Below are positions 1 to 64,000 of a DNA stretch of 64,000 nucleotides, in pieces. This DNA is from Desulfobotulus pelophilus (GTDB taxonomy: Bacteria > Desulfobacterota > Desulfobacteria > Desulfobacterales > ASO4-4): positions 1-64,000 of the forward strand of contig NZ_JAPFPW010000013.1 in the NCBI RefSeq assembly GCF_026155325.1, in the 5' to 3' direction. The notes below the pieces were generated by a model, which was not told the DNA's origin, did no database searches, and saw only the letters and a list, made by a program, of their open reading frames with translations. Position 1 is the stretch's first letter. Each line of letters begins with the position of its first letter. The position numbers and the translations under genes were made by a program.

Positions 1-187
1 TGGTTGGATGATAACTTTGGTGTCCGATATTTTCAACTTACCCCAGTATGCCTTGTGTCATATTGATTGCACCTCGTTGGTGATAGGTTTTGTTTGTCGC
101 AATCAATCTGTCATCCTGTTTTTACAGGATCAACGGGTTTTTTTGTTTTTTTTGATGAAAGATCAGGGTTGCCGGGGTTCTGTAAGG
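1..187. other. Intergenic left edge with inverted repeats
   Basis: No gene is supported in these 187 bases. There is an 8-bp perfect inverted repeat (TTGATTGC at 63-70, GCAATCAA at 99-106) and a 7-bp hairpin with a TTTT loop (ATCCTGT 113-119, ACAGGAT 124-130), followed a few bases later by a T-run. These could be transcription-termination structures for a gene left of the window or for the minus-strand amidase, but neither has a T-run placed directly after the stem. Confidence 0.35.
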
Positions 188-946
188 CTAGGGAGTCTGG
201 ATAAAGCTGTCTATGTGGTTGCGTACCCCTCTGGCTATGGCCTTCGCCAGGGCTTGCTGGTTGCCGGAATCCATTAGCCACAAAGCGTCCTGCGGTGATG
301 TGAGGTTGCCTGCTTCAATGAGTATGGCGGGCATGGTAAGGGGTTTGAGCATGAACATATCGGCCTGCTGGACACTTGTTTTTCTTGGAATTTCTCTGGA
401 GGTCAGGGCTTCCGCCAGAGATTGTGCCAGAAGAGCGCTCTGGCGGTTGTAGGGCAGGGCGCCATGGTCCCATAGCGGGGTGGCGGCTGCATCTGCACCG
501 GCCGGGTCAGGAGGCAGGTGGAAGATTCGGATGGAACCCGGAGACTGGCTGGATGCGGACCCTGTATGGAGGCTGATGAAAAGGTCTGCGCCGGATCGAT
601 TGGCGCTTTCAGCGCGCTGGACCATGTTCGGGTTGTTATCCCTCTCTCTGGTCATGATCAGGGTGCAGTGTTCCTTCAGTTCCTTCTGGATGGCGAGAGC
701 CAGCCGGAGAGTGATGGTCTTTTCCATCGCACCGGCCATGCCTTCCACGCCGACATCTCCGCCTCCGTGGCCAGGATCAAGAACCACAACCGGCTTACCT
801 GTTGTGGTGGAAAAATTTTTTGCTGTACCGGCGGCAGGGTAAAGGAAGCACGAGACAAACAGCAAAACAAAAAAAATATATTTGTTTCGGGTGTTTGCCC
901 TTGAGGTTTTGCAGTGCGTCTGGAAGTGGCTTTTTTCTTGACACAT
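188..946 (-). CDS. N-acetylmuramoyl-L-alanine amidase (Amidase_3)
   Basis: Zinc amidase that cleaves the bond between N-acetylmuramic acid and L-alanine in peptidoglycan, in the periplasm. The 252-residue product has a hydrophobic N-terminal segment (about residues 22-40) that looks like a signal peptide or anchor. The Amidase_3 catalytic domain follows: the zinc His in DPGHGG, a Glu in the GAMEKTITL segment, a second His in ISLHTG and the catalytic Glu in ILIEAGNL. It has no extra cell-wall-binding or AMIN domain, so it is a minimal form. The gene is monocistronic and divergent from tig. The ATG at 946 has only a weak ribosome site, so a start slightly downstream is possible. A plus-strand promoter for tig appears to overlap this start region. 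Confidence 0.85.
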   Translation of the reverse strand: MCQEKSHFQTHCKTSRANTRNKYIFFVLLFVSCFLYPAAGTAKNFSTTTGKPVVVLDPGHGGGDVGVEGMAGAMEKTITLRLALAIQKELKEHCTLIMTRERDNNPNMVQRAESANRSGADLFISLHTGSASSQSPGSIRIFHLPPDPAGADAAATPLWDHGALPYNRQSALLAQSLAEALTSREIPRKTSVQQADMFMLKPLTMPAILIEAGNLTSPQDALWLMDSGNQQALAKAIARGVRNHIDSFIQTP

Positions 947-966
947 ATGGATGTCGTGATTAAATT
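938..966 (+). promoter_or_regulatory. Candidate sigma-70 promoter upstream of tig
   Basis: A perfect -35 TTGACA at 938-943, a 17-base spacer, and a -10-like TAAATT at 961-966 (four of six matches). It reads toward tig and overlaps the start codon of the divergent amidase. If used, it gives a leader of roughly 310 nt before tig. Not experimentally supported. Confidence 0.4.
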
Positions 967-1285
967 TAAAAGATTGCTCTCAGCCTTGCCCTTATGCGGG
1001 TTGGGGCTGGTACTGTCCAAAGGTTAAATAGTAGGGTAAACATGTTGGTTCCGTCAAGCCGGACTTTGTCATGCACAGGGAACAGTGGGTATGAAAGTAT
1101 GTCGTGGGTCTAAAAATGTCTGAAACAATAAATGTTTTAGGCGTTTTTTGTTTTTTTATGGTAAAGGCAGTTTCGGGGTGGAATGGCCTGTATGCCCGCC
1201 CAGATTCCGGCGCAGAAAACCATTTTGGATTCGTTATCAGCAGGCCCCCATGGGCGCTTAGGGTTTTTACGAAGAAAGGATCATC
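947..1285. other. Gene-free leader between amidase and tig
   Basis: About 340 bases without a credible gene. Apart from the promoter-like TTGACA/TAAATT pair at its left edge I see no strong hairpin, repeat or riboswitch motif. It probably serves as the tig 5' leader. Confidence 0.4.
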
Positions 1286-2632
1286 ATGCAAGTTACGGTA
1301 GAAGATCTGAGCACGGTCAAAAAGACCCTGCACATTGAGATTCCAGGTGAAACGGTGGCCAAGGCAGTGGACGCCGCCTATCAGGATCTGAAGAAAACCG
1401 TGAAGATTAAGGGTTTCCGTCCCGGCAAGACACCCCGTTCCGTACTGGAGCGCATGTATAAAAAAGATGTTCACGCCGATGTTTCCCAAAAGCTGATTCA
1501 GGATGCATTTGTGGGCGCTGTGCGTGATAATAACCTGAACTTTATTGGTACTCCGGATATCGATGCACCAGATCTTGACGTCTTTAATGAAAAAGAACCT
1601 CTGAAGGTCGGCATTACTCTGGAGGTTCGGCCGGAAATTGGAGAAGTGGATTTTAAGGGCATTGCCATCCGTAAAACCCTGTACGCCTTCAGTGAAGAGG
1701 AGGTGGATGGTCAGATTGAAATGCTGCGTAGAAACCTTGCTAAAAAGGTGCCTATTACAGAGGAAAGACCTGCGAGAGCAGGAGATTTTGTCCTCATAGA
1801 CTATGAGGGCCGCCTTGTGGGTGGAGACGTCTTTGACGGGACCCCTGTAACGGAGAATCATGCCTACCTTCTCGGCCGGAATACCCTTTCTCCTGCCTTT
1901 GATGAAAATCTGGAGGGCATGGCTGTCGGTGAAACGCGTACCTTTGACGTCAGCTATGACGATCAGTATATCAACAAGGCCTTTGCAGGTAAAACCATCT
2001 CCTTTACGGTGACTCTGAAATCCATTCATGAGGAAATTCTTCCGGAGTTGGATGCTGATTTTGCCAAAAATTTTGGTGCCTTTGAAAGCGTGGAGGATAT
2101 CCGGGAAAAAATCAGGGAAAATCTGCAGCAGGGCTATGACAAACGCATTGAGCAGGAAGTGAATGAGCAGATTTTTTCAGAGCTTATAGGAAAAACCAGT
2201 TTTGAGGTTCCGGACGTCATGGTAAACTATGAGCTGGAGGGAATTCTGGAAGAGGCGGAAAGGGCTTTTTCTGCCAATGGGGTTACCTTTGAGCAGCTGG
2301 GTCAGACGCGGGAAACTCTGGCGGATGAATATCGTGAGCTTGCGGAAAAGCAGGTGCGTCGTCATCTGATTCTGGGGGCCATCATCCATCAGGAAAAACT
2401 GAGTCTGGACAAAGATGAGGTTGAGGCTGGACTTGAGGAGCTGGCCAGAAATTTCAACCAGCCTGTGGATCTTATCCGTGGTTTTTATGAGAGCAACCCG
2501 GAAAAACTTGAATTTTTACAGCATACCCTGCTTGAAAAAAAGGCCATACAGCTTATTTTAGAAAATAGTGTTATTGAAGAGGTTGCCCCTGAAGCGGTTG
2601 AGGCTGCGGATGATGAGGGTGCTGAAGCCTGA
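1286..2632 (+). CDS. tig: Trigger factor
   Basis: Ribosome-associated chaperone with peptidyl-prolyl isomerase activity that meets nascent chains at the exit tunnel. The 448-residue length is normal for the family. The N-terminal ribosome-binding domain carries the signature GFRPGKTPRSVLE at about residues 43-55. An FKBP-like domain follows (about 150-240, with the stretch GDFVLIDYEGRLVGG), then the helical C-terminal chaperone arms and an acidic tail. A good ribosome site (GAAAGGA) precedes the ATG at 1286. It is the first gene of the tig-clpP-clpX-lon block, the classic order, so newly made proteins meet their chaperone and proteases from one locus. Confidence 0.97.
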   Translation: MQVTVEDLSTVKKTLHIEIPGETVAKAVDAAYQDLKKTVKIKGFRPGKTPRSVLERMYKKDVHADVSQKLIQDAFVGAVRDNNLNFIGTPDIDAPDLDVFNEKEPLKVGITLEVRPEIGEVDFKGIAIRKTLYAFSEEEVDGQIEMLRRNLAKKVPITEERPARAGDFVLIDYEGRLVGGDVFDGTPVTENHAYLLGRNTLSPAFDENLEGMAVGETRTFDVSYDDQYINKAFAGKTISFTVTLKSIHEEILPELDADFAKNFGAFESVEDIREKIRENLQQGYDKRIEQEVNEQIFSELIGKTSFEVPDVMVNYELEGILEEAERAFSANGVTFEQLGQTRETLADEYRELAEKQVRRHLILGAIIHQEKLSLDKDEVEAGLEELARNFNQPVDLIRGFYESNPEKLEFLQHTLLEKKAIQLILENSVIEEVAPEAVEAADDEGAEA

Positions 2633-2716
2633 TGATTTTGCCCGTGCGGAAGGGGTCTGCCCCTTCCGGTGTATCATGCAGATATCGGGCCTAACAGGGA
2701 GAAAAGGGAGGTCGTC

Positions 2717-3334
2717 GTGCCGCTGATTCCCATGGTTGTGGAACAAAGCAGCAGAGGCGAGAGAGCATACGATATTTATTCGCGGCTTCTCAAGGATCGT
2801 ATTGTTTTCCTCGGTTCCGCAGTAAATGACGAGATTGCCAATCTCATTGTGGCCCAGTTGCTGTTTCTTGAGTCCGAAGATCCGGAAAAAGAAATCAATT
2901 TTTATATTAACTCTCCCGGCGGTGTGGTAACGGCCGGCATGGCCATTTATGACACCATGCAGTATATTAAGCCGGATGTGGTCACGGTGTGTATCGGTCA
3001 GGCAGCCAGCATGGGGGCCCTTCTTCTGGCTGCGGGGGCTGATGGTAAGCGGTATGCCCTGCCCCATTCCCGTATCATGATCCATCAGCCTCTGGGTGGA
3101 GCCCAGGGACAGGCTTCGGATATTCAGATTCAGGCTCGTGAAATTTTAAGAATTAAAGATACGCTGAATCATATTCTTGCCAGACATACCAAGAGGGATC
3201 TTGCGTCCATTGAAGCGGATACGGACCGGGATCATTTTATGAGTGGTGAGGAAGCCAAAGCTTACGGCATTGTCGACCATGTGGTGGCCAGCCGGGATGA
3301 TCTTGCGGCTATTATCGAAAAAACGGAGGGCTAA
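2717..3334 (+). CDS. clpP: ATP-dependent Clp protease proteolytic subunit
   Basis: Serine peptidase that forms the tetradecameric chamber of the ClpXP protease. I chose the GTG at 2717, which follows a clear GGGAGG site and gives the standard N-terminus PLIPMVVEQ; the open frame extends upstream to 2669. The resulting 205-residue protein shows the catalytic triad Ser98 (GQAASMGAL), His123 ([10 protein letters not shown]) and Asp172 (DRDHFMS) at the same numbers as in the well-studied enzymes. clpX starts at the base directly after its stop codon, so the two are translationally coupled and made in step. Confidence 0.97.
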
Positions 3335-4588
3335 ATGACGGATAACGGCGATACCGGGGACAAGCTTTACTGCTCGTTCTGCGGCAAAAGCCAGAAGGAT
3401 GTCCGGAAGCTCATCGCAGGTCCTGCTGTCTATATCTGTGACGAATGCATCCAGCTGTGCAGTGAGATCATAGAAGAAGAAGGGGAAAAATCTCCGGAAG
3501 CTCCTGAGCATCTGCTGACGCCCAAGGAAGTCAAGGATCGGCTGGATGATTATGTGATCGAGCAGGATGCGGCCAAGAAAACGCTGGCGGTTGCGGTAAG
3601 AAATCATTACCGCAGGCTGGAATCCGCAAGCGGACAGAGCGCCCATGATGAGGTGGAAATTCAGAAAAGTAACATCCTTCTCATTGGTCCCACGGGTAGC
3701 GGCAAGACTCTTCTGGCACAGACACTGGCCCGCTTTCTGGATGTACCCTTCACCATAGCGGATGCTACCACCCTTACGGAAGCGGGTTATGTTGGAGAGG
3801 ATGTGGAAAATATCATCCTCTCTTTGCTGCAGAATGCTGAGTATGACGTGGAGCGTGCTCAGCGTGGCATTGTTTATATTGATGAGATTGACAAGATTGC
3901 ATCCCGTGGAGACAACCCTTCCATTACCCGTGATGTGTCCGGGGAAGGTGTGCAGCAGGCCCTTTTAAAGATTATTGAGGGAACCACAGCCAGTGTTCCT
4001 CCCAAGGGAGGCCGCAAGCACCCGCAGCAGGATTTTGTGAAGGTGGATACCTCCAACATTCTTTTTATCTGTGGGGGAACGTTCACAGGGCTGGATAAGA
4101 TTGTTCAGCGGCGTATAGGTCAGAAATCCATGGGGTTTGGAGCCAAGATTACCAAACCGGGAGACAAGTCTGCCTCTGAGTTGCTGCACTTGGCAGAAGT
4201 GGAAGATCTGGTGAAGTTTGGCCTGATTCCGGAATTTCTGGGGCGACTTCCCGTGATTGCCATCCTTGAGGAGCTGAAGGAAGATGCTCTTGTTAAGATT
4301 CTGCAGGAACCCAAGAATGCACTGGTCAAGCAGTTTCAGAAGCTGTTCTCTTTTGAGGGCGTGAGCCTGCGTTTTACGGATGGAGCCCTGGTAGCCATTG
4401 CCAAAGAGGCTGTCCGCAGAAAGTCGGGAGCAAGGGGGCTCAGGGCCATTCTTGAAAATATCATGCTGGACATCATGTACGAGATTCCATCCCTGGAAAA
4501 TGTGAAGGAATGTGTAATCAGTGAAGAAGTGGTTCTGAACAAGGAGGAGCCCATTCTTTTATATGCACAGTCCAAACAGCAGGCATAG
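3335..4588 (+). CDS. clpX: ATP-dependent Clp protease ATPase subunit ClpX
   Basis: AAA+ unfoldase that selects substrates and threads them into ClpP. The 417-residue protein has the N-terminal zinc-binding domain (CSFCGKSQ with CDECIQLC, about residues 13-41), Walker A GPTGSGKT, Walker [10 protein letters not shown], and the C-terminal small domain with sensor 2 in [11 protein letters not shown]. Its ATG abuts the clpP stop with no intergenic base; the ribosome site lies inside the end of clpP. A weak hairpin follows the stop, before lon. Confidence 0.97.
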
Positions 4589-4613
4589 GGCAGAAACAGG
4601 AGCAAGGGTTTTG

Positions 4614-4652
4614 GGCCGCAGTCTTTCCCGCTGCGGTCTGAAGCCTTTTTTT
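4614..4652 (+). terminator. Weak terminator-like hairpin between clpX and lon
   Basis: An 8-bp stem with one G-U pair (GGCCGCAG at 4614-4621 with CTGCGGTC at 4631-4638), a 9-nt loop, and a run of seven T at 4646-4652. The T-run begins seven bases after the stem, so it is an imperfect terminator. It could attenuate read-through into lon. Confidence 0.35.
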
Positions 4653-4735
4653 GTGCCCTGTGTGTCCATAATCTTTTTCCCGGGATATGAGCATGTTTCA
4701 TTTTTCCGGGTGTTTTTAATCCGAGGATGACAGAT

Positions 4736-7081
4736 ATGGCGGTATTGACGCTTCCCCTGCTTCCACTGCGGGATATGGTGCTTTTTCCCCACATGGTAGC
4801 CCCTCTTTTTGTTGGCCGAAAAAAATCGATTCATGCCCTTTCTGCGGCCATGAATGATGACCGGCGGGTATTTCTTACGTCTCAGGCCGAAGCGAACGTG
4901 GATGATCCTGAAGAAAAGGATCTGGCAGCGGTGGGTTGTGTGGGGCGGGTTCTGCAGCTCCTGAAGCTCCCTGATGGAACGGTGAAGGCCCTTGTTGAAG
5001 GAGATTGCCGGGCTCGGATGCTGGCCTGTGAGGAGACGGAGGAAGGTTTTTTTCGCGTTGAGGTAGAGAGCCTTGAGGATACGGGCGTTCAGCCTTCAGA
5101 GGCTCAGGCTCTGGTCCGTGCGGTGATGGAAAGTTACCGGGAATATGCCAGTGTGAACAAAAAAACATCTTCGGAAACGCTGGATGCCATTGAGGCAATT
5201 CTGGATCCTTCCCATCTCAGTGATGCCGTTGCTGCCCAGTTCAGTTTTAAGATCAGTGACAAACAGCAGCTCCTTGAAACCGAAAATCTGTCGGAACGGA
5301 TGTTACTTCTGGTGAATCTGATCCGGACGGAAACGGAAATCTTTACCATGGATCAGAAGATTCGATCCCGGGTAAAAAAGCAGATGGAAAAAAATCAGCG
5401 CCATTACTATCTCAATGAGCAGATCCGGGCCATACGTAAAGAGATGGGAGATGCGGAAGATGCTCTGGAAGAAATAGAAGTTCTTGAAGGTCGCCTGGAG
5501 GAAAAGCAACCTTCGGAAGAGGCGGAGGCCAAGGTCAGGGCGGAGATTCGTAAGCTTAAAATGATGTCTCCGATGTCTGCGGAGGCTACTGTGGTGCGCA
5601 ATTATGTGGATTGGATTCTGGACCTTCCGTGGAATGAGCTTTCAGAGCTGTCTTCGGATCTGGATGAGGCCGAAGGTGTTTTGAATGCCGATCATTATGG
5701 TTTGGAAAAGCCTAAGGAACGGATTCTGGAATATTTGGCTGTACAGAGCCTTGTACAGAAAATCAGGGGGCCTATTCTCTGCTTTGTGGGTCCTCCGGGT
5801 GTGGGAAAAACATCTCTGGCGCGGAGTGTAGCCCGGGCAACGGGTCGTGAATACGTACGGCTTTCTCTTGGCGGTGTTCGTGACGAGGCGGAAATCCGTG
5901 GGCACCGCCGCACTTACATTGGAGCCATGCCTGGGAAAATTATCCAGTGTCTTAAAAAAGCTGGAACCCGAAATCCGGTTTTCTGTCTGGATGAAGTGGA
6001 TAAGATGAGCATGGATTTCAGGGGCGATCCGTCAGCAGCTCTTCTGGAGGTGCTGGATCCGGAACAGAACGCCACATTCAATGATCACTATCTGGATCTG
6101 GACTATGACCTTTCGGAAATTCTGTTTATCACCACAGCCAACACTCTCCATGATATTCCTCTTCCTCTGCAGGACCGTATGGAGATTATCCGTATTTCCG
6201 GTTATACGGAAATTGAAAAATATCACATAGCAAAAGAGCACCTGATTCCCAAGCAGATTGTCCGGCATGGTCTGGAGGCGCCCCAGATTCATTTTACCCG
6301 TAATGCGGTATATCATATTATCCGGCATCATACCCGGGAGGCGGGCGTGCGGAATCTGGAACGTGAGCTGGCTTCTGTCTGCAGAAAGGTAGCCCGGGAT
6401 CTTGTGCGGGGGTCTGGAAAGCCGCCTTTTTCCATTGATGTGGCGGCCGTGCGGAAATATCTGGGAGCAGATCAGTACCGGTTTGGCCGGGTAGAAAAAG
6501 AGCACTATGTGGGTACGGTTACCGGCTTGGCCTGGACACAGACCGGTGGTGAGCTGCTTACCATAGAAACCGTGCTGATGCCGGGTAAGGGCGAGGTGAC
6601 GGTTACGGGTAAGCTTGGGGATGTCATGAAGGAATCCGCAAGGGCCGCCGTGAGCTATGTGCGCTTTCGAAGTGAGGACTTTGGGATTGATCCGGATTTT
6701 TATAAGGAAAAGGATTTGCATATTCATTTTCCTGAAGGTGCGGTACCCAAAGATGGTCCCAGTGCAGGTATCGCCATCTGTACGGCTCTGGTTTCTTCCC
6801 TTACGGGGAGGCCTGTGGACAGAAATGTGGCCATGACCGGAGAGATTACTTTGAGAGGGAGGGCGTTGCCTATCGGTGGTCTGCGGGAGAAAGTTCTTGC
6901 GGCCCACAGGGGAGGCATTGAAAAAATTCTGTTTCCTAAGGAAAACAGTAAGGATCTCAAAGATATACCGGCGTCCGTTTTGAGGAGTGTGCAGTTGATT
7001 TCCGTAAGCCATATGGATGAGGTACTGGAGCTGGCGTTGCTGCCACTGGAGCCGCAGAAAAAAAAGCGGAAGAAAATATAA
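4736..7081 (+). CDS. lon: ATP-dependent protease Lon
   Basis: Cytoplasmic AAA+ serine protease that degrades damaged and regulatory proteins. I chose ATG 4736 (N-terminus MAVLTLPLLPLRD) because GAGG at 4723-4726 is well spaced from it, while the ATG at 4727 abuts that site. The 781 residues contain the LON substrate-binding N-domain, a coiled-coil segment, Walker A GPPGVGKT, Walker B in VFCLDEVDKM, and the peptidase domain with catalytic Ser676 (KDGPSAGIA) and Lys719 (GGLREKVLA). The tail is lysine-rich (KKKRKK). It ends the tig-clp-lon block about 150 bases after clpX. Confidence 0.96.
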   Translation: MAVLTLPLLPLRDMVLFPHMVAPLFVGRKKSIHALSAAMNDDRRVFLTSQAEANVDDPEEKDLAAVGCVGRVLQLLKLPDGTVKALVEGDCRARMLACEETEEGFFRVEVESLEDTGVQPSEAQALVRAVMESYREYASVNKKTSSETLDAIEAILDPSHLSDAVAAQFSFKISDKQQLLETENLSERMLLLVNLIRTETEIFTMDQKIRSRVKKQMEKNQRHYYLNEQIRAIRKEMGDAEDALEEIEVLEGRLEEKQPSEEAEAKVRAEIRKLKMMSPMSAEATVVRNYVDWILDLPWNELSELSSDLDEAEGVLNADHYGLEKPKERILEYLAVQSLVQKIRGPILCFVGPPGVGKTSLARSVARATGREYVRLSLGGVRDEAEIRGHRRTYIGAMPGKIIQCLKKAGTRNPVFCLDEVDKMSMDFRGDPSAALLEVLDPEQNATFNDHYLDLDYDLSEILFITTANTLHDIPLPLQDRMEIIRISGYTEIEKYHIAKEHLIPKQIVRHGLEAPQIHFTRNAVYHIIRHHTREAGVRNLERELASVCRKVARDLVRGSGKPPFSIDVAAVRKYLGADQYRFGRVEKEHYVGTVTGLAWTQTGGELLTIETVLMPGKGEVTVTGKLGDVMKESARAAVSYVRFRSEDFGIDPDFYKEKDLHIHFPEGAVPKDGPSAGIAICTALVSSLTGRPVDRNVAMTGEITLRGRALPIGGLREKVLAAHRGGIEKILFPKENSKDLKDIPASVLRSVQLISVSHMDEVLELALLPLEPQKKKRKKI

Positions 7082-7097
7082 AAAGATGTTTTTTTGC

Positions 7098-7126
7098 TTG
7101 ACGGGGAAATGTCTTGCTGGTAGATA
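7098..7126 (+). promoter_or_regulatory. Promoter of the tRNA-Val/tRNA-Asp unit
   Basis: A -35 TTGACG at 7098-7103, exactly 17 bases, then a -10 TAGATA at 7121-7126, placed 36 bases before the first tRNA. Good match to a sigma-70 promoter. Confidence 0.55.
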
Positions 7127-7161
7127 GATCTCGCTTTTGTGATGGAAAGATTGTCACAAAG

Positions 7162-7237
7162 GGGCGAATAGCTCAGCTGGGAGAGCAACGGCCTTACAAG
7201 CCGTAGGTCACAGGTTCGATCCCTGTTTCGCCCACCA
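7162..7237 (+). tRNA. tRNA-Val (anticodon TAC)
   Basis: A 76-base cloverleaf: acceptor GGGCGAA pairs with TTCGCCC, D stem GCTC/GAGC, anticodon stem ACGGC/GCCGT with loop CTTACAA (anticodon TAC, reading GUA), T arm ACAGG-TTCGATC-CCTGT, and encoded CCA at 7235-7237. Seven bases separate it from tRNA-Asp, so both are probably cut from one transcript. Confidence 0.97.
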
Positions 7238-7244
7238 CCATCAA

Positions 7245-7321
<77 letters not shown>

Positions 7322-7330
7322 ACAAAAAAT

Positions 7331-7366
7331 AAAGACTTGCAGGCTACAAGCTGCAGGTCTTTTTTT
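7331..7366 (+). terminator. Rho-independent terminator of the tRNA unit
   Basis: A 12-bp stem with one G-U pair (AAAGACTTGCAG at 7331-7342, CTGCAGGTCTTT at 7351-7362), an 8-nt loop, and a T-run continuing to 7366. Confidence 0.85.
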
Positions 7367-7367
7367 A

Positions 7368-7406
7368 TTCCCTTCCTTTATTCCCTTCCTTTATTCCCTT
7401 CCTTTA
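7368..7406. repeat. Three tandem copies of a 13-bp repeat
   Basis: The unit TTCCCTTCCTTTA occurs three times with no change at 7368-7380, 7381-7393 and 7394-7406, directly after the tRNA terminator. Such a perfect short tandem array is likely to vary in copy number between strains. Confidence 0.9.
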
Positions 7407-7839
7407 TCCCGTCTATGTCATTCACGTTATGGCTCTCTGTGTTCTGTCCATTAGGGGCTCTGCTTGTCTTTCAAATAGTTTTTGTTTCTTATTTCTTGAT
7501 TTTTGATGTTGGTATTTTCTACAATACACTAGGTGAGAGGCGGACTAGAGGCCAAATGTTTCATGGAAGCACCCCTGTCTGTACGGGCGCTGAATGACAG
7601 TACCCTGTGTGAGAGGTCGCGAGCATGAAAGGAGCCATGCTGTAGATAAAGTGTATTGGGTTCTCTTTTCTCTATCCGGCAGGGAAGTCCCCGGATTCAG
7701 TGCATGAATAAAATGACGTAAAGGCTTGCGTTTTAATTGTCGAGAGCCCGTCATGTCCGGAGTTCCTGATGGTAAGATTTTTGCTGCAAAAAAAATAAAC
7801 GTTCGGAAAGGTTTTGCTGACTTCACCAAGGAGGTTTCC
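7407..7839. other. Gene-free structured leader upstream of usp
   Basis: About 430 bases with no credible gene. A long-range 9-bp perfect stem (CAATACACT at 7522-7530 with AGTGTATTG at 7650-7658) encloses about 120 nt. Inside it a 6-bp hairpin (AGCATG 7622-7627, CATGCT 7636-7641) has the loop AAAGGAGC. A second hairpin downstream (ATCCGG 7674-7679, CCGGAT 7691-7696) has GGGA in its loop. Loops exposing GGA resemble CsrA/RsmA sites. It may be a structured RNA or the usp leader. Confidence 0.3.
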
Positions 7840-8346
7840 ATGTACCATTCCATTAAAAAAGTTCTTTATGCCACAGATCTTTCGGAAACAGCCCGGGATG
7901 CCATGCGCTATGCTGTGAGTCTTACGGGCCGATACGGCGCAGAAATGTCAAGTCTCCATGTCATACCGGATATCTACGAGGAAATGACACTTTCTACCGG
8001 TATTGATATGGATCTCTATTTTGGTATTGACAGGTGGCGGTCCCTGACCAATGAGCGTCTTGCTGGTGCAAAGGATGCGGTTCTGGAACGCATCCGGGAA
8101 ACCTGCCTGGAGCTGAAGGGCGAAGTGGGTGACTGTCTGGCTTCATGCGAGAGTGTGATGGTAAAGGTTGGTCATCCCGTCAAAACCATCATTGATACGG
8201 CCGTTGAAGGAGGCTATGATGTTGTGGTTATGGGGACCCGGGGGCACAGCAAGTTTGAGGACCTGCTTCTCGGCAGTACGGCCAACGGAGTTATTCGTCG
8301 TTGCCCTGTTCCTGTTCTCGTTGTCAGGCTTGAGCCGCCGGTGTAG
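7840..8346 (+). CDS. Universal stress protein (UspA family)
   Basis: Cytoplasmic nucleotide-binding stress protein; UspA members are made under starvation and redox stress. The ATG at 7840 follows an excellent AAGGAGG site; the open frame reaches further upstream to 7726 but without one. The 168 residues show the Rossmann-like fold opening KKVLYATDLSETA and the ATP-binding pattern G-2x-G-9x-G-(S/T) in GTRGHSKFEDLLLGSTA near the C-terminus, so it belongs to the ATP-binding subgroup. It is a single gene with a long structured 5' region. Confidence 0.9.
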   Translation: MYHSIKKVLYATDLSETARDAMRYAVSLTGRYGAEMSSLHVIPDIYEEMTLSTGIDMDLYFGIDRWRSLTNERLAGAKDAVLERIRETCLELKGEVGDCLASCESVMVKVGHPVKTIIDTAVEGGYDVVVMGTRGHSKFEDLLLGSTANGVIRRCPVPVLVVRLEPPV

Positions 8347-8436
8347 TTTCTGGTTTGTATGTCGCCCGTGGTTATGGGCGGCATGAAAAACGGAGTAAAA
8401 AGATCATTACATTTTTCAGATGAAAAAGGGAGAATC

Positions 8437-9042
8437 ATGAAACGTTTTGGATTGGGTTGTGCGCTGTTGATTTTGCTTGCCGCCATACCTGCCTATGCTG
8501 GTTTTGGTGCTTCTTTGTACGTGAATCAGTCCAGTGTTGCTGGTTCTCTGATGGCGGATATGGATACGGGAACCGGATACGGTGCCATGGCCCTTGGTGC
8601 GGAAGGGGTTTATAAAGATGATGATTTTACAATGCTTTCCGGTATTTTTGCCGTAAAGAATGACAACTTCATGCCGGGAATCCGGTATCTTGTTGGTTTT
8701 AAAGGTTTTTATCTGGATGCAGAAAAAAGCGGCGGGCATCTGGATAATTCGGCAACCGGCCTCGCTTTTCTTTTCGGTATGGGGTATGAGCTGGATGCGG
8801 GGCTGAATCCATTGCCCATCCCAGTCAGCGTAGATGGCCAGCTTGCAGCTTCTCCCAAGCCTCTGACATGGCAGGAGGGTGAATATTATTGGGAGGCAAG
8901 GGCGGGACTTGGGTTCCATGTGCTGAGCAATGCCACCATCCGTCTTGATTTTCGGAGGCTTTCCGCCAAGTTTGAGGATAAGGGTCACAGCTGGTCCAAG
9001 GATGATTATAATGTGCTTCTGGGTTACGAAATTCGCTTTTAA
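8437..9042 (+). CDS. Outer-membrane beta-barrel protein, YfaZ-like
   Basis: The 201-residue product starts at ATG 8437 after an AAGGGAG site. It has a clear signal peptide (MKRFGLGCALL through AYA, cleavage before GFG). The rest is alternating hydrophobic and polar short strands rich in Gly, Tyr and Phe, and the chain ends in aromatic IRF, the usual end of an outer-membrane barrel. The layout resembles the YfaZ family of small barrels of unknown function. No catalytic motif is visible. It is monocistronic with its own terminator. Confidence 0.65.
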   Translation: MKRFGLGCALLILLAAIPAYAGFGASLYVNQSSVAGSLMADMDTGTGYGAMALGAEGVYKDDDFTMLSGIFAVKNDNFMPGIRYLVGFKGFYLDAEKSGGHLDNSATGLAFLFGMGYELDAGLNPLPIPVSVDGQLAASPKPLTWQEGEYYWEARAGLGFHVLSNATIRLDFRRLSAKFEDKGHSWSKDDYNVLLGYEIRF

Positions 9043-9085
9043 GAGCTGTTGCTGATTGTTTTTTTGTGCAGGTAGCTACAGTGGC

Positions 9086-9121
9086 AAAAAAGGTCTTCCC
9101 GAAAGGGAAGGCTTTTTTTTT
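9086..9121 (+). terminator. Terminator after the YfaZ-like gene
   Basis: Stem CTTCCC/GGGAAG with a GAAA tetraloop, extended by A-rich and T-rich flanks, ending in nine T (9113-9121). A strong rho-independent terminator. Confidence 0.85.
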
Positions 9122-9575
9122 GCTTTGCAAGCAGGGGTATACGATGCATCCCATCAGTGGATGGCTTTGACAGGGGCAGCTTTTAATCCTTATGCGTTTG
9201 TCTGGGAATGCTGCCTGGTGTTGGTGGGTAGCCAGAAGCTGTGCGGTATGGTGTATATGGGGTTCATGGACGGGGGGAATCGATTGGATTATTTTTTAAA
9301 TCAAAATGTTATTTCTAGATGCTTTTTAATGATCGTGATCATTAAAAAAATGTGATTGCAAAACAAACATGATTATGCCATGTCATGTCAGGCTAAGTAA
9401 CAAGAGATTTTGTAGTTTGTTCCAGGTTCATGTCTGGCTGGCGAGTTTGAAGTTGCAAGTGGTTTGCGTGTTATTTAGGGGCTATAGATTTTTATTGGAT
9501 TGTGTTTGGGGTTGTTGCTGGTCTGAGAGAGAGCGGGTGGTGATATTTATTTAAAAAATTAAGATGGAGTTGCCC
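9122..9575. other. Regulatory region upstream of the cai-fix locus
   Basis: About 450 bases with no credible gene; the short open frames here lack ribosome sites and family features. It is AT-rich toward caiT and holds the perfect palindrome at 9323-9348, listed separately. The length suggests a multi-site control region, as is known for cai promoters in enterobacteria. Confidence 0.45.
9323..9348. promoter_or_regulatory. Perfect 12-bp palindrome, Crp/Fnr-type operator candidate
   Basis: TTTTTAATGATC (9323-9334) and GATCATTAAAAA (9337-9348) form a perfect inverted repeat around GT. The core reads TGAT-CGTG-ATCA, the spacing of Fnr-class boxes (TTGAT-N4-ATCAA). It lies about 230 bases before caiT. 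Too little loop and no GC stem for a terminator. A TetR operator is the alternative. Confidence 0.5.
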
Positions 9576-11090
9576 ATGGATGCAAATGAAAGCAAAAAAA
9601 TACAAATTGATCCCAAGGTTTTTTTCCCATCCCTGATCATTGTTGTTCTTCTCTGCTACCTTACGGTGAGAGATCTTGATGCGTCCAACAGGGTTATCAA
9701 TGCCGTTTTTCATTATGTAACCCACTCCTGGGGATGGGCTTTCGAATGGTACATGGTAGCCATGCTCATTGGCTGGGTCTGGTTGGTTTTCGGTCCTTTG
9801 GCGAGCAAAAAGCTGGGCGATGAGAAGCCAGAATTCAGTACTTTGAGCTGGATTTTTATGATGTTTGCATCCTGCACATCCGCTGCGGTCATCTTCTGGG
9901 GTTGCATAGAGGCATATTATTATGTGGCAACTCCTCCCTTCGGTTTTGAGCCTTTTTCTGTTGATGCCAAAAACTACTCCCTTGCTTACAGTCTTTTCCA
10001 CTGGGGACCCTTGCCATGGGCAACCTACAGCCTCCTGTCCGTTGCCTTTGGTTATTTCATGTTTGTTAAAAAGATTAATGTCATAAGGCCCAGTGGCACC
10101 CTTGAAGCCGTTGTAGGAGAAAAGCATTGCAGGGGATTGTTCGGAGTAGCTGTGGATAATCTCTACATTGTTGCCCTGATTCTCGCCATGGGTACCAGTC
10201 TGGGGCTTGCAACACCCCTTGTAACGGAATGTATTCAATATCTTTTCGGCATACAAAGAACCTTTGCAGTGGATGCGGCGATCATTTCATGCTGGATAGT
10301 ATTCAATGCGGTCTGTGTGGCATTCGGCCTTCAGAAAGGGATCAAGATTGCTAGTGATCTTAGGAGCTATCTCAGTATTATTCTACTTGCATGGGTTCTG
10401 ATTATTGGGGCAACAACATTTACCGTGAACTATTTTACGGACTCTGTGGGAGTACTGCTGAGTAGTTTCGGGAGCATGCTGTTTTATACCGATGCCATTG
10501 GCGAGAGCAGTTTTCCCCAAAACTGGACTGTTTTTTACTGGGCGTGGTGGATTGTTTATGGAATCCAGATGTGTATTTTTCTTGCCCGCATTTCCAGAGG
10601 AAGAACAGTCCGTGAGCTTTGCCTTGGTATGGTAGGTGGGCTTACCGCATCAACCTGGATTCTCTGGACCATCCTTGGAAGCAATACAATGAATATCATG
10701 AATCAGGGTATTCTGGATCTGCCTGCTTTGATCGAATCCAATGGTGTGCCCTACGCAATTGTCCAGACATGGGCTGCCCTGCCCCTGAGTACCATCACAG
10801 TTTGGGGCTTTTTTCTTCTTTGTTTCATAGCCACAGTGACCCTTGTCAATGCCTGTTCTTATACCCTTGCCATGTCCACATGCAAAGAAGCCAGCGGTTA
10901 TGAAGAGCCTCCTGTATGGGTTCGTGTTGGCTGGTCTGTGCTTGTGGGTATTATCGGCATAACTCTTTTGGCTCTGGGTGGTCTGCGTCCTATTCAGACC
11001 GCCATTATTGCGGGCGGTTGTCCTCTGTATTTTGTTAACATTATGATTATTATAGCTTTTTTTAAGGATGCAAAACGCAGCGGCTGGTAG
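9576..11090 (+). CDS. caiT: L-carnitine/gamma-butyrobetaine antiporter CaiT
   Basis: Inner-membrane BCCT-family transporter that exchanges external carnitine or crotonobetaine for internal gamma-butyrobetaine. The ATG at 9576 follows GGAG and gives 504 residues, the length I recall for Escherichia coli CaiT; the frame opens slightly upstream at 9564. The sequence follows CaiT from end to end, with [20 protein letters not shown], the Trp-rich segment [13 protein letters not shown] and the C-terminal [10 protein letters not shown]. Twelve membrane helices are expected. It opens the cai-fix locus, and caiA follows after 35 bases. Confidence 0.96.
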
Positions 11091-11125
11091 TTGGATATCA
11101 TCCGTTCAAAACGAGGAGGTTTCTT

Positions 11126-12262
11126 ATGGATTTCAAGCTGAGTGATGAGCAGGAATTGTTTGTGGCCGGTGTCCGGGAGCTTATGGAAAGGGATGCCTGG
11201 GAAGGCTATTTTGCCGAGTGTGATGAAAAACACCAGTATCCTGAAAGATGGGTGAAAGAGCTGGCTGATCTGGGCGTGGACACCATGATGCTGCCAGAAG
11301 AGCATGGTGGTATGGATGCCAGTATGGTTACCCTCACCGCCATATGGGAAGAGCTGGGAAGATTGGGAGGGCCTACCTATGTGCTGTATCAGCTTCCCGG
11401 TTTCAATACGATTCTGCGGGAAGGAACACAGGATCAGATTGATAAAATATTCGCCTTCCGGGGAACCGGCAAGCAAATGTGGAATTCAGCCATTACCGAG
11501 CCCGGTGCCGGTTCCGATGTGGGCAGCCTGAAAACGACTTATACCCGTAAAGATGGCAAGGTTTATCTCAACGGGCACAAGTGCTTTATCACCAGTAGTC
11601 AGTATGCTCCCTATCTTGTTGTGATGGCAAGGGATGGTTTGGCAGAAGCACCCGTCTTTTCAGAGTGGTTCGTGGATATGAGTAAGCCCGGTATCAAGCT
11701 GAACCCCCTTGAAAAATTGGGGTTACGCATGGACAGTTGCTGTGAAGTTATTTTTGATAACGTGGAACTTGAGGAGACAGATCTCTTCGGTAAAGAGGGC
11801 AATGGTTTTAACCGTGTAAAAGAAGAGTTTGATGCGGAACGTTTTCTTGTGGCCTGCACAAACTACGGAGTGGCTTACTGTGCTTTTGAAGATGCGGCAA
11901 AGTATGCGAACCAGAGGGTTCAGTTTGGGGAAGCCATCGGAAGAACGCAGCTGATCCAGGAAAAGTTTGCCCTTATGGCCATCAAGTTAAACAGTATGAA
12001 GAACATGCTGTATGAGACTGCCTGGAAAATTGATCAGGGAACTGCCACTTCTGGCGATGCAGCTATGTGCAAGTATTTCTGTGCCAATGCGTCTTTTGAA
12101 GTTGTGGATTCAGCCATGCAGGTTCTGGGAGGCATTGGCGTGGCCGGAGGGCACCGCGTATCCCGTTTTTGGCGTGATCTGCGTATAGACAGGCTTTCCG
12201 GTGGATCGGATGAAATGCAGATTCTTACCTTGGGCCGCTCCGTTCTTAAAGCGTATCGGTAG
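11126..12262 (+). CDS. caiA: Crotonobetainyl-CoA reductase CaiA
   Basis: FAD enzyme of the acyl-CoA dehydrogenase family that reduces crotonobetainyl-CoA to gamma-butyrobetainyl-CoA. The 378 residues start after a strong GAGGAGG site. Recognisable segments include the flavin-binding stretch [12 protein letters not shown], the substrate/FAD segment [18 protein letters not shown], and the C-terminal [19 protein letters not shown] with [13 protein letters not shown]. Closely parallels enterobacterial CaiA throughout. Electrons are expected from FixABCX, encoded downstream. Confidence 0.96.
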
Positions 12263-12368
12263 GGAAGTGGTGCCGTGAACATTCGCTGCTCAGAGCCATT
12301 CCCTGGTTTTTTTTGAATGTTGAAAGGAGTGTGGTTTCGGAGCAGCCACAGAAATATGAGGTATGGGT

Positions 12369-13586
12369 ATGACGCAAGCACTGAATACACCTGAATTTGG
12401 TCCCCTTCAAGGGGTGAGAGTTGTTTTTTCTGCCATTGAGATTGCCGGTCCATTTGCTGCACAGATGCTTGCAGAGTGGGGTGCGGAGGTAATCTGGATA
12501 GAAAATGTTGCCTATGGTGACACTATCCGGGTTCAGAAGAATTACCCTCACTTGTCCCGTCGTAATCTTCATGCTCTGTCTTTGAATATCTTTTCAGATG
12601 AGGGAAAAGAGATTTTTTTAAAGCTCATGGAGACAACGGACATTTTTATTGAGTCCAGTAAGGGCCCGGCCTTTGCCCGCAGGGGGATCACTGATGAGTT
12701 GTTGTGGAAGCATAACAAAGCTCTCGTCATTGCACATCTTTCCGGGTTCGGTCAGCATGGAGTTCCAGAGTACACCAATCTTGCAGCATACAATACCATA
12801 GCTCAGGCTTTCAGTGGCTATCTTATTCAGAACGGTGACAAGGATCAGCCCATGCCCTCATTTCCCTATACAGCCGACTATATTTCCGGATTTACGGTTG
12901 TCAGTTCTGCGCTGGCGGCTCTCCTGAATGCCCGTAAAACCGGGGTTGGAGAAAGTATCGATGTGGCCATGTATGAAGCCATGCTGAGGGTTGGGCAGTA
13001 CTACATGATGGATTATTTTAATGGTGGAGAGCTCTGTCCGCGTATGACAAAGGGTAAAGATCCAATATGGGCCGGCTGCGGACTTTATACCTGTAAAGAT
13101 GGATATATTGTTACAGAAATAGTTGGTGAACCTCAGGTGGAGAGTATTTTTGAGATTCTGGGTCTTTCCGAACACCTAGGTAGTGAATCTCTTCCTGAAG
13201 GAACTCAGCTGATAGCCAGAGAGAATTCTGTGGCCGGGCTCTTTGAAGAAAAGCTGGATGCTTTTTTTCTTGAGAAAACGGCCGCCGAAGCTCTTGAAAT
13301 ACTGGCGGGCATAAAAGTGGCTGGCGCCAAGGTTCTCACTGTTCCCGAGCTGGAATATAATCCTCAGTACATCGCGCGCCAGTCCCTGACGGAGTGGGAT
13401 GCTATGGATGGCAGCAAGGTCAGAGGGCCGAACGTTATGCCCCGATTTACGAATGCGCCATGCAGAATATGGCGTGGCCTGCCTTCTAAAGGTATGGATA
13501 CGGCCTTGATTTTAGGGGAGATTGGTTATTCCGAAGAAGAGATAACGGCTTTGCTTGATAAGAACATCATAGCGATGCCGGGGTAG
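12369..13586 (+). CDS. caiB: L-carnitine CoA-transferase CaiB
   Basis: Class III (FRC family) CoA-transferase that moves CoA from gamma-butyrobetainyl-CoA to carnitine or crotonobetaine, so only a primer amount of CoA ester is needed. I chose ATG 12369 rather than 12363 because GAGG at 12358-12361 is well spaced only from the former; the product is then 405 residues, the usual length. The catalytic Asp lies in [10 protein letters not shown] near residue 170. Further family segments are [13 protein letters not shown] and [20 protein letters not shown]. It follows caiA by about 100 bases. Confidence 0.95.
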
Positions 13587-13671
13587 GGATCTCATGAATC
13601 GGCAGTGATCATCGCTTGAGGCAAAATGGCGACTGTTTTTATGCCGGTCCCTGTATGGGAGGTGGGGAATT

Positions 13672-15282
13672 GTGGATATAGTAGGAGAAAAATCGCTGGG
13701 ATGTTTTTGGGAAAAGCTTGCCCTCCTTTATGGCAGCAGAACAGCTCTGGTATTTGAAGACAGTTCAGGCCGCACCTGCGAGTATAGTTATGCCGATCTG
13801 AATGCGGAGATATGCAGGGCTGCCAATCTGTTTCATGGCTTAGGCATTGAAAGTGGTGACAGGGTTCTGCTGCAGCTTCATAACAGTCCAGAATTTCTTA
13901 TAGCCTGGTTTGGTCTTTCTTTTCTTGGAGCGGTCAGTGTTCCTTTGAACGTTCATTACCAGGAAAGTGAGTGTGCCTACATCCTGGAGAAGTGCCGGCC
14001 AAAAGCTATCGTGGTGGAGGAGTCTTTTCTGCATCTGCATGGGAGAAAATGCAGTGATAACGAAAGAAGTGTTGAAATCGTGCTGATTGCCCGGCTGGAT
14101 GGAGACACAGAACATGCCGGTTGCCTGAATTTTAATACTCTTTTGAAAAATCAGAGCTCTGGTCTGGCAGAGAAGTTTTTAGTTTCCCCTGATGCCCCTG
14201 CCGAAATTCTGTTTACTTCCGGCACTACATCAAAGCCCAAGGGCGTTGTCATTACTCACCATAACCTCCTGTTTGCCGGTCGTTACACAGCATGGCAATG
14301 TTGCATGAGGTCCGAAGACAGATACCTCACCATGATGCCGGCATGGCATATTGATTTTCAGTGTACGGCAGCTATGCCGACCTTCGCATCGGGTGCAACA
14401 TTTATCATGCTGGAAAGCTACAGTGCCCGAAAATTCTGGCAGCAGGTGTGTATTCACAGGGCAACCATAACGGAATGTATCCCTCTTATGGTGAGGACCT
14501 TGATGCTGCAACCTCAGAGATCATGGGAAAAAGATCACTGTCTGCGGGAGGTTTTCTTTTATCTGACTCTGACGGAACAGGAAAAAGAAGCTTTTGTTGA
14601 GCGTTTTCATGTCAGGTTTCTGACTTCCTATGGCATGACGGAATCCATTGTCGGTGTCATTGGAGACTGCCCGGGAGATGAGCGGCGGTGGCCCTCCATG
14701 GGCAGGCCTGGTTTTGGGTATGAAGTAAAGGTTATTGGCTGTGACGGTATGGAAGTGTCGCCTGGTTGTGTCGGTGAAATATGCATCAAAGGTGTTCCGG
14801 GCAGAACTCTTTTTAAGGAGTACTATATGGACCACGATGCTACGGCAAAGGCCCTGGATGCAGAGGGTTGGCTGCGCACGGGTGACAGGGGATATATGGA
14901 TGGAGATGGGTACTTTTATTTTGTGGATCGTCAGATAAATGTGATTAAAAGGTCTGGGGAGAATATTTCCAGTACGGAGATAGAGTGCTTTCTGCAGGAT
15001 CATCCTAAGGTGATGGAGGCGGCTGTGATAGGCGTTCCGGACACCATTTGTGATGAAAGTATCAAGGCGTTTGTGATTCCGAAGGAGGGGGAACAGGTGA
15101 GTGAAAAGGAGCTTCTGGAATACTGCTCCATGCATATTGCCAAGTTCAAGCTTCCTGGTTCTGTAGAAATTCGAGAAAGTTTTCCAAGAACCTGTACGGG
15201 CAAGGTTCGCAAGAATCTGCTCCGGGAAGAAACCCTTGGGTTGTCAGGAAAAAGTAGTTCTGTGGAGTGTGGTCTGGCGTAA
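13672..15282 (+). CDS. caiC: Carnitine/crotonobetaine--CoA ligase CaiC
   Basis: Adenylate-forming enzyme that makes the first CoA ester from carnitine, crotonobetaine or butyrobetaine with ATP. It starts with GTG at 13672, nine bases after GGGAGG, giving 536 residues. The AMP-binding signature is LFTSGTTSKPKGVVIT; the A5-type motif is SYGMTESIVG; the hinge motif is GWLRTGDRGYM; and the C-terminal catalytic Lys lies in RTCTGKVRKNL. The N-terminus MDIVGEKSL resembles CaiC MDIIG. Insertions account for about 20 residues more than the enterobacterial enzyme. Confidence 0.93.
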   Translation: MDIVGEKSLGCFWEKLALLYGSRTALVFEDSSGRTCEYSYADLNAEICRAANLFHGLGIESGDRVLLQLHNSPEFLIAWFGLSFLGAVSVPLNVHYQESECAYILEKCRPKAIVVEESFLHLHGRKCSDNERSVEIVLIARLDGDTEHAGCLNFNTLLKNQSSGLAEKFLVSPDAPAEILFTSGTTSKPKGVVITHHNLLFAGRYTAWQCCMRSEDRYLTMMPAWHIDFQCTAAMPTFASGATFIMLESYSARKFWQQVCIHRATITECIPLMVRTLMLQPQRSWEKDHCLREVFFYLTLTEQEKEAFVERFHVRFLTSYGMTESIVGVIGDCPGDERRWPSMGRPGFGYEVKVIGCDGMEVSPGCVGEICIKGVPGRTLFKEYYMDHDATAKALDAEGWLRTGDRGYMDGDGYFYFVDRQINVIKRSGENISSTEIECFLQDHPKVMEAAVIGVPDTICDESIKAFVIPKEGEQVSEKELLEYCSMHIAKFKLPGSVEIRESFPRTCTGKVRKNLLREETLGLSGKSSSVECGLA

Positions 15283-15401
15283 GACGCATAAGCCCGTAAT
15301 TTTTTTATGAGGGCAGGGAGATTTTTTGGGCAATAAAAATGATCATGGTTATAAAATAGTCTTTGATTTTTTAATGGTAGCGTGAAAATAAGGAGGTAAT
15401 C

Positions 15402-16253
15402 ATGGCACTGAAGCTGGATATGCAGGGAAAAACCTATGGACCCTTTGTACGCAAGTATGATTTTCGGGAGCTGATTCTGTTTGCCCTTGGATGTGGTGCC
15501 GGCGCAGACGGTAAAACGGACCTTGCGTATGTTTATGAAAAGGATCTCAAGGTGCTTCCAATGTTTGCAGCTATGCCAATCGTGGACAGTGAGGTTACAA
15601 AAACCATTGATTACGGCTTTGATTGGGGTGGATCCCTTCACTGGGGTTTTGATCTGCAGTTTCATCAACCGATTACCAGCCTGTCCGGGACCCTGAGTAC
15701 CCATGTGTTGTTGAAGGGACTGTACGATCGCGGAGAGGGACGTGGCTGTCTGGCTCAGCACATTGGAGAAACGTTTGATGAGAATGGAATAAAGCTGTTT
15801 ACCAATGAAAGCTGGGACTGCGCTCTGTACGATGGCGGTTTTGGAGGCCCTAAAGCCCCTCAGGATCTGGTGGAAATACCTGAAAGGAGTCCTGACTATG
15901 AAGTTGTTGAATGTGTTCCTCGTAATCAGGCACTGATATATCGCCTTTCCGGGGACTATCATCCTCAGCACATAGACTGGGAATATGCCCGGGAGAATGG
16001 ACATGAAATGCCCATCCTTCACGCTGTCAGTACAGCTGGCTTCGCTTGCCGTCACATTATTAAAACCTTCATCCCTGGTGAGCCGGAGCGGCTTACACGC
16101 TTTAAGACCCGTATTACCAAGCCCCTATATCCCGGTGTTACCATTAAAACTCAGATGTGGAAGTGGGATGATAACTCTATTCACTTCAGGGTTGTTGATG
16201 CAGACCATCCAGACAAAATATACCTGAATTTTGCCCTGGCAGAGTGGAAATAG
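15402..16253 (+). CDS. MaoC-like hydratase-2 protein in the CaiD position
   Basis: A 283-residue double hot-dog protein of the MFE-2/hydratase-2 type. The N-terminal half carries the family segment FALGCGAG...LAYVYEKDL.VLPMF (residues 28-55). The C-terminal half carries YRLSGDYHPQHID at 180-192, the hydratase-2 motif, followed by PILHAVSTAGF. In the family, Asp, Asn and His act in a D-x-N-P-x-H pattern; here Asp185 and His190 are kept but Asn is His187. It starts after a perfect AAGGAGGTAATC site and lies between caiC and fixA, where E. coli has CaiD, a crotonase-fold enzyme. I infer it hydrates crotonobetainyl-CoA or dehydrates carnitinyl-CoA. No CaiD or CaiE is present in the window. Confidence 0.8.
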   Translation: MALKLDMQGKTYGPFVRKYDFRELILFALGCGAGADGKTDLAYVYEKDLKVLPMFAAMPIVDSEVTKTIDYGFDWGGSLHWGFDLQFHQPITSLSGTLSTHVLLKGLYDRGEGRGCLAQHIGETFDENGIKLFTNESWDCALYDGGFGGPKAPQDLVEIPERSPDYEVVECVPRNQALIYRLSGDYHPQHIDWEYARENGHEMPILHAVSTAGFACRHIIKTFIPGEPERLTRFKTRITKPLYPGVTIKTQMWKWDDNSIHFRVVDADHPDKIYLNFALAEWK

Positions 16254-16337
16254 CCATACCCTGTCTGCCGATGTCCAGAAAAACTTCGGAAAAAACAGTC
16301 CAGGGTTGATCATCTTATATAGGAAGGAAAATGGGAT

Positions 16338-17111
16338 ATGAAAATTGTTGTGGCTTGTAAGCTGGTTCCTGAGGAGCAGGATATTCGCATTGAGGCAGAC
16401 GGCTCTCTGGAAATGGGCAAGGCATCTTATAAGATAAGTCCCTTTGATTTGAATGCCATGGAAGCGGCCGTTCAGCTCAGAAATCATGCTAAAGAAGGAA
16501 CGGTTACTGCGCTGAGTATCGGCGGCAGAGAGTTGGAAAATACCAAAGCAAGAAAAGATATTCTGTCTAGAGGGGCTGATGATCTGATCCTGGTAATGGA
16601 TGATGACTTCAGCGGAATTCTTCCCCATAAAACAGCAGAAATTATGGCCGCATCAGTCCGTGGTATGGGATTTGACCTGTTGATCTGTGGTGATGGTTCG
16701 GGAGATCTGTATGCCCAGCAGGTCGCTATGCGGACGGGTGGGCTTCTTGGAGTCGCGGCTGTGAGTGGAGTCAGCAGGATTCTCGGTATGGAAGCAGGAA
16801 CGTTGAGGGTAGAGAGAGTTCTGGAAAGTGTGGTGGAAGTTCTTGAAATTCCCCTTCCTGCGGTTATTTCCGTTTCAACGGACATCAATGTGCCGGCCAT
16901 TCCTGGTATGAAAGCCATTCTTAGTGCGGCGAAAAAACCCGTTACGGTGATGGCCGCCGAAGATCTTGGTCCCTTGTCGTCTTCCGTTCTTGTTGACATG
17001 GTGGAAGTAAAAGCTCCCAGGCAGAAAGAGCGGAAAAAATTGATAGTTGAAGGCGATAGCGAAGAAAAAATTTCTGAATTTATTAATCATTTGCGTAAAG
17101 TTCTGAACTGA
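16338..17111 (+). CDS. fixA: Electron transfer flavoprotein beta subunit FixA
   Basis: Small subunit of the FixAB electron transfer flavoprotein, which passes electrons to CaiA in the carnitine pathway. The 257 residues show the ETF-beta opening MKIVVACKLVP, the segment KISPFDLNAMEAAVQLR, and the domain binding the non-FAD cofactor with LLICGDGSGDLYAQQVA. The ribosome site AGGAAGG lies just upstream. FixB starts 12 bases after the stop. It belongs to the Fix branch rather than the fatty-acid ETF branch by length and by its cai neighbours. Confidence 0.93.
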   Translation: MKIVVACKLVPEEQDIRIEADGSLEMGKASYKISPFDLNAMEAAVQLRNHAKEGTVTALSIGGRELENTKARKDILSRGADDLILVMDDDFSGILPHKTAEIMAASVRGMGFDLLICGDGSGDLYAQQVAMRTGGLLGVAAVSGVSRILGMEAGTLRVERVLESVVEVLEIPLPAVISVSTDINVPAIPGMKAILSAAKKPVTVMAAEDLGPLSSSVLVDMVEVKAPRQKERKKLIVEGDSEEKISEFINHLRKVLN

Positions 17112-17123
17112 TACGGGGGGGAT

Positions 17124-18074
17124 ATGAGCAAGGTGTCGAATGTATGGGTGTTCAGTGATTCCGATTCTCGTTTGCCGGAGGTGATAGCCGGGGGCTTGCA
17201 GCTGGGAGAAAAGGTATCCGTTTTTGTGGTTGGATCTGAAGAGGCTGTAACTTTGGCATATGCCCTGGGTGCAGAAAAGGTTTATTTTATAGAAAAAGAA
17301 GAATCCAGACTGATCGAAAGCTATGCGGATACCATGGCTGCTGTTATAGCCGGGGAGGGTGGAAGGTCTCTGATCATGATGCCCGGGACAAGGTGCTGCA
17401 AGGGTCTGGCTTCTCTTTTGGGTGTCAGGCTTGGGGCCGGGGTGATGACCGATGTGTCGGAGTTGTCATCGGAAGATGGTAAGGTCCATGGCAAGCGTAT
17501 GGTGTTGGGTGGTCTGGCCATTGGCGCGGAAAGGGTGCAGTCAGCTGTCTCCATAGCCGTTATCGCCGGTGGCACGTATAGTCCCGCAGAGCCTGATACA
17601 TCCCGAACGGGAGAGGCTGTGAAGCTTGATTATATTGAACCAGCCGTATCCGTTCGTTGCACGGAGCGTCGTCCGAGGGAAGGAAGCCGGGTGGATCTTG
17701 CCCGGGCCAGGCGTGTGGTAGGGATAGGCAGGGGGATTGCCAGGCAGGAAGATATTGCCATGGTGGAGGATTTTTGTTCCGTCATTGATGCTGAGCTTGG
17801 ATGTTCCCGCCCGATTGCAGAGGGTGAGAAGTGGATGGAGCATGAACGTTATATCGGTATTTCCGGCGTCATGCCCAAACCGGATCTTTATATGGCTCTG
17901 GGAATTTCCGGCCAGATTCAGCATATGGTTGGAGCCAATGGTTCCCAGAGTATTGTTGCTGTGAACAAGGATAAGAATGCCCCTATCTTTCAGTATGCTG
18001 ATTATGGAATCGTTGGTGACCTCTATAAGGTTGTGCCTGCCCTTGTTAAGGCTTTCAAAAGTAATCAGGACTGA
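17124..18074 (+). CDS. fixB: Electron transfer flavoprotein alpha subunit FixB
   Basis: Large ETF subunit that holds FAD and forms the heterodimer with FixA. The 316 residues contain the N-terminal ETF domain and the C-terminal FAD domain with GRGIARQEDIAMVEDFC, GISGQIQHMVGANGSQ and the end segment FQYADYGIVGDLYKVVPAL. In E. coli fixB is followed directly by fixC; here a 345-base structured region, a small gene and a symporter gene lie between them. Confidence 0.94.
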   Translation: MSKVSNVWVFSDSDSRLPEVIAGGLQLGEKVSVFVVGSEEAVTLAYALGAEKVYFIEKEESRLIESYADTMAAVIAGEGGRSLIMMPGTRCCKGLASLLGVRLGAGVMTDVSELSSEDGKVHGKRMVLGGLAIGAERVQSAVSIAVIAGGTYSPAEPDTSRTGEAVKLDYIEPAVSVRCTERRPREGSRVDLARARRVVGIGRGIARQEDIAMVEDFCSVIDAELGCSRPIAEGEKWMEHERYIGISGVMPKPDLYMALGISGQIQHMVGANGSQSIVAVNKDKNAPIFQYADYGIVGDLYKVVPALVKAFKSNQD

Positions 18075-18420
18075 TATTTCTTGATATGGCTATATGTGAA
18101 GACAGTGCCCAGCCTTTTCAAGAATCTCATTGGAATGGCAGCACGGAAAGGCTGGTCCTTTATGCTGGCAGGTCCGTGCTGTTATTTTCCGGAATAAGAA
18201 GAAAGATCACTTTTTTTGAGATGGCTGCCGTTGCATTTCTTTTGTAACGGCTGCGATGGTTTCTGGACAGGGGTGGTCGGGCGGCTTTCGGACCTTGGGC
18301 TGGTATCTGGAGGGCAGGTACTTTTTTGAAGCAGGGGGGCGCTGACTGGGAGAAAGCCATAGACATAACGTGAGCGCAGACTGGTCCCGAAAGGGGCGGT
18401 GCTTGCAGAGCGGAGGAGCT
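18075..18420 (+). other. Structured RNA region between fixB and the small membrane gene
   Basis: No gene, but much pairing potential. CCAGCCTTT (18109-18117) pairs perfectly with AAAGGCTGG (18147-18155), and CAGCACGG (18139-18146) pairs perfectly with CCGTGCTG (18174-18181). The two stems interlock and abut, so they form either an H-type pseudoknot or two exclusive folds. A 9-bp hairpin follows (GCCGTTGCA 18227-18235, TGTAACGGC 18243-18251), and a GAAA-loop hairpin lies near 18390. It may be a leader controlling the symporter or a processing signal. Confidence 0.4.
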
Positions 18421-18540
18421 ATGGGAGAGATCGTTTTTTCTATTTTCATTGGTGGCTGTTTAGCTGCTGCTGGTTTGGTTTTGGTCGGGTGGTTGCACCG
18501 GGAGCAGAGCCGGAACAGGCCCGGCAGAAAAAGAACCTGA
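18421..18540 (+). CDS. Small single-pass membrane protein (39 residues)
   Basis: An ATG at 18421 directly follows CGGAGGAGCT, a very strong ribosome site. The frame reads MGEIVFSIFIGGCLAAAG, continues with a hydrophobic LVLVGW, then a basic tail ending in GRKRT and a TGA at 18538-18540. This is one membrane helix with a positive inside end. It stops 14 bases before the GTG of the symporter, whose own ribosome site lies between. I do not recognise the family. By position I infer a partner of the symporter, as other solute symporters have small accessory proteins. Confidence 0.65.
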   Translation: MGEIVFSIFIGGCLAAAGLVLVGWLHREQSRNRPGRKRT

Positions 18541-18554
18541 GTGGAGGTGATATT

Positions 18555-20162
18555 GTGTCAATATACACCGCTGGAGTTCTTTTTAGCATTGTCTTGTATC
18601 TCCTGATTGGCATGTATGCCGGAAGAAAGGTCAGGAGTGTTGAGGACTATTATGTTTGCGGACGAAATGCTCCCACCCTTCTGATCGCTGGTACCCTTTT
18701 TGCCTCCATGCTGAGTACGAACGGGTTTCTGGGCGATACGGCCTACTGTTATACCGGCAATATAACAACGATGATTCTGATCAATGCCCTGTGTGCCTGC
18801 GGTTATGTTTTGGGTCCCCTTTTCTTCGGGCGTTATATCCGCAGAGCGAGGGTAGACACCATGCCTTCTTATTTCGGTCAGCGATTCAACAGTAAGCGCA
18901 TCCGACGTTTCTCCGGTTTGATAACCGTTATTTCTCTTACCGCCTATCTCTTGAGTGTCATACAGGGGACGGGCCTGCTGATGGAAACCCTTACCGGGTT
19001 CAGCCGCTTTTCCTGCCTTGCCATATCATGGATATGCTTTACGGCCTTTACTTTTTATTCGGGATCAAGAGGGGTGGTTATCACTGACACTCTTATGTGC
19101 ATATTTTTTCTTGCGGCCACTGTTCTTGCCGGTTTTTTTGTATTGAAAGCTGCCGGAGGGGTGGGCAGTCTGGTAGTCAATCTTGCCAGCAGTGCGGATA
19201 CACCAGATGGGTTGCTGGATTATCATGGAAATACGGGTGGTGGATCAAAACTGGATATGATGACGTATGCCATTAGCATGGGGTTTGTCTGGATGATTGC
19301 CGTGGGGGTCAGTCCCTGGCAGGCCGGTCGGAATCTGATGGCCAGAAATGAGCATGTTGTTTTCAGATCCGGTGTCATAGCAGCCCTCCTGACCACTTTC
19401 TTTCTGTTGTACCTTTATCTGATGGCAGTGAGTGTGCTTTTGCTGAATCCCGGTCTGGATCCCCCTGAGGGCGTCATTCTGTGGGCTGCTTTTGAATTGG
19501 TTCCAAAGCTGGTGGGAGTGGTTCTGCTTACGGGTATCATGACGGCGGGCCTTTCCTCGGCGTCAACATTTTTATCTGTAGTCAGTTTCAGTCTGTCCAG
19601 TGATGTTTTTGATATGAAGTTTAAATCGGGAGAAGCCCAGCTGCTTTTTACCCGTTTTACGGTTTTGTTTGTCGGCTTGATTACCCTTGCCCTGGCCAGT
19701 TTCAATGTTTCTGATATTCGGGTAACCACCTGGTTTGCCAGTACCATTATTGCTGCGTCCTGGGGGTATGTAGCGTTTGCCAGTGTGTGGAGCCGTAGGC
19801 TGACGGAGCGTGGGGCCTACTATTCCATGCTGGGAGGTTTCACAGGTTATCTGGTGCTGGAGATTGCCAGTGATTTTTTGGGGCTGACTTCTGGTCCTGT
19901 TGTGAATCCGTTTTTTATTGGCCTTGGCATAAGCATACTGCTGGGATTTTTGGGTTCACGCAATCAGAAAAGGAGTAGTGAAGAAGTCCGTTTTCTGAAA
20001 AAAATGCATCAAATCCCAGAATCTGAGACCCGGGATGAGGATTACAGAATTGACAGGATGTATGGGTGGGGGATGGTTGTGGGTGGCTTCCTGATTACCT
20101 TCTTTCTGCTGACGTATTGGGTTTTTCCTTATCATGGTTTTTTGAGTTCCGGAGCTGCTTAA
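18555..20162 (+). CDS. Sodium:solute symporter (SSS family)
   Basis: Inner-membrane sodium-coupled uptake carrier. I chose the GTG at 18555, seven bases after GGAGG, giving MSIYTAGVLFSIVLYLL and 535 residues; the longer open frame starting at 18399 runs over the small gene in another frame. Family features are VRSVEDYYVCGRNAPT after the first helix, the unwound-helix segment LFASMLSTNGFLGDT, and GIMTAGLSSASTFLSVVSF, the sodium-site helix. About 13 helices. Placement between fixB and fixC suggests it imports a betaine for the cai pathway, but the substrate cannot be read from sequence. Confidence 0.87.
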   Translation: MSIYTAGVLFSIVLYLLIGMYAGRKVRSVEDYYVCGRNAPTLLIAGTLFASMLSTNGFLGDTAYCYTGNITTMILINALCACGYVLGPLFFGRYIRRARVDTMPSYFGQRFNSKRIRRFSGLITVISLTAYLLSVIQGTGLLMETLTGFSRFSCLAISWICFTAFTFYSGSRGVVITDTLMCIFFLAATVLAGFFVLKAAGGVGSLVVNLASSADTPDGLLDYHGNTGGGSKLDMMTYAISMGFVWMIAVGVSPWQAGRNLMARNEHVVFRSGVIAALLTTFFLLYLYLMAVSVLLLNPGLDPPEGVILWAAFELVPKLVGVVLLTGIMTAGLSSASTFLSVVSFSLSSDVFDMKFKSGEAQLLFTRFTVLFVGLITLALASFNVSDIRVTTWFASTIIAASWGYVAFASVWSRRLTERGAYYSMLGGFTGYLVLEIASDFLGLTSGPVVNPFFIGLGISILLGFLGSRNQKRSSEEVRFLKKMHQIPESETRDEDYRIDRMYGWGMVVGGFLITFFLLTYWVFPYHGFLSSGAA

Positions 20163-20253
20163 AGGATGCCGGAAACCTGATGACAAAGAGGAAATCGAAT
20201 TCTGTTCAGAATAAACGATAGAAATCGGTGTAATACCGTTGTAAGGGGGACTT

Positions 20254-21540
20254 ATGTCTGATGATAAATTTGATGTTATTGTGGTTGGTGCAGGCCTTGC
20301 CGGGTGTACGGCTGCTTTTCTGATGGCCCAGGCTGGTATGGAAACCCTTGTAATTGAAAGGGGTAACTTCGCAGGTGCAAAAAACATGACGGGTGGAAGG
20401 CTGTATGCCCACAGTCTTGAGGCCATATTTCCAGGATTTGCCGATGATGCACCCGTAGAGCGTTGTATTGTCCATGAAAAGATTTCCTTTATGGATGAAA
20501 CCAGCAGCGTAACCCTGGACTATGCCTCAACTGCCAGTGGAAGTCCTGCTGAAAGATCCTATTCTGTGCTGAGATCCAGACTGGATCCATGGCTGGCTGA
20601 AAAAGCAGAGTCTGCAGGGGCCGTCTTTGTTACGGGTGTACGGGTTGACGATCTTCTGGTGCGCTATGGTAAGGTTTGTGGCGTCATAGCAGGGGGGGAA
20701 GAGATGGAGGCGGATATGGTTATCCTTGCCGATGGTGTGAACTCTCTTCTGGGTGAAAAGCTGGGAATGGTGCATACGGTTACGCCTCATCATTGCGCAG
20801 TAGGAGTAAAAGAGGTTATCGAGCTGGGCAGGCAGAAGGTGAATGATCGCTTCGGGTGCTGCGACAAGGATGGTGCTGCGTGGCTTTTTGCCGGTATGCC
20901 ATCCGCAGGGTATATGGGCGGGGGATTTATTTACACCAATGAAGACAGTATCTCCCTTGGGGTGGTTTTTGGACTGCATAATACGGGCCGTTCCGCTAAG
21001 AGTGTGCCTCAGATGCTGGAGGATTTTAAGAATCATCCAACGGTAAGGCCCCTTGTGGAAGGAGGAAAGCTTGTTGAGTACTCCGCCCATGTAGTGCCTG
21101 AGGGGGGAATGGAGATGGCGCCTAAGCTTGTGGGGGAGGGTGTTTTAATTGTTGGTGATGCGGCAGGGTTTTGCCTTAATGCAGGATATACGGTTCGTGG
21201 TATGGATCTGGCTGTGGCTTCCGGGAAAGCAGCTGCTGTGGCTGCTATCAACGCCTGGCAAAGAGCTGATTTCGGTGCTTCTTCCTTGTCCGTTTACGAA
21301 AGGGAGCTTGATGGCAGTTTTATCATGAAAGATCTTAGACTTTACAGGAAGCTTCCTTCTTTTCTGGATAACCGCCGTATGTATAATGATTATCCTGCCA
21401 TGGCGACGGGAATGATGAAAGATCTCTTTACCGTAAATGGTCCTTCCCGTCCTCTGCGAAAAAAAATGATACCTCATTTGAAAAAAGCCGGATTCATGAA
21501 TCTGATCAAAGACGGTTGGAAAGGAGTAAGGTCAATATGA
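20254..21540 (+). CDS. fixC: Electron transfer flavoprotein-quinone oxidoreductase FixC
   Basis: FAD protein that works with FixX to exchange electrons between FixAB and the quinone pool. The 428 residues equal the E. coli length. The dinucleotide-binding motif is VVGAGLAGCTAAFLMAQAG at the N-terminus, followed by the family segment NMTGGRLYAHSLE and, near the middle, LIVGDAAGFCLNAGYTVRGM. The ribosome site is AAGGGGG. Its stop overlaps the fixX start in ATGA, so the two are coupled. Confidence 0.95.
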   Translation: MSDDKFDVIVVGAGLAGCTAAFLMAQAGMETLVIERGNFAGAKNMTGGRLYAHSLEAIFPGFADDAPVERCIVHEKISFMDETSSVTLDYASTASGSPAERSYSVLRSRLDPWLAEKAESAGAVFVTGVRVDDLLVRYGKVCGVIAGGEEMEADMVILADGVNSLLGEKLGMVHTVTPHHCAVGVKEVIELGRQKVNDRFGCCDKDGAAWLFAGMPSAGYMGGGFIYTNEDSISLGVVFGLHNTGRSAKSVPQMLEDFKNHPTVRPLVEGGKLVEYSAHVVPEGGMEMAPKLVGEGVLIVGDAAGFCLNAGYTVRGMDLAVASGKAAAVAAINAWQRADFGASSLSVYERELDGSFIMKDLRLYRKLPSFLDNRRMYNDYPAMATGMMKDLFTVNGPSRPLRKKMIPHLKKAGFMNLIKDGWKGVRSI

Positions 21541-21824
21541 ATACAAGGGTGAATGTGGATGTGAAGCTCGGCGTTAATAAGTTCTTTGTGGATGAAGGGA
21601 ATCCTCACATTGAGATTGCGGAGAACCCTTCTTTGCAAGAATATGCAAAGCTGGAGGCGGCATGCCCAGCCGGGCTTTACAGACGGGATGAAAAGGGGGC
21701 TGTTCGTTTTGATTATGCCGGTTGTCTTGAGTGCGGAACCTGTCGCATTCTTTGTGGAAAAACCATCGTTAAAAGATGGGAGTACCCCAATGGAACCTTT
21801 GGAGTTGAGTTCCGCTATGGTTGA
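21537..21824 (+). CDS. fixX: Ferredoxin-like protein FixX
   Basis: Small iron-sulfur partner of FixC. The ATG at 21537 overlaps the fixC TGA by four bases; the 95-residue length equals that of E. coli FixX. It has the FixX core VDVKLGVNKFFVDE, ACPAGLY and DYAGCLECGTCRI, which supply the cysteines of one 4Fe-4S cluster, and ends in GTFGVEFRYG. An extra Cys follows in RILC. It closes the cai-fix series. Confidence 0.95.
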   Translation: MNTRVNVDVKLGVNKFFVDEGNPHIEIAENPSLQEYAKLEAACPAGLYRRDEKGAVRFDYAGCLECGTCRILCGKTIVKRWEYPNGTFGVEFRYG

Positions 21825-22128
21825 TGAAAAAGCCAGAAGCAAAACCGTGTTCTTTTTTTATGCTGGGTTGTGCCAGGATAGTCCCTCCTGCAGTAGAGGG
21901 ATGGCATGGTGTGTGTTTGTGTGGTTTTCAGGAGGTGGTGTTTTGCGGGTTTCTGGATTGCCTGAGGATGTCTTCGGTGCTATGGGAGTGCATTGCGCAT
22001 AACTCCTGCGGTTTTCAGCCGTGTTTTTCTGCTGGTTTTTATTCTTTTTTCAGCAGTTCAGGAGTTAGTATTGATATTTTAGAGATTGCCAGGCGCAATG
22101 AAGAAACCGTTCAACCGAAAGGAAAAAC
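21825..22128. other. Gene-free region before the TetR gene with nested inverted repeats
   Basis: About 300 bases. A perfect 9-bp inverted repeat (TAACTCCTG 22000-22008, CAGGAGTTA 22059-22067) encloses a perfect 6-bp one (CTGCTG, CAGCAG). A shorter hairpin CCCTC/GAGGG lies near 21882-21899. These could be operator or attenuation structures for the TetR gene. The open frames in this stretch have no ribosome site and no family features. Confidence 0.35.
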
Positions 22129-22833
22129 ATGCCATCATCCGAAGAGAGGGCCAGAATCAAGCAGTACCGCATCATGAAATATTTTGTTGGGTCCGCCGCC
22201 GAGATAATAAAAAAAGAGGGAGTGGGTGCCGTTACCATTCGCAGGGCTTCGGACCTTGCCGGTTATGCCAGCGCTACAATGTATAATTACTTCGATAATC
22301 TCCATCACCTGGTGTTTCTTGCCACCATGAATTATCTGGAGGAATACAATGCTGCTCTGCCCCACTATATAGCCCACTGTCGTAATTCTGTTGAAAGATA
22401 CATGGCCGTATCAAAATGTTTTACGGAGTACTCCTATGCCGAGCCTGAGATTTACGAGCTGCTGTTTTTTACCCACAGCGACCAGAAGCTTGAGCTGTAT
22501 ACCCAACAGTATTATGAGCTTTTTCCGGAAAAAATAGTGGAGGAATGGCCGGTACCATTGAATAAAATATATAAACATAACAGCATTTATGCACGGAGTT
22601 TCATGATGCTGGAAGATTGCATTCAAGATGGCTTCATCACCAGACAGAATGCTGAGGATTTTAATGATGTGAGTCTCAGATTCTATAAAAGTATCCTGCA
22701 GGATGTCAGGTCGGGTGTAATGGAAAAAGAGCCTGCTTTGATACTGACAATGAAGTACTATCGGCAGGTTCTTGGTTGCTATATGGAACCAGAGCATCGG
22801 TATTTGCTTAGTGAGTATTCTTTGAAAATATAA
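22129..22833 (+). CDS. TetR/AcrR family transcriptional regulator
   Basis: The 234-residue protein has an N-terminal helix-turn-helix of TetR type at about residues 20-65: AAEIIKKEGVGAVTIRRASDL, split here, then AGYASATMYNYFDNLHHLVF. The C-terminal ligand domain is helical and aromatic-rich, without a recognised ligand motif. It starts after AAAGGAAAA. It lies about 300 bases after fixX in the same direction, where it could sense a betaine or CoA ester and control the cai-fix locus; no CaiF is present. Ligand and operator are unknown. Confidence 0.85.
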   Translation: MPSSEERARIKQYRIMKYFVGSAAEIIKKEGVGAVTIRRASDLAGYASATMYNYFDNLHHLVFLATMNYLEEYNAALPHYIAHCRNSVERYMAVSKCFTEYSYAEPEIYELLFFTHSDQKLELYTQQYYELFPEKIVEEWPVPLNKIYKHNSIYARSFMMLEDCIQDGFITRQNAEDFNDVSLRFYKSILQDVRSGVMEKEPALILTMKYYRQVLGCYMEPEHRYLLSEYSLKI

Positions 22834-22874
22834 AAAAGGCCAGGCTGGCTGACGTGGTCTTATGGAGAAAGTTT

Positions 22875-23489
22875 ATGGATATACGTTTGTTTACCCTGGG
22901 GCCTTTTCAGACCAATGGGTACCTTCTGTCGGAAGGAGCGAAGGCTGTTTTTGTAGACCCGGGTGATATTTGCCATGCTTTGCAGGGTTTGATTCACAGA
23001 GAAGGTTTTCGTCTCACACACGTGCTCATCACGCATATGCACATAGATCATTTTTACGGAGCGGCAGCTCTCTCTGCCGTTACCGGGGCTGAAATAATGG
23101 CTGGCTCCGGTGATGCGTTCATGGTGAATGATGAAATGGCAGAAGGACCCCGGTGGGGCTATCCTTTGCTTGGAGAAGATCTTGATTTTACAGTAATTGA
23201 AACAAACGATCTTGAAATATTAGGTAGAAAATGTTGCGTGCTGTCCACGCCAGGTCATACGCCGGGAAGTCTGACATACTATTTTCCGGAAGAAAAGGTT
23301 GCATTTACTGGAGATCTTATTTTTAAGGAAAGTGTAGGCCGAACAGATTTCAGGGGGGGAGATTCCAGTGTTTTGGCTCACTCCATCCGACGGTCAATCC
23401 TTACCCTGCCGGGTGATACGGTTTTATATCCGGGACATGGTCCTTCCACTACCGTTGCACATGAAAAAAAATACAATCCCTGGTGCTGA
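22875..23489 (+). CDS. Metallo-beta-lactamase-fold hydrolase (glyoxalase II-like)
   Basis: Predicted cytoplasmic zinc or iron hydrolase. I chose ATG 22875, which follows GGAG by seven bases, giving 204 residues. The metal ligands are THMHIDH, the His in TPGHTPGS, Asp in FTGDLIF and His in YPGHGP, the set expected for the small glyoxalase-II-like group (YcbL/GloB-like). It is too short for classical glyoxalase II, which has a C-terminal substrate domain. It follows the TetR gene by about 40 bases, so it may share its transcript. Confidence 0.87.
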   Translation: MDIRLFTLGPFQTNGYLLSEGAKAVFVDPGDICHALQGLIHREGFRLTHVLITHMHIDHFYGAAALSAVTGAEIMAGSGDAFMVNDEMAEGPRWGYPLLGEDLDFTVIETNDLEILGRKCCVLSTPGHTPGSLTYYFPEEKVAFTGDLIFKESVGRTDFRGGDSSVLAHSIRRSILTLPGDTVLYPGHGPSTTVAHEKKYNPWC

Positions 23490-23511
23490 ACTGTTGCGGG
23501 GGATGGGGTAG

Positions 23512-23550
23512 CAGGCACACAGCAGAACAGGGAATTCTGCCGTGTGCCTG
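23512..23550. terminator. Hairpin between convergent MBL gene and hslO
   Basis: CAGGCACACAGCAGAA (23512-23527) pairs with TTCTGCCGTGTGCCTG (23535-23550) with one mismatch and a 7-nt loop. It lies between convergent genes and could end both transcripts, though neither side has a long T-run. Confidence 0.6.
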
Positions 23551-23576
23551 TTCTGTTTCCTGTCTGTGCCTCATGT

Positions 23577-24494
23577 CTACGTTTTTTTCAGTGCTTGCCG
23601 GGAGAAATGATAGATGGAGTTGCAGTTGTGGCAGGTAATTTCCAGAGGGAAAGGTCCGTTGGCCAGAAGGTCTTTTCTGTCTTCTTCGGGCAGGGCTTTC
23701 AGGTACATACCCATCTGTTCTTCACTGCAGCGACAGAAGAATTCTACCCGTCTCCGGTCGATGATGGCAGGGTTGAGGGCGGCGAAGGTTTCCAGGATCA
23801 GGTCGTCAGCCTTTTCTTGCCTGAAAAAAGCCTCGCCTATGCTCGGCATGGACTGCACCCTTTCTTCAAGGGTGAGGATATCTGTTTCCGTGGCTCCGGG
23901 AAGGGCCTGAAGAAGAAGACCTCCGGCACCCTTTACAGTGCCTCCGGAGTCAGCGTATATGCTGAGGGACAGGGCGGTGGGGGTCTGTTCCGATGTGGCA
24001 TAGTAATGGGCCACATCCTTGGCTATATTGCCATAGGCCAGGGCTACCTGCCCGGTAAAGGGCTGGCGTGCGGTCTGGGTATGGCGGGTAAGGGTGAGGA
24101 TGCCTGCGCCGAAAAAAGGAGAGAGATCCGTGTTCTTCACCGTGTCTTGCACGGGAATGGGGTTTTTGTGCAGATAGCCCCGTACTTCTCCCAGGGCATT
24201 GGCTTCGGTACGGAGGCCGCCTATGGGGCCGGAGCAGGAGATTTTGAGCTGGATACGGTCTTCCCCTTTGAGGGGCATGGCCATGAGGGCGGTTGCCATG
24301 TAGGCGTGGCCCAGCACCAGGGTTTCCAGAACTCCAAGCCCGTGGTTTCCCTTCATTTCATGGACCATCCGGGTTGCGTGGATGAGAGAGCCGCGGATAC
24401 TTCCGTTGGCAAGGATAAAAATATGGGCCTTATCCAGGGCATTGGCCCTGAGCTGATCTTTCACTGTGGTGCCCATAGGCGTTTTTTTGATCAT
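23577..24494 (-). CDS. hslO: Redox-regulated chaperone Hsp33
   Basis: Cytoplasmic holdase switched on by oxidation. I chose the ATG at 24494 (MIKKTPMGTTVKDQL); the open frame extends further but would overlap the upstream gene. The 305 residues show GSIRGSLIHATRMVHEM near the N-terminus and the redox switch at the C-terminus: Cys-x-Cys in EFFCRCSEEQ and Cys-x2-Cys in ITCHNCNSIYHF, which bind zinc when reduced. It is last in a minus-strand group after the ECF sigma and anti-sigma genes, which points to oxidative or disulfide stress control. Confidence 0.95.
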   Translation of the reverse strand: MIKKTPMGTTVKDQLRANALDKAHIFILANGSIRGSLIHATRMVHEMKGNHGLGVLETLVLGHAYMATALMAMPLKGEDRIQLKISCSGPIGGLRTEANALGEVRGYLHKNPIPVQDTVKNTDLSPFFGAGILTLTRHTQTARQPFTGQVALAYGNIAKDVAHYYATSEQTPTALSLSIYADSGGTVKGAGGLLLQALPGATETDILTLEERVQSMPSIGEAFFRQEKADDLILETFAALNPAIIDRRRVEFFCRCSEEQMGMYLKALPEEDRKDLLANGPFPLEITCHNCNSIYHFSRQALKKT

Positions 24495-24510
24495 GGACAA
24501 TCTGCTTTCA

Positions 24511-24792
24511 CTAGTTGGCGGAAAAGGGAGGTTGCTCCATTTCCATTTTGCGGGCAAGGGCTTCCAGTTTTCGGGAAAGGGCTTCGGGTACAGGCCGGGT
24601 ACCCACCCGTTTGCATATCCGAATACTCTGGGACAGGGTTGTGAGACAGACCCGGCATTTGGGACAGTTCTGTAGGTGGTCTTCCAGCTCCCTGCGGGCT
24701 TCGCCGTGCAGTTCTCCATCCACATAGGCGGAAAGCCTGTCAAAAAGGGCAAGGCAATGTGCGGGGATATCCGGAGTTTCAGGAAGGGTCAT
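24511..24792 (-). CDS. Zinc-finger anti-sigma factor (ZAS)
   Basis: The 93-residue protein holds the ZAS pattern His-x3-Cys-x2-Cys in DHLQNCPKC with an upstream helix LSAYVDGELHGEARRELE. Such proteins bind ECF sigma factors and often release them on oxidation. It has no membrane segment, so it is the soluble type. Its ATG at 24792 lies inside the last codons of the sigma gene (14-base overlap), so the pair is coupled; a TTG six bases upstream is the alternative start. Confidence 0.85.
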   Translation of the reverse strand: MTLPETPDIPAHCLALFDRLSAYVDGELHGEARRELEDHLQNCPKCRVCLTTLSQSIRICKRVGTRPVPEALSRKLEALARKMEMEQPPFSAN

Positions 24793-25399
24793 GGGCAAAA
24801 TATCCTTTCATGGCTTCCCTGATGTAAAAACGTGCCCTGTGCAGCCGGACCTTGACATTGGCCTGGGAAATATCAAGGATCTGTGCGGTTTCCTCGGTAG
24901 AAAAGTCTTCCATATCCCGGAGAACCACAACCAGTCTGTACGTGGGGGGAAGGGCATTGATGGCTTCTTTGATTTTAGCCCCCAGTTCTTCATTTAGCAG
25001 TCTTTCTGCCGGTTCTTTGGCCCACTGGGGTAGTTCTTCCGGAGCCTGTGCGGCATCTTTAGGCAGCACATCTTCCAGGGAAAGTTCTTGTTCCGGGGCG
25101 TATCTGGACCGGCGCCGCATTTTGATGCACACACTTACGGCAATCTTATAAACCCAGTTTCGGAAAAGACTTTCCCTTCGAAAGCTGGACATATATTTAA
25201 AAATGTTGATGAATGTTTCCTGAACAAGATCTTCGGCATCCTGGGAATCTTTGCATATTCTCAGTCCGAAATTATACAGGCGGTCCTGATAGCGGCGCAC
25301 CAGTTCTTCAAACAGGTGCGCCTGCCCTTCATTGATGGCCAGAATCAGGTCCAGATCCGGATCCTGTTTCCGGGGGATGTTGCTGGTGGTCGTTTTGAT
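24779..25399 (-). CDS. ECF (RpoE-type) RNA polymerase sigma factor
   Basis: Region 2 is seen in DRLYNFGLRICKDSQDAEDL with VQETF and FRNWVYKIA; region 4 in ALPPTYRLVVVLRDMEDFS with ISQANVKVRLHRAR. The first ATG/GTG/TTG in frame is GTG at 25300, which would remove helix 2.1. The frame is open to a TGA upstream, and the segment DLDLILAINEGQAHLFEELV there fits region 2.1. The only codon well spaced from a ribosome site (AGGAG, six bases) is ATC at 25397-25399. I therefore give 206 residues with a rare ATC start. Coupled to the downstream anti-sigma gene. Confidence 0.82.
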   Translation of the reverse strand: MKTTTSNIPRKQDPDLDLILAINEGQAHLFEELVRRYQDRLYNFGLRICKDSQDAEDLVQETFINIFKYMSSFRRESLFRNWVYKIAVSVCIKMRRRSRYAPEQELSLEDVLPKDAAQAPEELPQWAKEPAERLLNEELGAKIKEAINALPPTYRLVVVLRDMEDFSTEETAQILDISQANVKVRLHRARFYIREAMKGYFAHDPS

Positions 25400-25413
25400 G
25401 GTTTTCTCCTGTT

Positions 25414-25429
25414 CTTGTCACCTGACAAG
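25414..25429 (-). other. Hairpin just upstream of the sigma gene ribosome site
   Basis: CTTGTC (25414-25419) and GACAAG (25424-25429) form a perfect 6-bp stem around four bases. In the minus-strand transcript it lies between the stop of the 29-residue peptide gene and the AGGAG of the sigma gene, where it could limit translation. Confidence 0.35.
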
Positions 25430-25439
25430 CCTCTTTCAG

Positions 25440-25529
25440 TCAGGTGGAAACACCCATTTTAGGCAGTAGCCATACCTGAAGAAAGTACCAGATGCCGAAA
25501 ATGGCTACCAGGGAAAGAAGCTCTTTCAT
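25440..25529 (-). CDS. Small membrane peptide (29 residues) upstream of the sigma gene
   Basis: ATG at 25527-25529 follows AAAAGGAGAACAAG, an excellent ribosome site. The product begins MKELLSLVAIFGIWYFLQ, continues VWLLPKMGV and ends in ST before a TGA at 25440-25442. It is one hydrophobic helix with aromatic belts. It lies 40 bases before the ECF sigma gene, apparently first in that operon. I do not recognise the family. The strong ribosome site and the clean helix make a real gene likely. Confidence 0.6.
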   Translation of the reverse strand: MKELLSLVAIFGIWYFLQVWLLPKMGVST

Positions 25530-25610
25530 CTTGTTCTCCTTTTAAAGAATTGTATTTTTAAAGTCCATGCTTTTTGATGTGTCACACACTATTAAAGGAA
25601 AGGAGCCCTG

Positions 25611-26513
25611 ATGCTGGTTCCGGGTTACACCCACAGCCCCATACCCGTTACTAAGAAAAAGGAAAGACTCCTGTTTCTGTTGCGGAATTATTTTGTGACC
25701 CCGCAAAGCCCGGGGGAAGACCTCTTGGATTTTGCTGCACAGTCACTGGGTTTTCAGGGCGAACGGGAGGTAGCGGAAGCCATGGTGGACCCCGAAGATG
25801 GGAATGCGGCCATGCTCCGGGATCTTTGTTTTTTTCCGGGAGAGGATCTTCGAAGGCGCTTGCTTCCCGTATGGGCGGGCAGGCCATGGTCGGAATCTGC
25901 CATATATGATGTGGCAGGAAGCCTTCTGCAGGCAGGACTCTCTTTCACTATGAGTTCTGAAGAAGGCTGGGAGTTCAGATTTCCTTTTACGGCAAAAGAG
26001 ATCCGGCGATTAGTGGACAGGCTTTTTCTGCAGAGAAAGGTGGACGTTTACCTGTGGGAGCAGCTGGGAAGCCGTTTGCCGAAAGGGGTTGCCGAAAATT
26101 GCTGGCTCCGGCTCTGGACATGTGGTGTGGATACGGTGGGGGAACGGGCCAGAGTGCTGGATCGTCTGGTGTCAGGCGAAGGAGGCAGTGCTTATTTTAA
26201 TGATTATTTTCATCTGGTCACAGAGGTGATGGCTGAAGTATCCGAAGAAGTTCTTTGGCCGGAGCCGCTGCTGCGCCGTCGGCGGAATCTGGAGAGAACG
26301 GTGCTGGCGGCAAGGCGGGTGGCGGCTGCACTGGAGAGGGGGACCATGGAAACCCTGCTTTTATCCGGAAGCCGGGTTGTGGATGCGGATCCGGATCAGG
26401 CTCTGCAGAGCCTTTGCTTGGCGGAATGGTTGCTGTACAGGCTGTGGCCCGGTTCTCTGCCTGCTGGTACAGAAGTGGAAAGCCGGGATTTTTCCTGCTT
26501 CCATGAAGAATGA
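25611..26513 (+). CDS. Hypothetical protein of unknown family
   Basis: A 300-residue soluble, largely helical protein, rich in Arg, Leu and Glu, with no signal peptide, no membrane helix and no cysteine cluster I can name. It starts after AAAGGAG. It contains repeated RRL and RRRRNL patches and several Trp residues. It is divergent from the sigma-factor operon with about 80 bases between, so the two may share control. A helical chaperone-like protein of the TorD/NarJ kind is conceivable from size and helicity, but I see no diagnostic motif and make no assignment. Confidence 0.7.
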   Translation: MLVPGYTHSPIPVTKKKERLLFLLRNYFVTPQSPGEDLLDFAAQSLGFQGEREVAEAMVDPEDGNAAMLRDLCFFPGEDLRRRLLPVWAGRPWSESAIYDVAGSLLQAGLSFTMSSEEGWEFRFPFTAKEIRRLVDRLFLQRKVDVYLWEQLGSRLPKGVAENCWLRLWTCGVDTVGERARVLDRLVSGEGGSAYFNDYFHLVTEVMAEVSEEVLWPEPLLRRRRNLERTVLAARRVAAALERGTMETLLLSGSRVVDADPDQALQSLCLAEWLLYRLWPGSLPAGTEVESRDFSCFHEE

Positions 26514-26628
26514 TTGTCTTTACTTATCATGCTTTGTCCTTGCGTTTCAGAGTAATCGCTTCACCCTTCTGATTCCGGCACTCCGGCAGTCAGGTCTGTC
26601 ATGACAAAGCCTGCATCTGTCATGCGAT

Positions 26629-27342
26629 TCAGCAGAGGCGGGGAGGTTGAGGAGGGGTCAGAGGGCGTCCCCTTGTGCCATTGCGCTGAATCACGATTTC
26701 ATGCAGCTCAAGGGTGCTTTGTGCCCGGATCAGTGCTTCCCGGATGATGCGGGAGAGACTGCTGCAGCAGGGAACCTCCATGATGGCTGCGGTGACGGAC
26801 CGTATCTCGGCGTGACGGAAGATGGCGCTGAGCCGTTCCACGCTTTCTTCGGTCCGATCGAGCTTGGGGCAGGTCATGAGAAGGACTCTTCCGGGAAGCA
26901 GGTCTTTGTGAAGGTTGGGATCTGCCACTGCTGCGCAGTCTGCAAGGACCAGGAGATCAGCTCCCTCCAGAAAAGGCGCTGTGGGGGGGATGAGGCGCAG
27001 CTGTACCGGCCACTGGGCAAGGGAAGAGTGAGCCGTGAGGCCTGAAACGGGAGAAGTCAGGGGCTTCTGGTTTATTATCTGACCGGAAGGGCAGCCCCGT
27101 TTTTGGAGATGTTGATGTACGGCTTCTTCATCAAAAGGTTCGGTTTCTTTTTTCACAATGCGCAGGGCTCCCTGCGGGCAGGCACCGATGCAGGCTCCCA
27201 GGCCGTCGCATAGGGGATCCCGGAGAACCCTTGCCTTGCCGTTGACCAGTGCAAGGGCTCCTTCTGCACAGGAAGGTATGCAAAGTCCGCAGCCATCACA
27301 TTTTGTTTCATCAATTTCGATCATATCGCGTATAGTTTTCAT
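26629..27342 (-). CDS. 4Fe-4S dicluster ferredoxin-domain protein
   Basis: The 237-residue protein begins with a bacterial ferredoxin domain: CDGCGLCIPSC at about residues 15-25 and CDGLGACIGACP at about 45-56, enough for two clusters. The rest has no redox cysteine set but keeps scattered ones (LLMTCPKL, EVPCCSSL). Similar proteins occur next to Crp/Fnr genes in anaerobes. It starts after AAAGGAG and is divergent from the Crp/Fnr gene; a perfect FNR-type box lies between them, so anaerobic control of both is likely. Its role as electron carrier or sensor is unknown. Confidence 0.8.
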   Translation of the reverse strand: MKTIRDMIEIDETKCDGCGLCIPSCAEGALALVNGKARVLRDPLCDGLGACIGACPQGALRIVKKETEPFDEEAVHQHLQKRGCPSGQIINQKPLTSPVSGLTAHSSLAQWPVQLRLIPPTAPFLEGADLLVLADCAAVADPNLHKDLLPGRVLLMTCPKLDRTEESVERLSAIFRHAEIRSVTAAIMEVPCCSSLSRIIREALIRAQSTLELHEIVIQRNGTRGRPLTPPQPPRLC

Positions 27343-27452
27343 ACCTTTGCTCCTTTGTTGGGCAGAAGTTGTTTTTTATTGTGGCATGGAGAGGAAGGCT
27401 CCGTCAGGTACTCCATTGACATAAAGAATAGGACAGGAACCGAAAAAATAAA

Positions 27453-27466
27453 TTGATATGAATCAA
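27453..27466. promoter_or_regulatory. Perfect FNR-type box TTGATATGAATCAA
   Basis: TTGAT-ATGA-ATCAA matches the FNR consensus TTGAT-N4-ATCAA without a mismatch. It lies 11 bases before the ATG of the Crp/Fnr gene and about 110 bases before the divergent ferredoxin gene. The position at the ribosome site suggests repression of crp/fnr itself and possible activation of the ferredoxin gene. Confidence 0.75.
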
Positions 27467-27477
27467 AGGACAGGAAA

Positions 27478-28173
27478 ATGAAGAAAGCAGACCTTGAAAA
27501 AGCCTTGTATCAGACCGATCTTTTTGCCGGTTTGGACAGTTTGGTTCTGGGTATACTGGCGGATAACGGATATACAAGGGAATGCTCCAGAGGAGAAATC
27601 CTTTTTCAGGAAGGAGAAAGGGCGGAAGGTTTTTTTGTGGTTCTGTCAGGCAAAGTGAGGGTGTTTAAATCCACTCCCGACGGCAAGGAAAAGATTCTCC
27701 ATATTCTGGGTGCGGGTGAGCCGGTTGGCGAGGTGCCTGTGTTTGCGGGTATTCCCTATCCGGCCAATGCCCAGACGCTGGAGCCCTGCCTGCTTTTTTT
27801 CCTTCCGGGTAAAGTCTTTTCAGCTCAGATCGGAATGTTCCCGAAGCTTGCCATGTCCATGCTGGCGGTTCTGTCGCGGCGGTTACGGTTGTTTACGACC
27901 CAGATCGAGCATTTGACTCTGAAGGAAGTGCCCGCCCGTCTTGCTGCCTATCTGCATACCCTGAGGGAGGAGTCCGGAGGCGGGGAAGGTTCTCTGGTGC
28001 TGCCCGTTTCCAAAGCCCAGCTGGCAAGTCTTCTGGGGACAAGCCCGGAAACCCTTTCAAGGATTCTGGGCCGTATGACAGCGGCAGGCTATCTTGTGGT
28101 TACGGGGAACAGGATTGAAATCTGTGACCCGGAGGGGCTGGCTCTGGTGGCGGAAGAAGGGCGGATGGAATAA
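27478..28173 (+). CDS. Crp/Fnr family transcriptional regulator
   Basis: The 231-residue protein has an N-terminal cyclic-nucleotide-binding fold (about 10-125, including GEILFQEGERAEGFFVVLSG) and a C-terminal winged helix (about 150-225) with KAQLASLLGTSPETLSRILG as recognition helix. The segment PETLSRIL is of the E-x2-S-R type seen in FNR-like proteins, fitting a TTGAT-type target. It lacks the N-terminal cysteines of FNR that hold a 4Fe-4S cluster, so it may sense NO, heme or another signal (DNR/NNR-like). Its own gene start has a perfect box, so autoregulation is likely. Confidence 0.88.
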   Translation: MKKADLEKALYQTDLFAGLDSLVLGILADNGYTRECSRGEILFQEGERAEGFFVVLSGKVRVFKSTPDGKEKILHILGAGEPVGEVPVFAGIPYPANAQTLEPCLLFFLPGKVFSAQIGMFPKLAMSMLAVLSRRLRLFTTQIEHLTLKEVPARLAAYLHTLREESGGGEGSLVLPVSKAQLASLLGTSPETLSRILGRMTAAGYLVVTGNRIEICDPEGLALVAEEGRME

Positions 28174-28209
28174 AAAAAAGCGCATACCTCATCGAAATGG
28201 GTATGCGCT
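28172..28209 (-). terminator. Terminator of the rubrerythrin-like gene
   Basis: A 10-bp perfect stem (AGCGCATACC 28179-28188, GGTATGCGCT 28200-28209). On the minus strand the stem is followed directly by eight T (the A-run at 28172-28179). It lies between convergent genes and could also slow plus-strand transcription from the Crp/Fnr gene. Confidence 0.8.
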
Positions 28210-28225
28210 CATGCAGGCAGTATGC

Positions 28226-28699
28226 TTATTTGATGGCCATGAGTTCTTTGCTCAGTAGACGGATATGGCCCATTTCTTCCTTGATAATGGCATCCAGACG
28301 GTTTTTGCCCTTGCCTTCGGGAACCAGGTCTTTCATTCCCAGATAGAAGACGATGGAGTCTTTTTCTGCCACAATGGCTTCTTTCAGAATTTCTTTCATA
28401 TCTCCAGTATTGATGGTTTTCTGGAAGAAAACCCGTGTGTCGGCCAGGGCCTTCAGGTACAGAACCGTTTCGTTCTCCGGATCAAAAACGGTTTTTGCCT
28501 TTTCATCTTCGCTGAGGCTGCGTTTCATTTCTGCGAAGGTGTTTTCATGATCCACTTCCATTTCCGCAAGTTTGAGCAGCAGTTCCTTCTCTTCAGGCTT
28601 TGCAACGCCTTCGGCGGCATTTTTGTAAAATTTTGTTCCATTCTGTTCAATCTGGATGGCCATGTCAAAAACTTCATTCGCATTAAAATCGTAAGCCAT
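28226..28699 (-). CDS. Rubrerythrin-like (ferritin-fold) diiron protein
   Basis: A 157-residue four-helix protein with a carboxylate-histidine set: Glu in IQIEQNGTKFY, EMEVDHENTF, EAIVAEKDSIVFY and EEMGHIRLL. These match the two Ex2-3H-type diiron motifs of rubrerythrin. It lacks the C-terminal rubredoxin domain, so it is the short form. Such proteins detoxify peroxide or store iron in anaerobes. It starts after AAAGGA and has its own terminator; it is convergent with the Crp/Fnr gene. Confidence 0.85.
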   Translation of the reverse strand: MAYDFNANEVFDMAIQIEQNGTKFYKNAAEGVAKPEEKELLLKLAEMEVDHENTFAEMKRSLSEDEKAKTVFDPENETVLYLKALADTRVFFQKTINTGDMKEILKEAIVAEKDSIVFYLGMKDLVPEGKGKNRLDAIIKEEMGHIRLLSKELMAIK

Positions 28700-28876
28700 T
28701 TTTTTTCCTTTCCTGAAAGTTGTTTCTCCAAGGGGAGAAAGTGATTTCGTTTCGGATGTTCCGTGCCCTGATATTGGCGTAGGTATGTGGCAAGAATGAT
28801 CTCGTAACTATGGCCGTACTGCCCGTGTGTTTGTCAATACAAAAAAGTTTGTTTATCTATGTTGCCGCCCTGTCCG

Positions 28877-29110
28877 TCAGGATTCGGTTTTTCCCTTCTG
28901 CATCATTTGGCACTCCTTATCCCACTCAGGGCAGGCATCTGCACGGGCAGCCTCATATTTCAGCATGCATTCATGGCACTCCAGTTCCACATTGGGAATA
29001 TCGCCAAAACGTTTCTGTATAGCTTCTTTTGACAGATGGGAAACGGCACTGCAGCCGCACTGGGGGCAGGCCATGGTGACTTTGTAGGATTTGCGTTCTT
29101 TGTTTGTCAT
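28877..29110 (-). CDS. Small zinc-ribbon-like hypothetical protein
   Basis: The 77-residue protein has two Cys pairs, CPQCGC at about residues 15-20 and CHECM at about 45-49, fitting a zinc ribbon, plus later Cys residues (DACPEWDKEC). It starts after AAAAGGAG. I do not recognise the family. It is a single minus-strand gene between the rubrerythrin-like gene and the membrane-protein operon. Confidence 0.6.
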   Translation of the reverse strand: MTNKERKSYKVTMACPQCGCSAVSHLSKEAIQKRFGDIPNVELECHECMLKYEAARADACPEWDKECQMMQKGKTES

Positions 29111-29276
29111 GACAGTCTCCTTTTGCTGCTGATGGTCAGGAATGCAGGTTGCCCATACCGTAGTGAAATTCTCTAAATGGCTTAAGCAAAAAGAATACCA
29201 TGTTGTGCATGCCCTTGTTACCGGTGTTTGGGCCGGTACAGGTCTTTGTTTTTTTGTTTTTCAGTACACAAATGTC

Positions 29277-30416
29277 TCATGTTGTCGATCCGGAGACATG
29301 GGGGTGGACTTTGTCGTGGAGACTTCTGGCACTGAAGAAAAGAATTTCCAGAAGAACTATGTAGCTGATGGTGGCGATCACGGCAAAAATAGGTGAAAAG
29401 TACCCCAGAGGAGCAAGGATGAGCACCACAATCCAGTGGGTGGCTATGAGATTTCGGGAGTGCAGGCGGATGGGAAAGTCCTCATAGCGCATGATGACCA
29501 CAAGGCCGCTGAGGTTCCAGCCGTAAAGGGAGGCAAAGCTGTGCATTTTTAAAAGGAATTTTCCGCTCTCATAGGAGTAGAGGGCGCTCATCTCAAGCAG
29601 GATGTAGGCAATGCCGCTGATGCCGGTGAATACCAGAAAAAGCATGCCGGAGGTGAGGAATGCTTTCTGTTGGGCCTGCATGGGATCCTGAAGAAACAGA
29701 ATGAGAATGAGAAGAACGGCACCGAAGAGAATCAGGGATATGGTCAGCTGGAGGGAGGGCCATTCAAAAAGGATGAAGATGAAAAAAATGATGACCCCGA
29801 GATTGACGGACCAAAAGCCTATATTTTTTAAAACCCTGGTAAGGCGTATTCGATTATCTCCGATAATCTGAAACATAACGCTCATGGTGATGAGGGAAAC
29901 GGGAAAGGAAAAACCCAGAAAAAAGGTGTTGAGGGTCAGTTTTTCCATGGAAATCCAGTTGCCATAGCTCTCGTTGAACATTACGAGGACGGAAATGGCA
30001 AGGCCCATGGAAAGACACAGAAGGGATGCCTGGTGAAATTTCTGATCCACAGGAATCCGGGCTTTAAAAAAATCTACGGGAAAAAAGGAAAACCTGCCTA
30101 TACGTTCAGACTCCACGAGAATGGCCAGTGTGCTGGCGCATAGCATGGCGGGTACATAACTTTCCAGAAAGGCGGAAAAGGCGAAAAGAAGGCTCAGAAG
30201 CATAAAAAGAGCTAGCTTCATACCCATGGGCCGGGGCAGATTCCTTCGTGTGTGAAAAAGGATAAGTCCGCCCCCGGCGCAGAGATTGAAGAGGAAAATA
30301 TGAAGGCGTTCAAAGTCAAAGGGAAAGCTGTTTTTTGTAATAAAAAGATGAAAAAAACCGAAGGTCATGGCCAGCATCATGAGTGCAGCAAAGCTGCGTT
30401 TATAAAAAAGGGGCAT
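29277..30416 (-). CDS. Polytopic membrane protein of unknown function
   Basis: With start ATG 30416 (after AAGGAAA) the product is 379 residues with about ten to eleven predicted membrane helices separated by short loops. There is no transporter signature, ATP site or heme-ligand pattern I can name, although His residues occur in helices near the ends (FFHLFITK, LLKMHSFASLYGW, LIATHWIVV). It is last of a minus-strand series after cysE and the SDR gene, 34 bases downstream of the latter. I do not assign a function. Confidence 0.75.
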   Translation of the reverse strand: MPLFYKRSFAALMMLAMTFGFFHLFITKNSFPFDFERLHIFLFNLCAGGGLILFHTRRNLPRPMGMKLALFMLLSLLFAFSAFLESYVPAMLCASTLAILVESERIGRFSFFPVDFFKARIPVDQKFHQASLLCLSMGLAISVLVMFNESYGNWISMEKLTLNTFFLGFSFPVSLITMSVMFQIIGDNRIRLTRVLKNIGFWSVNLGVIIFFIFILFEWPSLQLTISLILFGAVLLILILFLQDPMQAQQKAFLTSGMLFLVFTGISGIAYILLEMSALYSYESGKFLLKMHSFASLYGWNLSGLVVIMRYEDFPIRLHSRNLIATHWIVVLILAPLGYFSPIFAVIATISYIVLLEILFFSARSLHDKVHPHVSGSTT

Positions 30417-30450
30417 GGAGTTTCCTTTCCGAAAAAAGCTCAGACGATGG

Positions 30451-31818
30451 TTAGGAACGGTTCTGTTTTCCAAGGAGGAGGGCCAGAGCAGTCTGCAGGT
30501 CGGGGTAGCGGAAGGCGAAGCCTGCGGATTGCAGCTTGCAGGGAAGAACGTGAGTACTGCTCATCAGAATTTCCCTTCCCATTTCCCCCAGTGCTGCCCG
30601 GAAAAAAAACGGCGGCACTTTCAGTTTTGCCCGCCGGTTCAGGGTGTGCCCCAGTTGTTGAGCAAAGGCCCCGGCCCTGACGGGCTGCGGTGCCGTGAGG
30701 TTGACAGGTCCTTTTATGGTTTCCGTCTGAATGCAAAAACGGATGGCCCGAACAAGATCCTCCATGGAAATCCAGCTCATCCAGGCCTGGCCCTGACCAA
30801 TGGTACCTCCCATGCCGGAGGAGAAAAGGGGAAGGAGGCGGGCCAGGGCTCCGCCTCTGGGCGTGAGCCCAATGCCGATGCGCAGGCATGCCACACGGGT
30901 AATGTCGCCTACGGCAAGGGCTTCTTCTTCCCACAGGCGGCACACGCTGGCGAGAAATCCCTTTCCCTGGGCATCCGCTTCGCTCAGGACGGTATCCTTT
31001 CTGTGCCCGTAGTAGCCGATGGCCGAAGCGGACAGAAAAACCTCCGGTGGTTTGGAAGCCTTTCGTATGGCATCTGCGAGCAGACGTGTTCCCTGGATGC
31101 GACTCTGAAGGATGCGCTGTTTTTTTGTCTGTGTCCATGCCCGGTCACCGATGGGTTCCCCGCCAAGATGGACAACCGCATGGATGCCTTCCAGAAGATT
31201 GGGTTCCAGCTCTCCTTTTTCCGGGTTCCAGAAGCGGGTTCCCGGAATTCCTCTGCTCCGCACCAGAGGGATGACCCTGTGGCCTGCGGTGGTCAGTGCG
31301 GGGATCAGACTTTCGGCCACAAGGCCTGAACTGCCGCTGATGAGAATGGTCATGGGCCGGTGAGGGGGCAGCCAGAGATCATCCCTCAGTACATGATGAC
31401 GCCACAGAAACATGCTTTCCAGTTTTTCGCGAACATGGCTTCCTGCAAGGATGTCACCCGCACGTCCTCCGGGGAGGGAATATTTCAGCACATCCTCCAT
31501 GCGACAGCCTCCGGGGTCTTTGTGAAAGTGATGGCAGTGCTCCCAAAGGGAAAAAGGGCCTTTTATCTGTATGTCCCTGAAGAAAAAAGGCGGACGGGCA
31601 TCTGCGTGAATACCGGTCCATGAAAGACGCAGGGGGCCGAGAGGGACCTGCATGGACACCCTGCCCCCGGATAGTATGTCACCTTGCATCCGGATGTTTT
31701 CAGGTCTGCCCCAGGGAGGACTGAGCCGTAGAAGCGCGTCTGTATGGGTGTGCCATGCAAAGGCTTCTTCCGGAGAAAGGGGGAGCCTTATTTCTTTTCG
31801 TATTTCATGTAAAGACAT
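30451..31818 (-). CDS. TIGR01777-type SDR epimerase with N-terminal SRPBCC domain
   Basis: A 455-residue two-domain protein. Residues 1-150 look like a START/SRPBCC ligand-binding domain. From about 155 on, the TIGR01777 (YfcH/SDR39U1) domain begins with the nucleotide motif ILISGSSGLVAESLIPAL, then HAVVHLGGEPIG, the segment FLSASAIGYYGHR and the C-terminal LSSTHVLPCKLQSAGF-like part. The fusion of the two domains is known in the family. The substrate is unknown. Its start overlaps the end of cysE by 14 bases, so the genes are coupled. Confidence 0.88.
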   Translation of the reverse strand: MSLHEIRKEIRLPLSPEEAFAWHTHTDALLRLSPPWGRPENIRMQGDILSGGRVSMQVPLGPLRLSWTGIHADARPPFFFRDIQIKGPFSLWEHCHHFHKDPGGCRMEDVLKYSLPGGRAGDILAGSHVREKLESMFLWRHHVLRDDLWLPPHRPMTILISGSSGLVAESLIPALTTAGHRVIPLVRSRGIPGTRFWNPEKGELEPNLLEGIHAVVHLGGEPIGDRAWTQTKKQRILQSRIQGTRLLADAIRKASKPPEVFLSASAIGYYGHRKDTVLSEADAQGKGFLASVCRLWEEEALAVGDITRVACLRIGIGLTPRGGALARLLPLFSSGMGGTIGQGQAWMSWISMEDLVRAIRFCIQTETIKGPVNLTAPQPVRAGAFAQQLGHTLNRRAKLKVPPFFFRAALGEMGREILMSSTHVLPCKLQSAGFAFRYPDLQTALALLLGKQNRS

Positions 31819-32788
31819 GGGAGTTCTTTTCCTTGAGGCTGTCGGAGGCCCTGTAGGTGAGCCGGGGAGCTTCGATCACCACCAGAGTGTCCGGCGGCAC
31901 GGACTCCGTAAGCCAGACGTTACCGCCGATGACACTCCGGGCTCCTATGACGGTGTTTCCACCCAGTATGGTTGTGCCGGAGTAAATGATGACATCGTCT
32001 TCAATGGTGGGATGTCTTTTTTTGCCCCGTAACCGGTTCCCCGCATCCGGAGGCAGGGAGAGGGCTCCCAGGGTAACGCCTTGATAGATTCGGACGTTTC
32101 TGCCAATCTGCGTGGTTTCTCCGATGACAACACCCGTTCCGTGGTCAATGGCAAAGCGCTCGCCAATGGTGGCACCGGGATGGATGTCGATCCCTGTAAC
32201 GCTGTGGGCGTATTCACTCATGATTCTTGGAATGAATGGAACCTCTTCCTTGTAGAGGATCGTGGCGATGCGGTGGGTGTAGATGGCAAAAATTCCCGGA
32301 TAGGAAAAGATGATTTCATCATGGCTGGAAGCCGCAGGGTCGCCGTCGTAAGCGGCATGGACATCCGTAGTGAGAATACGGCGCAGTTCCGGTATGGCAC
32401 GGAACAGTTTTCTGGCTGTTTCATAACCCTGCTCCGTGCAGTGAATGCAGCTCTGATCATAGCGAAAGCAGTCGTGGCGGAGGCTGTGAATAATCTGCTG
32501 GGCCAGTGCGTCAAAAAGCCTTGATACACTATGGCCAATCTTATAGCGAAGATTGGTGGCGTCCAGTGTTTCACGGCTGAAATATCCCGGAAAAATCAGT
32601 TTTTGAAGGGCGTGAACAATGAAAACGACCTCCTGGCGGGATGGAATGGGTTCGTGGTTAATATGGGTAAAGCTGCCTGGTTCTTCACAGGAGCGGATAA
32701 TGGCTTCGGTGATCTCCGGAATTTCTTCACGGAACATCATGGCAATGCTGGGTTCGGATTTGCAGGTTTTTTCCTGATTCATGCTCAT
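31805..32788 (-). CDS. cysE: Serine O-acetyltransferase
   Basis: Makes O-acetylserine from serine and acetyl-CoA, the first step of cysteine synthesis. The 327 residues include a long N-terminal helical part (about 1-190) and the left-handed beta-helix with hexapeptide repeats: GIDIHPGATIGERFAIDHGTG, split here, then VVIGETTQIGRNV and IYSGTTILGGNTVIGARS. The catalytic Asp-His pair is in IDHGTG. The length is of the long EpsC/SrpH-like type seen in anaerobes. Start ATG 32788 follows CAGGA. Confidence 0.92.
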   Translation of the reverse strand: MSMNQEKTCKSEPSIAMMFREEIPEITEAIIRSCEEPGSFTHINHEPIPSRQEVVFIVHALQKLIFPGYFSRETLDATNLRYKIGHSVSRLFDALAQQIIHSLRHDCFRYDQSCIHCTEQGYETARKLFRAIPELRRILTTDVHAAYDGDPAASSHDEIIFSYPGIFAIYTHRIATILYKEEVPFIPRIMSEYAHSVTGIDIHPGATIGERFAIDHGTGVVIGETTQIGRNVRIYQGVTLGALSLPPDAGNRLRGKKRHPTIEDDVIIYSGTTILGGNTVIGARSVIGGNVWLTESVPPDTLVVIEAPRLTYRASDSLKEKNSHVFT

Positions 32789-33148
32789 GGTATATCCTGA
32801 CGGTAAAAGAGTTTAAAAAACATACTATAAACTAAGCTTTCTTTTGTGAGGATGCAAGGATCCGGCTTGCCCTTATGGTTCTGTTTCGTGTATTCTGATG
32901 TTCAATCATCATCCGTTGCATCTTCATGCTCTCTCATCCGTATGTTTCGCTAGAGTCCGTCTGGCGCGTTTTCTCCCTTTGGATGTTTTTTTACAGGCCG
33001 GGTCTGTATCCGTCGTGTTGCCTGCAAAAAGCCCCTTTGCAGCGGCTGGCTTCAGCCCGCAACATGGAAAAGCGGTATCCTGGTTTCCGGGTTAGGGAAA
33101 GGGATATTCTGACGCGCTGCCCGTCTTTTTTCTTCAGGAGGTGTAGGC
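32789..33148. other. Gene-free region between cysE and the chemoreceptor
   Basis: About 360 bases between divergent genes. AT-rich near cysE with a TATAAA at about 32825, otherwise no clear operator, hairpin or riboswitch. The short open frames here lack ribosome sites. It should hold the promoters of both neighbours. Confidence 0.35.
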
Positions 33149-34711
33149 ATGGCTTCTTCCCGTATGTCTTTGATGACCCGGATCATCCTGCTTTGCGGTG
33201 TCAGCATGGGGCTTCTTTGCGCGCTTTTTTTTTCGGTGTATGCTTGGAATTTTCGCATGAAAACCATTGATGCTTTTGTGGAAAAGGCCAGAGCTATCTG
33301 TCTTATGGCGGAATCTGTGAGGGAGTCAATGGATGACAAATGGGAAAGGGGGATGTTTTCTGTTGAAATACTGAATACGTTTGCCAAAAAACCTGATGGT
33401 ATGAGCGCCATTCTGGGGGCTGTGCCTGTGGTAACGGCATGGGAAGCGGCCATGAAAAAGGCCGATGCCGGAGGGTATGAGTTCCGGGTTCCCAAATTTT
33501 CACCCAGAAATCCGAAAAATATGCCGGATTACGGAAGCGGGAGTACTGTGGAGGCGGATGCGCTTCGTCGCATGGCCGGGGAAAATCTCTCGGAATACTA
33601 TGTTGTTGATGAGGATATGAATGCTGTGCGGTACTTTCTTCCCGTCCGGCTCTCGGAAACCTGTCTGTATTGCCATGGCGATCCGGCCCTTTCTTCCGTG
33701 TACTGGGGCCGAAGTGACGGCAGGGATATTACGGGTGGCCCCATGGAAGGATGGGAAGCCGGGGACATGCACGGAGCTTTTGAGGTGATACAGTTTCTGG
33801 ATGAGGCCGACCGGGAGATCCGGCGCAATCTCATGGCCGCCGTTCTGTTTGGTGTGGCCGGTATTGGTCTTGCCGTCTCAGGCTTTGCCCTTTTTGTTTA
33901 CAAGGGTGTTTCCAGGCCCGTTGCCCGGATTGTTTGCGACCTCCAGGGATGTGTTTCCCAGGTGGCAGAGGGGTCAGGAGAGGTTGCCAATTCCAGCCAG
34001 AGTCTGGCAGAGGGGGCTTCCAGTCAGGCGGCATCCATTGAACAGACGGCCGCTTCATTGGAAGAAATGGCTTCCCAGGTGGCAAGAACGGCCGAAAATG
34101 CCCGTAAGGCAGACACGTTGATGCAATCCGTTGGAAAGGAAGTGGGCCACTCCGAGCGTGCCATGAAGGATCTGCAGGATGCCATGGATGCCATTGCGCG
34201 TGTGGGTGAGGAAGCGTCGGAGATTGTCGGATCCATCGATGCCATTGCTTTTCAGACCAATCTGCTGGCTTTGAACGCTGCTGTCGAAGCCGCACGAGCA
34301 GGACAGGCCGGTGCTGGCTTCTCTGTGGTAGCGGGGGAGGTGAGGCGTCTTTCCCTGCAGGCTGCCAAAGCATCCCAGCATTCCGGAGATCTGATTGGTG
34401 AAATTCAGAAACGCGTGAGAAGGGGGGGGGAGGTGACGGGTGCTGCAGGAGAGGCTTTTATACGGGTAAGTGGTCAGGCCCGTACGGTGGCCGAACTTCT
34501 TGGCGAAATTGCCTGTGCGGCATCGGAACAGGCGGATGGTATTTCCCAGATTAATAAGGCTGTGGCAGCCATGGAATCTGTGGTGCAGAACACGGCAGCC
34601 ATTTCGGAAGAGTCAGCCAGTGCTTCAGAGGAAATGAGCGCACAGGCTAATTTTATGGAGGCCGTTGTGAGAGATCTTCAGGAAGTGGTGCAGGGTAATA
34701 AAAAAAGCTGA
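33149..34711 (+). CDS. Methyl-accepting chemotaxis protein with heme-binding DUF3365 sensor
   Basis: Membrane chemoreceptor of 520 residues. A first helix at about 10-32 and a second at about 218-242 bracket a periplasmic domain of the DUF3365/Tll0287-like type, with a c-type heme site Cys172-x2-Cys-His176 (ETCLYCHGDP). The cytoplasmic signalling part has the conserved hairpin IDAIAFQTNLLALNAAVEAAR. It starts after CAGGAGG. No C-terminal CheR pentapeptide is visible. It lies directly upstream of the octaheme cytochrome genes, so it may steer cells by redox potential or by the same acceptor. A G9 tract lies at 34422-34430. Confidence 0.92.
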   Translation: MASSRMSLMTRIILLCGVSMGLLCALFFSVYAWNFRMKTIDAFVEKARAICLMAESVRESMDDKWERGMFSVEILNTFAKKPDGMSAILGAVPVVTAWEAAMKKADAGGYEFRVPKFSPRNPKNMPDYGSGSTVEADALRRMAGENLSEYYVVDEDMNAVRYFLPVRLSETCLYCHGDPALSSVYWGRSDGRDITGGPMEGWEAGDMHGAFEVIQFLDEADREIRRNLMAAVLFGVAGIGLAVSGFALFVYKGVSRPVARIVCDLQGCVSQVAEGSGEVANSSQSLAEGASSQAASIEQTAASLEEMASQVARTAENARKADTLMQSVGKEVGHSERAMKDLQDAMDAIARVGEEASEIVGSIDAIAFQTNLLALNAAVEAARAGQAGAGFSVVAGEVRRLSLQAAKASQHSGDLIGEIQKRVRRGGEVTGAAGEAFIRVSGQARTVAELLGEIACAASEQADGISQINKAVAAMESVVQNTAAISEESASASEEMSAQANFMEAVVRDLQEVVQGNKKS

Positions 34712-34797
34712 GCTGTTTTTTTTGTAACCATTCTGGATACAGCGCCTCTTGATTGAAAATGTTCGTCAATCATTCAAGGATATGGGGGGAGGCAGGT

Positions 34798-36369
34798 ATG
34801 CAAAAAAAGCAGGCAGGATGGTATTTTGCTGTGTTTGGCGCCATGATTTTTGGAGGGTGGGCGGCGGCATCAACGGTAAGTACGGCAGACCACAGCCGGT
34901 TTGAACAGTTGAAAAAGGAATTTGCCTCCGGTCCGGAAGTAACCATGGCCTGCCTGAGCTGCCATAATGAGGCCGGAAGTCAGTTTATGAAAACCATTCA
35001 CTGGACATGGATCTGCCCTGAGTCCGGCGATGGGAAGCTGGGAAAAGCGGGAAAATCGTTAAACAATTACTGTATCAGTATTCCAGAGAATGAGGCGCGT
35101 TGCACCTCATGCCATGCGGGTTACGGATGGAGGGATGATTCCTTTGATTTTTCAAAGGAAGAAAACATTGATTGTCTGGTCTGCCATGAACAGACGGGTA
35201 CTTATAAAAAATATCCCACGGCAGCGGGGTATCCAGTGGATCAACCCACCCGTTTTCCTGCCAGTGGTGAATTGTTTGAGCCGCCGGACTGGAGTGCCGT
35301 TGCCCAGAGTGTGGCAAGGCCGGGAAGGGCAAACTGTGGTACCTGCCATTTCTATGGGGGGGGTGGTGACGGTGTCAAGCATGGGGATCTGGATTCCTCT
35401 CTGTTTTATCCTCCCAAAGAGCTGGATGTGCATATGTCCGAAGACGGCGGTGGCTTTGCCTGCATTCGTTGCCATACTACCGTTGCCCACAGGATCAGCG
35501 GACGCTGTTATCAGACTCCGGCCGTGGAGGAACATAAAAGCCTGATTGAAGATGATCTGACCTCCCGTATTACCTGTGTGGCATGTCATAGCAGCAGCCC
35601 CCATGCAGAAACAGCCAAGCTCAATGACCATACGGACAAGGTGGCCTGTCAGACCTGTCACATTCCCGCCTATGCCAGAGGAGGCGTACCCACTAAAATG
35701 CTCTGGGACTGGTCCGAAGCGGGACAGTTGAAAGAGGGCAGGCCTTATAAGGTTGCCGGAGATCTGGGGCGGCCGGTGTACGACAGCCAGAAGGGCGTGT
35801 TTGAATGGGCGGAAAATGAGGTTCCTGAATACGGCTGGTTCAAGGGAGTGATACGTAACACTCTGGTCACGGACATCATTGATCCCGATACCGTTGTGGG
35901 GGTGAACTATGTGGATACAAAACCTTCCGATCCCAATGCACGAATCTATCCCTTCAAGGTACACAGAGGAATTCAGCCCTATGATGCGGAGCTGAACACC
36001 CTGGTTTTTCCAAAGCTCTTTGGTCCTAAGGGCAGCGGGGCTTACTGGTCGGATTTTGACTGGGTTGTATCCATTCAAAAGGGAATGGCTTCAAGGGATC
36101 TGCCTTTCAGCGGAGAGGTTGGTTTTGTGGAAACCACCTTCCGGTATCCCATCACCCATATGGTGGCGCCGAAAGATCAGGCCCTTTCCTGCGGCGAATG
36201 TCATGTACGGGAAGGGAGCCGTCTTGCAGGAATTTCCGGTGTGTACATTCCCGGCCGTGACAGTGGAGGCCCTTTGTCCAAGGCGGGGTGGATGCTGACG
36301 GCCTTTTCCATTCTGGGGGTGGGGCTCCATGCTTTTCTACGTATCAGCGGATGGGGGGGGAAAAAGTGA
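34798..36369 (+). CDS. Octaheme c-type cytochrome, tetrathionate reductase (OTR) family
   Basis: I chose ATG 34798 after GGGAGG, giving 523 residues. A signal-anchor (WYFAVFGAMIFGGW) precedes eight CxxCH heme sites: CLSCH, CTSCH, CLVCH, CGTCH, CIRCH, CVACH, CQTCH and CGECH. The family acts on tetrathionate, nitrite or hydroxylamine in vitro. A C-terminal helix (WMLTAFSILGVGLHAFL) anchors it in the membrane, so hemes face the periplasm. It overlaps the cytochrome b gene by GTGA, which suggests one complex passing electrons from quinol. The physiological acceptor is not known. Confidence 0.93.
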   Translation: MQKKQAGWYFAVFGAMIFGGWAAASTVSTADHSRFEQLKKEFASGPEVTMACLSCHNEAGSQFMKTIHWTWICPESGDGKLGKAGKSLNNYCISIPENEARCTSCHAGYGWRDDSFDFSKEENIDCLVCHEQTGTYKKYPTAAGYPVDQPTRFPASGELFEPPDWSAVAQSVARPGRANCGTCHFYGGGGDGVKHGDLDSSLFYPPKELDVHMSEDGGGFACIRCHTTVAHRISGRCYQTPAVEEHKSLIEDDLTSRITCVACHSSSPHAETAKLNDHTDKVACQTCHIPAYARGGVPTKMLWDWSEAGQLKEGRPYKVAGDLGRPVYDSQKGVFEWAENEVPEYGWFKGVIRNTLVTDIIDPDTVVGVNYVDTKPSDPNARIYPFKVHRGIQPYDAELNTLVFPKLFGPKGSGAYWSDFDWVVSIQKGMASRDLPFSGEVGFVETTFRYPITHMVAPKDQALSCGECHVREGSRLAGISGVYIPGRDSGGPLSKAGWMLTAFSILGVGLHAFLRISGWGGKK

Positions 36370-36977
36370 AATCCATTTATCTGTATACCCGTTTTGAACG
36401 TTTCTGGCACTGGGCCCAGGCCCTTCTCATCGGCGGACTTCTCTGGACAGGCTTTGCCGTTCACGGAGATTTGCCATGGCCGGATTTTCATACGGCCGTT
36501 ATCTGGCACAACCGTCTGGGTATTACATGGCTGATTCTGTTTGCCTTCATTCTCTTCTGGGAAGCTACCACGGGTGAGTGGCGGCACTATGTTCCTACCA
36601 CCCGCAAGCTTTTTGCTGTGGGCCGGTATTATCTTGTGGGAATTTTCAGGGGTGAACCCCACCCTGTTGCCAAAACGGCTGAAGCCAAGCATAATCCCCT
36701 GCAGCGTCTCACCTATCTTGGCGTTGCCGTTGCCATCGTTCCTGTACAGGTGGTTACAGGGCTTCTGTACTGGACCTACAATGACTGGCACCTTTTGGGC
36801 TTTTCCATGAATTTAGGGGTTCTGGCCTTTCTGCATGTGGCAGGAGCTTTTCTGTTTCTGATGTTTCTTGTGATTCATGTGTACATGATTACCACAGGCC
36901 ATACACCCTTTGCCCATCTGAAAGCCATGGTAACGGGGTGGGAAGAGGTCCATGGTCCGGATAAGCCTCCGCATTAA
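36366..36977 (+). CDS. Cytochrome b561-type membrane subunit
   Basis: A 203-residue integral protein that starts with GTG at 36366, overlapping the octaheme gene stop by four bases, with GGGGGG as ribosome site. About four helices carry His residues suited to bind heme b: FERFWHWAQALL, HNRLGITWLILF, FLHVAGAFLFLM and FLVIHVYMITTGH. This matches the Ni/Fe-hydrogenase/formate dehydrogenase cytochrome b group. It is inferred to oxidise menaquinol and feed the octaheme protein. A terminator follows. Confidence 0.9.
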   Translation: MKSIYLYTRFERFWHWAQALLIGGLLWTGFAVHGDLPWPDFHTAVIWHNRLGITWLILFAFILFWEATTGEWRHYVPTTRKLFAVGRYYLVGIFRGEPHPVAKTAEAKHNPLQRLTYLGVAVAIVPVQVVTGLLYWTYNDWHLLGFSMNLGVLAFLHVAGAFLFLMFLVIHVYMITTGHTPFAHLKAMVTGWEEVHGPDKPPH

Positions 36978-37013
36978 AAGGCTGGTTGCCTTGTTGATGC
37001 CTGAATGGTAAAA

Positions 37014-37049
37014 GTGAAAAAAATGGCCCCTTTCCGGGGCTGTTTTTTT
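37014..37049 (+). terminator. Terminator after the cytochrome b gene
   Basis: GCCCC and GGGGC enclose a TTTCC loop, with an A-run before and seven T after (37043-37049). A clear rho-independent terminator, possibly working in both directions. Confidence 0.85.
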
Positions 37050-37089
37050 GGTGAAACACGGATACTCAACCCGTGAAAGGAAAAAAGGC

Positions 37090-38109
37090 ATGACCCTTTC
37101 TGCTGCCGAAAAAGTACGGCGTTTCTATGCCTGTTTTACGGGAGAGGATCAGGTTCTGATCCTTATCAATGCAGATCCTGATGCCATGGCCAGTGCTATG
37201 GCCGTAAAGCGTTTGCTCTGGCGCCGGGTGGCCGGTGTCACCATTACCCATGTGAATGATATCCAGCGTCCGGACAATCAGTCCATGATCCGGCTTCTGG
37301 GTATCAGGATGGTGCACTTCCGGGACCTGCCGAACTGGCGCTACAGCCGCATTGTTCTTGTGGATTCCCAGCCCGATCACCATGATTGTTTTGCCCTGTT
37401 CCGGCCGGATGTTCTGATTGATCATCATCCGGAATCCTGTGTTGTGGGTCGCTTCTGTGATGTCCGTCCCAAATACGGGGCTACGGCTACCATTCTGACG
37501 GAATACCTGCGGGCTGCCCGCATTGTTCCGTCATCCAGGCTGGCGACAGCTCTTTATTATGGTATCAAGACGGATACGGCCGATTTTCAGCGGAAGACCA
37601 TCATGGAGGACGTGAAGGCTTTCCAGTATCTTTTCCGGTACATGAATCCCCAGTTGGAAAGAAGGATAGAAAATGCGGAAATTCCTCTGGAAACCCTGGA
37701 TGTTTTTGAAAAGGCCCTTAAGTGCAGGGTAATGAGGGGAAACCGATTGTATGCCCACCTTGGTGATGTGATAAGCCCTGATGTCTGCGTACAGCTGGCG
37801 GATTTTTTCATGCGTGTGGATGTGGTGAGCTGGACCATTATTTCCGGTGTCTATGACAAAAAACTGATCATTATTTTCCGCAATGACGGCATTCGTCGGT
37901 CGGCGGGTATCGTGGCAGCGGCCAGTTTCGGAAAAATAGGATCCGCAGGGGGGCACAAGGGTGCTGCACGGGCGGAAATTCCCCTTATTGTACTGGAAAA
38001 ACAGGTAAACGTCAAAGACAGCAGAAAGCTTGCTGCCTGGATCCGGGATCATGTGGAAATCCGTACCCAGAAGAAAAGCAGGCCGGAGAAGGCGGAACCA
38101 TGCGGATAA
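37090..38109 (+). CDS. DHH-family phosphoesterase
   Basis: Start ATG 37090 follows AAAGGA. The 339 residues carry the DHH core: NADPDAMASAMAV (motif I), VLVDSQPDHHD, the name-giving LIDHHPES, GATATIL, and the C-terminal DHHA1 motif GSAGGHKGAARAE. Members hydrolyse short oligonucleotides or cyclic dinucleotides (NrnA/GdpP-like). No sensor domain is present, so it resembles the NrnA group. It overlaps the next gene by ten bases. Confidence 0.88.
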   Translation: MTLSAAEKVRRFYACFTGEDQVLILINADPDAMASAMAVKRLLWRRVAGVTITHVNDIQRPDNQSMIRLLGIRMVHFRDLPNWRYSRIVLVDSQPDHHDCFALFRPDVLIDHHPESCVVGRFCDVRPKYGATATILTEYLRAARIVPSSRLATALYYGIKTDTADFQRKTIMEDVKAFQYLFRYMNPQLERRIENAEIPLETLDVFEKALKCRVMRGNRLYAHLGDVISPDVCVQLADFFMRVDVVSWTIISGVYDKKLIIIFRNDGIRRSAGIVAAASFGKIGSAGGHKGAARAEIPLIVLEKQVNVKDSRKLAAWIRDHVEIRTQKKSRPEKAEPCG

Positions 38110-38858
38110 TCCTGCTGGGTTCCGGTACCTGTGTGCCACGGCTGGACCGTGCCTGCAGTGCCCTTCTGGTGGAGGTTTCAGGCCTGAAGATTCTGGTAGA
38201 CTGCGGCCTTGGCACCATGCACCGGCTTCTTGCCGCTGGTACGGAACCTTCTGATGTGGATCTTCTTTTTTTGACCCATTTTCATCCGGATCATACGGGG
38301 GAACTGGTTTCCCTCCTTTTTTCCGGTAAATATGCGGGGGCCAGAGGTCGCAGCAAAAAACTTGTACTAGCCGGAGGGAAGGGTCTTGGGGAGTTTTGCA
38401 GGGGGCTTGGCCGGGTTTACGGAGAATGGGTGGATGGGGGAGGGCTTCTTGAAGTAAAAGAAATCCCCATGGTAACTCAATTCTTATGGTCCGTGGGTGA
38501 GGTGCAGCTGGGATGCACACCCGTAAATCACCGGCCCGAAAGCCTTGCCATCAGCGTGGGCCACCATGGGCGGAGGCTGGTGGTTTCGGGTGACACGGAT
38601 ATCTGTCCGCCACTGGCTGCCTTTTCTTCTGGTGCAGATCTTTTGGTCTGTGAGGCGGCTATGCCCGATAGTATGAAGGTGGATGGGCACCTGACTCCGG
38701 CTCTGGCCGGAGCACTGGCGCAGGAGGCCGGGGTGGCAAAACTTGTGCTGACCCATCTGTATCCAGAGTGTGAGGGTACGGATGTGGTGGCAGGAGCCAA
38801 ACGTTTCTTTGATGGTTCTGTATGGGTGGCCTCGGATTTGATGACTTTGGACCTGTGA
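38100..38858 (+). CDS. Metallo-beta-lactamase-fold hydrolase (RNase Z-like group)
   Basis: The 252-residue protein starts inside the end of the DHH gene. Zinc ligands are seen in THFHPDHTGE, the His in CTPVNHRPESL, SGDTDICP and THLYPE near the C-terminus, an arrangement of the RNase Z/ElaC and ribonuclease-like group. It is shorter than tRNase Z and lacks a clear exosite arm. It may process RNA or cleave a phosphodiester; coupling with the DHH gene supports nucleic-acid turnover. Confidence 0.85.
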   Translation: MRIILLGSGTCVPRLDRACSALLVEVSGLKILVDCGLGTMHRLLAAGTEPSDVDLLFLTHFHPDHTGELVSLLFSGKYAGARGRSKKLVLAGGKGLGEFCRGLGRVYGEWVDGGGLLEVKEIPMVTQFLWSVGEVQLGCTPVNHRPESLAISVGHHGRRLVVSGDTDICPPLAAFSSGADLLVCEAAMPDSMKVDGHLTPALAGALAQEAGVAKLVLTHLYPECEGTDVVAGAKRFFDGSVWVASDLMTLDL

Positions 38859-38864
38859 GGGGAT

Positions 38865-39584
38865 GTGAACTATCCGCTTTTTATGCATATGGAAGGGATT
38901 CCCTGTCTTGTGGTTGGAGGGGGGCGTGTCGGGTTGCGAAAAGCCAGAGGGCTTCTGTCTGCCGGTGCCAGGGTGGTGGTGGTGGAGCCAGCACCCTGTT
39001 CTGAACTGATCCGTATGGCAAGGGACGGACTGCTGGAGCTTCGCTCCAGATTTTTTGAAGCAGGGGATCTGGAAGGTATGCGCCTTGTTTTTGCTGCCAC
39101 CCATAACGCAGCAGCGAATGCCATGGTGGCCCGGGAATCCCGCAGCCATGGTATTTTCTGTAACATAGCCGATGATCCTTCAGGCTCTGATTTTTTTCTG
39201 CCTGCTCTGGTGCAGCGCGGTGATCTTACCCTGGCCATTTCTACGGGTGGGCGCAGCCCGGCCCTGGCCCGTAAGCTGCGTATGGACCTGGAGGCCTGCT
39301 TTGATGAAGGGTACCAGCCTTTTCTGGAGATCATGGGAAGGGTGCGGCAGTACCTGCTGGCCAGGGAGCATAATCCGGACAGGCACAGGGATATTTTTCG
39401 TTTTCTGGTGGAAGGGCCTCTTCTCTCCCATATCAGAAACAGAGACAGGCAGGCCATGGTGCGTCTGTTGAGCCCCTTTGTGGGAGATGGTGCGGAAGAA
39501 CTGGTTTTTTCAGTGATCAGGGACAATGATGTCCGGAATGCTCCGGAAAATTCGGAGAGACATCGGAAGGAAGAGGATTCATGA
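38865..39584 (+). CDS. Precorrin-2 dehydrogenase/sirohydrochlorin ferrochelatase-type protein
   Basis: A 239-residue Met8/CysG-B type protein that turns precorrin-2 into sirohydrochlorin with NAD and may insert iron. It starts with GTG at 38865. The N-terminal Rossmann motif is CLVVGGGRVGLRKARGLLSAG; then GIFCNIADDPSGSDFFLPALV and the helical C-terminal part starting at ISTGGRSPALARKLR. Its end overlaps ccsA by ATGA. Siroheme serves sulfite and nitrite reductases and alternative heme synthesis, in keeping with hemA nearby. Confidence 0.92.
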   Translation: MNYPLFMHMEGIPCLVVGGGRVGLRKARGLLSAGARVVVVEPAPCSELIRMARDGLLELRSRFFEAGDLEGMRLVFAATHNAAANAMVARESRSHGIFCNIADDPSGSDFFLPALVQRGDLTLAISTGGRSPALARKLRMDLEACFDEGYQPFLEIMGRVRQYLLAREHNPDRHRDIFRFLVEGPLLSHIRNRDRQAMVRLLSPFVGDGAEELVFSVIRDNDVRNAPENSERHRKEEDS

Positions 39585-40396
39585 GTATTGTTGTGATTCT
39601 TTATGCCCTGAGTACCCTTGGCTATCTGGTTTTCCTGCTGTTGAGAAAAGAAGGCTGGCAGAGGGGGGGCTTTGTTCTGCTTTGTGCCGGGTTTCTGGTC
39701 CATGCTGTCTGGCTGGGCAGCCGGTGGGTGAAGGAAGGCCACCTGCCTCTCTTTGACCTTTCGGGTAATCTTTCCTTCAGTGCTTTTATTTTTGCCGGCG
39801 TTTTCATTGCCCTGAGGCATCGCTATCATGTAAAAATTCTGGGTATTTTTGTGGCCAGTGTCACGGCGGGATTAAGTCTTGCCGCATGGCTGACGCCATC
39901 GGCTTCTTCCCTTCCGGAGCCTGCCTATACCAGCCTTTGGGTAGTGGTGCATGTGGCTGCCAGTTTTGCGGGGAATGCTGCCTTTACTCTGGCCTTTGCC
40001 GTGGGCGTGCTGTATCTCCTTCTGGAAAGACGGATCAAAGAAAAGAGAAAGGATATTTTCTTTCGCAGGCTGCCGTCGCTGGAGCTGCTGGACGCAACGG
40101 GGCATGCCTGTATTCTTGTGGGTTTTACTTTCATGACCCTTGGGCTGGCCACGGGAATTCTGTATGCCCGCACGGTATGGGGGCAGTTCTGGAGCTGGGA
40201 TCCAAAGGAAGTCTGGTCCCTTGTGGTATGGCTGGTTTATGCGGCCCTGCTTCATGGGCGGCTTTCTTCAGAATGGCGGGGAAGAAAGGCGGCCCGGATG
40301 GCTATTGTGGGTTTTCTTCTGGTTCTGTTCACCTTTCTGGGGGTGAATTTTCTTTTGATGGGACACCATGAAGGCTTTACCCGTATAGGGGCCTGA
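39581..40396 (+). CDS. Cytochrome c biogenesis protein, CcsA/HemX type
   Basis: An integral membrane protein of 271 residues with about eight helices and the Trp-rich heme-handling motif WGQFWSWDPKEVWSL near residue 205, plus His residues in helices (VVVHVAASF, ALLHGR). It fits either CcsA of system II cytochrome c assembly or HemX, a partner of glutamyl-tRNA reductase; the hemA gene next door allows both. ATGA overlap with the upstream gene shows coupling. Confidence 0.9.
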   Translation: MSIVVILYALSTLGYLVFLLLRKEGWQRGGFVLLCAGFLVHAVWLGSRWVKEGHLPLFDLSGNLSFSAFIFAGVFIALRHRYHVKILGIFVASVTAGLSLAAWLTPSASSLPEPAYTSLWVVVHVAASFAGNAAFTLAFAVGVLYLLLERRIKEKRKDIFFRRLPSLELLDATGHACILVGFTFMTLGLATGILYARTVWGQFWSWDPKEVWSLVVWLVYAALLHGRLSSEWRGRKAARMAIVGFLLVLFTFLGVNFLLMGHHEGFTRIGA

Positions 40397-40415
40397 TGTC
40401 CGGCGTATGACAAAG

Positions 40416-40434
40416 GATGCCCCTTCAGGGCATC
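40416..40434 (+). other. Hairpin in the hemA leader
   Basis: GATGCCC (40416-40422) and GGGCATC (40428-40434) form a perfect 7-bp stem with a 5-nt loop, 14 bases before the hemA start. No T-run follows, so it is not a terminator; it could affect ribosome access to hemA. Confidence 0.4.
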
Positions 40435-40447
40435 GGGATGGGATGGC

Positions 40448-41815
40448 ATGGCAAGACTTCCGGGTATTGTTCTTTTTGGAATGAATCACAAAACAGCGGC
40501 TCTTGAGGTGCGGGAAAAGCTGTCACTGAATGCCGATGAAGTGGCTTCCGTGCTTTTGAATCTGAAGATGGCCGGTACAATTTCTGAGCTACTGATCCTT
40601 TCCACCTGTAACCGGGTGGAGTTTCTCCTTGTCACTCCGGATACGGATGAGGCCCGTAAAGAGGTATTGGCTGAGCTTGCATTGCGTAAGGGTGTGGCCC
40701 CAGAGTTCTTTGCCTCCTGTTTTTATCTGTTTGAGGGGCTGGAAGCTGTGCGGCATCTTTTTCGTGTTTCCGCCAGTCTGGATTCCATGGTTCTGGGGGA
40801 GCCTCAGATCCTGGGGCAGGTCAAACAGGCTTATCAACGTTCCACGGCAGCCGGGGCATCCGGTCCCATCCTGAACAGGCTGATGCACCGTGCCTTTCAG
40901 GTGGCCAAGCGTATCCGAACGGAAACGGGCATCGGAGACCATGCCGTTTCCATCAGCTATGCGGCCATAGAGCTGGCAAGAAAAATTTTTGGCTCCCTGG
41001 AAGGGCGCAAGGCCATGCTTCTGGGGGCCGGAGAAATGGCGGAACTGGCTGTGGAGCATCTCCTGCGGCACAGGATCAGTGAGGTTATTGTGGCCAACCG
41101 CACCTTTGACAGGGGTTTTGCCCTGGCGCAGCGGTTCGGTGGGAAAGCCATCCGCTTTGACGATGTACAGGCCACCCTGGGAGATGTGGATATTGTCATC
41201 AGCTCCACAGGAGCATCGGACTATGTAATACGAAAGGCGGACATACGGCCGCTGATGCGAAAAAGACAGAACCGTTCTCTGTTTTTTATCGATATTGCCG
41301 TGCCAAGGGATGTGGACCCCGCCATCAACTCTCTGGATAATGCCTATGTCTATGACATTGACGATCTTCAGGGCGTTGTGGATGATAACCTTCATGAACG
41401 GCAGCAGGAAGCTTCCCGTGCGGAGGGGATTATTGAGGAGGCGGTGCTGCGTTTTGCCGAGTGGGTGGAAGGGCTGGCACTGGTTCCCACCATCAAAGCC
41501 CTGCGTGAAAAGGTTGGCACCATTCTTGAGGATGAGCTGCGCCGGACCCTGGGAGATGCGGGCCTTCCTTCCGAAGCCATGGACCGTATGGTGGAATCCA
41601 TGGTGACCAAGATCCTGCATGATCCCATTTCTCTCCTCAAAAGTGGTGGTATGCATGGCAACAGAGATCGTTATCTTGGCTGGGTACGTCTCCTGTTTTG
41701 TCTGGATCCGGTGGAAAGTGAGGGGCGTTCGGTTCCATCTGTGGATTGTTTTCTGCATCGGGAAGGGGAGGCCTGCGTCTGTAAGCAGAAAACAGGATGG
41801 AAGCGATGTTTCTGA
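40448..41815 (+). CDS. hemA: Glutamyl-tRNA reductase
   Basis: First enzyme of C5 heme synthesis: reduces glutamyl-tRNA to glutamate-1-semialdehyde with NADPH. The 455 residues show GMNHKTAALEVREK, the catalytic Cys in ILSTCNRVEF, the signature GEPQILGQVKQAY, the NADPH motif LLGAGEMAELA and the dimer domain. The C-terminus is about 30 residues longer than the usual end and ends in a Cys-rich tail (VDCFLHREGEACVCKQ). Follows ccsA after about 50 bases. Confidence 0.95.
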   Translation: MARLPGIVLFGMNHKTAALEVREKLSLNADEVASVLLNLKMAGTISELLILSTCNRVEFLLVTPDTDEARKEVLAELALRKGVAPEFFASCFYLFEGLEAVRHLFRVSASLDSMVLGEPQILGQVKQAYQRSTAAGASGPILNRLMHRAFQVAKRIRTETGIGDHAVSISYAAIELARKIFGSLEGRKAMLLGAGEMAELAVEHLLRHRISEVIVANRTFDRGFALAQRFGGKAIRFDDVQATLGDVDIVISSTGASDYVIRKADIRPLMRKRQNRSLFFIDIAVPRDVDPAINSLDNAYVYDIDDLQGVVDDNLHERQQEASRAEGIIEEAVLRFAEWVEGLALVPTIKALREKVGTILEDELRRTLGDAGLPSEAMDRMVESMVTKILHDPISLLKSGGMHGNRDRYLGWVRLLFCLDPVESEGRSVPSVDCFLHREGEACVCKQKTGWKRCF

Positions 41816-42061
41816 GGGGGCATGGACGGACAGCATAGGGCTGCCTGAAAAGGATTCATAAACAGGAATTATGAGAAACTGTTCTTGAAAAGCAGGGGCT
41901 TGGAAGGAAAAGCCCTTTACATGGAAAAACTCTCTGTGGTATGCAGTCATACTTTTTTATGGGTGGCTATTTTTGATAGTAGTCTGCTTGGTGTGTGATC
42001 TGCGTTTTGTGATGAAGGTTCGGTTTTTTTCCGCCCGATGGGATGTGCGAGGAGGGTTTTC

Positions 42062-42424
42062 ATGGATAAAGAACAGATTGAATACTTCAGAACCTATCTT
42101 GTTACACAGCTGGATGAGTTGCTCCATCAGGCCGATGGTACGGTCAGTGGCATGACAGAGCCGAAGGAAAATTTTCCGGATCCCACGGATCGTGCGTCCC
42201 ATGAGTCCAACCGGAATTTTGAACTGCGTATACGTGACCGGGAGCACAAGCTGATCAAAAAAATCAAGCAGGCACTGGACCGCATTGATAATGGAACCTT
42301 TGGAGTCTGTGATTCCTGCGGTGAGGATATTGCTGTTGAGCGTCTCAAGGCAAGGCCTGTAACAGCACAGTGCATTGAATGTAAAACAAAGTCCGAGAAG
42401 ATGGAAAAAGCTCTTGGCATTTGA
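42062..42424 (+). CDS. dksA: DksA/TraR family RNA polymerase-binding regulator
   Basis: The 120-residue protein starts at ATG 42062 after GGAGGG. A coiled coil (about 5-75) leads to the zinc finger CDSCGEDIAVERLKARP with a second pair in CIEC. DksA enters the RNA polymerase secondary channel and acts with ppGpp. It is slightly shorter than E. coli DksA (151 residues) and of the common deltaproteobacterial size. Its end overlaps the PHP gene if that starts at TTG 42414. Confidence 0.88.
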   Translation: MDKEQIEYFRTYLVTQLDELLHQADGTVSGMTEPKENFPDPTDRASHESNRNFELRIRDREHKLIKKIKQALDRIDNGTFGVCDSCGEDIAVERLKARPVTAQCIECKTKSEKMEKALGI

Positions 42425-43307
42425 ATCTCTGGATCCTGCTGTGGATCTGCATACCCATAGTACGGCTTCCGATGGCAGCCGTACACCTCAGGAGCTTATG
42501 GAAGAAGCGGTATCTCTTGGGCTGGCTGCTCTTTCCATAACAGATCATGATACCATGGCCGGCGTCCTAGAAGTTCTGGATGCCGGTTTTTGTTCCGCCA
42601 TTCATTTTGTACCAGGGGTTGAAATATCGGCCACGGTGCCCGAAGGTATGGACAGGCAGGACAGCCTTCATATCCTAGGATATGGTATGAATCCCCATGA
42701 CAGACAGCTTACCTCCCTTCTGGAAAGACTGCAGGAGGCCAGAGAAAAGAGAAATCCCCTCATGATCCGTAAATTACAGAATCTGGGGTTGGATATCACC
42801 ATGGAAGAGGTGGCTGAAAAATCGGGCAGTGGACTGGTGGGGCGTCCGCACATGGCGGGAGTCCTTGTGGATAAAGGACTTGTTCCGGATGTGGATACGG
42901 CCTTTGAGCGTTATCTCGGCAGCGGTCGTCCTGCCTATGAGGAAAAATACAGAGTGCCCTGGAAAGAAGCTATCCGAGTGATCCGGACGGCGGGGGGGGT
43001 TCCCGTACTGGCCCATCCCGGCCTGATCCGTGGACTGGACAGGGAGTCCCTGCGCAGCCTGCTGGTACGGCTTTGTGCCGAAGGGCTTTCCGGGGTTGAG
43101 GTGTATTATCCCCGGCATGACAGAGTGCTGGTCAGCACCCTTGAGGCTCTTGCTTCAGAGATGGGCCTGATCCGCACAGGCGGATCGGATTACCATGGCG
43201 GTCTGAAGGATGGCATTGCTCTGGGCAGGGGGTTCGGTGACCTTCTGGTTCCCTATGAGGTTTATGAAGAACTGAGGCTTGCCATGAAAAAGGCTGCTGG
43301 CGGGTAG
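42414..43307 (+). CDS. PHP-domain phosphoesterase (YciV/RnaAM-like)
   Basis: The protein begins near VDLHTHSTASDG, the PHP metal motif I, and continues with ITDHDTM, PGVEIS, LAHPGLI and GGSDYHGG, the four further metal motifs. This is the PHP phosphoesterase group that includes 5'-3' exonuclease RnaAM/TrpH. The start is uncertain: TTG 42414 overlaps dksA by 11 bases; the GTG before DLHTH is the alternative. With the TTG it has 297 residues. A G8 tract lies at 42992-42999. Confidence 0.85.
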   Translation: MAFESLDPAVDLHTHSTASDGSRTPQELMEEAVSLGLAALSITDHDTMAGVLEVLDAGFCSAIHFVPGVEISATVPEGMDRQDSLHILGYGMNPHDRQLTSLLERLQEAREKRNPLMIRKLQNLGLDITMEEVAEKSGSGLVGRPHMAGVLVDKGLVPDVDTAFERYLGSGRPAYEEKYRVPWKEAIRVIRTAGGVPVLAHPGLIRGLDRESLRSLLVRLCAEGLSGVEVYYPRHDRVLVSTLEALASEMGLIRTGGSDYHGGLKDGIALGRGFGDLLVPYEVYEELRLAMKKAAGG

Positions 43308-43378
43308 CTGTCTCATCCCTTTATTTGAAGGCAGCATTGCAAAACGGTATGGTACCGGCGCTTTCTGAGAGGATGGGT

Positions 43379-43482
43379 TTAGCAGTGCGGGCAGTTGTGC
43401 CGGCTCTGCTAAGCATATCCTGTTCCCCGGTGATTTGCACCGGACGTTTTTGGGAGGACTTCTGTTTCCGGGTGAAGTCCTC
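43379..43482 (+). promoter_or_regulatory. Three-hairpin leader of rnc
   Basis: Three stems lie in a row upstream of rnc. First: TTAGCAG (43379-43385) with CTGCTAA (43406-43412), extended inward by GC pairs and GGCA/TGCC. Second: CCGGTG (43427-43432) with CACCGG (43438-43443). Third: GAGGACTTC (43454-43462) with GAAGTCCTC (43474-43482), followed after six bases by six T. In E. coli RNase III cuts a stem in its own leader and so controls its synthesis; these stems are suited to the same role, or the third is an attenuator. Confidence 0.5.
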
Positions 43483-43502
43483 GGGTAGTTTTTTCCCTAT
43501 GG

Positions 43503-44201
43503 ATGTGCACAATGACTTTTCTTTCCATGAAGGTCCTTCAAGAGGCCATACAGTATTCCTTTCATAATCCTGAGGTACTTGACAACGCGCTTTGCCACTC
43601 TTCCTATGTCAATGAGCAGGCTCTGGTACTCAAAAATAATGAGCGGCTCGAGTTTCTTGGCGATGCGGTCTTAAGTCTTGTCATCGGTCATCTTCTCATG
43701 GATCATTTCAGGGATGTCCGGGAAGGGGACTTGTCCCGTATCCGCGCCAGTCTTGTGAATGAGCGGCAATTGGCAGAGGTGGCAAGGCAGCTGGATCTGG
43801 GAGCCCATATTCGTCTGGGACGCGGAGAAGTGCAGACCAATGGCCGCAACAAGGATTCCATTCTGGCCGATGCCTATGAGGCCCTTGTGGCGGCGGTTTA
43901 CAGGGATGGTGGCTTTGAGGCGGCCTTTGCTTTTGTTGCCCGTTGCTTTGGTCCCATCCTTGCCCGTCTTGATATGAGAGAAGGTATCCATGATGCCAAA
44001 AGTCGTCTTCAGGAAGAAGTGCAGATGCGGCACAAGGTGACACCTGTATACCGTATTGTTGGCGAGGAAGGGCCGGACCACGATAAAATTTTTCATGTGG
44101 AGGTGGAAGCTCACCGGCTTACTGCCAGGGGGGCCGGTAAAAGTAAGAAGCTGGCGGAACAGGATGCAGCTCGTAAAATTCTGGAAATGATGTCCCTTTA
44201 G
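43503..44201 (+). CDS. rnc: Ribonuclease III
   Basis: Double-strand RNA endonuclease for rRNA and mRNA processing. The 232 residues contain the signature ERLEFLGDAVL, the second metal segment DSILADAYEALVAAVY, and the C-terminal dsRNA-binding domain (about 160-230, with KSRLQEEVQ and KSKKLAEQDAARKIL). Three ATGs near the start (43503, 43512, 43527) lack a good ribosome site; family alignment would favour MKVLQEAIQYSF at 43527. A structured leader lies just upstream. Confidence 0.93.
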   Translation: MCTMTFLSMKVLQEAIQYSFHNPEVLDNALCHSSYVNEQALVLKNNERLEFLGDAVLSLVIGHLLMDHFRDVREGDLSRIRASLVNERQLAEVARQLDLGAHIRLGRGEVQTNGRNKDSILADAYEALVAAVYRDGGFEAAFAFVARCFGPILARLDMREGIHDAKSRLQEEVQMRHKVTPVYRIVGEEGPDHDKIFHVEVEAHRLTARGAGKSKKLAEQDAARKILEMMSL

Positions 44202-44255
44202 TCGGTATTGTTCCAGGCTTTCCCGGTCCTTTTTGGTTATACAAAGGTGGTCTGC

Positions 44256-45299
44256 TTGGTTATCTCCATTGGTAAGCCTTTTATTATTCCCCTCTTTCTC
44301 CCCCACGCGGCCTGTCCCCGCCACTGTCTGTTCTGCAACCAGAAGGCCCTGCATGCGGAGGATTTTTTGCTGGATATGCATGCATTGCGCAGGGAAAGGG
44401 ACCGTTGGCTTGCTTTTCCCAGGAACCGGCAGCGTCCTCTGGAGCTTGCTTTTTTCGGTGGTAATTTTCTGGGTCTTGGTGAATCCCGGCTGAGGGCATG
44501 TATGGATCTGGTGACGGAAGTACCGGGTGCGGGAGTCCGTTTTTCCACAAGGCCGGATACGGTATCCGAAGACTCTGTCCGGATTTGCAAGAAGGCTGGC
44601 AGGCCTGTTACGGTGGAGCTGGGAATTCAGTCTCTGGACGAGGCTGTGCTGAGACGTTCGGCACGGGGGCACGGTGTGGCTGAGGTGGCAAGAGCGGTGC
44701 AGGTTCTCAAGGATGCGGGTATCCGTACGGGGGCCCAGATGATGCTGGGCCTTCCCGGTGCTACGGAAAGCTCCGACATGGCCTCGGCCGAAAGTCTTTG
44801 TGTTTTGTCTCCCGATTTTGCCCGTGTGGCTCCCACTCTTGTCCTTGGCGGCAGTGGGCTGGCCCTTCTTTACCGCAGGGGAGCCTATAAGCCCATGAGC
44901 TTCGGAGAGGCGGTGCTGCGTTCGGCCCGCTATGTGGATCTGCTGGAAAAAAGAGGTGTTCCGGTGGTGCGTATCGGTCTTCAGACGGATACCTTTCTGG
45001 AAAACAGCATTGTGGCAGGTCCTCACCATCCTGCTTTTGGGGAATGGGTGCGCGGCCGCATGCTGGCCGACCGCGTTCTGGTTGTTCTTGCTTCCATGGG
45101 GCCTTTTTTTGCCGGTGAAGAGGTGTGCATCCGTGCAGCAGACTCCATCCGGGGGCGTATGCAGGGAATGAAAAAAAGTAATTTTCCCCTATTCTGCAAA
45201 GCCGTAGCTCCCGCCTCCCTTCGTATTCGGACAGATGCCGGTCTTCCACCTGGTTTCTGGCAGGTGGAACATCGGGGAAACCTTACAGGCCCTGCTTGA
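44256..45299 (+). CDS. Radical SAM protein (Elp3-like fold)
   Basis: A 347-residue radical SAM enzyme. The TTG at 44256 follows AAAGGTGG; the frame opens at 44208. The cluster motif CPRHCLFC lies near residue 20, followed by FFGGNFLGLG, VELGIQSLDEAVLRRSARGH and GAQMMLGLPG, as in the Elp3/oxygen-independent coproporphyrinogen-like group. There is no acetyltransferase domain, so it is not full Elp3. The reaction is unknown. Its 3' end overlaps the convergent pbp1A gene by 17 bases. Confidence 0.87.
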   Translation: MVISIGKPFIIPLFLPHAACPRHCLFCNQKALHAEDFLLDMHALRRERDRWLAFPRNRQRPLELAFFGGNFLGLGESRLRACMDLVTEVPGAGVRFSTRPDTVSEDSVRICKKAGRPVTVELGIQSLDEAVLRRSARGHGVAEVARAVQVLKDAGIRTGAQMMLGLPGATESSDMASAESLCVLSPDFARVAPTLVLGGSGLALLYRRGAYKPMSFGEAVLRSARYVDLLEKRGVPVVRIGLQTDTFLENSIVAGPHHPAFGEWVRGRMLADRVLVVLASMGPFFAGEEVCIRAADSIRGRMQGMKKSNFPLFCKAVAPASLRIRTDAGLPPGFWQVEHRGNLTGPA

Positions 45300-47679
45300 A
45301 AAAGTCCTTTTCGTCTTCAATCTGGCCGGATCTCGGCGTAAACTCTACGGGTTCATTTCCTTTCTGGAAAAATTCAAACGCTGAAGATTTGGATTCGGCA
45401 ATGGGAAGAAGGCCCGTTTCCGTGTCGATTTTTACGGTTACGATACCCGGAGGCGCCGGTGGGAAAGATGTGGGCGGCAGGTTTTCATGGGCGGCCTCCA
45501 TGAAATCCACCCATATGGGAGCGGCCGCTCTGGAGCCGGTTTCGCCTTCGCCAAGGGAGGCTTCATCATCAAAGCCAACCCATACTCCTGTGATCAACTG
45601 AGGGGTATAACCCACAAACCAGGCGTCCTGCAGCTCATTTGTGGACCCTGTTTTGGCGGCAACGGGCCAGCCTTTGCGGCTGAGGGTGCGGGCCCTCCAT
45701 CCGGTTCCGTTGCTGACGGCTGTTTCCAGCAGGCTAGTCATGAGAAAGGCCGTTTCCTCGGAAAGAACCTTTTCATGAAAGGGTCGGTTGTTTTCCAGCA
45801 GATTCCCGTCCCTGTCTTCTATGCGGTTGATGAATACGGGATCGGCAAGCTTACCCTGGTTGGCAAAAACCCCGTAGGCATTGACCAGCTCAAGAAGGGA
45901 GTGGCCGGAAGAGCCAAGTGCTATGGAAAGATCTCTGTTGATGGGTGAGGTCAGGCCCAGTTTGCGGACATAACCCAGAGTATAATCCATACCGATATCT
46001 TCCATAATTTTGATGGTGATAACGTTTCTGGATTTGTTGAGGGCCTCCCTGAGCATGGTGGGACCGTAAAAGGTATCCTGATAGTTTTTGGGTTTCCATG
46101 TGAAGTCTCTGGTCTCATCACGGAAGACAAAGGCATTGTCCACAATAATGGAGGCAGGGGTGTATCCCTTATCCAGGGCAGCCGCATAAATAAAGGGCTT
46201 GAAGGAGGAGCCCGCCTGTCTTCTGGACTGGATGGCGCGGTTGAACTGGCTGTCTCTGAAATCCCTTCCCCCCATCATGGCACGGACTTTTCCCGTTCCG
46301 ACTTCCATGCAGAGCAGGGCCGCCTGGGCCTTGGGTATCTGTTCGAGGCGCAGATCCCAGATTCCGTTTTCCTGTTTTTCTACCAGACGGACAAGGATTT
46401 CATCACCCACCTTCAGGGCATCTCCGGGTCTCTGGATGCGGATATCGTAGTAGGCGACCTCCGGATTCGGTCTGCGTGCCCAGCGCATGGTTGAAAGGGG
46501 TATCTCACCGGTATGTTTTCCAAAACGAACCCGGGTTTTCTGGCCCTGATTGTCTACATGAACTACAATGGCGCGGGTGATCATGTTGGTTTTCACAGGT
46601 GTTTCTCCGGAGTCCTCTCCTATGGAAGCCACAGCAGCCTCTATGCCGGCAACACCCACATTGCTCAGGGGGCCTCGGTATCCCTGCCGTTTGTCAAGGT
46701 CGGCCAGACCTTTGAGGATGGCTTTTTCTGCTTCTCTCTGGATGGAAAGATTCAAAGCCGTATGAATCTGCAGGCCTTCTTCATAAAGGGTTTTTTCTCC
46801 GTAACGCTGCAGCACGTACTGGCGGACATATTCTGTATAATAAGGGGCCATTTCGATATAGAGGTTCTGGCGGGGGTAAATGGAGAGTTTTTCTTCTCTG
46901 GCTGTTTCTGCTTCTTCCTGGGATAGGATGCCGCCGCTTACCATCCGTGACAGTACATACAGCTGGCGTTCCCTGGCCCTTTCCGGATGGCGGAAGGGGG
47001 AGTAGCGGCTCGGGGCCTGGGGCAGGCCTGCCAGTATGGCCGCCTGGGCAAGGGAAAGATCTCTGGCTGAAACGCCGAAGTAATTCTGGGCGGCGGCTTC
47101 AACCCCATAGGCTCCGTGGCCCAGAAAAATCTGATTCAGATAGAGATGGAGAATTTCTTCTTTTTCAAGGTAGCGTTCAATGCGGTAGGCCAGTATGGCT
47201 TCCCGCATTTTTCTGGCATAGCTGCGTTCCGGAGTCAGAAAAAAGGACTTGGCTACCTGCTGGGTAATGGTGCTGCCGCCCTGCACGATGTTGCTGGCCT
47301 GGATGTTTTTGATGAATGCACGCAGAATACCCTGGGGATCAATGCCCCTGTGCTGAAAAAACCGGGAATCTTCAGCGGCAAGGAAGGCTTCGATCAGGTG
47401 ATCCGGCATATCCGAAAGGGAAATCACAATACGTCGTTCCCTGAAAAATTCGGCAACAATGGTGCCGTCTTCCGCATACACCGTTGAGATGGCAGGAGGA
47501 CGGTAGGCCTTGAGGGCAGAAACGGAAGGAAGATCTTTGGAAAAGTAGAAGAAAGCGGTACCAGCCAGCCCTGCCGCTGCGGCAGAGCAGACGAAAATGG
47601 TTATGAAAAACCATTTGATTATAGATATGAATCGGCCCCTGGGAGGGCTGGTGCGGCGGTTTCGGTGATGGGAGCTCAT
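45283..47679 (-). CDS. Penicillin-binding protein 1A, bifunctional
   Basis: Class A PBP that polymerises and cross-links peptidoglycan. The 798 residues have an N-terminal membrane anchor (about 22-45), the GT51 transglycosylase motifs EDSRFFQHRGID and GGSTITQQVAK, and a transpeptidase domain with the active Ser in AGSSFKPF, SRN, and AAKTGST. An OB-like insert lies between the two (about 380-480). The C-terminus ends in a short tail after the PBP domain. Monocistronic, convergent with the radical SAM gene. Confidence 0.95.
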   Translation of the reverse strand: MSSHHRNRRTSPPRGRFISIIKWFFITIFVCSAAAAGLAGTAFFYFSKDLPSVSALKAYRPPAISTVYAEDGTIVAEFFRERRIVISLSDMPDHLIEAFLAAEDSRFFQHRGIDPQGILRAFIKNIQASNIVQGGSTITQQVAKSFFLTPERSYARKMREAILAYRIERYLEKEEILHLYLNQIFLGHGAYGVEAAAQNYFGVSARDLSLAQAAILAGLPQAPSRYSPFRHPERARERQLYVLSRMVSGGILSQEEAETAREEKLSIYPRQNLYIEMAPYYTEYVRQYVLQRYGEKTLYEEGLQIHTALNLSIQREAEKAILKGLADLDKRQGYRGPLSNVGVAGIEAAVASIGEDSGETPVKTNMITRAIVVHVDNQGQKTRVRFGKHTGEIPLSTMRWARRPNPEVAYYDIRIQRPGDALKVGDEILVRLVEKQENGIWDLRLEQIPKAQAALLCMEVGTGKVRAMMGGRDFRDSQFNRAIQSRRQAGSSFKPFIYAAALDKGYTPASIIVDNAFVFRDETRDFTWKPKNYQDTFYGPTMLREALNKSRNVITIKIMEDIGMDYTLGYVRKLGLTSPINRDLSIALGSSGHSLLELVNAYGVFANQGKLADPVFINRIEDRDGNLLENNRPFHEKVLSEETAFLMTSLLETAVSNGTGWRARTLSRKGWPVAAKTGSTNELQDAWFVGYTPQLITGVWVGFDDEASLGEGETGSRAAAPIWVDFMEAAHENLPPTSFPPAPPGIVTVKIDTETGLLPIAESKSSAFEFFQKGNEPVEFTPRSGQIEDEKDFFKQGL

Positions 47680-48184
47680 GGATTAGTCTGCTCTCTTATG
47701 TCGGGTTGGTGAAAGTGGTGAAAAAGGCTATGCGGATTTCCAGTGATAAAAAATCATACCTGATGGTTTTCGTAGCAGATTCGGTCTTCCGGGGCAAGGA
47801 TGGGCTTGGGGAGGAGCGGGATCGTTTGACAGGTCCGGGACAGGCAGAGTAGATAATATAAGCAAAAAGGTAACTGTTCAGCACAATTTCCCTTTGGCAA
47901 ATCGAATACCTTTCATCAGGTGCATAGACAACCGGGCCATTTATTCGAGACGCAATCCGGAACTCAAGCTGAAAAGCCCAAGCCCCTTTGCGGGAGCAGA
48001 AATGTTTAAGGATTTTGAGTGCCGGAATCCGAAACGATGGCAATGTTACTCACAAACAGCCCTATTGTCTTTTGCTAAAACTAAGGCTTTGAAAGTAATA
48101 AAAAATATTTCAGGATAAAATGTGCTGAACAAGTACGCAAAAAGAATCTTTATATAGCATAGGGAAAGGGCAGGAGCGTATACT
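47680..48184. other. Gene-poor region with perfect 11-bp terminal inverted repeats
   Basis: About 500 bases with no credible gene. TGTTCAGCACA (47875-47885) and TGTGCTGAACA (48121-48131) are perfect inverted copies bounding 257 bp. No flanking target duplication of clear length is visible (GTAAC left, AGTAC right). The inside has only short open frames without ribosome sites. It could be a decayed MITE or a pair of operator half-sites. Confidence 0.35.
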
Positions 48185-48562
48185 ATGAAGGTGGATTTTG
48201 GGAAGTGTGGAGGGCTGGTTCCTGTGATTGCACAGGATGTGCACTCCGGTGAGGTTCTGATGCTGGCCTATATGAATGAGGCTGCCCTGCAGAAAACCCT
48301 TGAAACAGGAAAGGCTACCTATTTCAGCCGCTCGAAAAATCGTCTGTGGGTAAAGGGAGAATCTTCGGGCCATGAGCAGGAGGTGAAGGAAATACGGGTC
48401 GACTGCGATGGAGATACCCTGCTGCTGCGGGTGGTTCAGAAGGGTGGAGCGGCCTGTCATACGGGCTATGCTTCCTGTTTTCACCACCGTATCCAGGCCG
48501 ATGGCGGAACGGAAGTGCTGGGATTGCCTGTTTTTGACCCCGAAAAGGTGTATGGTAAGTAG
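48185..48562 (+). CDS. hisI: Phosphoribosyl-AMP cyclohydrolase
   Basis: Third step of histidine synthesis: opens the purine ring of phosphoribosyl-AMP. The 125 residues show [23 protein letters not shown] with the zinc/magnesium ligands in [13 protein letters not shown] and the Cys pair in [14 protein letters not shown]. It is the monofunctional type without a HisE domain. It starts after AGGAG and stands apart from other his genes in this window. Confidence 0.95.
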
Positions 48563-48624
48563 CTTTTGTGTTTTTGGGGTGAGCTTTTTTGAAGACGAAC
48601 CGTGAGATGAAGAAGGAATTTTTT

Positions 48625-49224
48625 ATGCATATCCGCTCCGCAGAGTTTATCACCAGTGCCGTTAAGGCTGCCCAGTATCCACCGCCGGATTTTCCGGAGG
48701 TGGCTTTTGTGGGGCGCTCCAATGTGGGAAAGTCTTCCATGATCAACTGCCTTGTTCAGCGAAAAAGCCTTGTTAAAACCAGTCAGACTCCCGGTAAAAC
48801 TCAGCTTGTGAATTTTTTTCTGGTGAATGAATGCATGCGTCTTGTGGATCTGCCTGGTTATGGCTACGCAAAGGCTCCTAAAGATGTACAGCGGCAGTGG
48901 GGTCCCATGATTGAGGGCTACATTGTTGACAGGCCTAATCTTTGTGGCCTTTTTCTTCTGATGGACATCCGCAGGGATGTGCGTGAGGAGGAGGAAAGGA
49001 TACTGGAGTGGCTGGTATCCCGGCGTATGCCCGTACGTCTCGTCTTGACGAAAACGGATAAATTCAGTCGCTCTGCCGGTATGGCCCGTGTGCAGGCGCT
49101 GGTAAAACAGACAGGTCTCCGTGCCGGTGATTTCATACTGTTCTCATCCAAAACCCGCCAGGGCCGGGAGGATGTATGGCAGTGGATTTCTTCCATGACC
49201 GGTATTCATGAAGAAGCCTTATAA
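48625..49224 (+). CDS. engB: Ribosome biogenesis GTP-binding protein EngB/YsxC
   Basis: GTPase needed for assembly of the large ribosomal subunit. I chose ATG 48625 after AAGGA, giving 199 residues, the usual size; the frame opens earlier at 48589. G1 is GRSNVGKSS, G2 around TPGKTQ, G3 VDLPGYGYA, G4 LTKTDK and G5 in SSKT. Directly followed by era, 17 bases later, so ribosome assembly genes are grouped. Confidence 0.95.
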   Translation: MHIRSAEFITSAVKAAQYPPPDFPEVAFVGRSNVGKSSMINCLVQRKSLVKTSQTPGKTQLVNFFLVNECMRLVDLPGYGYAKAPKDVQRQWGPMIEGYIVDRPNLCGLFLLMDIRRDVREEEERILEWLVSRRMPVRLVLTKTDKFSRSAGMARVQALVKQTGLRAGDFILFSSKTRQGREDVWQWISSMTGIHEEAL

Positions 49225-49241
49225 TCCAGGGAAATTATCTT

Positions 49242-50138
49242 ATGTCATCAGCCGCTTCTTTTTATTCGGGTTTTGTTGCCATTATCGGAGCGCCCAACGC
49301 GGGAAAGTCTACTCTGATGAATCGTCTCATCGGGGAGAAAATAGCCATAACCTCCAAAAAACCGCAAACCACAAGAAACCGCATTCTGGGTATAGTGCAT
49401 CGTCCTTTTTCCCAGTTGGCCTTTGTGGATACGCCGGGTGTTCACCGAACATCGAAAATACTGAATCGCCGCATTGTTGATGCTGCACTGGCCGCAACCA
49501 CCGATGCGGACCTTGTTCTCTGGCTGATGGATGTGAGCCGCAGCGCTGAGGAGGAAAACAGCCTGATACTGGAACATCTGCAAAGCTGCTCCAAGCCGGT
49601 CATTCTCGCGCTGAACAAGATCGATCTGATTGCGCGGCCGGAGCTTCTTACATGGATGGAGTTATGGCATGGCCGTTTTCCTTTCCGTGAGATCGTTCCC
49701 ATTTCCGCCGTAAGTGGTGAGCAGGTGGAGGTTCTGGTGGAGGTTCTGGAAAAGTATCTGCCCGAAGGTCCGCCCCTTTTTCCCGAAGACAGCCTGACGG
49801 ACAAGTCTGTGGGCTTTATTGTTTCCGAACTGATACGGGAAAAGGTTTTGCGGCGTACGGGTGAAGAAATTCCCTATTCCATAGCTGTGACCATTGAATC
49901 CTTTAAAGGTGAGGGAGAAGGTGAAAAAGCCGAGATCCATGCGGCCATCCATGTGGACAGGGAGTCTCAGAAAGGTATTCTGATTGGTAAGGGGGGGAGC
50001 CGTCTGAAAGAGATCGGCACCGATGCCAGAAGGGATATCGAAGCTCTTATGGGTAAAAAAGTGTTTTTAAAGCTATTTGTGCGGGTCCAGAAAAACTGGA
50101 CACGGGACGCAAAGGCCATGGAACGTTTCGGGTATTAA
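49242..50138 (+). CDS. era: GTPase Era
   Basis: Assembly factor of the 30S subunit that binds the 3' end of 16S rRNA. The 298 residues have G1 GAPNAGKST, G3 DTPGVH, G4 NKID, and the C-terminal KH domain with ILIGKGGSRLKEIG. It follows engB. In many bacteria it lies beside rnc, which here is 5 kb upstream. A structured region of 290 bases follows the stop. Confidence 0.96.
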   Translation: MSSAASFYSGFVAIIGAPNAGKSTLMNRLIGEKIAITSKKPQTTRNRILGIVHRPFSQLAFVDTPGVHRTSKILNRRIVDAALAATTDADLVLWLMDVSRSAEEENSLILEHLQSCSKPVILALNKIDLIARPELLTWMELWHGRFPFREIVPISAVSGEQVEVLVEVLEKYLPEGPPLFPEDSLTDKSVGFIVSELIREKVLRRTGEEIPYSIAVTIESFKGEGEGEKAEIHAAIHVDRESQKGILIGKGGSRLKEIGTDARRDIEALMGKKVFLKLFVRVQKNWTRDAKAMERFGY

Positions 50139-50428
50139 GGGTATTCCCATGAAAATGGAGGCATTGTTTGCCCCGCTCTTCGGTGGGAGAGGGGCCTGCC
50201 TGTCACACAGGCCCGGAGACTAAGCTTCTGGAGTAAGGAACCGTTTGTTGGCCTGAGTGTCGGGGTGAAGCCAAAAGGGATGCGGGAGCGGCCTTGATCC
50301 CACGCTGGAGCAAGGGTTTGCTGAAAGCTGTGGGTTGCTGGCCTTCTGAGAGGGGCGCTGGGAAAGATTGTCTGTCGGGCAGATTATCCCCTGAAGTAGT
50401 CTGTCTGTACCTGTAGGGAAGGACCGTT
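50139..50428 (+). ncRNA. Candidate structured RNA between era and the HNH gene
   Basis: About 290 gene-free bases with many stems. GGGCCTG (50192-50198) pairs with CAGGCCC (50208-50214). From 50217, AGACTA-AG-CTTC pairs with GAAG-TAGTCT ending at 50402 (ten pairs with a two-base bulge), closing a 186-nt domain. Inside it are TTGGC/GCCAA, GGGAT/ATCCC, AGCAA/TTGCT and TCTG/CAGA hairpins. No T-run follows. I cannot name a family; the closed, multi-branched form resembles a stable small RNA or a riboswitch-like leader. Confidence 0.35.
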
Positions 50429-50737
50429 ATGGATCATCACTGGTTTGAAGATGATGTGTTTGTCAAAAAAGAAAGGCAGAAGGCCCGGGAGCTGCGTCAG
50501 TCCCAGTGGTGGAAGCGCCAGTGCTCAAGGGGTGTCTGTCACTATTGCGGTTTCCCGACTCCCGCTGCCGATCTTACCATGGATCATGTTATACCCCTTG
50601 CACGGGGAGGCCGGAGCACCCGGGGCAATGTGGTGCCTGCCTGCAAGGCCTGCAACACCAAAAAAAAACAGCTCCTGCCCATGGAGTGGGAAGAGTGGCT
50701 TACAAAGTCAGGCAGCTTCTCTTCGGATGGCGGATAG
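50429..50737 (+). CDS. HNH endonuclease domain protein
   Basis: A 102-residue HNH protein: CHYCGFPTPAADLTMDHVIP with the catalytic His in MDHVIPLARGG, then the Asn in GNVVPACKACN. Two CxxC pairs (CHYC, CKAC) hold a structural zinc. It starts after AAGGA. Such short HNH proteins can be nucleases of unknown target; nothing in the neighbours points to a phage or restriction system. A strong terminator follows. Confidence 0.87.
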   Translation: MDHHWFEDDVFVKKERQKARELRQSQWWKRQCSRGVCHYCGFPTPAADLTMDHVIPLARGGRSTRGNVVPACKACNTKKKQLLPMEWEEWLTKSGSFSSDGG

Positions 50738-50768
50738 GGTTGTCAGGTTGATCCGTCTTTGAGTGGAA

Positions 50769-50813
50769 AAAAGGCTTCCGGATGAGAAAAAGGATCATCC
50801 GGAAGCCTTTTTG
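50769..50813. terminator. Strong bidirectional terminator
   Basis: AAGGCTTCCGGATGA (50771-50785) and its perfect complement (50795-50809) form a 15-bp stem with a 9-nt loop, an A-run before and T-run after. It lies between the convergent HNH gene and the hypothetical gene at 50856-51458 and suits both. Confidence 0.92.
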
Positions 50814-50855
50814 GTTTGCAGGCCTTGTGCAGCCTATGGTCCGGTGAAGGAGAAA

Positions 50856-51458
50856 TCAGCGGCAAAGCCTGTGAATGGTCTGCGCATGCCAGCGTCCCCG
50901 ACCGGAGAAGGTGGGGAAATCGTTGTCCGTGAGGTAGGCTGCAATCTGCTCGTAGGTCATGTTGTCTTTTCGGAGTTTTTCGATGAGTTTCAGAATATAT
51001 TTACGGCTGGTTTTCCGTACGTCATCTTCGCTTGTACCGAGTTCGGGAATCTGTCCGTCCTTACGGTCGGATCGTTCCGAAAGGGTTGCAGCTGGTGCGG
51101 GTGCCGGTGCAGGGGCTGGTGTGGCAATGGTCTCCATCAGCCTTTCGAGGCTGTCCGCAAGGCGCTCCAGAGCCTCTGCCTTCCGTTCCTCCGCTTCCGC
51201 TCTGCGGTCTTCCATAAAAAGGCGGTCCCTCTGGGTCTCCACAAAGGCTTCCAGGGTGCCGACCAGGGTCTGCATGGTTTCTTCCCGAACGACCGGAGCC
51301 GCATGGGGAGGCGTTCGGGGGGTTCGGCGATCCTGGCCGCTCCGTCTTTCCGAATGTCCGGTGCCGGGTGGGGTATCGTAATTACCCTTGGGTGGTTTGT
51401 TGAAGCGGCGTTCTTTCGCCGCAGTCTGGTTCCGTAAATTCTGAAGAAAATCATTCAT
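50856..51458 (-). CDS. Hypothetical protein with coiled coil, Ala-Pro linker and HTH-like end
   Basis: The 200-residue protein has a basic, proline-rich N-terminal part, a charged coiled coil (about 60-110: AEAEERKAEALERLADSLER), an Ala-Pro linker (TPAPAPAPAPAAT) and a C-terminal domain with NMTYEQIAAYLTDNDFPTFS followed by GRGRWHAQTIHRLC. That end resembles the helix-turn-helix after the catalytic domain in serine recombinases, but no recombinase domain is present. Function unknown; DNA binding is inferred. Confidence 0.7.
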   Translation of the reverse strand: MNDFLQNLRNQTAAKERRFNKPPKGNYDTPPGTGHSERRSGQDRRTPRTPPHAAPVVREETMQTLVGTLEAFVETQRDRLFMEDRRAEAEERKAEALERLADSLERLMETIATPAPAPAPAPAATLSERSDRKDGQIPELGTSEDDVRKTSRKYILKLIEKLRKDNMTYEQIAAYLTDNDFPTFSGRGRWHAQTIHRLCR

Positions 51459-51658
51459 GGAAAATCCTGTTCAAAGCTCGCTCTCTGGCGATAAAAAAAT
51501 GATATCCATCGGTAAAATGGAGAGGTAAAAAAACGTATGGTGTGAAATGTCCAGAAATTCCAATATAAGAATTTATTGCTAGGTTCATTGATATATCAGA
51601 TGAAAGGGGATGTCAATTGGCCTTGACAGCTGTATGGGTGCTTTTTTCCATAAAAATT

Positions 51659-51690
51659 GGGGGAGAAGCAGCTCATGCTGCTTCTCCCCC
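51659..51690 (-). terminator. Terminator of the FadL-like gene
   Basis: A perfect 14-bp stem (51659-51672 with 51677-51690) and a 4-nt loop. On the minus strand it is followed by AATTTTTA, a weak T-run. Confidence 0.85.
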
Positions 51691-51720
51691 GTTGGGTTTT
51701 ATGATTTTTTCCCTTTGTGT

Positions 51721-53088
51721 TTAGAAACGATAGGTAAAGGTTATGCCGGCACCCAGAAGGTGGCCGTCTGCCCTGGCGTGAACCCTTGGGTCGTTCAGCC
51801 CCGCAACCTCAAAGGCTTTATTGAGGTTCACGGATTCGCCGCCCACCTGTCGGGTCTGTTCTATGGCCGTATACTGCAGTATGGTGTCGATGGTCATGTT
51901 CTGGCCAATGTTGAATCCCGCACCAAAGGAGTAGGTCTTTTTATCCGCGTCGGGCCACATGGTGTCCAGGGTTCTGTCCGGAATAGGGGAAGGATCATAG
52001 AAGTAACCGGCCCGCAGGGTGAGAAGATCGTTTACGATGAACTCACCGCCGAAGCGGAGCTGTCGTGTGTTTTCCCATCGGCGCTGGGAGCTGATCTCAT
52101 TTATACCGTAAGTATCAAACAGAGAGCCTGCAGCGATGTGTGTCAGAGGCTCTACCTGGTGCTGGTTGATGGACCATTCCGTCCATACCATGTCCATCTG
52201 GAGGGAAACACGGTCATGGGGGGTATAGCGTACCCCTGCCTGTACCTGCTGGGGATGGTTGTAGTCCAGGGTTGTTTTGGCGACTTTACGGCCATTTTCA
52301 AATACATCACCTTCAAAATCCGCATCCGTCTCGCTGCGGTAGGTCAGGCCCAGAGTCACCGTATCCGTAGGCCGGTACATAACACCCAGATTAAAGGAGT
52401 AGTTGACATCGTCTTTCAGTTCCACCTTTATGTGCTGGTAGCTCCCTCCGTTGGGTCCCAGTGCAGGGTTCGGTACCCATCTCATTACTTCGGCACCGGA
52501 TTCGGACATGCCAACGGAAACGCCGAAGCCCAGAGAAAGCCGCTCATTTACCTTGTAGGCTACGGTGGGATTGATGACCTTGCGGTTGTAATAGGAGTGG
52601 TAGGAGCTGCGGGCCAGTGGATTAACGGCCGGGTCTTTGGGAAATTCCACTTCAAGGCCAAAGGGTGCATACACGCCCACGCCAAAGGCAATACGATCTG
52701 TTATGGGCATGGCAAAACCCAGGTGGGGAGCGATGAGCAGGGGGGCGTCATCGGAAACGGATGCCTGATTGTCAAAGGTGGGCGTGTTCGGTGCCTGGAG
52801 ATCGAAGCCTGCAAGTGGATGATTGGCAGCCGCTCCTTCTACATAAATATTTTTCAGCTTGATGGAAGGATCAATGAGGTGCACCCCTGCGGCCAGAGTT
52901 GGCCGGTCAATCTGAGTCAGTCCGGCGGGGTTGTAATACACGGCAAAGGGGTCATCGGCATAGGCACTGTACGCACCGCCCATGGCGGCGGCCTTGGCCC
53001 CGATACCGAAGGTGTCAACGCAGCCGGCATGGGCCACTCCTGCACCGAAAGTAAGGGCTGCTGCCAGACAGAACAACTTCTTTTTCAT
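51721..53088 (-). CDS. OmpP1/FadL family outer-membrane transporter
   Basis: The 455-residue protein has a signal peptide (MKKKLFCLAAALTFGAG to AHA) followed by CVDTFGIGAKAAAMGGAYSA, the FadL N-terminal hatch segment with the conserved NPAGLTQ. A 14-strand barrel ends in aromatic YRF. Members take up fatty acids or hydrophobic aromatics. It starts after AGGAGG and has its own terminator. Confidence 0.93.
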   Translation of the reverse strand: MKKKLFCLAAALTFGAGVAHAGCVDTFGIGAKAAAMGGAYSAYADDPFAVYYNPAGLTQIDRPTLAAGVHLIDPSIKLKNIYVEGAAANHPLAGFDLQAPNTPTFDNQASVSDDAPLLIAPHLGFAMPITDRIAFGVGVYAPFGLEVEFPKDPAVNPLARSSYHSYYNRKVINPTVAYKVNERLSLGFGVSVGMSESGAEVMRWVPNPALGPNGGSYQHIKVELKDDVNYSFNLGVMYRPTDTVTLGLTYRSETDADFEGDVFENGRKVAKTTLDYNHPQQVQAGVRYTPHDRVSLQMDMVWTEWSINQHQVEPLTHIAAGSLFDTYGINEISSQRRWENTRQLRFGGEFIVNDLLTLRAGYFYDPSPIPDRTLDTMWPDADKKTYSFGAGFNIGQNMTIDTILQYTAIEQTRQVGGESVNLNKAFEVAGLNDPRVHARADGHLLGAGITFTYRF

Positions 53089-53337
53089 GAATGCCTCCTT
53101 GGTGGTTGAAACGTGAACAATCCCTTGGTGTGTGGACCGTTTGTTGTCGGGATCTCCCGGATCAGATGGTATGCAAAGATTTTTTTTGCATACACAGGTC
53201 TGGCAAGAGAACTCGAATTGACCAAATGTTCATCTGTTGGCGCTTGGAATAAGGATTGTGAAAAGCGAACGGTGTTTCACATGTAGCGGAGAGAAGATGC
53301 GAAGTCAAGAAAAAATACAGGGTCCGGAAGGAAAAGA

Positions 53338-53357
53338 AAGGGGCCCCAAGGCCCCTT
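53338..53357 (-). terminator. Terminator of the VCBS-repeat gene
   Basis: AAGGGGCC (53338-53345) and GGCCCCTT (53350-53357) form an 8-bp stem with a 4-nt loop; on the minus strand TTTCTTTTCC follows. Confidence 0.65.
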
Positions 53358-53367
53358 AAGGGTGTAC

Positions 53368-54822
53368 TCAGCGGAAAAGAGCGCAGGTCACAAAGCGGGT
53401 TTCCGGAGAAAGGGAGAGGTCTCCACCACCTTTTACAACAGCCAGTATGACTTTAGCCGGTTCTTCTTTGCTTGCAGGAAGTAGAATAAAGTCGGCAATA
53501 TAGCCATCAAGCTCCGGTGTTTCAGCCGCTATTTCCATTTCATATCCGTTCCACGAAAGGAGGTGGAGGCTTCCCGTGCGAAAGATACGAAGGCGCTGGA
53601 AAAGACGACCCGCTGCCTCCACATTGCGCAGAACCAAAAGGCTTTCCGTACCGTCCGGATCGGCAAGAATCCGGGTGCGACCGGTAAAATAGTGGCGACT
53701 GCTGGAAGCTTCCCGTCCGCTTTTTTCCGCATAATCCATGGAAACGGGAAGGCCGGCATAGGCAAGGCGACTTTCCCAGAAGGATTCCTTTTTGTCGGAG
53801 AGGAGGGATAGGGTGCCGTTATCCGCTATATACAGATAGTCGTTCAGGCTGTTGCCCCGTATGCGCAGGGGAATAGCGTCAAAAAGATGGACTTCCGGAT
53901 GGCTGCTTTCGCTGAGGAGTATCCGGTTGTTGCCGAGCCGGGCTTCTGCCACAGGACCGGAAAAAAGTTCGTCCCGGAAGCCCCGCATGCGGGTGAGCAT
54001 AACGGCTTCGCCCAGTCTGTTGCGGCTTTTGACAAAAAAACGATTTTCCGGTCCGGCAACGGAGCGCAAATTTCCTTTTTCATATACCAGCACCTGAGAT
54101 CGCATTCTCTGGGTGTTGGGGTTAATGGCCGTGAGCCAGATTTCCGCACGGCCATCTCCGCTGGTATCCATGACATCCATGCGCAGGGCATTTTCGTGGG
54201 CGGGCAGCGTAAGGGATGCAAGGGTTGTCTGAAGGTCGGGGTCCATGACGCGGATATCCCTTCTATCCACAAGAACGATTTCCCTTTTACCATCTCCCGT
54301 AAGATCTCCGCTGTCCATGGAAAGGACAGAGCCTTTTTCGGGAGCTGTCATGTGGATGACCTCAAAGGAGGGGCCGGACTGGCCTTTCTGCCGGGCAGCG
54401 GGAAGGGGCAGGGCCTGTGCCGGTACGGGGGGTCTTTCCGTGAAAAAAGTCAGAACCGCATCTCCGAAAGTGGTGATTTCCGGTAGTACATCTCCCTCAT
54501 CTGTTGTGCTGTTTCTGCGGGAAAGGGCTACCTTATCCGTGGCAAGATGAATGAGGGCCAGATCGGTCACCATGGTACCGCCAAAGGCTGTGAGGCGGGT
54601 ACGGATTTCAAAATCTGCCTCGTCGGGATTCCGGGCCAGCCTGCCCGCTGCGGCCATCTGGGCATCCAGCAGCGAGGTGATGCCATGGCCGAGAAACTGC
54701 AGATCTCCGGAAGCATGGACGGTTGTGGGGGCAATGCGCAGGGTTTCGGCTGCATGGAGAGAGGAAGATGCCATACTAAGGAAGCAGGCGAGGTAAAGGA
54801 AAAGGTTGACGGGGCGGCGCAT
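53368..54822 (-). CDS. Secreted VCBS/FG-GAP-repeat protein
   Basis: I chose ATG 54822 after AAAGGAG, giving 484 residues. A signal peptide (MRRPVNLFLYLACFL to HAA) is followed by an LpoB/TolB-like N-terminal part and calcium-binding FG-GAP-like repeats: GDLTGDGKREIVLVD and DTSGDGRAEIWLT. A beta-propeller in the periplasm or on the surface is likely. Function unknown. It is monocistronic and divergent from the porin. Confidence 0.8.
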   Translation of the reverse strand: MRRPVNLFLYLACFLSMASSSLHAAETLRIAPTTVHASGDLQFLGHGITSLLDAQMAAAGRLARNPDEADFEIRTRLTAFGGTMVTDLALIHLATDKVALSRRNSTTDEGDVLPEITTFGDAVLTFFTERPPVPAQALPLPAARQKGQSGPSFEVIHMTAPEKGSVLSMDSGDLTGDGKREIVLVDRRDIRVMDPDLQTTLASLTLPAHENALRMDVMDTSGDGRAEIWLTAINPNTQRMRSQVLVYEKGNLRSVAGPENRFFVKSRNRLGEAVMLTRMRGFRDELFSGPVAEARLGNNRILLSESSHPEVHLFDAIPLRIRGNSLNDYLYIADNGTLSLLSDKKESFWESRLAYAGLPVSMDYAEKSGREASSSRHYFTGRTRILADPDGTESLLVLRNVEAAGRLFQRLRIFRTGSLHLLSWNGYEMEIAAETPELDGYIADFILLPASKEEPAKVILAVVKGGGDLSLSPETRFVTCALFR

Positions 54823-54954
54823 GATGAATAACTCCTTTGTTGGCGGGGAATGGTCTGCAAGCACTGTCCGGAAACGATGTCCCCATTTCTATAAGAGATT
54901 TTTGGTTTTTATGCAAAGGGTCGCATAAAAAAAACGCTGTTTTGAAAAACTGTG

Positions 54955-54984
54955 TTGACTTATCTTTTCCGCAGATGGTAATCA
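54955..54984 (+). promoter_or_regulatory. Candidate promoter of the porin gene
   Basis: TTGACT at 54955-54960, 18 bases, then TAATCA at 54979-54984, about 95 bases before the porin start. A fair sigma-70 match. Confidence 0.4.
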
Positions 54985-55077
54985 TAGACCTGTATTTTTC
55001 TGACAAGGAGAAGGGTCAGGCCTTGCGGAAAACAAAAAGAGGAAGTTCATTTACCGTACTTTTCAAGGAGAATGCCC

Positions 55078-56316
55078 ATGAAAAAGTTGTTTGTTTCCGC
55101 CGTTGCGGGTTTGGCCATGCTTGGTCTTGCCCTGCCGGCAGCAGCCATGGATCATGAGTTTGGCGGTTATTGGAGAACCCGTGCTGTGGCAACGGGTGAT
55201 TTTAACAACATGAATGATGCCAGCTATGTGGATACCCGTACCCGTCTGTTCTACACGGCCAAATTTTCTGACAACCTGAAGTTTGTCAACAAATTTGAGT
55301 TCAACACCGTGTGGGGTGACGATGACGGTGGTGATATCAGTGCTGACGGCAAGAATGACTGGCGCATCAAGAATTCCTATGTAGACATGACCTTTGGTGA
55401 CTGGAATGCCACCGTAGGTATCCAGGGTGGTGTGATTGCCCGTGGTTTCCTTTTTGATGATGATTTTTCCGGTGCTGTGGTAACCTATAAAGCCGCTGGT
55501 TTTGATGTTCCCGTCATGTGGATTAAGCACACAGAAGGCTCTTACGGTGGTGCCGGTAGTGGCGATAATGATTATGACGTCGATTATCTGGTTGTGAATC
55601 CTACCGTTGCCCTTTCTGACCAGCTGTCCCTTAATCCTGTTTTCATGTGGGTACGTTCTGAAGATGCCAGCCAGTCAAATGGTTTTGGTGTTAACTTCGG
55701 ATTTACCCCGGAAGATGTGAATCTTTTCTATCTCGGCTTGAATGCTGACATGGATTTCGGTATGGGTTCCGCATGGTTTACCGGTATTTATCAGTTCGGC
55801 AGCATTGACCATGCTCCTCTGGCAGGTTCCACAAGCACAGATGTTAAAGCCTACCTTGTTGCCCTTGGTGGTAACGTGGATCTGGGTGCTTTTAATGTTC
55901 ACGGTGAAATGTTCTACGCCTCCGGTAACGACAGTGGCAGCGACTATGAGCAGTTCTTTGTGCCTGCCGGTCAGTCCTACTACTGGTCTGAAATTATGGG
56001 TCTTGGAACTTTTGATAACTATGGTTCCAATGGTTCCCCTGAAGATGCAATTGGTAACATCATGGCCTTCAATCTGGGTGCCTCCATGTCTCCCATTGAA
56101 AAGCTGACCGTGACCGCTGATATCTGGTATGCGCAGCTGGCTGAAAAAGATATAAATGGCGAAGATGAGCTGGGAACGGAACTGAACCTGAAAGCTTCCT
56201 ACAAGCTGATGGATAACCTGAATGTAGATGTGGTGGGTGCCTATCTCTTTGCCGGTGATGCCACAGGTAAAGATGATCCCTGGCTGGTTGGTACTCAGCT
56301 TTCTCTGAAATTCTAA
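55078..56316 (+). CDS. Outer-membrane trimeric-type porin
   Basis: A 412-residue barrel protein with signal peptide (MKKLFVSAVAGLAMLGLA to AAA). I chose ATG 55078 because AAGGAG is seven bases upstream; ATG 55072 is too near. It starts with FGGYWRTRAV, is rich in Gly, Asp and aromatic residues in alternating strands, and ends in SLKF. The layout fits the homotrimeric porins of Desulfovibrio-type bacteria. Codon use looks like that of a highly expressed gene. It has a strong terminator. Confidence 0.87.
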   Translation: MKKLFVSAVAGLAMLGLALPAAAMDHEFGGYWRTRAVATGDFNNMNDASYVDTRTRLFYTAKFSDNLKFVNKFEFNTVWGDDDGGDISADGKNDWRIKNSYVDMTFGDWNATVGIQGGVIARGFLFDDDFSGAVVTYKAAGFDVPVMWIKHTEGSYGGAGSGDNDYDVDYLVVNPTVALSDQLSLNPVFMWVRSEDASQSNGFGVNFGFTPEDVNLFYLGLNADMDFGMGSAWFTGIYQFGSIDHAPLAGSTSTDVKAYLVALGGNVDLGAFNVHGEMFYASGNDSGSDYEQFFVPAGQSYYWSEIMGLGTFDNYGSNGSPEDAIGNIMAFNLGASMSPIEKLTVTADIWYAQLAEKDINGEDELGTELNLKASYKLMDNLNVDVVGAYLFAGDATGKDDPWLVGTQLSLKF

Positions 56317-56368
56317 TTCCTGATACTGTAATTCGGGAAAAAGAGGTTCATGGCTTATAAGTAAGATC

Positions 56369-56410
56369 AACCCGGAAGGTGCTGCAAAGCCCTTCCGGGT
56401 TGTTTTTTTT
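56369..56410 (+). terminator. Terminator of the porin gene
   Basis: AACCCGGAAGG (56369-56379) and CCTTCCGGGTT (56391-56401) form an 11-bp perfect stem with an 11-nt loop, followed by a G and eight T. Confidence 0.93.
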
Positions 56411-56733
56411 ATCCCTTTGTGACCTCAGAGCGCCCGCGGCACACAGTGAAGTATTGCCAAACGCCGGGGTCAGGAATCATGCACAGTTTTACCCGCAGGT
56501 CGCCCACCGGCCTGTTGCCGCCGCATGGTACAGAAGAAAGGGGTCCTGTACTTTTGCTTGCCCGCAACCCTTGACAAAGCCTTATTTACCATCGGGTAGC
56601 GCAGACGTAAAAAACTTGTAGCCCAAACCAAAAGAGCGAAACCCGGAAGGTTTACGCTCTTTTGTAGGATATGTGCTGTTTGTTTTGTAAAGCGCGTTGC
56701 TGAGATTTGCGAGCTGTCTGTTATGGTTGTTTT
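56411..56733. other. Gene-free region between porin and gatB
   Basis: About 320 bases. Besides the terminator-like stem at 56629-56664 I see no gene and no clear riboswitch. Small hairpins are possible, none striking. Confidence 0.35.
56629..56664 (-). terminator. Terminator-like stem after gatB
   Basis: CAAAAGAGCG (56629-56638) and CGCTCTTTTG (56655-56664) form a perfect 10-bp stem that continues inward as AAACC/GGTTT with one bulge. It lies about 70 bases beyond the gatB stop on the minus strand, with TTTTGGTTTGGG after the stem. Confidence 0.65.
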
Positions 56734-58167
56734 TTATTGTAGCATGCGCTGAAGCAGTTCCGTTACCATCTTCGGGTTGGCCTGCCCCCGGCTGGCCTTC
56801 ATGATCTTGCCCATGAAAAAGGCCATGAGCTTGGTTTTGCCGCCCTTATAAGCTTCCACCTCCGCAGGGTTTTCCTCCAGCACTCTGAGAACCATGGTTT
56901 CCAGTTCCGATGTGTCGGACACCTGGGAAAGCCCTTTTTCATGGATGATAGCCTGTGCCGTCTTTTGGGTTTCCGCCATTTCCTCCAAAACTTCTTTGGC
57001 TATTTTGTCGTTGATCTCTCCCTTTTCCAGAAGCTGCAGCAGTTCTCCCAGGGCTTCCGCCGATATGGGGGTGCTGTCAATGGACAGACCCTTTGCGTTG
57101 AGAAGACCCAGCAGATGAACGGCCACCCAGCTGGTGCAGCGTCGTACATTGTTGCTTGTTGTCAGGCAGGACTCAAAGTAATCCGCAAGCTCCCTTGAAG
57201 CGGTCAGGGTGGCTGCATCATCGGGTTTCAGGCCCATTTCGTTTATGAAACGGAGTTTTCTGGCCTCCGGCAGTTCAGGAAGGTTTTTTTGAATTACCTG
57301 AATCCAGTTTTCATCCAGTACAAGGGGTACGAGGTCAGGATCGGGGAAGTAGCGGTAATCATGGGCCTCTTCCTTGCTGCGCATGGCAAAGCTCTGATTT
57401 TTCACACTGTCCCAGAGTCTTGTTTCCTGGGTGATGGTTCCCCCGCTGCGCAGGATGCTTTCCTGTCGCTTGATTTCATAGGAAATGGCTTTTTCAATAT
57501 AGCGGAAGGAGTTCAGGTTTTTCAGCTCCGTGCGGGTTCCAAGCTTTGTTTCTCCCTTCGGGCGCAGGGATACGTTGGCATCACAGCGGAAGCTGCCCTC
57601 TTCCATATTACCGTCGCAGACATCCAGATAACGGACAATGGCGTGAAGCTGGCGCAGATAGGCCACAGCCTCGGCAGGGGATGACAGGTCCGGTTCACTG
57701 ACCACTTCAATGAGGGGAGTGCCCGCACGGTTCAGATCCACAAGGCTGGCAGGGCGAAAGGGGTCGTGGCTGGATTTACCCGCATCCTCTTCCATGTGGA
57801 TGCGGGTAATGCCGATGCGTTTTTTTTCCGGCCTGCCTTCCATCTCAATTTCCAGCCAGCCGTGTTCGCCTATGGGCATGGTAAATTGGGAAATCTGGTA
57901 GGCTTTAGGAAGGTCCGGATAAAAATAATTTTTCCGGTCAAACCGGCTTTCCCGGTTCAGAGTGCAATGGGTAGCCAGAACAGCCTTTACCGCTAGCTCG
58001 GCAGCTTTCCGGTTGAGCACGGGAAGGCTGCCGGGAAGGGCCAGACATACGGGGCAGGTGTGGGCATTGGGAGCCGCACCAAAGGCCGTGGAGCAGTTGC
58101 AGAATATTTTGCTGGCGGTTTTGAGCTGAACATGCACCTCAAGGCCGATGACGGGTTCAAAATCCAT
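56734..58167 (-). CDS. gatB: Aspartyl/glutamyl-tRNA amidotransferase subunit B
   Basis: GatB activates and amidates misacylated Glu-tRNA(Gln) or Asp-tRNA(Asn) as part of GatCAB. The frame is open to 58395, but ATG 58167 after AAGGA gives the standard N-terminus [15 protein letters not shown] and 477 residues, the usual size. Family signatures are [28 protein letters not shown] and the YqeY-like C-terminal domain. gatC and gatA are not in this window. Confidence 0.96.
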
Positions 58168-58372
58168 GGGTTGATCCTTAGCTCTGGTTTGTTTTCGTTC
58201 ACATCCGGACGAACAAGAAAAATTAGTATGCATACGCTTTTGTGTCAATCCTCTTGAAGGGGAAGAAGGGGGGCTTTTATGCTTTACAAGGCTTGGAAAA
58301 AATCGGAAAAGGACCTTTGCGCCACCATTGGTGGAGTTGTTGTAGGACATCGGGTCTGTAAGGAGGAATCTG

Positions 58373-58561
58373 TTGGCTTTTTTTCTCTGTGTCATCGGTA
58401 TGGTTATGATAGTGGAAGGTATTCCTTACTTTGCCTTTCCGGAAAAAATGAAGCGCATGCTGGCTGAAATGCAGAAGCTTCCTGCTGCAAGGCTCCGTCG
58501 CTTCGGATTTGTGCTCATGATGGTGGGATTGGCCCTGGTCTATCTGGGGCGGGGGCTGTAG
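58373..58561 (+). CDS. YjeT/DUF2065 family small membrane protein
   Basis: A 62-residue protein starting with TTG at 58373 after AAGGAGG. Two membrane helices ([18 protein letters not shown] and [16 protein letters not shown]) flank [21 protein letters not shown], which matches the DUF2065 pattern (YjeT). Function unknown; in proteobacteria the gene is often next to hflC or purA. Here it is divergent from gatB and upstream of queA. Confidence 0.8.
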
Positions 58562-58880
58562 TCGTTTTTGGCGTCTGTGTGAAAAGAGCTTGCTGTTCCG
58601 GTAACATGAATCCGGTTTTTTACTCAGACGCAGCCTTTTTTCCTGCCCTCCTGACTTTATCCTGATTGGAAGTCTGGTTTTCCAGTGCTGGCCCTGGGTC
58701 GTGGACAGGCCGAAATTCTGTCTCCTTATCTTTCCGATCGGCCGGGTGTCATTTTTCAGGGGGAATGGTGCAGGGCCTGCTCTGTGGGATGGGGCTTTTA
58801 TCTTGATTCAGATAGAAATAGCTGAACAAGGGTGGTAACCAGAATAAAGAATAGATTTCGTTTGTTTGAAAGGGTTTTCC
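58562..58880. other. Gene-free region between DUF2065 and queA
   Basis: About 320 bases. A perfect 7-bp pair GCGTCTG/CAGACGC encloses roughly 50 bases, including a small CCGG hairpin before six T; six more T follow shortly after the outer pair. Together they may end the DUF2065 transcript. Confidence 0.4.
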
Positions 58881-59939
58881 ATGTTCAGCCTTTCGGATTA
58901 TGCTTATCATCTGCCTCCCGAACTGATAGCGGATCGTCCCGTTCCGGAAAGGGATACCTCCCGTCTTCTGGTGCTGGATCGCAGAAGTGGTTTTCTGTCT
59001 CATCATTTTTTTACGGATGTGACAAGTCTGTTTCGGGCTGGAGATCTTCTGATCGTTAATGATACCCGGGTGATACCTGCAAGACTCCATGGCACAAAGA
59101 TAAGTGGCGGCAGGGTGGAGATTCTGCTTCTGGATTATGTGGGAGGATGTCTTCATCTGGAAAAGAATGGCTTTTTTCAGTGCTCCTGCCTGATGAAGGC
59201 ATCCAAAAGACCGGCTCAGGGGAGCCGGATTCTGATCGGAGACCGCCTGCAGGCGAGGGTGGAGGAGTTGGAGGCGGATGGTTCTGTTATTTTGTCCTTT
59301 CATTCAGAGGCTCCCATGCCTCAGGCACTTCTGGAAGCAGGCAGCCTGCCCCTGCCTCCCTATATTGAACGGAAAGAGGAAGATCCGGAAGATGCCCTTC
59401 ACTACCAGACCGTGTATGCGCGGAAGGAAGGGGCTGTGGCGGCACCAACGGCCGGTCTGCACTTTACGGATCGCCTTCTTGGGCATTTACGGTCTATGGG
59501 CGTGGAAGTACAGCCGCTGACCCTGCATGTGGGCTATGGCACCTTTGCCCCTGTCCGGGTGGACGATATCCGGAGTCACAGAATGCACCATGAGCGATTT
59601 GAGATCGGGGAAGAAACAGCGTCTGCCATTTTGAAGGCAAAGGCTGAAAAAAGAAGGGTGATTGCCGTGGGAACTACCTGCGTGCGTACCCTGGAGTATG
59701 CGGCCGCACAGGAAGGCGGGTTGAAGCCGGGTGGGGGATCCTGTGATCTGTTCATTTATCCCGGCTTTTCCTTCCGGGTTGTGGATGTCATGCTCACCAA
59801 TTTTCATCTGCCGGAAACCACTCTCATGATGCTGGTATCCGCCTTCGGAGGCTATGAACATATTCAAAATGCCTACAAAGAAGCCATCGCAAAGAGGTAT
59901 CGTTTTTTCAGTTATGGGGATGCCATGCTGATGATCTGA
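58881..59939 (+). CDS. queA: S-adenosylmethionine:tRNA ribosyltransferase-isomerase
   Basis: Adds the cyclopentene part to preQ1 in tRNA during queuosine synthesis. ATG 58881 follows GAAAGGG and gives 352 residues. Signatures are YHLPPELIADRPVPERD, LLIVNDTRVIPARL, the segment APTAGLHFT and TLHVGYGTFAPVR. Placed upstream of tgt, the preceding enzyme in the pathway. Confidence 0.96.
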   Translation: MFSLSDYAYHLPPELIADRPVPERDTSRLLVLDRRSGFLSHHFFTDVTSLFRAGDLLIVNDTRVIPARLHGTKISGGRVEILLLDYVGGCLHLEKNGFFQCSCLMKASKRPAQGSRILIGDRLQARVEELEADGSVILSFHSEAPMPQALLEAGSLPLPPYIERKEEDPEDALHYQTVYARKEGAVAAPTAGLHFTDRLLGHLRSMGVEVQPLTLHVGYGTFAPVRVDDIRSHRMHHERFEIGEETASAILKAKAEKRRVIAVGTTCVRTLEYAAAQEGGLKPGGGSCDLFIYPGFSFRVVDVMLTNFHLPETTLMMLVSAFGGYEHIQNAYKEAIAKRYRFFSYGDAMLMI

Positions 59940-60142
59940 TTTCAGTCGGATTTTGTAGCTGTTTTGCTTGGTTTTTTTGAACTGACGAGGCTATCATTTT
60001 ATTGGTTCGGTTTTTGTGCAAGGGATCCCCTGCATCTGTCGGCCAGAAATGGCCATTATCAAACGGAAAAGGCAGGGAAGAATGAGGTCTGGCTGTATTC
60101 CGCTTTTTCCCTGAAACCTGTTGGAAAGAAATTCGAAAGACC

Positions 60143-61264
60143 ATGCTAACCTTTGAACTGGAAAACCGCTCTTCAGACTCTTCGGCCAGAGCCGGGACAA
60201 TTCATACGGCCCACGGAGCCATTGAAACGCCCATTTTCATGCCTGTGGGAACCCAGGGTACGGTCAAGGGGCTGACTCCGGAAGATCTGCTGGCCTGCGG
60301 GAGCCAGATTATTCTCGGGAATACCTACCATCTGTACCTGAGACCGGGTGCCGAGCTTCTTTCCCGTTTTGGCGGTTTGCACCCTTTTATGCACTGGGAG
60401 AAACCCTTGCTTACGGATTCGGGCGGATTTCAGGTTTTTTCCCTGGCGGCCCTTTCCAAAATCACGGATGAGGGGTATCGTTTTCAGTCTCACATAGACG
60501 GTTCCGCCCACCTGTTCACACCGGAATCCGTGGTTGCCATGCAGGAAGTCATCGGTTCGGATATCATGATGTGTCTGGATCAGTGTATTCCCTATCCTGC
60601 GGAGCGCAGTCTGGCGGAGAAGGCTCTGGAGCGGACCACCCTGTGGGCACAGCGCTGCCGGAAGGCATGGGAGGAGAAAGCGGGGCAGCGTAACAGTCTT
60701 TTTGGTATAGTGCAGGGAGGTATGTTCACGGATCTGAGAAAGCGATCTGCGGAAGAGCTTGTGGCCCTTGATTTCCCGGGATATGCCATAGGAGGCTTAA
60801 GTGTGGGGGAGCCCACGGAACTCATGTATGAAATGGGGGCGTTTACCTTGCCCCTGCTGCCGGACAGCAGGCCCCGTTATATCATGGGTGTTGGAACTCC
60901 TGAAAACCTTGTGGAACTGGTTTCGTTGGGTGCGGATATGTTCGATTGCGTGATGCCCAGCCGCAATGCAAGAAATGGTAAGCTTTTTACCCGCTATGGT
61001 GATATCAATATTGCCAACAGCCGTTTTCGTATGGATGAAAAACCTCTGGATGAAACCTGTACCTGCTATACCTGTCGGCATTACTCCAGGGCCTATCTCA
61101 GACATTTGTTCAAAAGCAGGGAGCTTCTGGCCTACCGGCTGAATACTTTGCACAATATTCATTATTATCTGGATCTGATGCGGTGCATGCGTGCGGCCAT
61201 TCTTGAAGACAGGTTTGCCGCCTTTCGTAGCCATTTTATGACAGAACGGGCCCGGGGCCTTTAA
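60143..61264 (+). CDS. tgt: tRNA-guanine transglycosylase
   Basis: Exchanges guanine-34 for preQ1 in tRNAs for Asp, Asn, His and Tyr. The 373 residues show TPIFMPVGTQGTVKG, the catalytic Asp in LLTDSGGFQVFS, the nucleophile Asp in DCVMPSRNARNG, and zinc ligands CTCYTCRH. It follows queA by about 200 bases. The tRNA-Asp with GTC anticodon at 7245 is one expected substrate. Confidence 0.96.
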   Translation: MLTFELENRSSDSSARAGTIHTAHGAIETPIFMPVGTQGTVKGLTPEDLLACGSQIILGNTYHLYLRPGAELLSRFGGLHPFMHWEKPLLTDSGGFQVFSLAALSKITDEGYRFQSHIDGSAHLFTPESVVAMQEVIGSDIMMCLDQCIPYPAERSLAEKALERTTLWAQRCRKAWEEKAGQRNSLFGIVQGGMFTDLRKRSAEELVALDFPGYAIGGLSVGEPTELMYEMGAFTLPLLPDSRPRYIMGVGTPENLVELVSLGADMFDCVMPSRNARNGKLFTRYGDINIANSRFRMDEKPLDETCTCYTCRHYSRAYLRHLFKSRELLAYRLNTLHNIHYYLDLMRCMRAAILEDRFAAFRSHFMTERARGL

Positions 61265-61296
61265 AATGACCACAAGCGATCATGAAAGGAAGGGAC

Positions 61297-62484
61297 ATGA
61301 GCATTACCAGAAAAATGGAAGGATTCATTGAAAAGTCATCCTGGATCCGTAAGATGTTTGAGGAGGGGGCCCGTCTGAAGGGATTGTACGGTGCGGAAAA
61401 TGTTTTTGATTTCAGCCTTGGCAATCCCAATGTCCCGCCACCGGAGGTTTTCCAGAAAGTTCTGGTGTCCGTTGCCGCGGATAATCCGGAGATGATCCAT
61501 GGCTATATGCCCAATCCGGGGTATCCTGATGTCCGTGCCAGAGTGGCAGCCCAGGTCAGTCTGGAGCAGGGTCTGGAGGTCAGTGGAGATGAAATTCTCA
61601 TGACCTGCGGTGCAGCCGGTGGCCTGAATGTAATTTTTAAAAGCATTCTGGATGCAGGGGATGAGGTTGTGGTGCCCTCCCCCTATTTTGTGGAATACAA
61701 TTTTTATGCGGATAATCATGGTGCCAGTATCCGGCCCGTTAAAACCCATGGGGATTTTTCCCTGGATCTGGCTGCCATTGAAGCGGCCATTTGTGAACGG
61801 ACCCGTGCCGTTTTGATCAATTCACCCAACAACCCAACGGGGCAGGTGTATTCCAGAGAAAGTCTGGAAGCTCTGGGTCGCATGCTGGAAGAAAAAAGTG
61901 CTGTTCTGGGTCGTACGCTGTATCTGGTTTCCGATGAACCCTACAGGAAAATCATTTACGATGGTGTTGAGGTGCCGGGGCTTTTCACCTGTTACCGAAA
62001 CACCATGATTGCCACATCCTATTCCAAGGATCTTTCCCTTGCAGGGGAGCGTATTGGTTATGTGGCCCTTTGTCCTGCCGCGGATGCACGGGATTCTCTT
62101 TTGGCAGGCATGGCCCTTGCCAACCGCATTCTTGGTTTTGTGAATGCTCCGGCCCTGATGCAGCGTGTGGTGGGTGAGTTGCAGGGCGTTACGGTGGATA
62201 TGGGAGAATATGCAAGAAAACGCAGCCTCCTCTGTGAGGGGCTGAAAGAGGCAGGGTATGAGTTTACCCTTCCCGGAGGGGCCTTCTATCTTTTCCCCAG
62301 AACACCCATAGCCGATGACGTGGCCTTTGTACGTATCTTGCAGGAAGAAAAGGTACTGGCTGTTCCCGGTTCCGGTTTCGGCGGGCCGGGTCATATGCGC
62401 CTGAGCTTCTGTGTGTCGGATGCCACGATCACAGGAGCCATGCCCGGATTCAGAAGGGCCATGGAAAAGGCGAAGGATCTTTAA
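61297..62484 (+). CDS. PLP-dependent aminotransferase (class I/II)
   Basis: ATG 61297 follows AAGGAAGGG; 395 residues. The fold-type I features are SLGNPNVPPPEV, the cofactor segment TCGAAGGLN, NSPNNPTGQVY, VSDEPYRKIIYDG and the PLP Lys in SYSKDLSLAGERIGY, then the substrate Arg in MRLSFCVSD. The substrate is not clear from sequence; aspartate-type or aromatic is possible. It follows tgt by 32 bases, so it may be cotranscribed. Confidence 0.9.
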   Translation: MSITRKMEGFIEKSSWIRKMFEEGARLKGLYGAENVFDFSLGNPNVPPPEVFQKVLVSVAADNPEMIHGYMPNPGYPDVRARVAAQVSLEQGLEVSGDEILMTCGAAGGLNVIFKSILDAGDEVVVPSPYFVEYNFYADNHGASIRPVKTHGDFSLDLAAIEAAICERTRAVLINSPNNPTGQVYSRESLEALGRMLEEKSAVLGRTLYLVSDEPYRKIIYDGVEVPGLFTCYRNTMIATSYSKDLSLAGERIGYVALCPAADARDSLLAGMALANRILGFVNAPALMQRVVGELQGVTVDMGEYARKRSLLCEGLKEAGYEFTLPGGAFYLFPRTPIADDVAFVRILQEEKVLAVPGSGFGGPGHMRLSFCVSDATITGAMPGFRRAMEKAKDL

Positions 62485-62945
62485 GCCTTCTGATTCCTGC
62501 CCTGACTCAGACACAGCTTGCCTGTCCTGTTGTTTTCAGGTCATGGGCGGGTGTTTTGATGCGAGCAGGCGCAAGGCCTGCCCCTGCGAATGGTTTGTAC
62601 GGCTTTGTTTTGCAGCGGGTTTCTGCATAAGGCGCACAGGCTGTTTGTGAGTGACGGTGCAATCGTTTCGGATTAAGAGCTTCGCAGACCTGTGCACCTG
62701 TGCGAAAGAAGCGGCCAACTGTCTGAGCCGCCACAAAGGCAGCGTGCGTACGCCTGCTATGGTAATCAAAAAGAGCCTCCTCCCTGTGGCGGTGAGTTTT
62801 GGCCGCTTCCGTACAGGGCAAGACGCTCTACGAATCAGATTGCGTCACGGACAAACAGCCTTTGTGCCTATGCTCGCCAGCCTGATGGCATTGATAAAGG
62901 GTGCCCTTCTGTGATCCTGTACCATGAGAATGTAAGGGGTATGTA
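62485..62945. other. Gene-free region with long inverted repeats upstream of thiB
   Basis: About 460 bases. GCAGGC-GCAAG-GCCTGC (62565-62581) is a REP-like hairpin in a GC-rich context. Further on, GAAGCGGCCAA (62708-62718) pairs perfectly with TTGGCCGCTTC (62799-62809), and within it CCGCCAC pairs with GTGGCGG, giving an extended cruciform. No thiamine pyrophosphate riboswitch motif (CTGAGA with CCTGATCTGG) is seen. Open frames lack ribosome sites. Confidence 0.45.
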
Positions 62946-63983
62946 ATGGGGTTTTATAAAATCATATCTGTCTTTTTGCTGGCTTGTCTGACGGTTTTTC
63001 CTGCCCGGGCTGCTGAACCGGTGCTGCGGGTCATGAGCCACGACAGCTTTACGATGGATGCCGCTCAGGTAAGGGCCTTTGAAGAGGCCCACGGAGTAAA
63101 GGTGCGCTTTCTCAAGGCTTCTGGAACGGGTGCGGCCCTGAATCAGGCTATCCTGAGCAGGGGAAAACCCATGGCCGATGTTTTTTACGGTGTGGACAAC
63201 ACCTTTATGGGAAGGGCTCTGGATGCGGATATATTTTTGCCCCATGCATCATTCCATCTGAAAGATGTGCCTGATGATCTGAAGCTGGACCCTTCTTTCC
63301 GGCTGACGCCCATGGCCTATGGAGACATCTGTATCAATTATGACAGGGCATGGTTTGCGGAAAAAGGGCTTACGCCTCCATCCAGTCTGAAGGATCTCCT
63401 TAAGCCGGAATATGAGGGGCTGCTGGTGGTGCAGAATCCTGCCACATCTTCTCCGGGACTGGGCTTTCTGCTGGCAACGGTGGATACCTTCGGGGAAGAG
63501 GGCTGGTCCGATTTCTGGAGGGGCCTTCGTAAAAACGGTGTCCGGGTAGTTTCTTCCTGGAAGGAAGGCTACTGGGGTCATTTTACGGCGGCATCCAGAG
63601 GGCGTTATCCTCTGGTGGTGAGTTATGCGGCCAGCCCGGCGGCTGAAGTTCATTTTGCGGAGAAAAAGCCTGATAAAAGCCCCACTGCCGCCATTACGGC
63701 CGAAGGCACGGGCTTTCGGCAGGTGGAGTTTGCAGGTATTCTCAAAGGAACAAAGGTGCCGGATCTGGCGGCCCTGTGGCTGGACTGGATGCTGGATATT
63801 CCGGTGCAGGAAGGAATACCCCTTTCCATGTTCATGTTTCCAGCTAATGAGAAGGCCCGTCTTCCGGAAGTGTTTCAGCTTCATGTGACAAAACTGGAGG
63901 GAGGAACGGGGCTTTCCGCCGAACGTATGGATGCCATGCGGGAAGCCTGGATGGATGAGTGGACCCGGGTGGTGTTGCGGTGA
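62946..63983 (+). CDS. thiB: Thiamine ABC transporter substrate-binding protein
   Basis: Periplasmic binding protein of the TbpA/ThiB family. The 345 residues have a signal peptide (MGFYKIISVFLLACL to ARA), then LRVMSHDSFTMD, the ligand cleft residues in DVFYGVDNTFMGRAL, and NPATSSPGLGFLLATV, typical of TbpA. It starts after AAGGGG. The permease gene apparently begins at the right edge (GTGA overlap). No TPP riboswitch is visible upstream, so regulation may differ. Confidence 0.9.
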   Translation: MGFYKIISVFLLACLTVFPARAAEPVLRVMSHDSFTMDAAQVRAFEEAHGVKVRFLKASGTGAALNQAILSRGKPMADVFYGVDNTFMGRALDADIFLPHASFHLKDVPDDLKLDPSFRLTPMAYGDICINYDRAWFAEKGLTPPSSLKDLLKPEYEGLLVVQNPATSSPGLGFLLATVDTFGEEGWSDFWRGLRKNGVRVVSSWKEGYWGHFTAASRGRYPLVVSYAASPAAEVHFAEKKPDKSPTAAITAEGTGFRQVEFAGILKGTKVPDLAALWLDWMLDIPVQEGIPLSMFMFPANEKARLPEVFQLHVTKLEGGTGLSAERMDAMREAWMDEWTRVVLR

Positions 63984-64000
63984 GACAGGCCTTTCGGGCT
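63980..64000 (+). CDS. Start of next gene, probably thiamine ABC permease (partial)
   Basis: A GTG at 63980 overlaps the thiB stop by four bases and the frame stays open for the seven codons left. By context it would be the permease thiP, but this is inference from position only. Confidence 0.3.

Follow-up and report, generated by a model that had tools for sequence, protein, structure and literature searches.

The MaoC-type protein encoded in the carnitine (cai) operon of Desulfobotulus pelophilus, hereafter cai-MaoC, is probably the dehydratase/hydratase of anaerobic carnitine reduction and a non-orthologous stand-in for CaiD. In E. coli, CaiD dehydrates carnitinyl-CoA, CaiA reduces crotonobetainyl-CoA, and CaiB together with CaiC supply CoA (PMC2131755). 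In the operon described here, CaiT would bring L-carnitine in and gamma-butyrobetaine out, and CoA would be attached by CaiC and CaiB. Cai-MaoC would then reversibly convert carnitinyl-CoA to crotonobetainyl-CoA and water, so that the CaiD step would rely on a double hot-dog fold with the residue pair Asp185/His190 instead of the crotonase fold. CaiA, with the FixABCX flavoproteins, would reduce crotonobetainyl-CoA to gamma-butyrobetainyl-CoA, from which CaiB would recycle the CoA. In support of this reading, none of the 110 surveyed caiABC loci lacks both CaiD and MaoC, and where CaiD is missing, MaoC is the only dehydration candidate that the operon encodes.

The cai-fix locus and its hot-dog protein

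The window, that is, the whole stretch of 64,000 nucleotides of D. pelophilus DNA that was analysed, carries the following features around the gene of interest. Identities refer to E. coli K-12 proteins, and NCBIfam equivalog cut-offs were used for CaiT, CaiA, CaiB and CaiC.

9564-11090, + strand: caiT, L-carnitine/gamma-butyrobetaine antiporter (BCCT), 508 residues (NF002887, 878 bits, cut-off 541; 72% identical to CaiT)
11126-12262, + strand: caiA, crotonobetainyl-CoA reductase, 378 residues (NF002885, 729 bits, cut-off 540; 80% to CaiA)
12363-13586, + strand: caiB, carnitine CoA-transferase, 407 residues (NF002914, 645 bits, cut-off 413; 71% to CaiB)
13672-15282, + strand: caiC, carnitine/crotonobetaine-CoA ligase, 536 residues (NF005947, 800 bits, cut-off 651; 52% to CaiC)
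15390-15397, + strand: strong ribosome-binding site AAGGAGGT preceding the MaoC gene, read from the sequence directly 5′ of the ATG
15402-16253, + strand: cai-MaoC, double hot-dog, hydratase-2-like protein, 283 residues (Pfam, solved-structure matches, model and fold search, orthologues, conserved position)
16338-17111, + strand: fixA, electron-transfer flavoprotein subunit (NF002888, above cut-off; 55% to FixA)
17124-18074, + strand: fixB, electron-transfer flavoprotein subunit (ETF domains; NF002889, 381 bits, below the cut-off of 549; 52% to FixB)
18399-20162, + strand: sodium:solute symporter (SSS) family protein (PF00474)
20254-21540, + strand: fixC, flavin oxidoreductase (NF007450, above cut-off; NF007542, 604 bits, slightly below the cut-off of 610; 60% to FixC)
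21537-21824, + strand: fixX, ferredoxin-like, 95 residues (63% to FixX; start picked so that the protein is as long as E. coli FixX; the list of open reading frames has 21516)
22129-22833, + strand: TetR-type regulator, a candidate for the operon (TetR_N E 3e-4, BetI model E 1e-6, both below cut-off)
22854-23489, + strand: metallo-beta-lactamase-fold hydrolase (PF00753)

The close parallel of caiT, caiA, caiB and caiC with the enterobacterial genes, noted in the original prediction, is borne out, all four products passing their equivalog cut-offs. With FixABCX alongside, these equivalogs identify the locus as a cai carnitine-reduction operon. The gene run continues beyond the part initially described, through fixA, fixB, the SSS symporter, fixC and fixX up to the TetR-type regulator. 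Gaps between genes from caiT to fixX range from -4 to 119 bases, but reach 324 between fixB and the symporter; common strand and spacing suggest that this run forms a single transcript. Promoter- and terminator-like sites showed no clear excess over shuffled sequence in the operon region. The symporter between fixB and fixC is likely a second transporter of the module. It is also found at this place in two Endozoicomonas loci (L047 and L048; 56-57% matches).

Metallo-beta-lactamase-fold hydrolases lie near cai genes not only in the window but in 32 of 39 Trueperella-family cai loci and in the Curtobacterium plasmid locus described below (L046); these are distant relatives and the link is one of association only. 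By tblastn, the caiABC stretches from the Enterobacillus, Shewanella, Neobacillus and Endozoicomonas families contained none. The cai-linked hydrolases are perhaps CoA-thioester hydrolases.

Between caiC and fixAB, at the position of CaiD, the open reading frame 15402-16253 (+) encodes a 283-residue product bearing the motif YRLSGDYHPQHID, and the double hot-dog protein originally described with this motif is confirmed by two Pfam domains, both above their cut-offs of 27 bits: MFE-2_hydrat-2_N (PF22622; residues 18-137, E 2e-10, 40.8 bits) and MaoC_dehydratas (PF01575; residues 159-260, E 3e-15, 56.3 bits). No NCBIfam model matched at E 0.01, and the ECH family was absent among Pfam and NCBIfam matches at the same threshold. 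By sequence, human MFE-2 provides the top match among solved structures, through its hydratase 2 domain (1s9c, E 2e-35). An AlphaFold2 model (pLDDT 80, pTM 0.83; residues 41-48 are weakly modelled) predicts a double hot-dog fold along the whole length; it superposes on 1s9c with Z 32.4 over 269 residues at 2.1 Å rmsd and on 3khp with Z 31.1. Overall, 2-enoyl-CoA hydratase 2 and MaoC-like proteins come nearest in fold, with Z of 27-32.

CaiD and MaoC across carnitine operons

Neither CaiD nor CaiE is encoded in the window, as first noticed: tblastn of the 64 kb with E. coli CaiD, CaiE and CaiF gave no match at E 1e-3. A caiD gene elsewhere in the genome, which the original prediction had itself considered, did not appear either. 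In this assembly of 3.66 Mb (86 contigs, 97.7% complete), the CaiD model NF002936 gives eight matches, all on contigs other than that of the window, the best reaching 165.8 bits against a cut-off of 500. The two best crotonases share 38% and 35% identity with E. coli CaiD, and their top model is a short-chain enoyl-CoA hydratase, with a score below the cut-off of that model. One of these two looks like a beta-oxidation enzyme, since genes for a thiolase, a 3-hydroxybutyryl-CoA dehydrogenase and an acyl-CoA dehydrogenase lie in the same region. These short-chain crotonases might have a side activity on crotonobetainyl-CoA, a point that counts against cai-MaoC as the hydratase.

The genome contains no second relative of cai-MaoC at E 1e-3, which fits its arrival together with the cai genes. 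CaiA above cut-off was present in one of 395 sampled genomes of the phylum, that of the window itself, and no second cai operon was found among these 395. The operon was thus likely acquired horizontally.

The co-occurrence of MaoC with absence of CaiD, which the original prediction suggested to check in Desulfobacterota, was therefore examined mainly outside the phylum of the window. In a caiA-anchored survey of 110 deduplicated genomes with CaiA above cut-off and a caiABC locus, in which caiA, caiC, caiD, maoC and caiE were scored by tblastn score, 46 loci hold CaiD only, 46 MaoC only, 18 both and none neither; the families were picked for known MaoC loci, and the ratio of CaiD to MaoC is therefore not a natural frequency. 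The informative part of the survey is the absence of operons with neither gene. CaiB was confirmed in all 110 loci, and no weaker CaiD or MaoC match lay below the thresholds. By family, the counts are as follows.

Enterobacillus family, 36 genomes: 35 CaiD only, 1 MaoC only
Shewanella atlantica family, 29 genomes: 18 both, 11 CaiD only
Trueperella pyogenes family, 39 genomes: 39 MaoC only, with MaoC after caiC in all 39
Neobacillus family, 3 genomes: 3 MaoC only
Endozoicomonas family, 2 genomes: 2 MaoC only
Phylum of the window, 1 genome (that of the window, counted in the 110): MaoC only

The single MaoC genome of the first family is that of Enterobacillus tribolii, which lacks CaiD, the other 35 genomes with CaiA above cut-off having CaiD only. 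Genomes were drawn at family level because broader draws were sparse (2 of 247 for the order of Enterobacillus, 1 of 296 for the class of Trueperella). Several cases were left out of the 110: genome G980, whose sole CaiA lies outside any caiBC locus; the second operon of Ferrimonas kyonanensis; additional CaiA copies that seven further Shewanella-family genomes carry without caiC; genome G1169, with CaiA below cut-off and a locus without MaoC and without CaiD above 80 bits; and eight genomes of the Enterobacillus-family draw in which every CaiA-family match was below cut-off.

Searches of 23 whole genomes that contain MaoC-cai loci revealed neither a CaiD over the model cut-off nor any match at E 1e-60 in 19 of them; the four exceptions are two Shewanella and two Ferrimonas. 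First-look candidates of the CaiD model number as few as one to five in some MaoC-only genomes. On a CaiA tree of 52 representatives, three state changes were counted for CaiD and four for MaoC; mutual exclusion of the two genes, tested with three independent pairs, is not significant (median p 0.5), a test that has no power at this size.

The position of MaoC is very regular. It follows caiC in all 46 MaoC-only loci (with a tandem paralogue between in one Endozoicomonas) and follows caiD in all 18 loci holding both, always on the same strand, hence in 64 of 64 surveyed loci with MaoC, which span Pseudomonadota, Bacillota, Actinomycetota and the phylum of the window. Between the aligned edges of caiC or caiD and MaoC lie no more than 322 bases in every group except Endozoicomonas, where the distance in L048 is 1087 bases, with the tandem paralogue between.

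A separate pattern scan of 84,980 species genomes detected orthologues of the window protein in at least 64 loci, at 60-84% identity, a lower bound since short exact peptide patterns find close relatives only. These loci belong chiefly to marine gammaproteobacteria, Bacillota and Actinomycetes. No relative turned up when viral contigs and phages were scanned. The nearest loci found, in both sequence and gene order, are the two of Endozoicomonas (84% identity, symporter between fixB and fixC included), which share with the window the layout caiTABC-maoC-fixAB-SSS-fixCX. Enterobacillus tribolii shows caiTABC-maoC with divergent fix genes, and Bacillaceae and Peptococcaceae caiAB-fixABCX-caiC-maoC. 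The usual form in Actinomycetes is caiABC-maoC followed by fixABCX, from which some Propionibacteriaceae deviate. In the Shewanella family, the order is caiTABC-caiD-maoC, with caiE next in 17 of 18.

Some further observations concern the cai loci themselves. Plasmid G07 of Curtobacterium sp. MCLR17_007 (L046, 11.1-14.9 kb) carries a cai-MaoC, 59% identical to that of the window, beside caiC and a caiB-like sequence that is split over two match segments; caiA and fix genes gave no matches within the fetched stretch. YaaU-like MFS transporters occur in 89 of the 110 cai stretches, in three phyla, and are absent from the window and from both Endozoicomonas loci; this distribution suggests that E. 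coli YaaU (L111:12790-14001) may belong to the carnitine system. A second, diverged caiA, 69-73% identical to the query and away from caiBC, is seen in eight Shewanella-family loci (L134, L138, L139, L142, L143, L145, L148 and L149), in the same stretch as a YaaU-like MFS gene and, for L134, L143, L145 and L148, as a metallo-beta-lactamase-fold hydrolase. The Actinomyces locus L084 contains tandem near-duplicates of caiA (3649-4761 and 6056-7189).

A related case has been reported in Propionibacterium freudenreichii. In the available part of this work, the caiABC-fixABCX cluster is described without caiD or caiT, and an unspecified 'enoyl-CoA hydratase' between caiABC and fixABCX, together with an MFS transporter, is suggested to fill these gaps (Scoary2, PMC11007987). 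In yogurt, strains with the full cluster depleted octanoyl- and decanoylcarnitine and increased carnitine, some other acylcarnitines and a compound putatively identified as gamma-butyrobetaine (PMC11007987). The cluster plan matches that of our Brooklawnia locus (L072), whose gene at the hydratase position is a cai-MaoC; by analogy of cluster position, the P. freudenreichii 'enoyl-CoA hydratase' would be a cai-MaoC as well. That report differs from the present analysis in that it deals with one species and, in the part available, gives no fold, family or wider distribution (PMC11007987). A gamma-butyrobetaine cluster database, as far as its available text goes, uses six Cai models, CaiD among them, and cites intact caiTABCDE clusters (PMC11857547). 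In open-licence PubMed Central, we found no report naming a MaoC or hot-dog protein for the carnitine dehydration step, nor any enzyme assay or enzymology of cai-MaoC, and no carnitine-specific MaoC is described in the PDB (by sequence search), Pfam or NCBIfam.

A distinct clade of hydratase-2-like proteins

To define what distinguishes these proteins, 86 non-redundant cai-MaoC sequences (window and loci) were aligned with 13 plasmid-borne generic hydratase-2 proteins as outgroups. The Asp and His of the hydratase-2 motif, which we take to be the catalytic residues of hydratase 2, are retained as Asp185 in 84 of 86 and His190 in 86 of 86, both being present in the window protein. Around them, the motif is shifted from DxNPLHxDP to DxHPQHxDW: His187 replaces the Asn of DxNPxH and Trp193 the Pro of HxDP, and further downstream His218 replaces an Ala, each in all 86 cai-MaoC against 13 of 13 outgroups with the original residue. 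Trp81, Asp84, Trp138 and Asp139 are invariant among the 86 and are not the consensus in the 13 outgroups. Since both the Asn and the Pro of the motif are replaced, cai-MaoC is filed as a distinct subfamily and not as a canonical hydratase 2; the change of the Asn to His in every sequence has also to be counted against the hydratase reading. In a tree of 32 of the 86 sequences with the 13 outgroups, cai-MaoC forms a clade of its own with 100/100 support; when drawn with midpoint rooting, its branch is long, at 2.59 changes per column.

Asp185 is missing only from two additional copies. One is the tandem copy of Endozoicomonas elysicola (D185I; L048, 9.1-10.0 kb) and the other that of the second operon of Ferrimonas kyonanensis (D185N; L136:2885-3736). 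Both also carry H207M, yet keep W81, W138, D139, H187, W193 and H218. The Ferrimonas copy adjoins a second caiB and a CaiT-like BCCT gene, followed by an ABC-type gene (recognized by eye) and a second caiA; caiC and caiD gave no match in this stretch.

Like E. coli CaiD (NF002936), cai-MaoC comes after caiC, has the same proposed reaction and the same partners CaiA, CaiB, CaiC, CaiT and FixABCX, whereas CaiD has the crotonase fold and no match to the window protein. With the hydratase 2 domain of peroxisomal MFE-2 (1s9c, 1pn4), it shares the double hot-dog fold, the length and the Asp and His, but the identity to 1s9c is about 30%, and the DxHPQHxDW motif and the conserved W81, D84, W138, D139 and H218 set it apart. 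Itaconyl-CoA hydratase PaIch and mesaconyl-CoA hydratase MeaC (8huc, 8khg, 8hgn) are likewise hot-dog hydratases working on small charged acyl-CoAs; they are, however, only 12-16% identical to the window protein, with lower structural scores (Z 19-21). We read cai-MaoC as a protein that keeps the fold and dyad of hydratase 2 but has been adjusted to a short cationic acyl group, in which W81, D84, W138, D139 and W193, together with H187 and H218, would adapt the tunnel to the short, positively charged acyl moiety.

Substrate, stereochemistry and alternative readings

The non-orthologous replacement of CaiD put forward in the original prediction is supported for the MaoC-only loci, 46 of the 110. 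It does not apply everywhere, and the 18 Shewanella-family operons with both CaiD and MaoC, which pure replacement does not predict, count against it. These dual operons could be in transition, keep one gene as a backup or provide a route for D-carnitine.

This raises the question of the enantiomer, a difficulty that the original prediction did not address. Since the substituent priorities at C3 are swapped, L-(R)-carnitine matches in space an (S)-3-hydroxyacyl group, the product of crotonases. Canonical hydratase 2 yields the opposite arrangement, which corresponds to D-carnitine and D-carnitinyl-CoA. Hence, either face selectivity is inverted in cai-MaoC or some copies serve D-carnitine, and the canonical face as such counts against L-carnitinyl-CoA. 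We nonetheless favour L-carnitine for the MaoC-only operons, with L-carnitinyl-CoA as the presumed substrate. For this speak the 46 operons that encode nothing else for dehydration and the Trueperella-family loci, where an alpha/beta hydrolase and an MFS transporter are present in 39 of 39, as in Brooklawnia. P. freudenreichii is described with this arrangement too, and its full-cluster strains show the changes in acylcarnitines, carnitine and putative gamma-butyrobetaine given above (PMC11007987). On the other side, the hydrolase is not specific to MaoC operons, being present in 13 of 36 Enterobacillus-family and 28 of 29 Shewanella-family loci and absent from the window. Tentatively, and with slightly more doubt than belief, we propose that cai-MaoC acts on the face opposite to that of canonical hydratase 2, for which the structural basis would lie in the replacement of Asn by His and of Pro by Trp and in the additional aromatic residues; these same features would also recognise the trimethylammonium group.

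The opposite possibility is that MaoC keeps the usual hydratase-2 face and is specific for D-carnitinyl-CoA, the dual operons then using or interconverting both enantiomers by a two-enzyme racemase. We consider this unlikely, even if D-carnitine does match the hydratase-2 product by established chemistry and the 18 of 110 operons with both genes count in its favour. E. coli and Proteus do racemise carnitine, but the review, in its available part, credits CaiD with this activity (PMC2131755). Against a D-specific enzyme stand the 46 MaoC-only operons, many of them in host-associated Actinomycetes. The natural substrate of such bacteria is L-carnitine, and natural acylcarnitines are L as well. 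Moreover, the alpha/beta hydrolase of all 39 Trueperella-family loci is of the kind tied to acylcarnitine loss in P. freudenreichii (PMC11007987).

Less probable again, to the point of being quite improbable, is that cai-MaoC has another hot-dog activity, such as that of a thioesterase freeing betaines from CoA, and that a housekeeping crotonase carries out the CaiD step. Hot-dog thioesterases do have the same fold (FatA-type chains, Z about 17), some genomes carry both CaiD and MaoC, and the D. pelophilus genome has the short-chain enoyl-CoA hydratase homologues mentioned above. However, the hydratase Asp/His dyad is retained almost throughout, the nearest folds are hydratase 2 and MaoC-like proteins, and some MaoC-only genomes offer very few first-look CaiD candidates. 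CoA recycling, besides, is already ensured by CaiB (PMC2131755). Finally, that MaoC simply travels with a mobile cai cassette, as an auxiliary or by chance, and has no dedicated carnitine step, would agree with the probable horizontal acquisition of the operon but is scarcely credible given its fixed position and strand in every surveyed MaoC locus, their spread over the phyla listed above and the strong constraint on its sequence.

As a probable dehydratase/hydratase standing in for CaiD, cai-MaoC draws its importance from its breadth, from the dual operons and from the stereochemical puzzle. On gene content, replacement of CaiD by a hot-dog enzyme appears to be widespread and to concern many of the bacteria converting carnitine to gamma-butyrobetaine. 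If this is true, surveys demanding caiD or a full caiTABCDE cluster would overlook a large group of gamma-butyrobetaine makers, including many mouth- and host-associated Actinomycetes; gamma-butyrobetaine is a precursor of trimethylamine. The family would then offer a clean case of two unrelated folds filling one pathway step, with some operons keeping both, and would allow one to test directly how hot-dog hydratases select one side of the double bond. Should the face indeed be inverted, two unrelated folds would have converged on one reaction and one stereochemistry.
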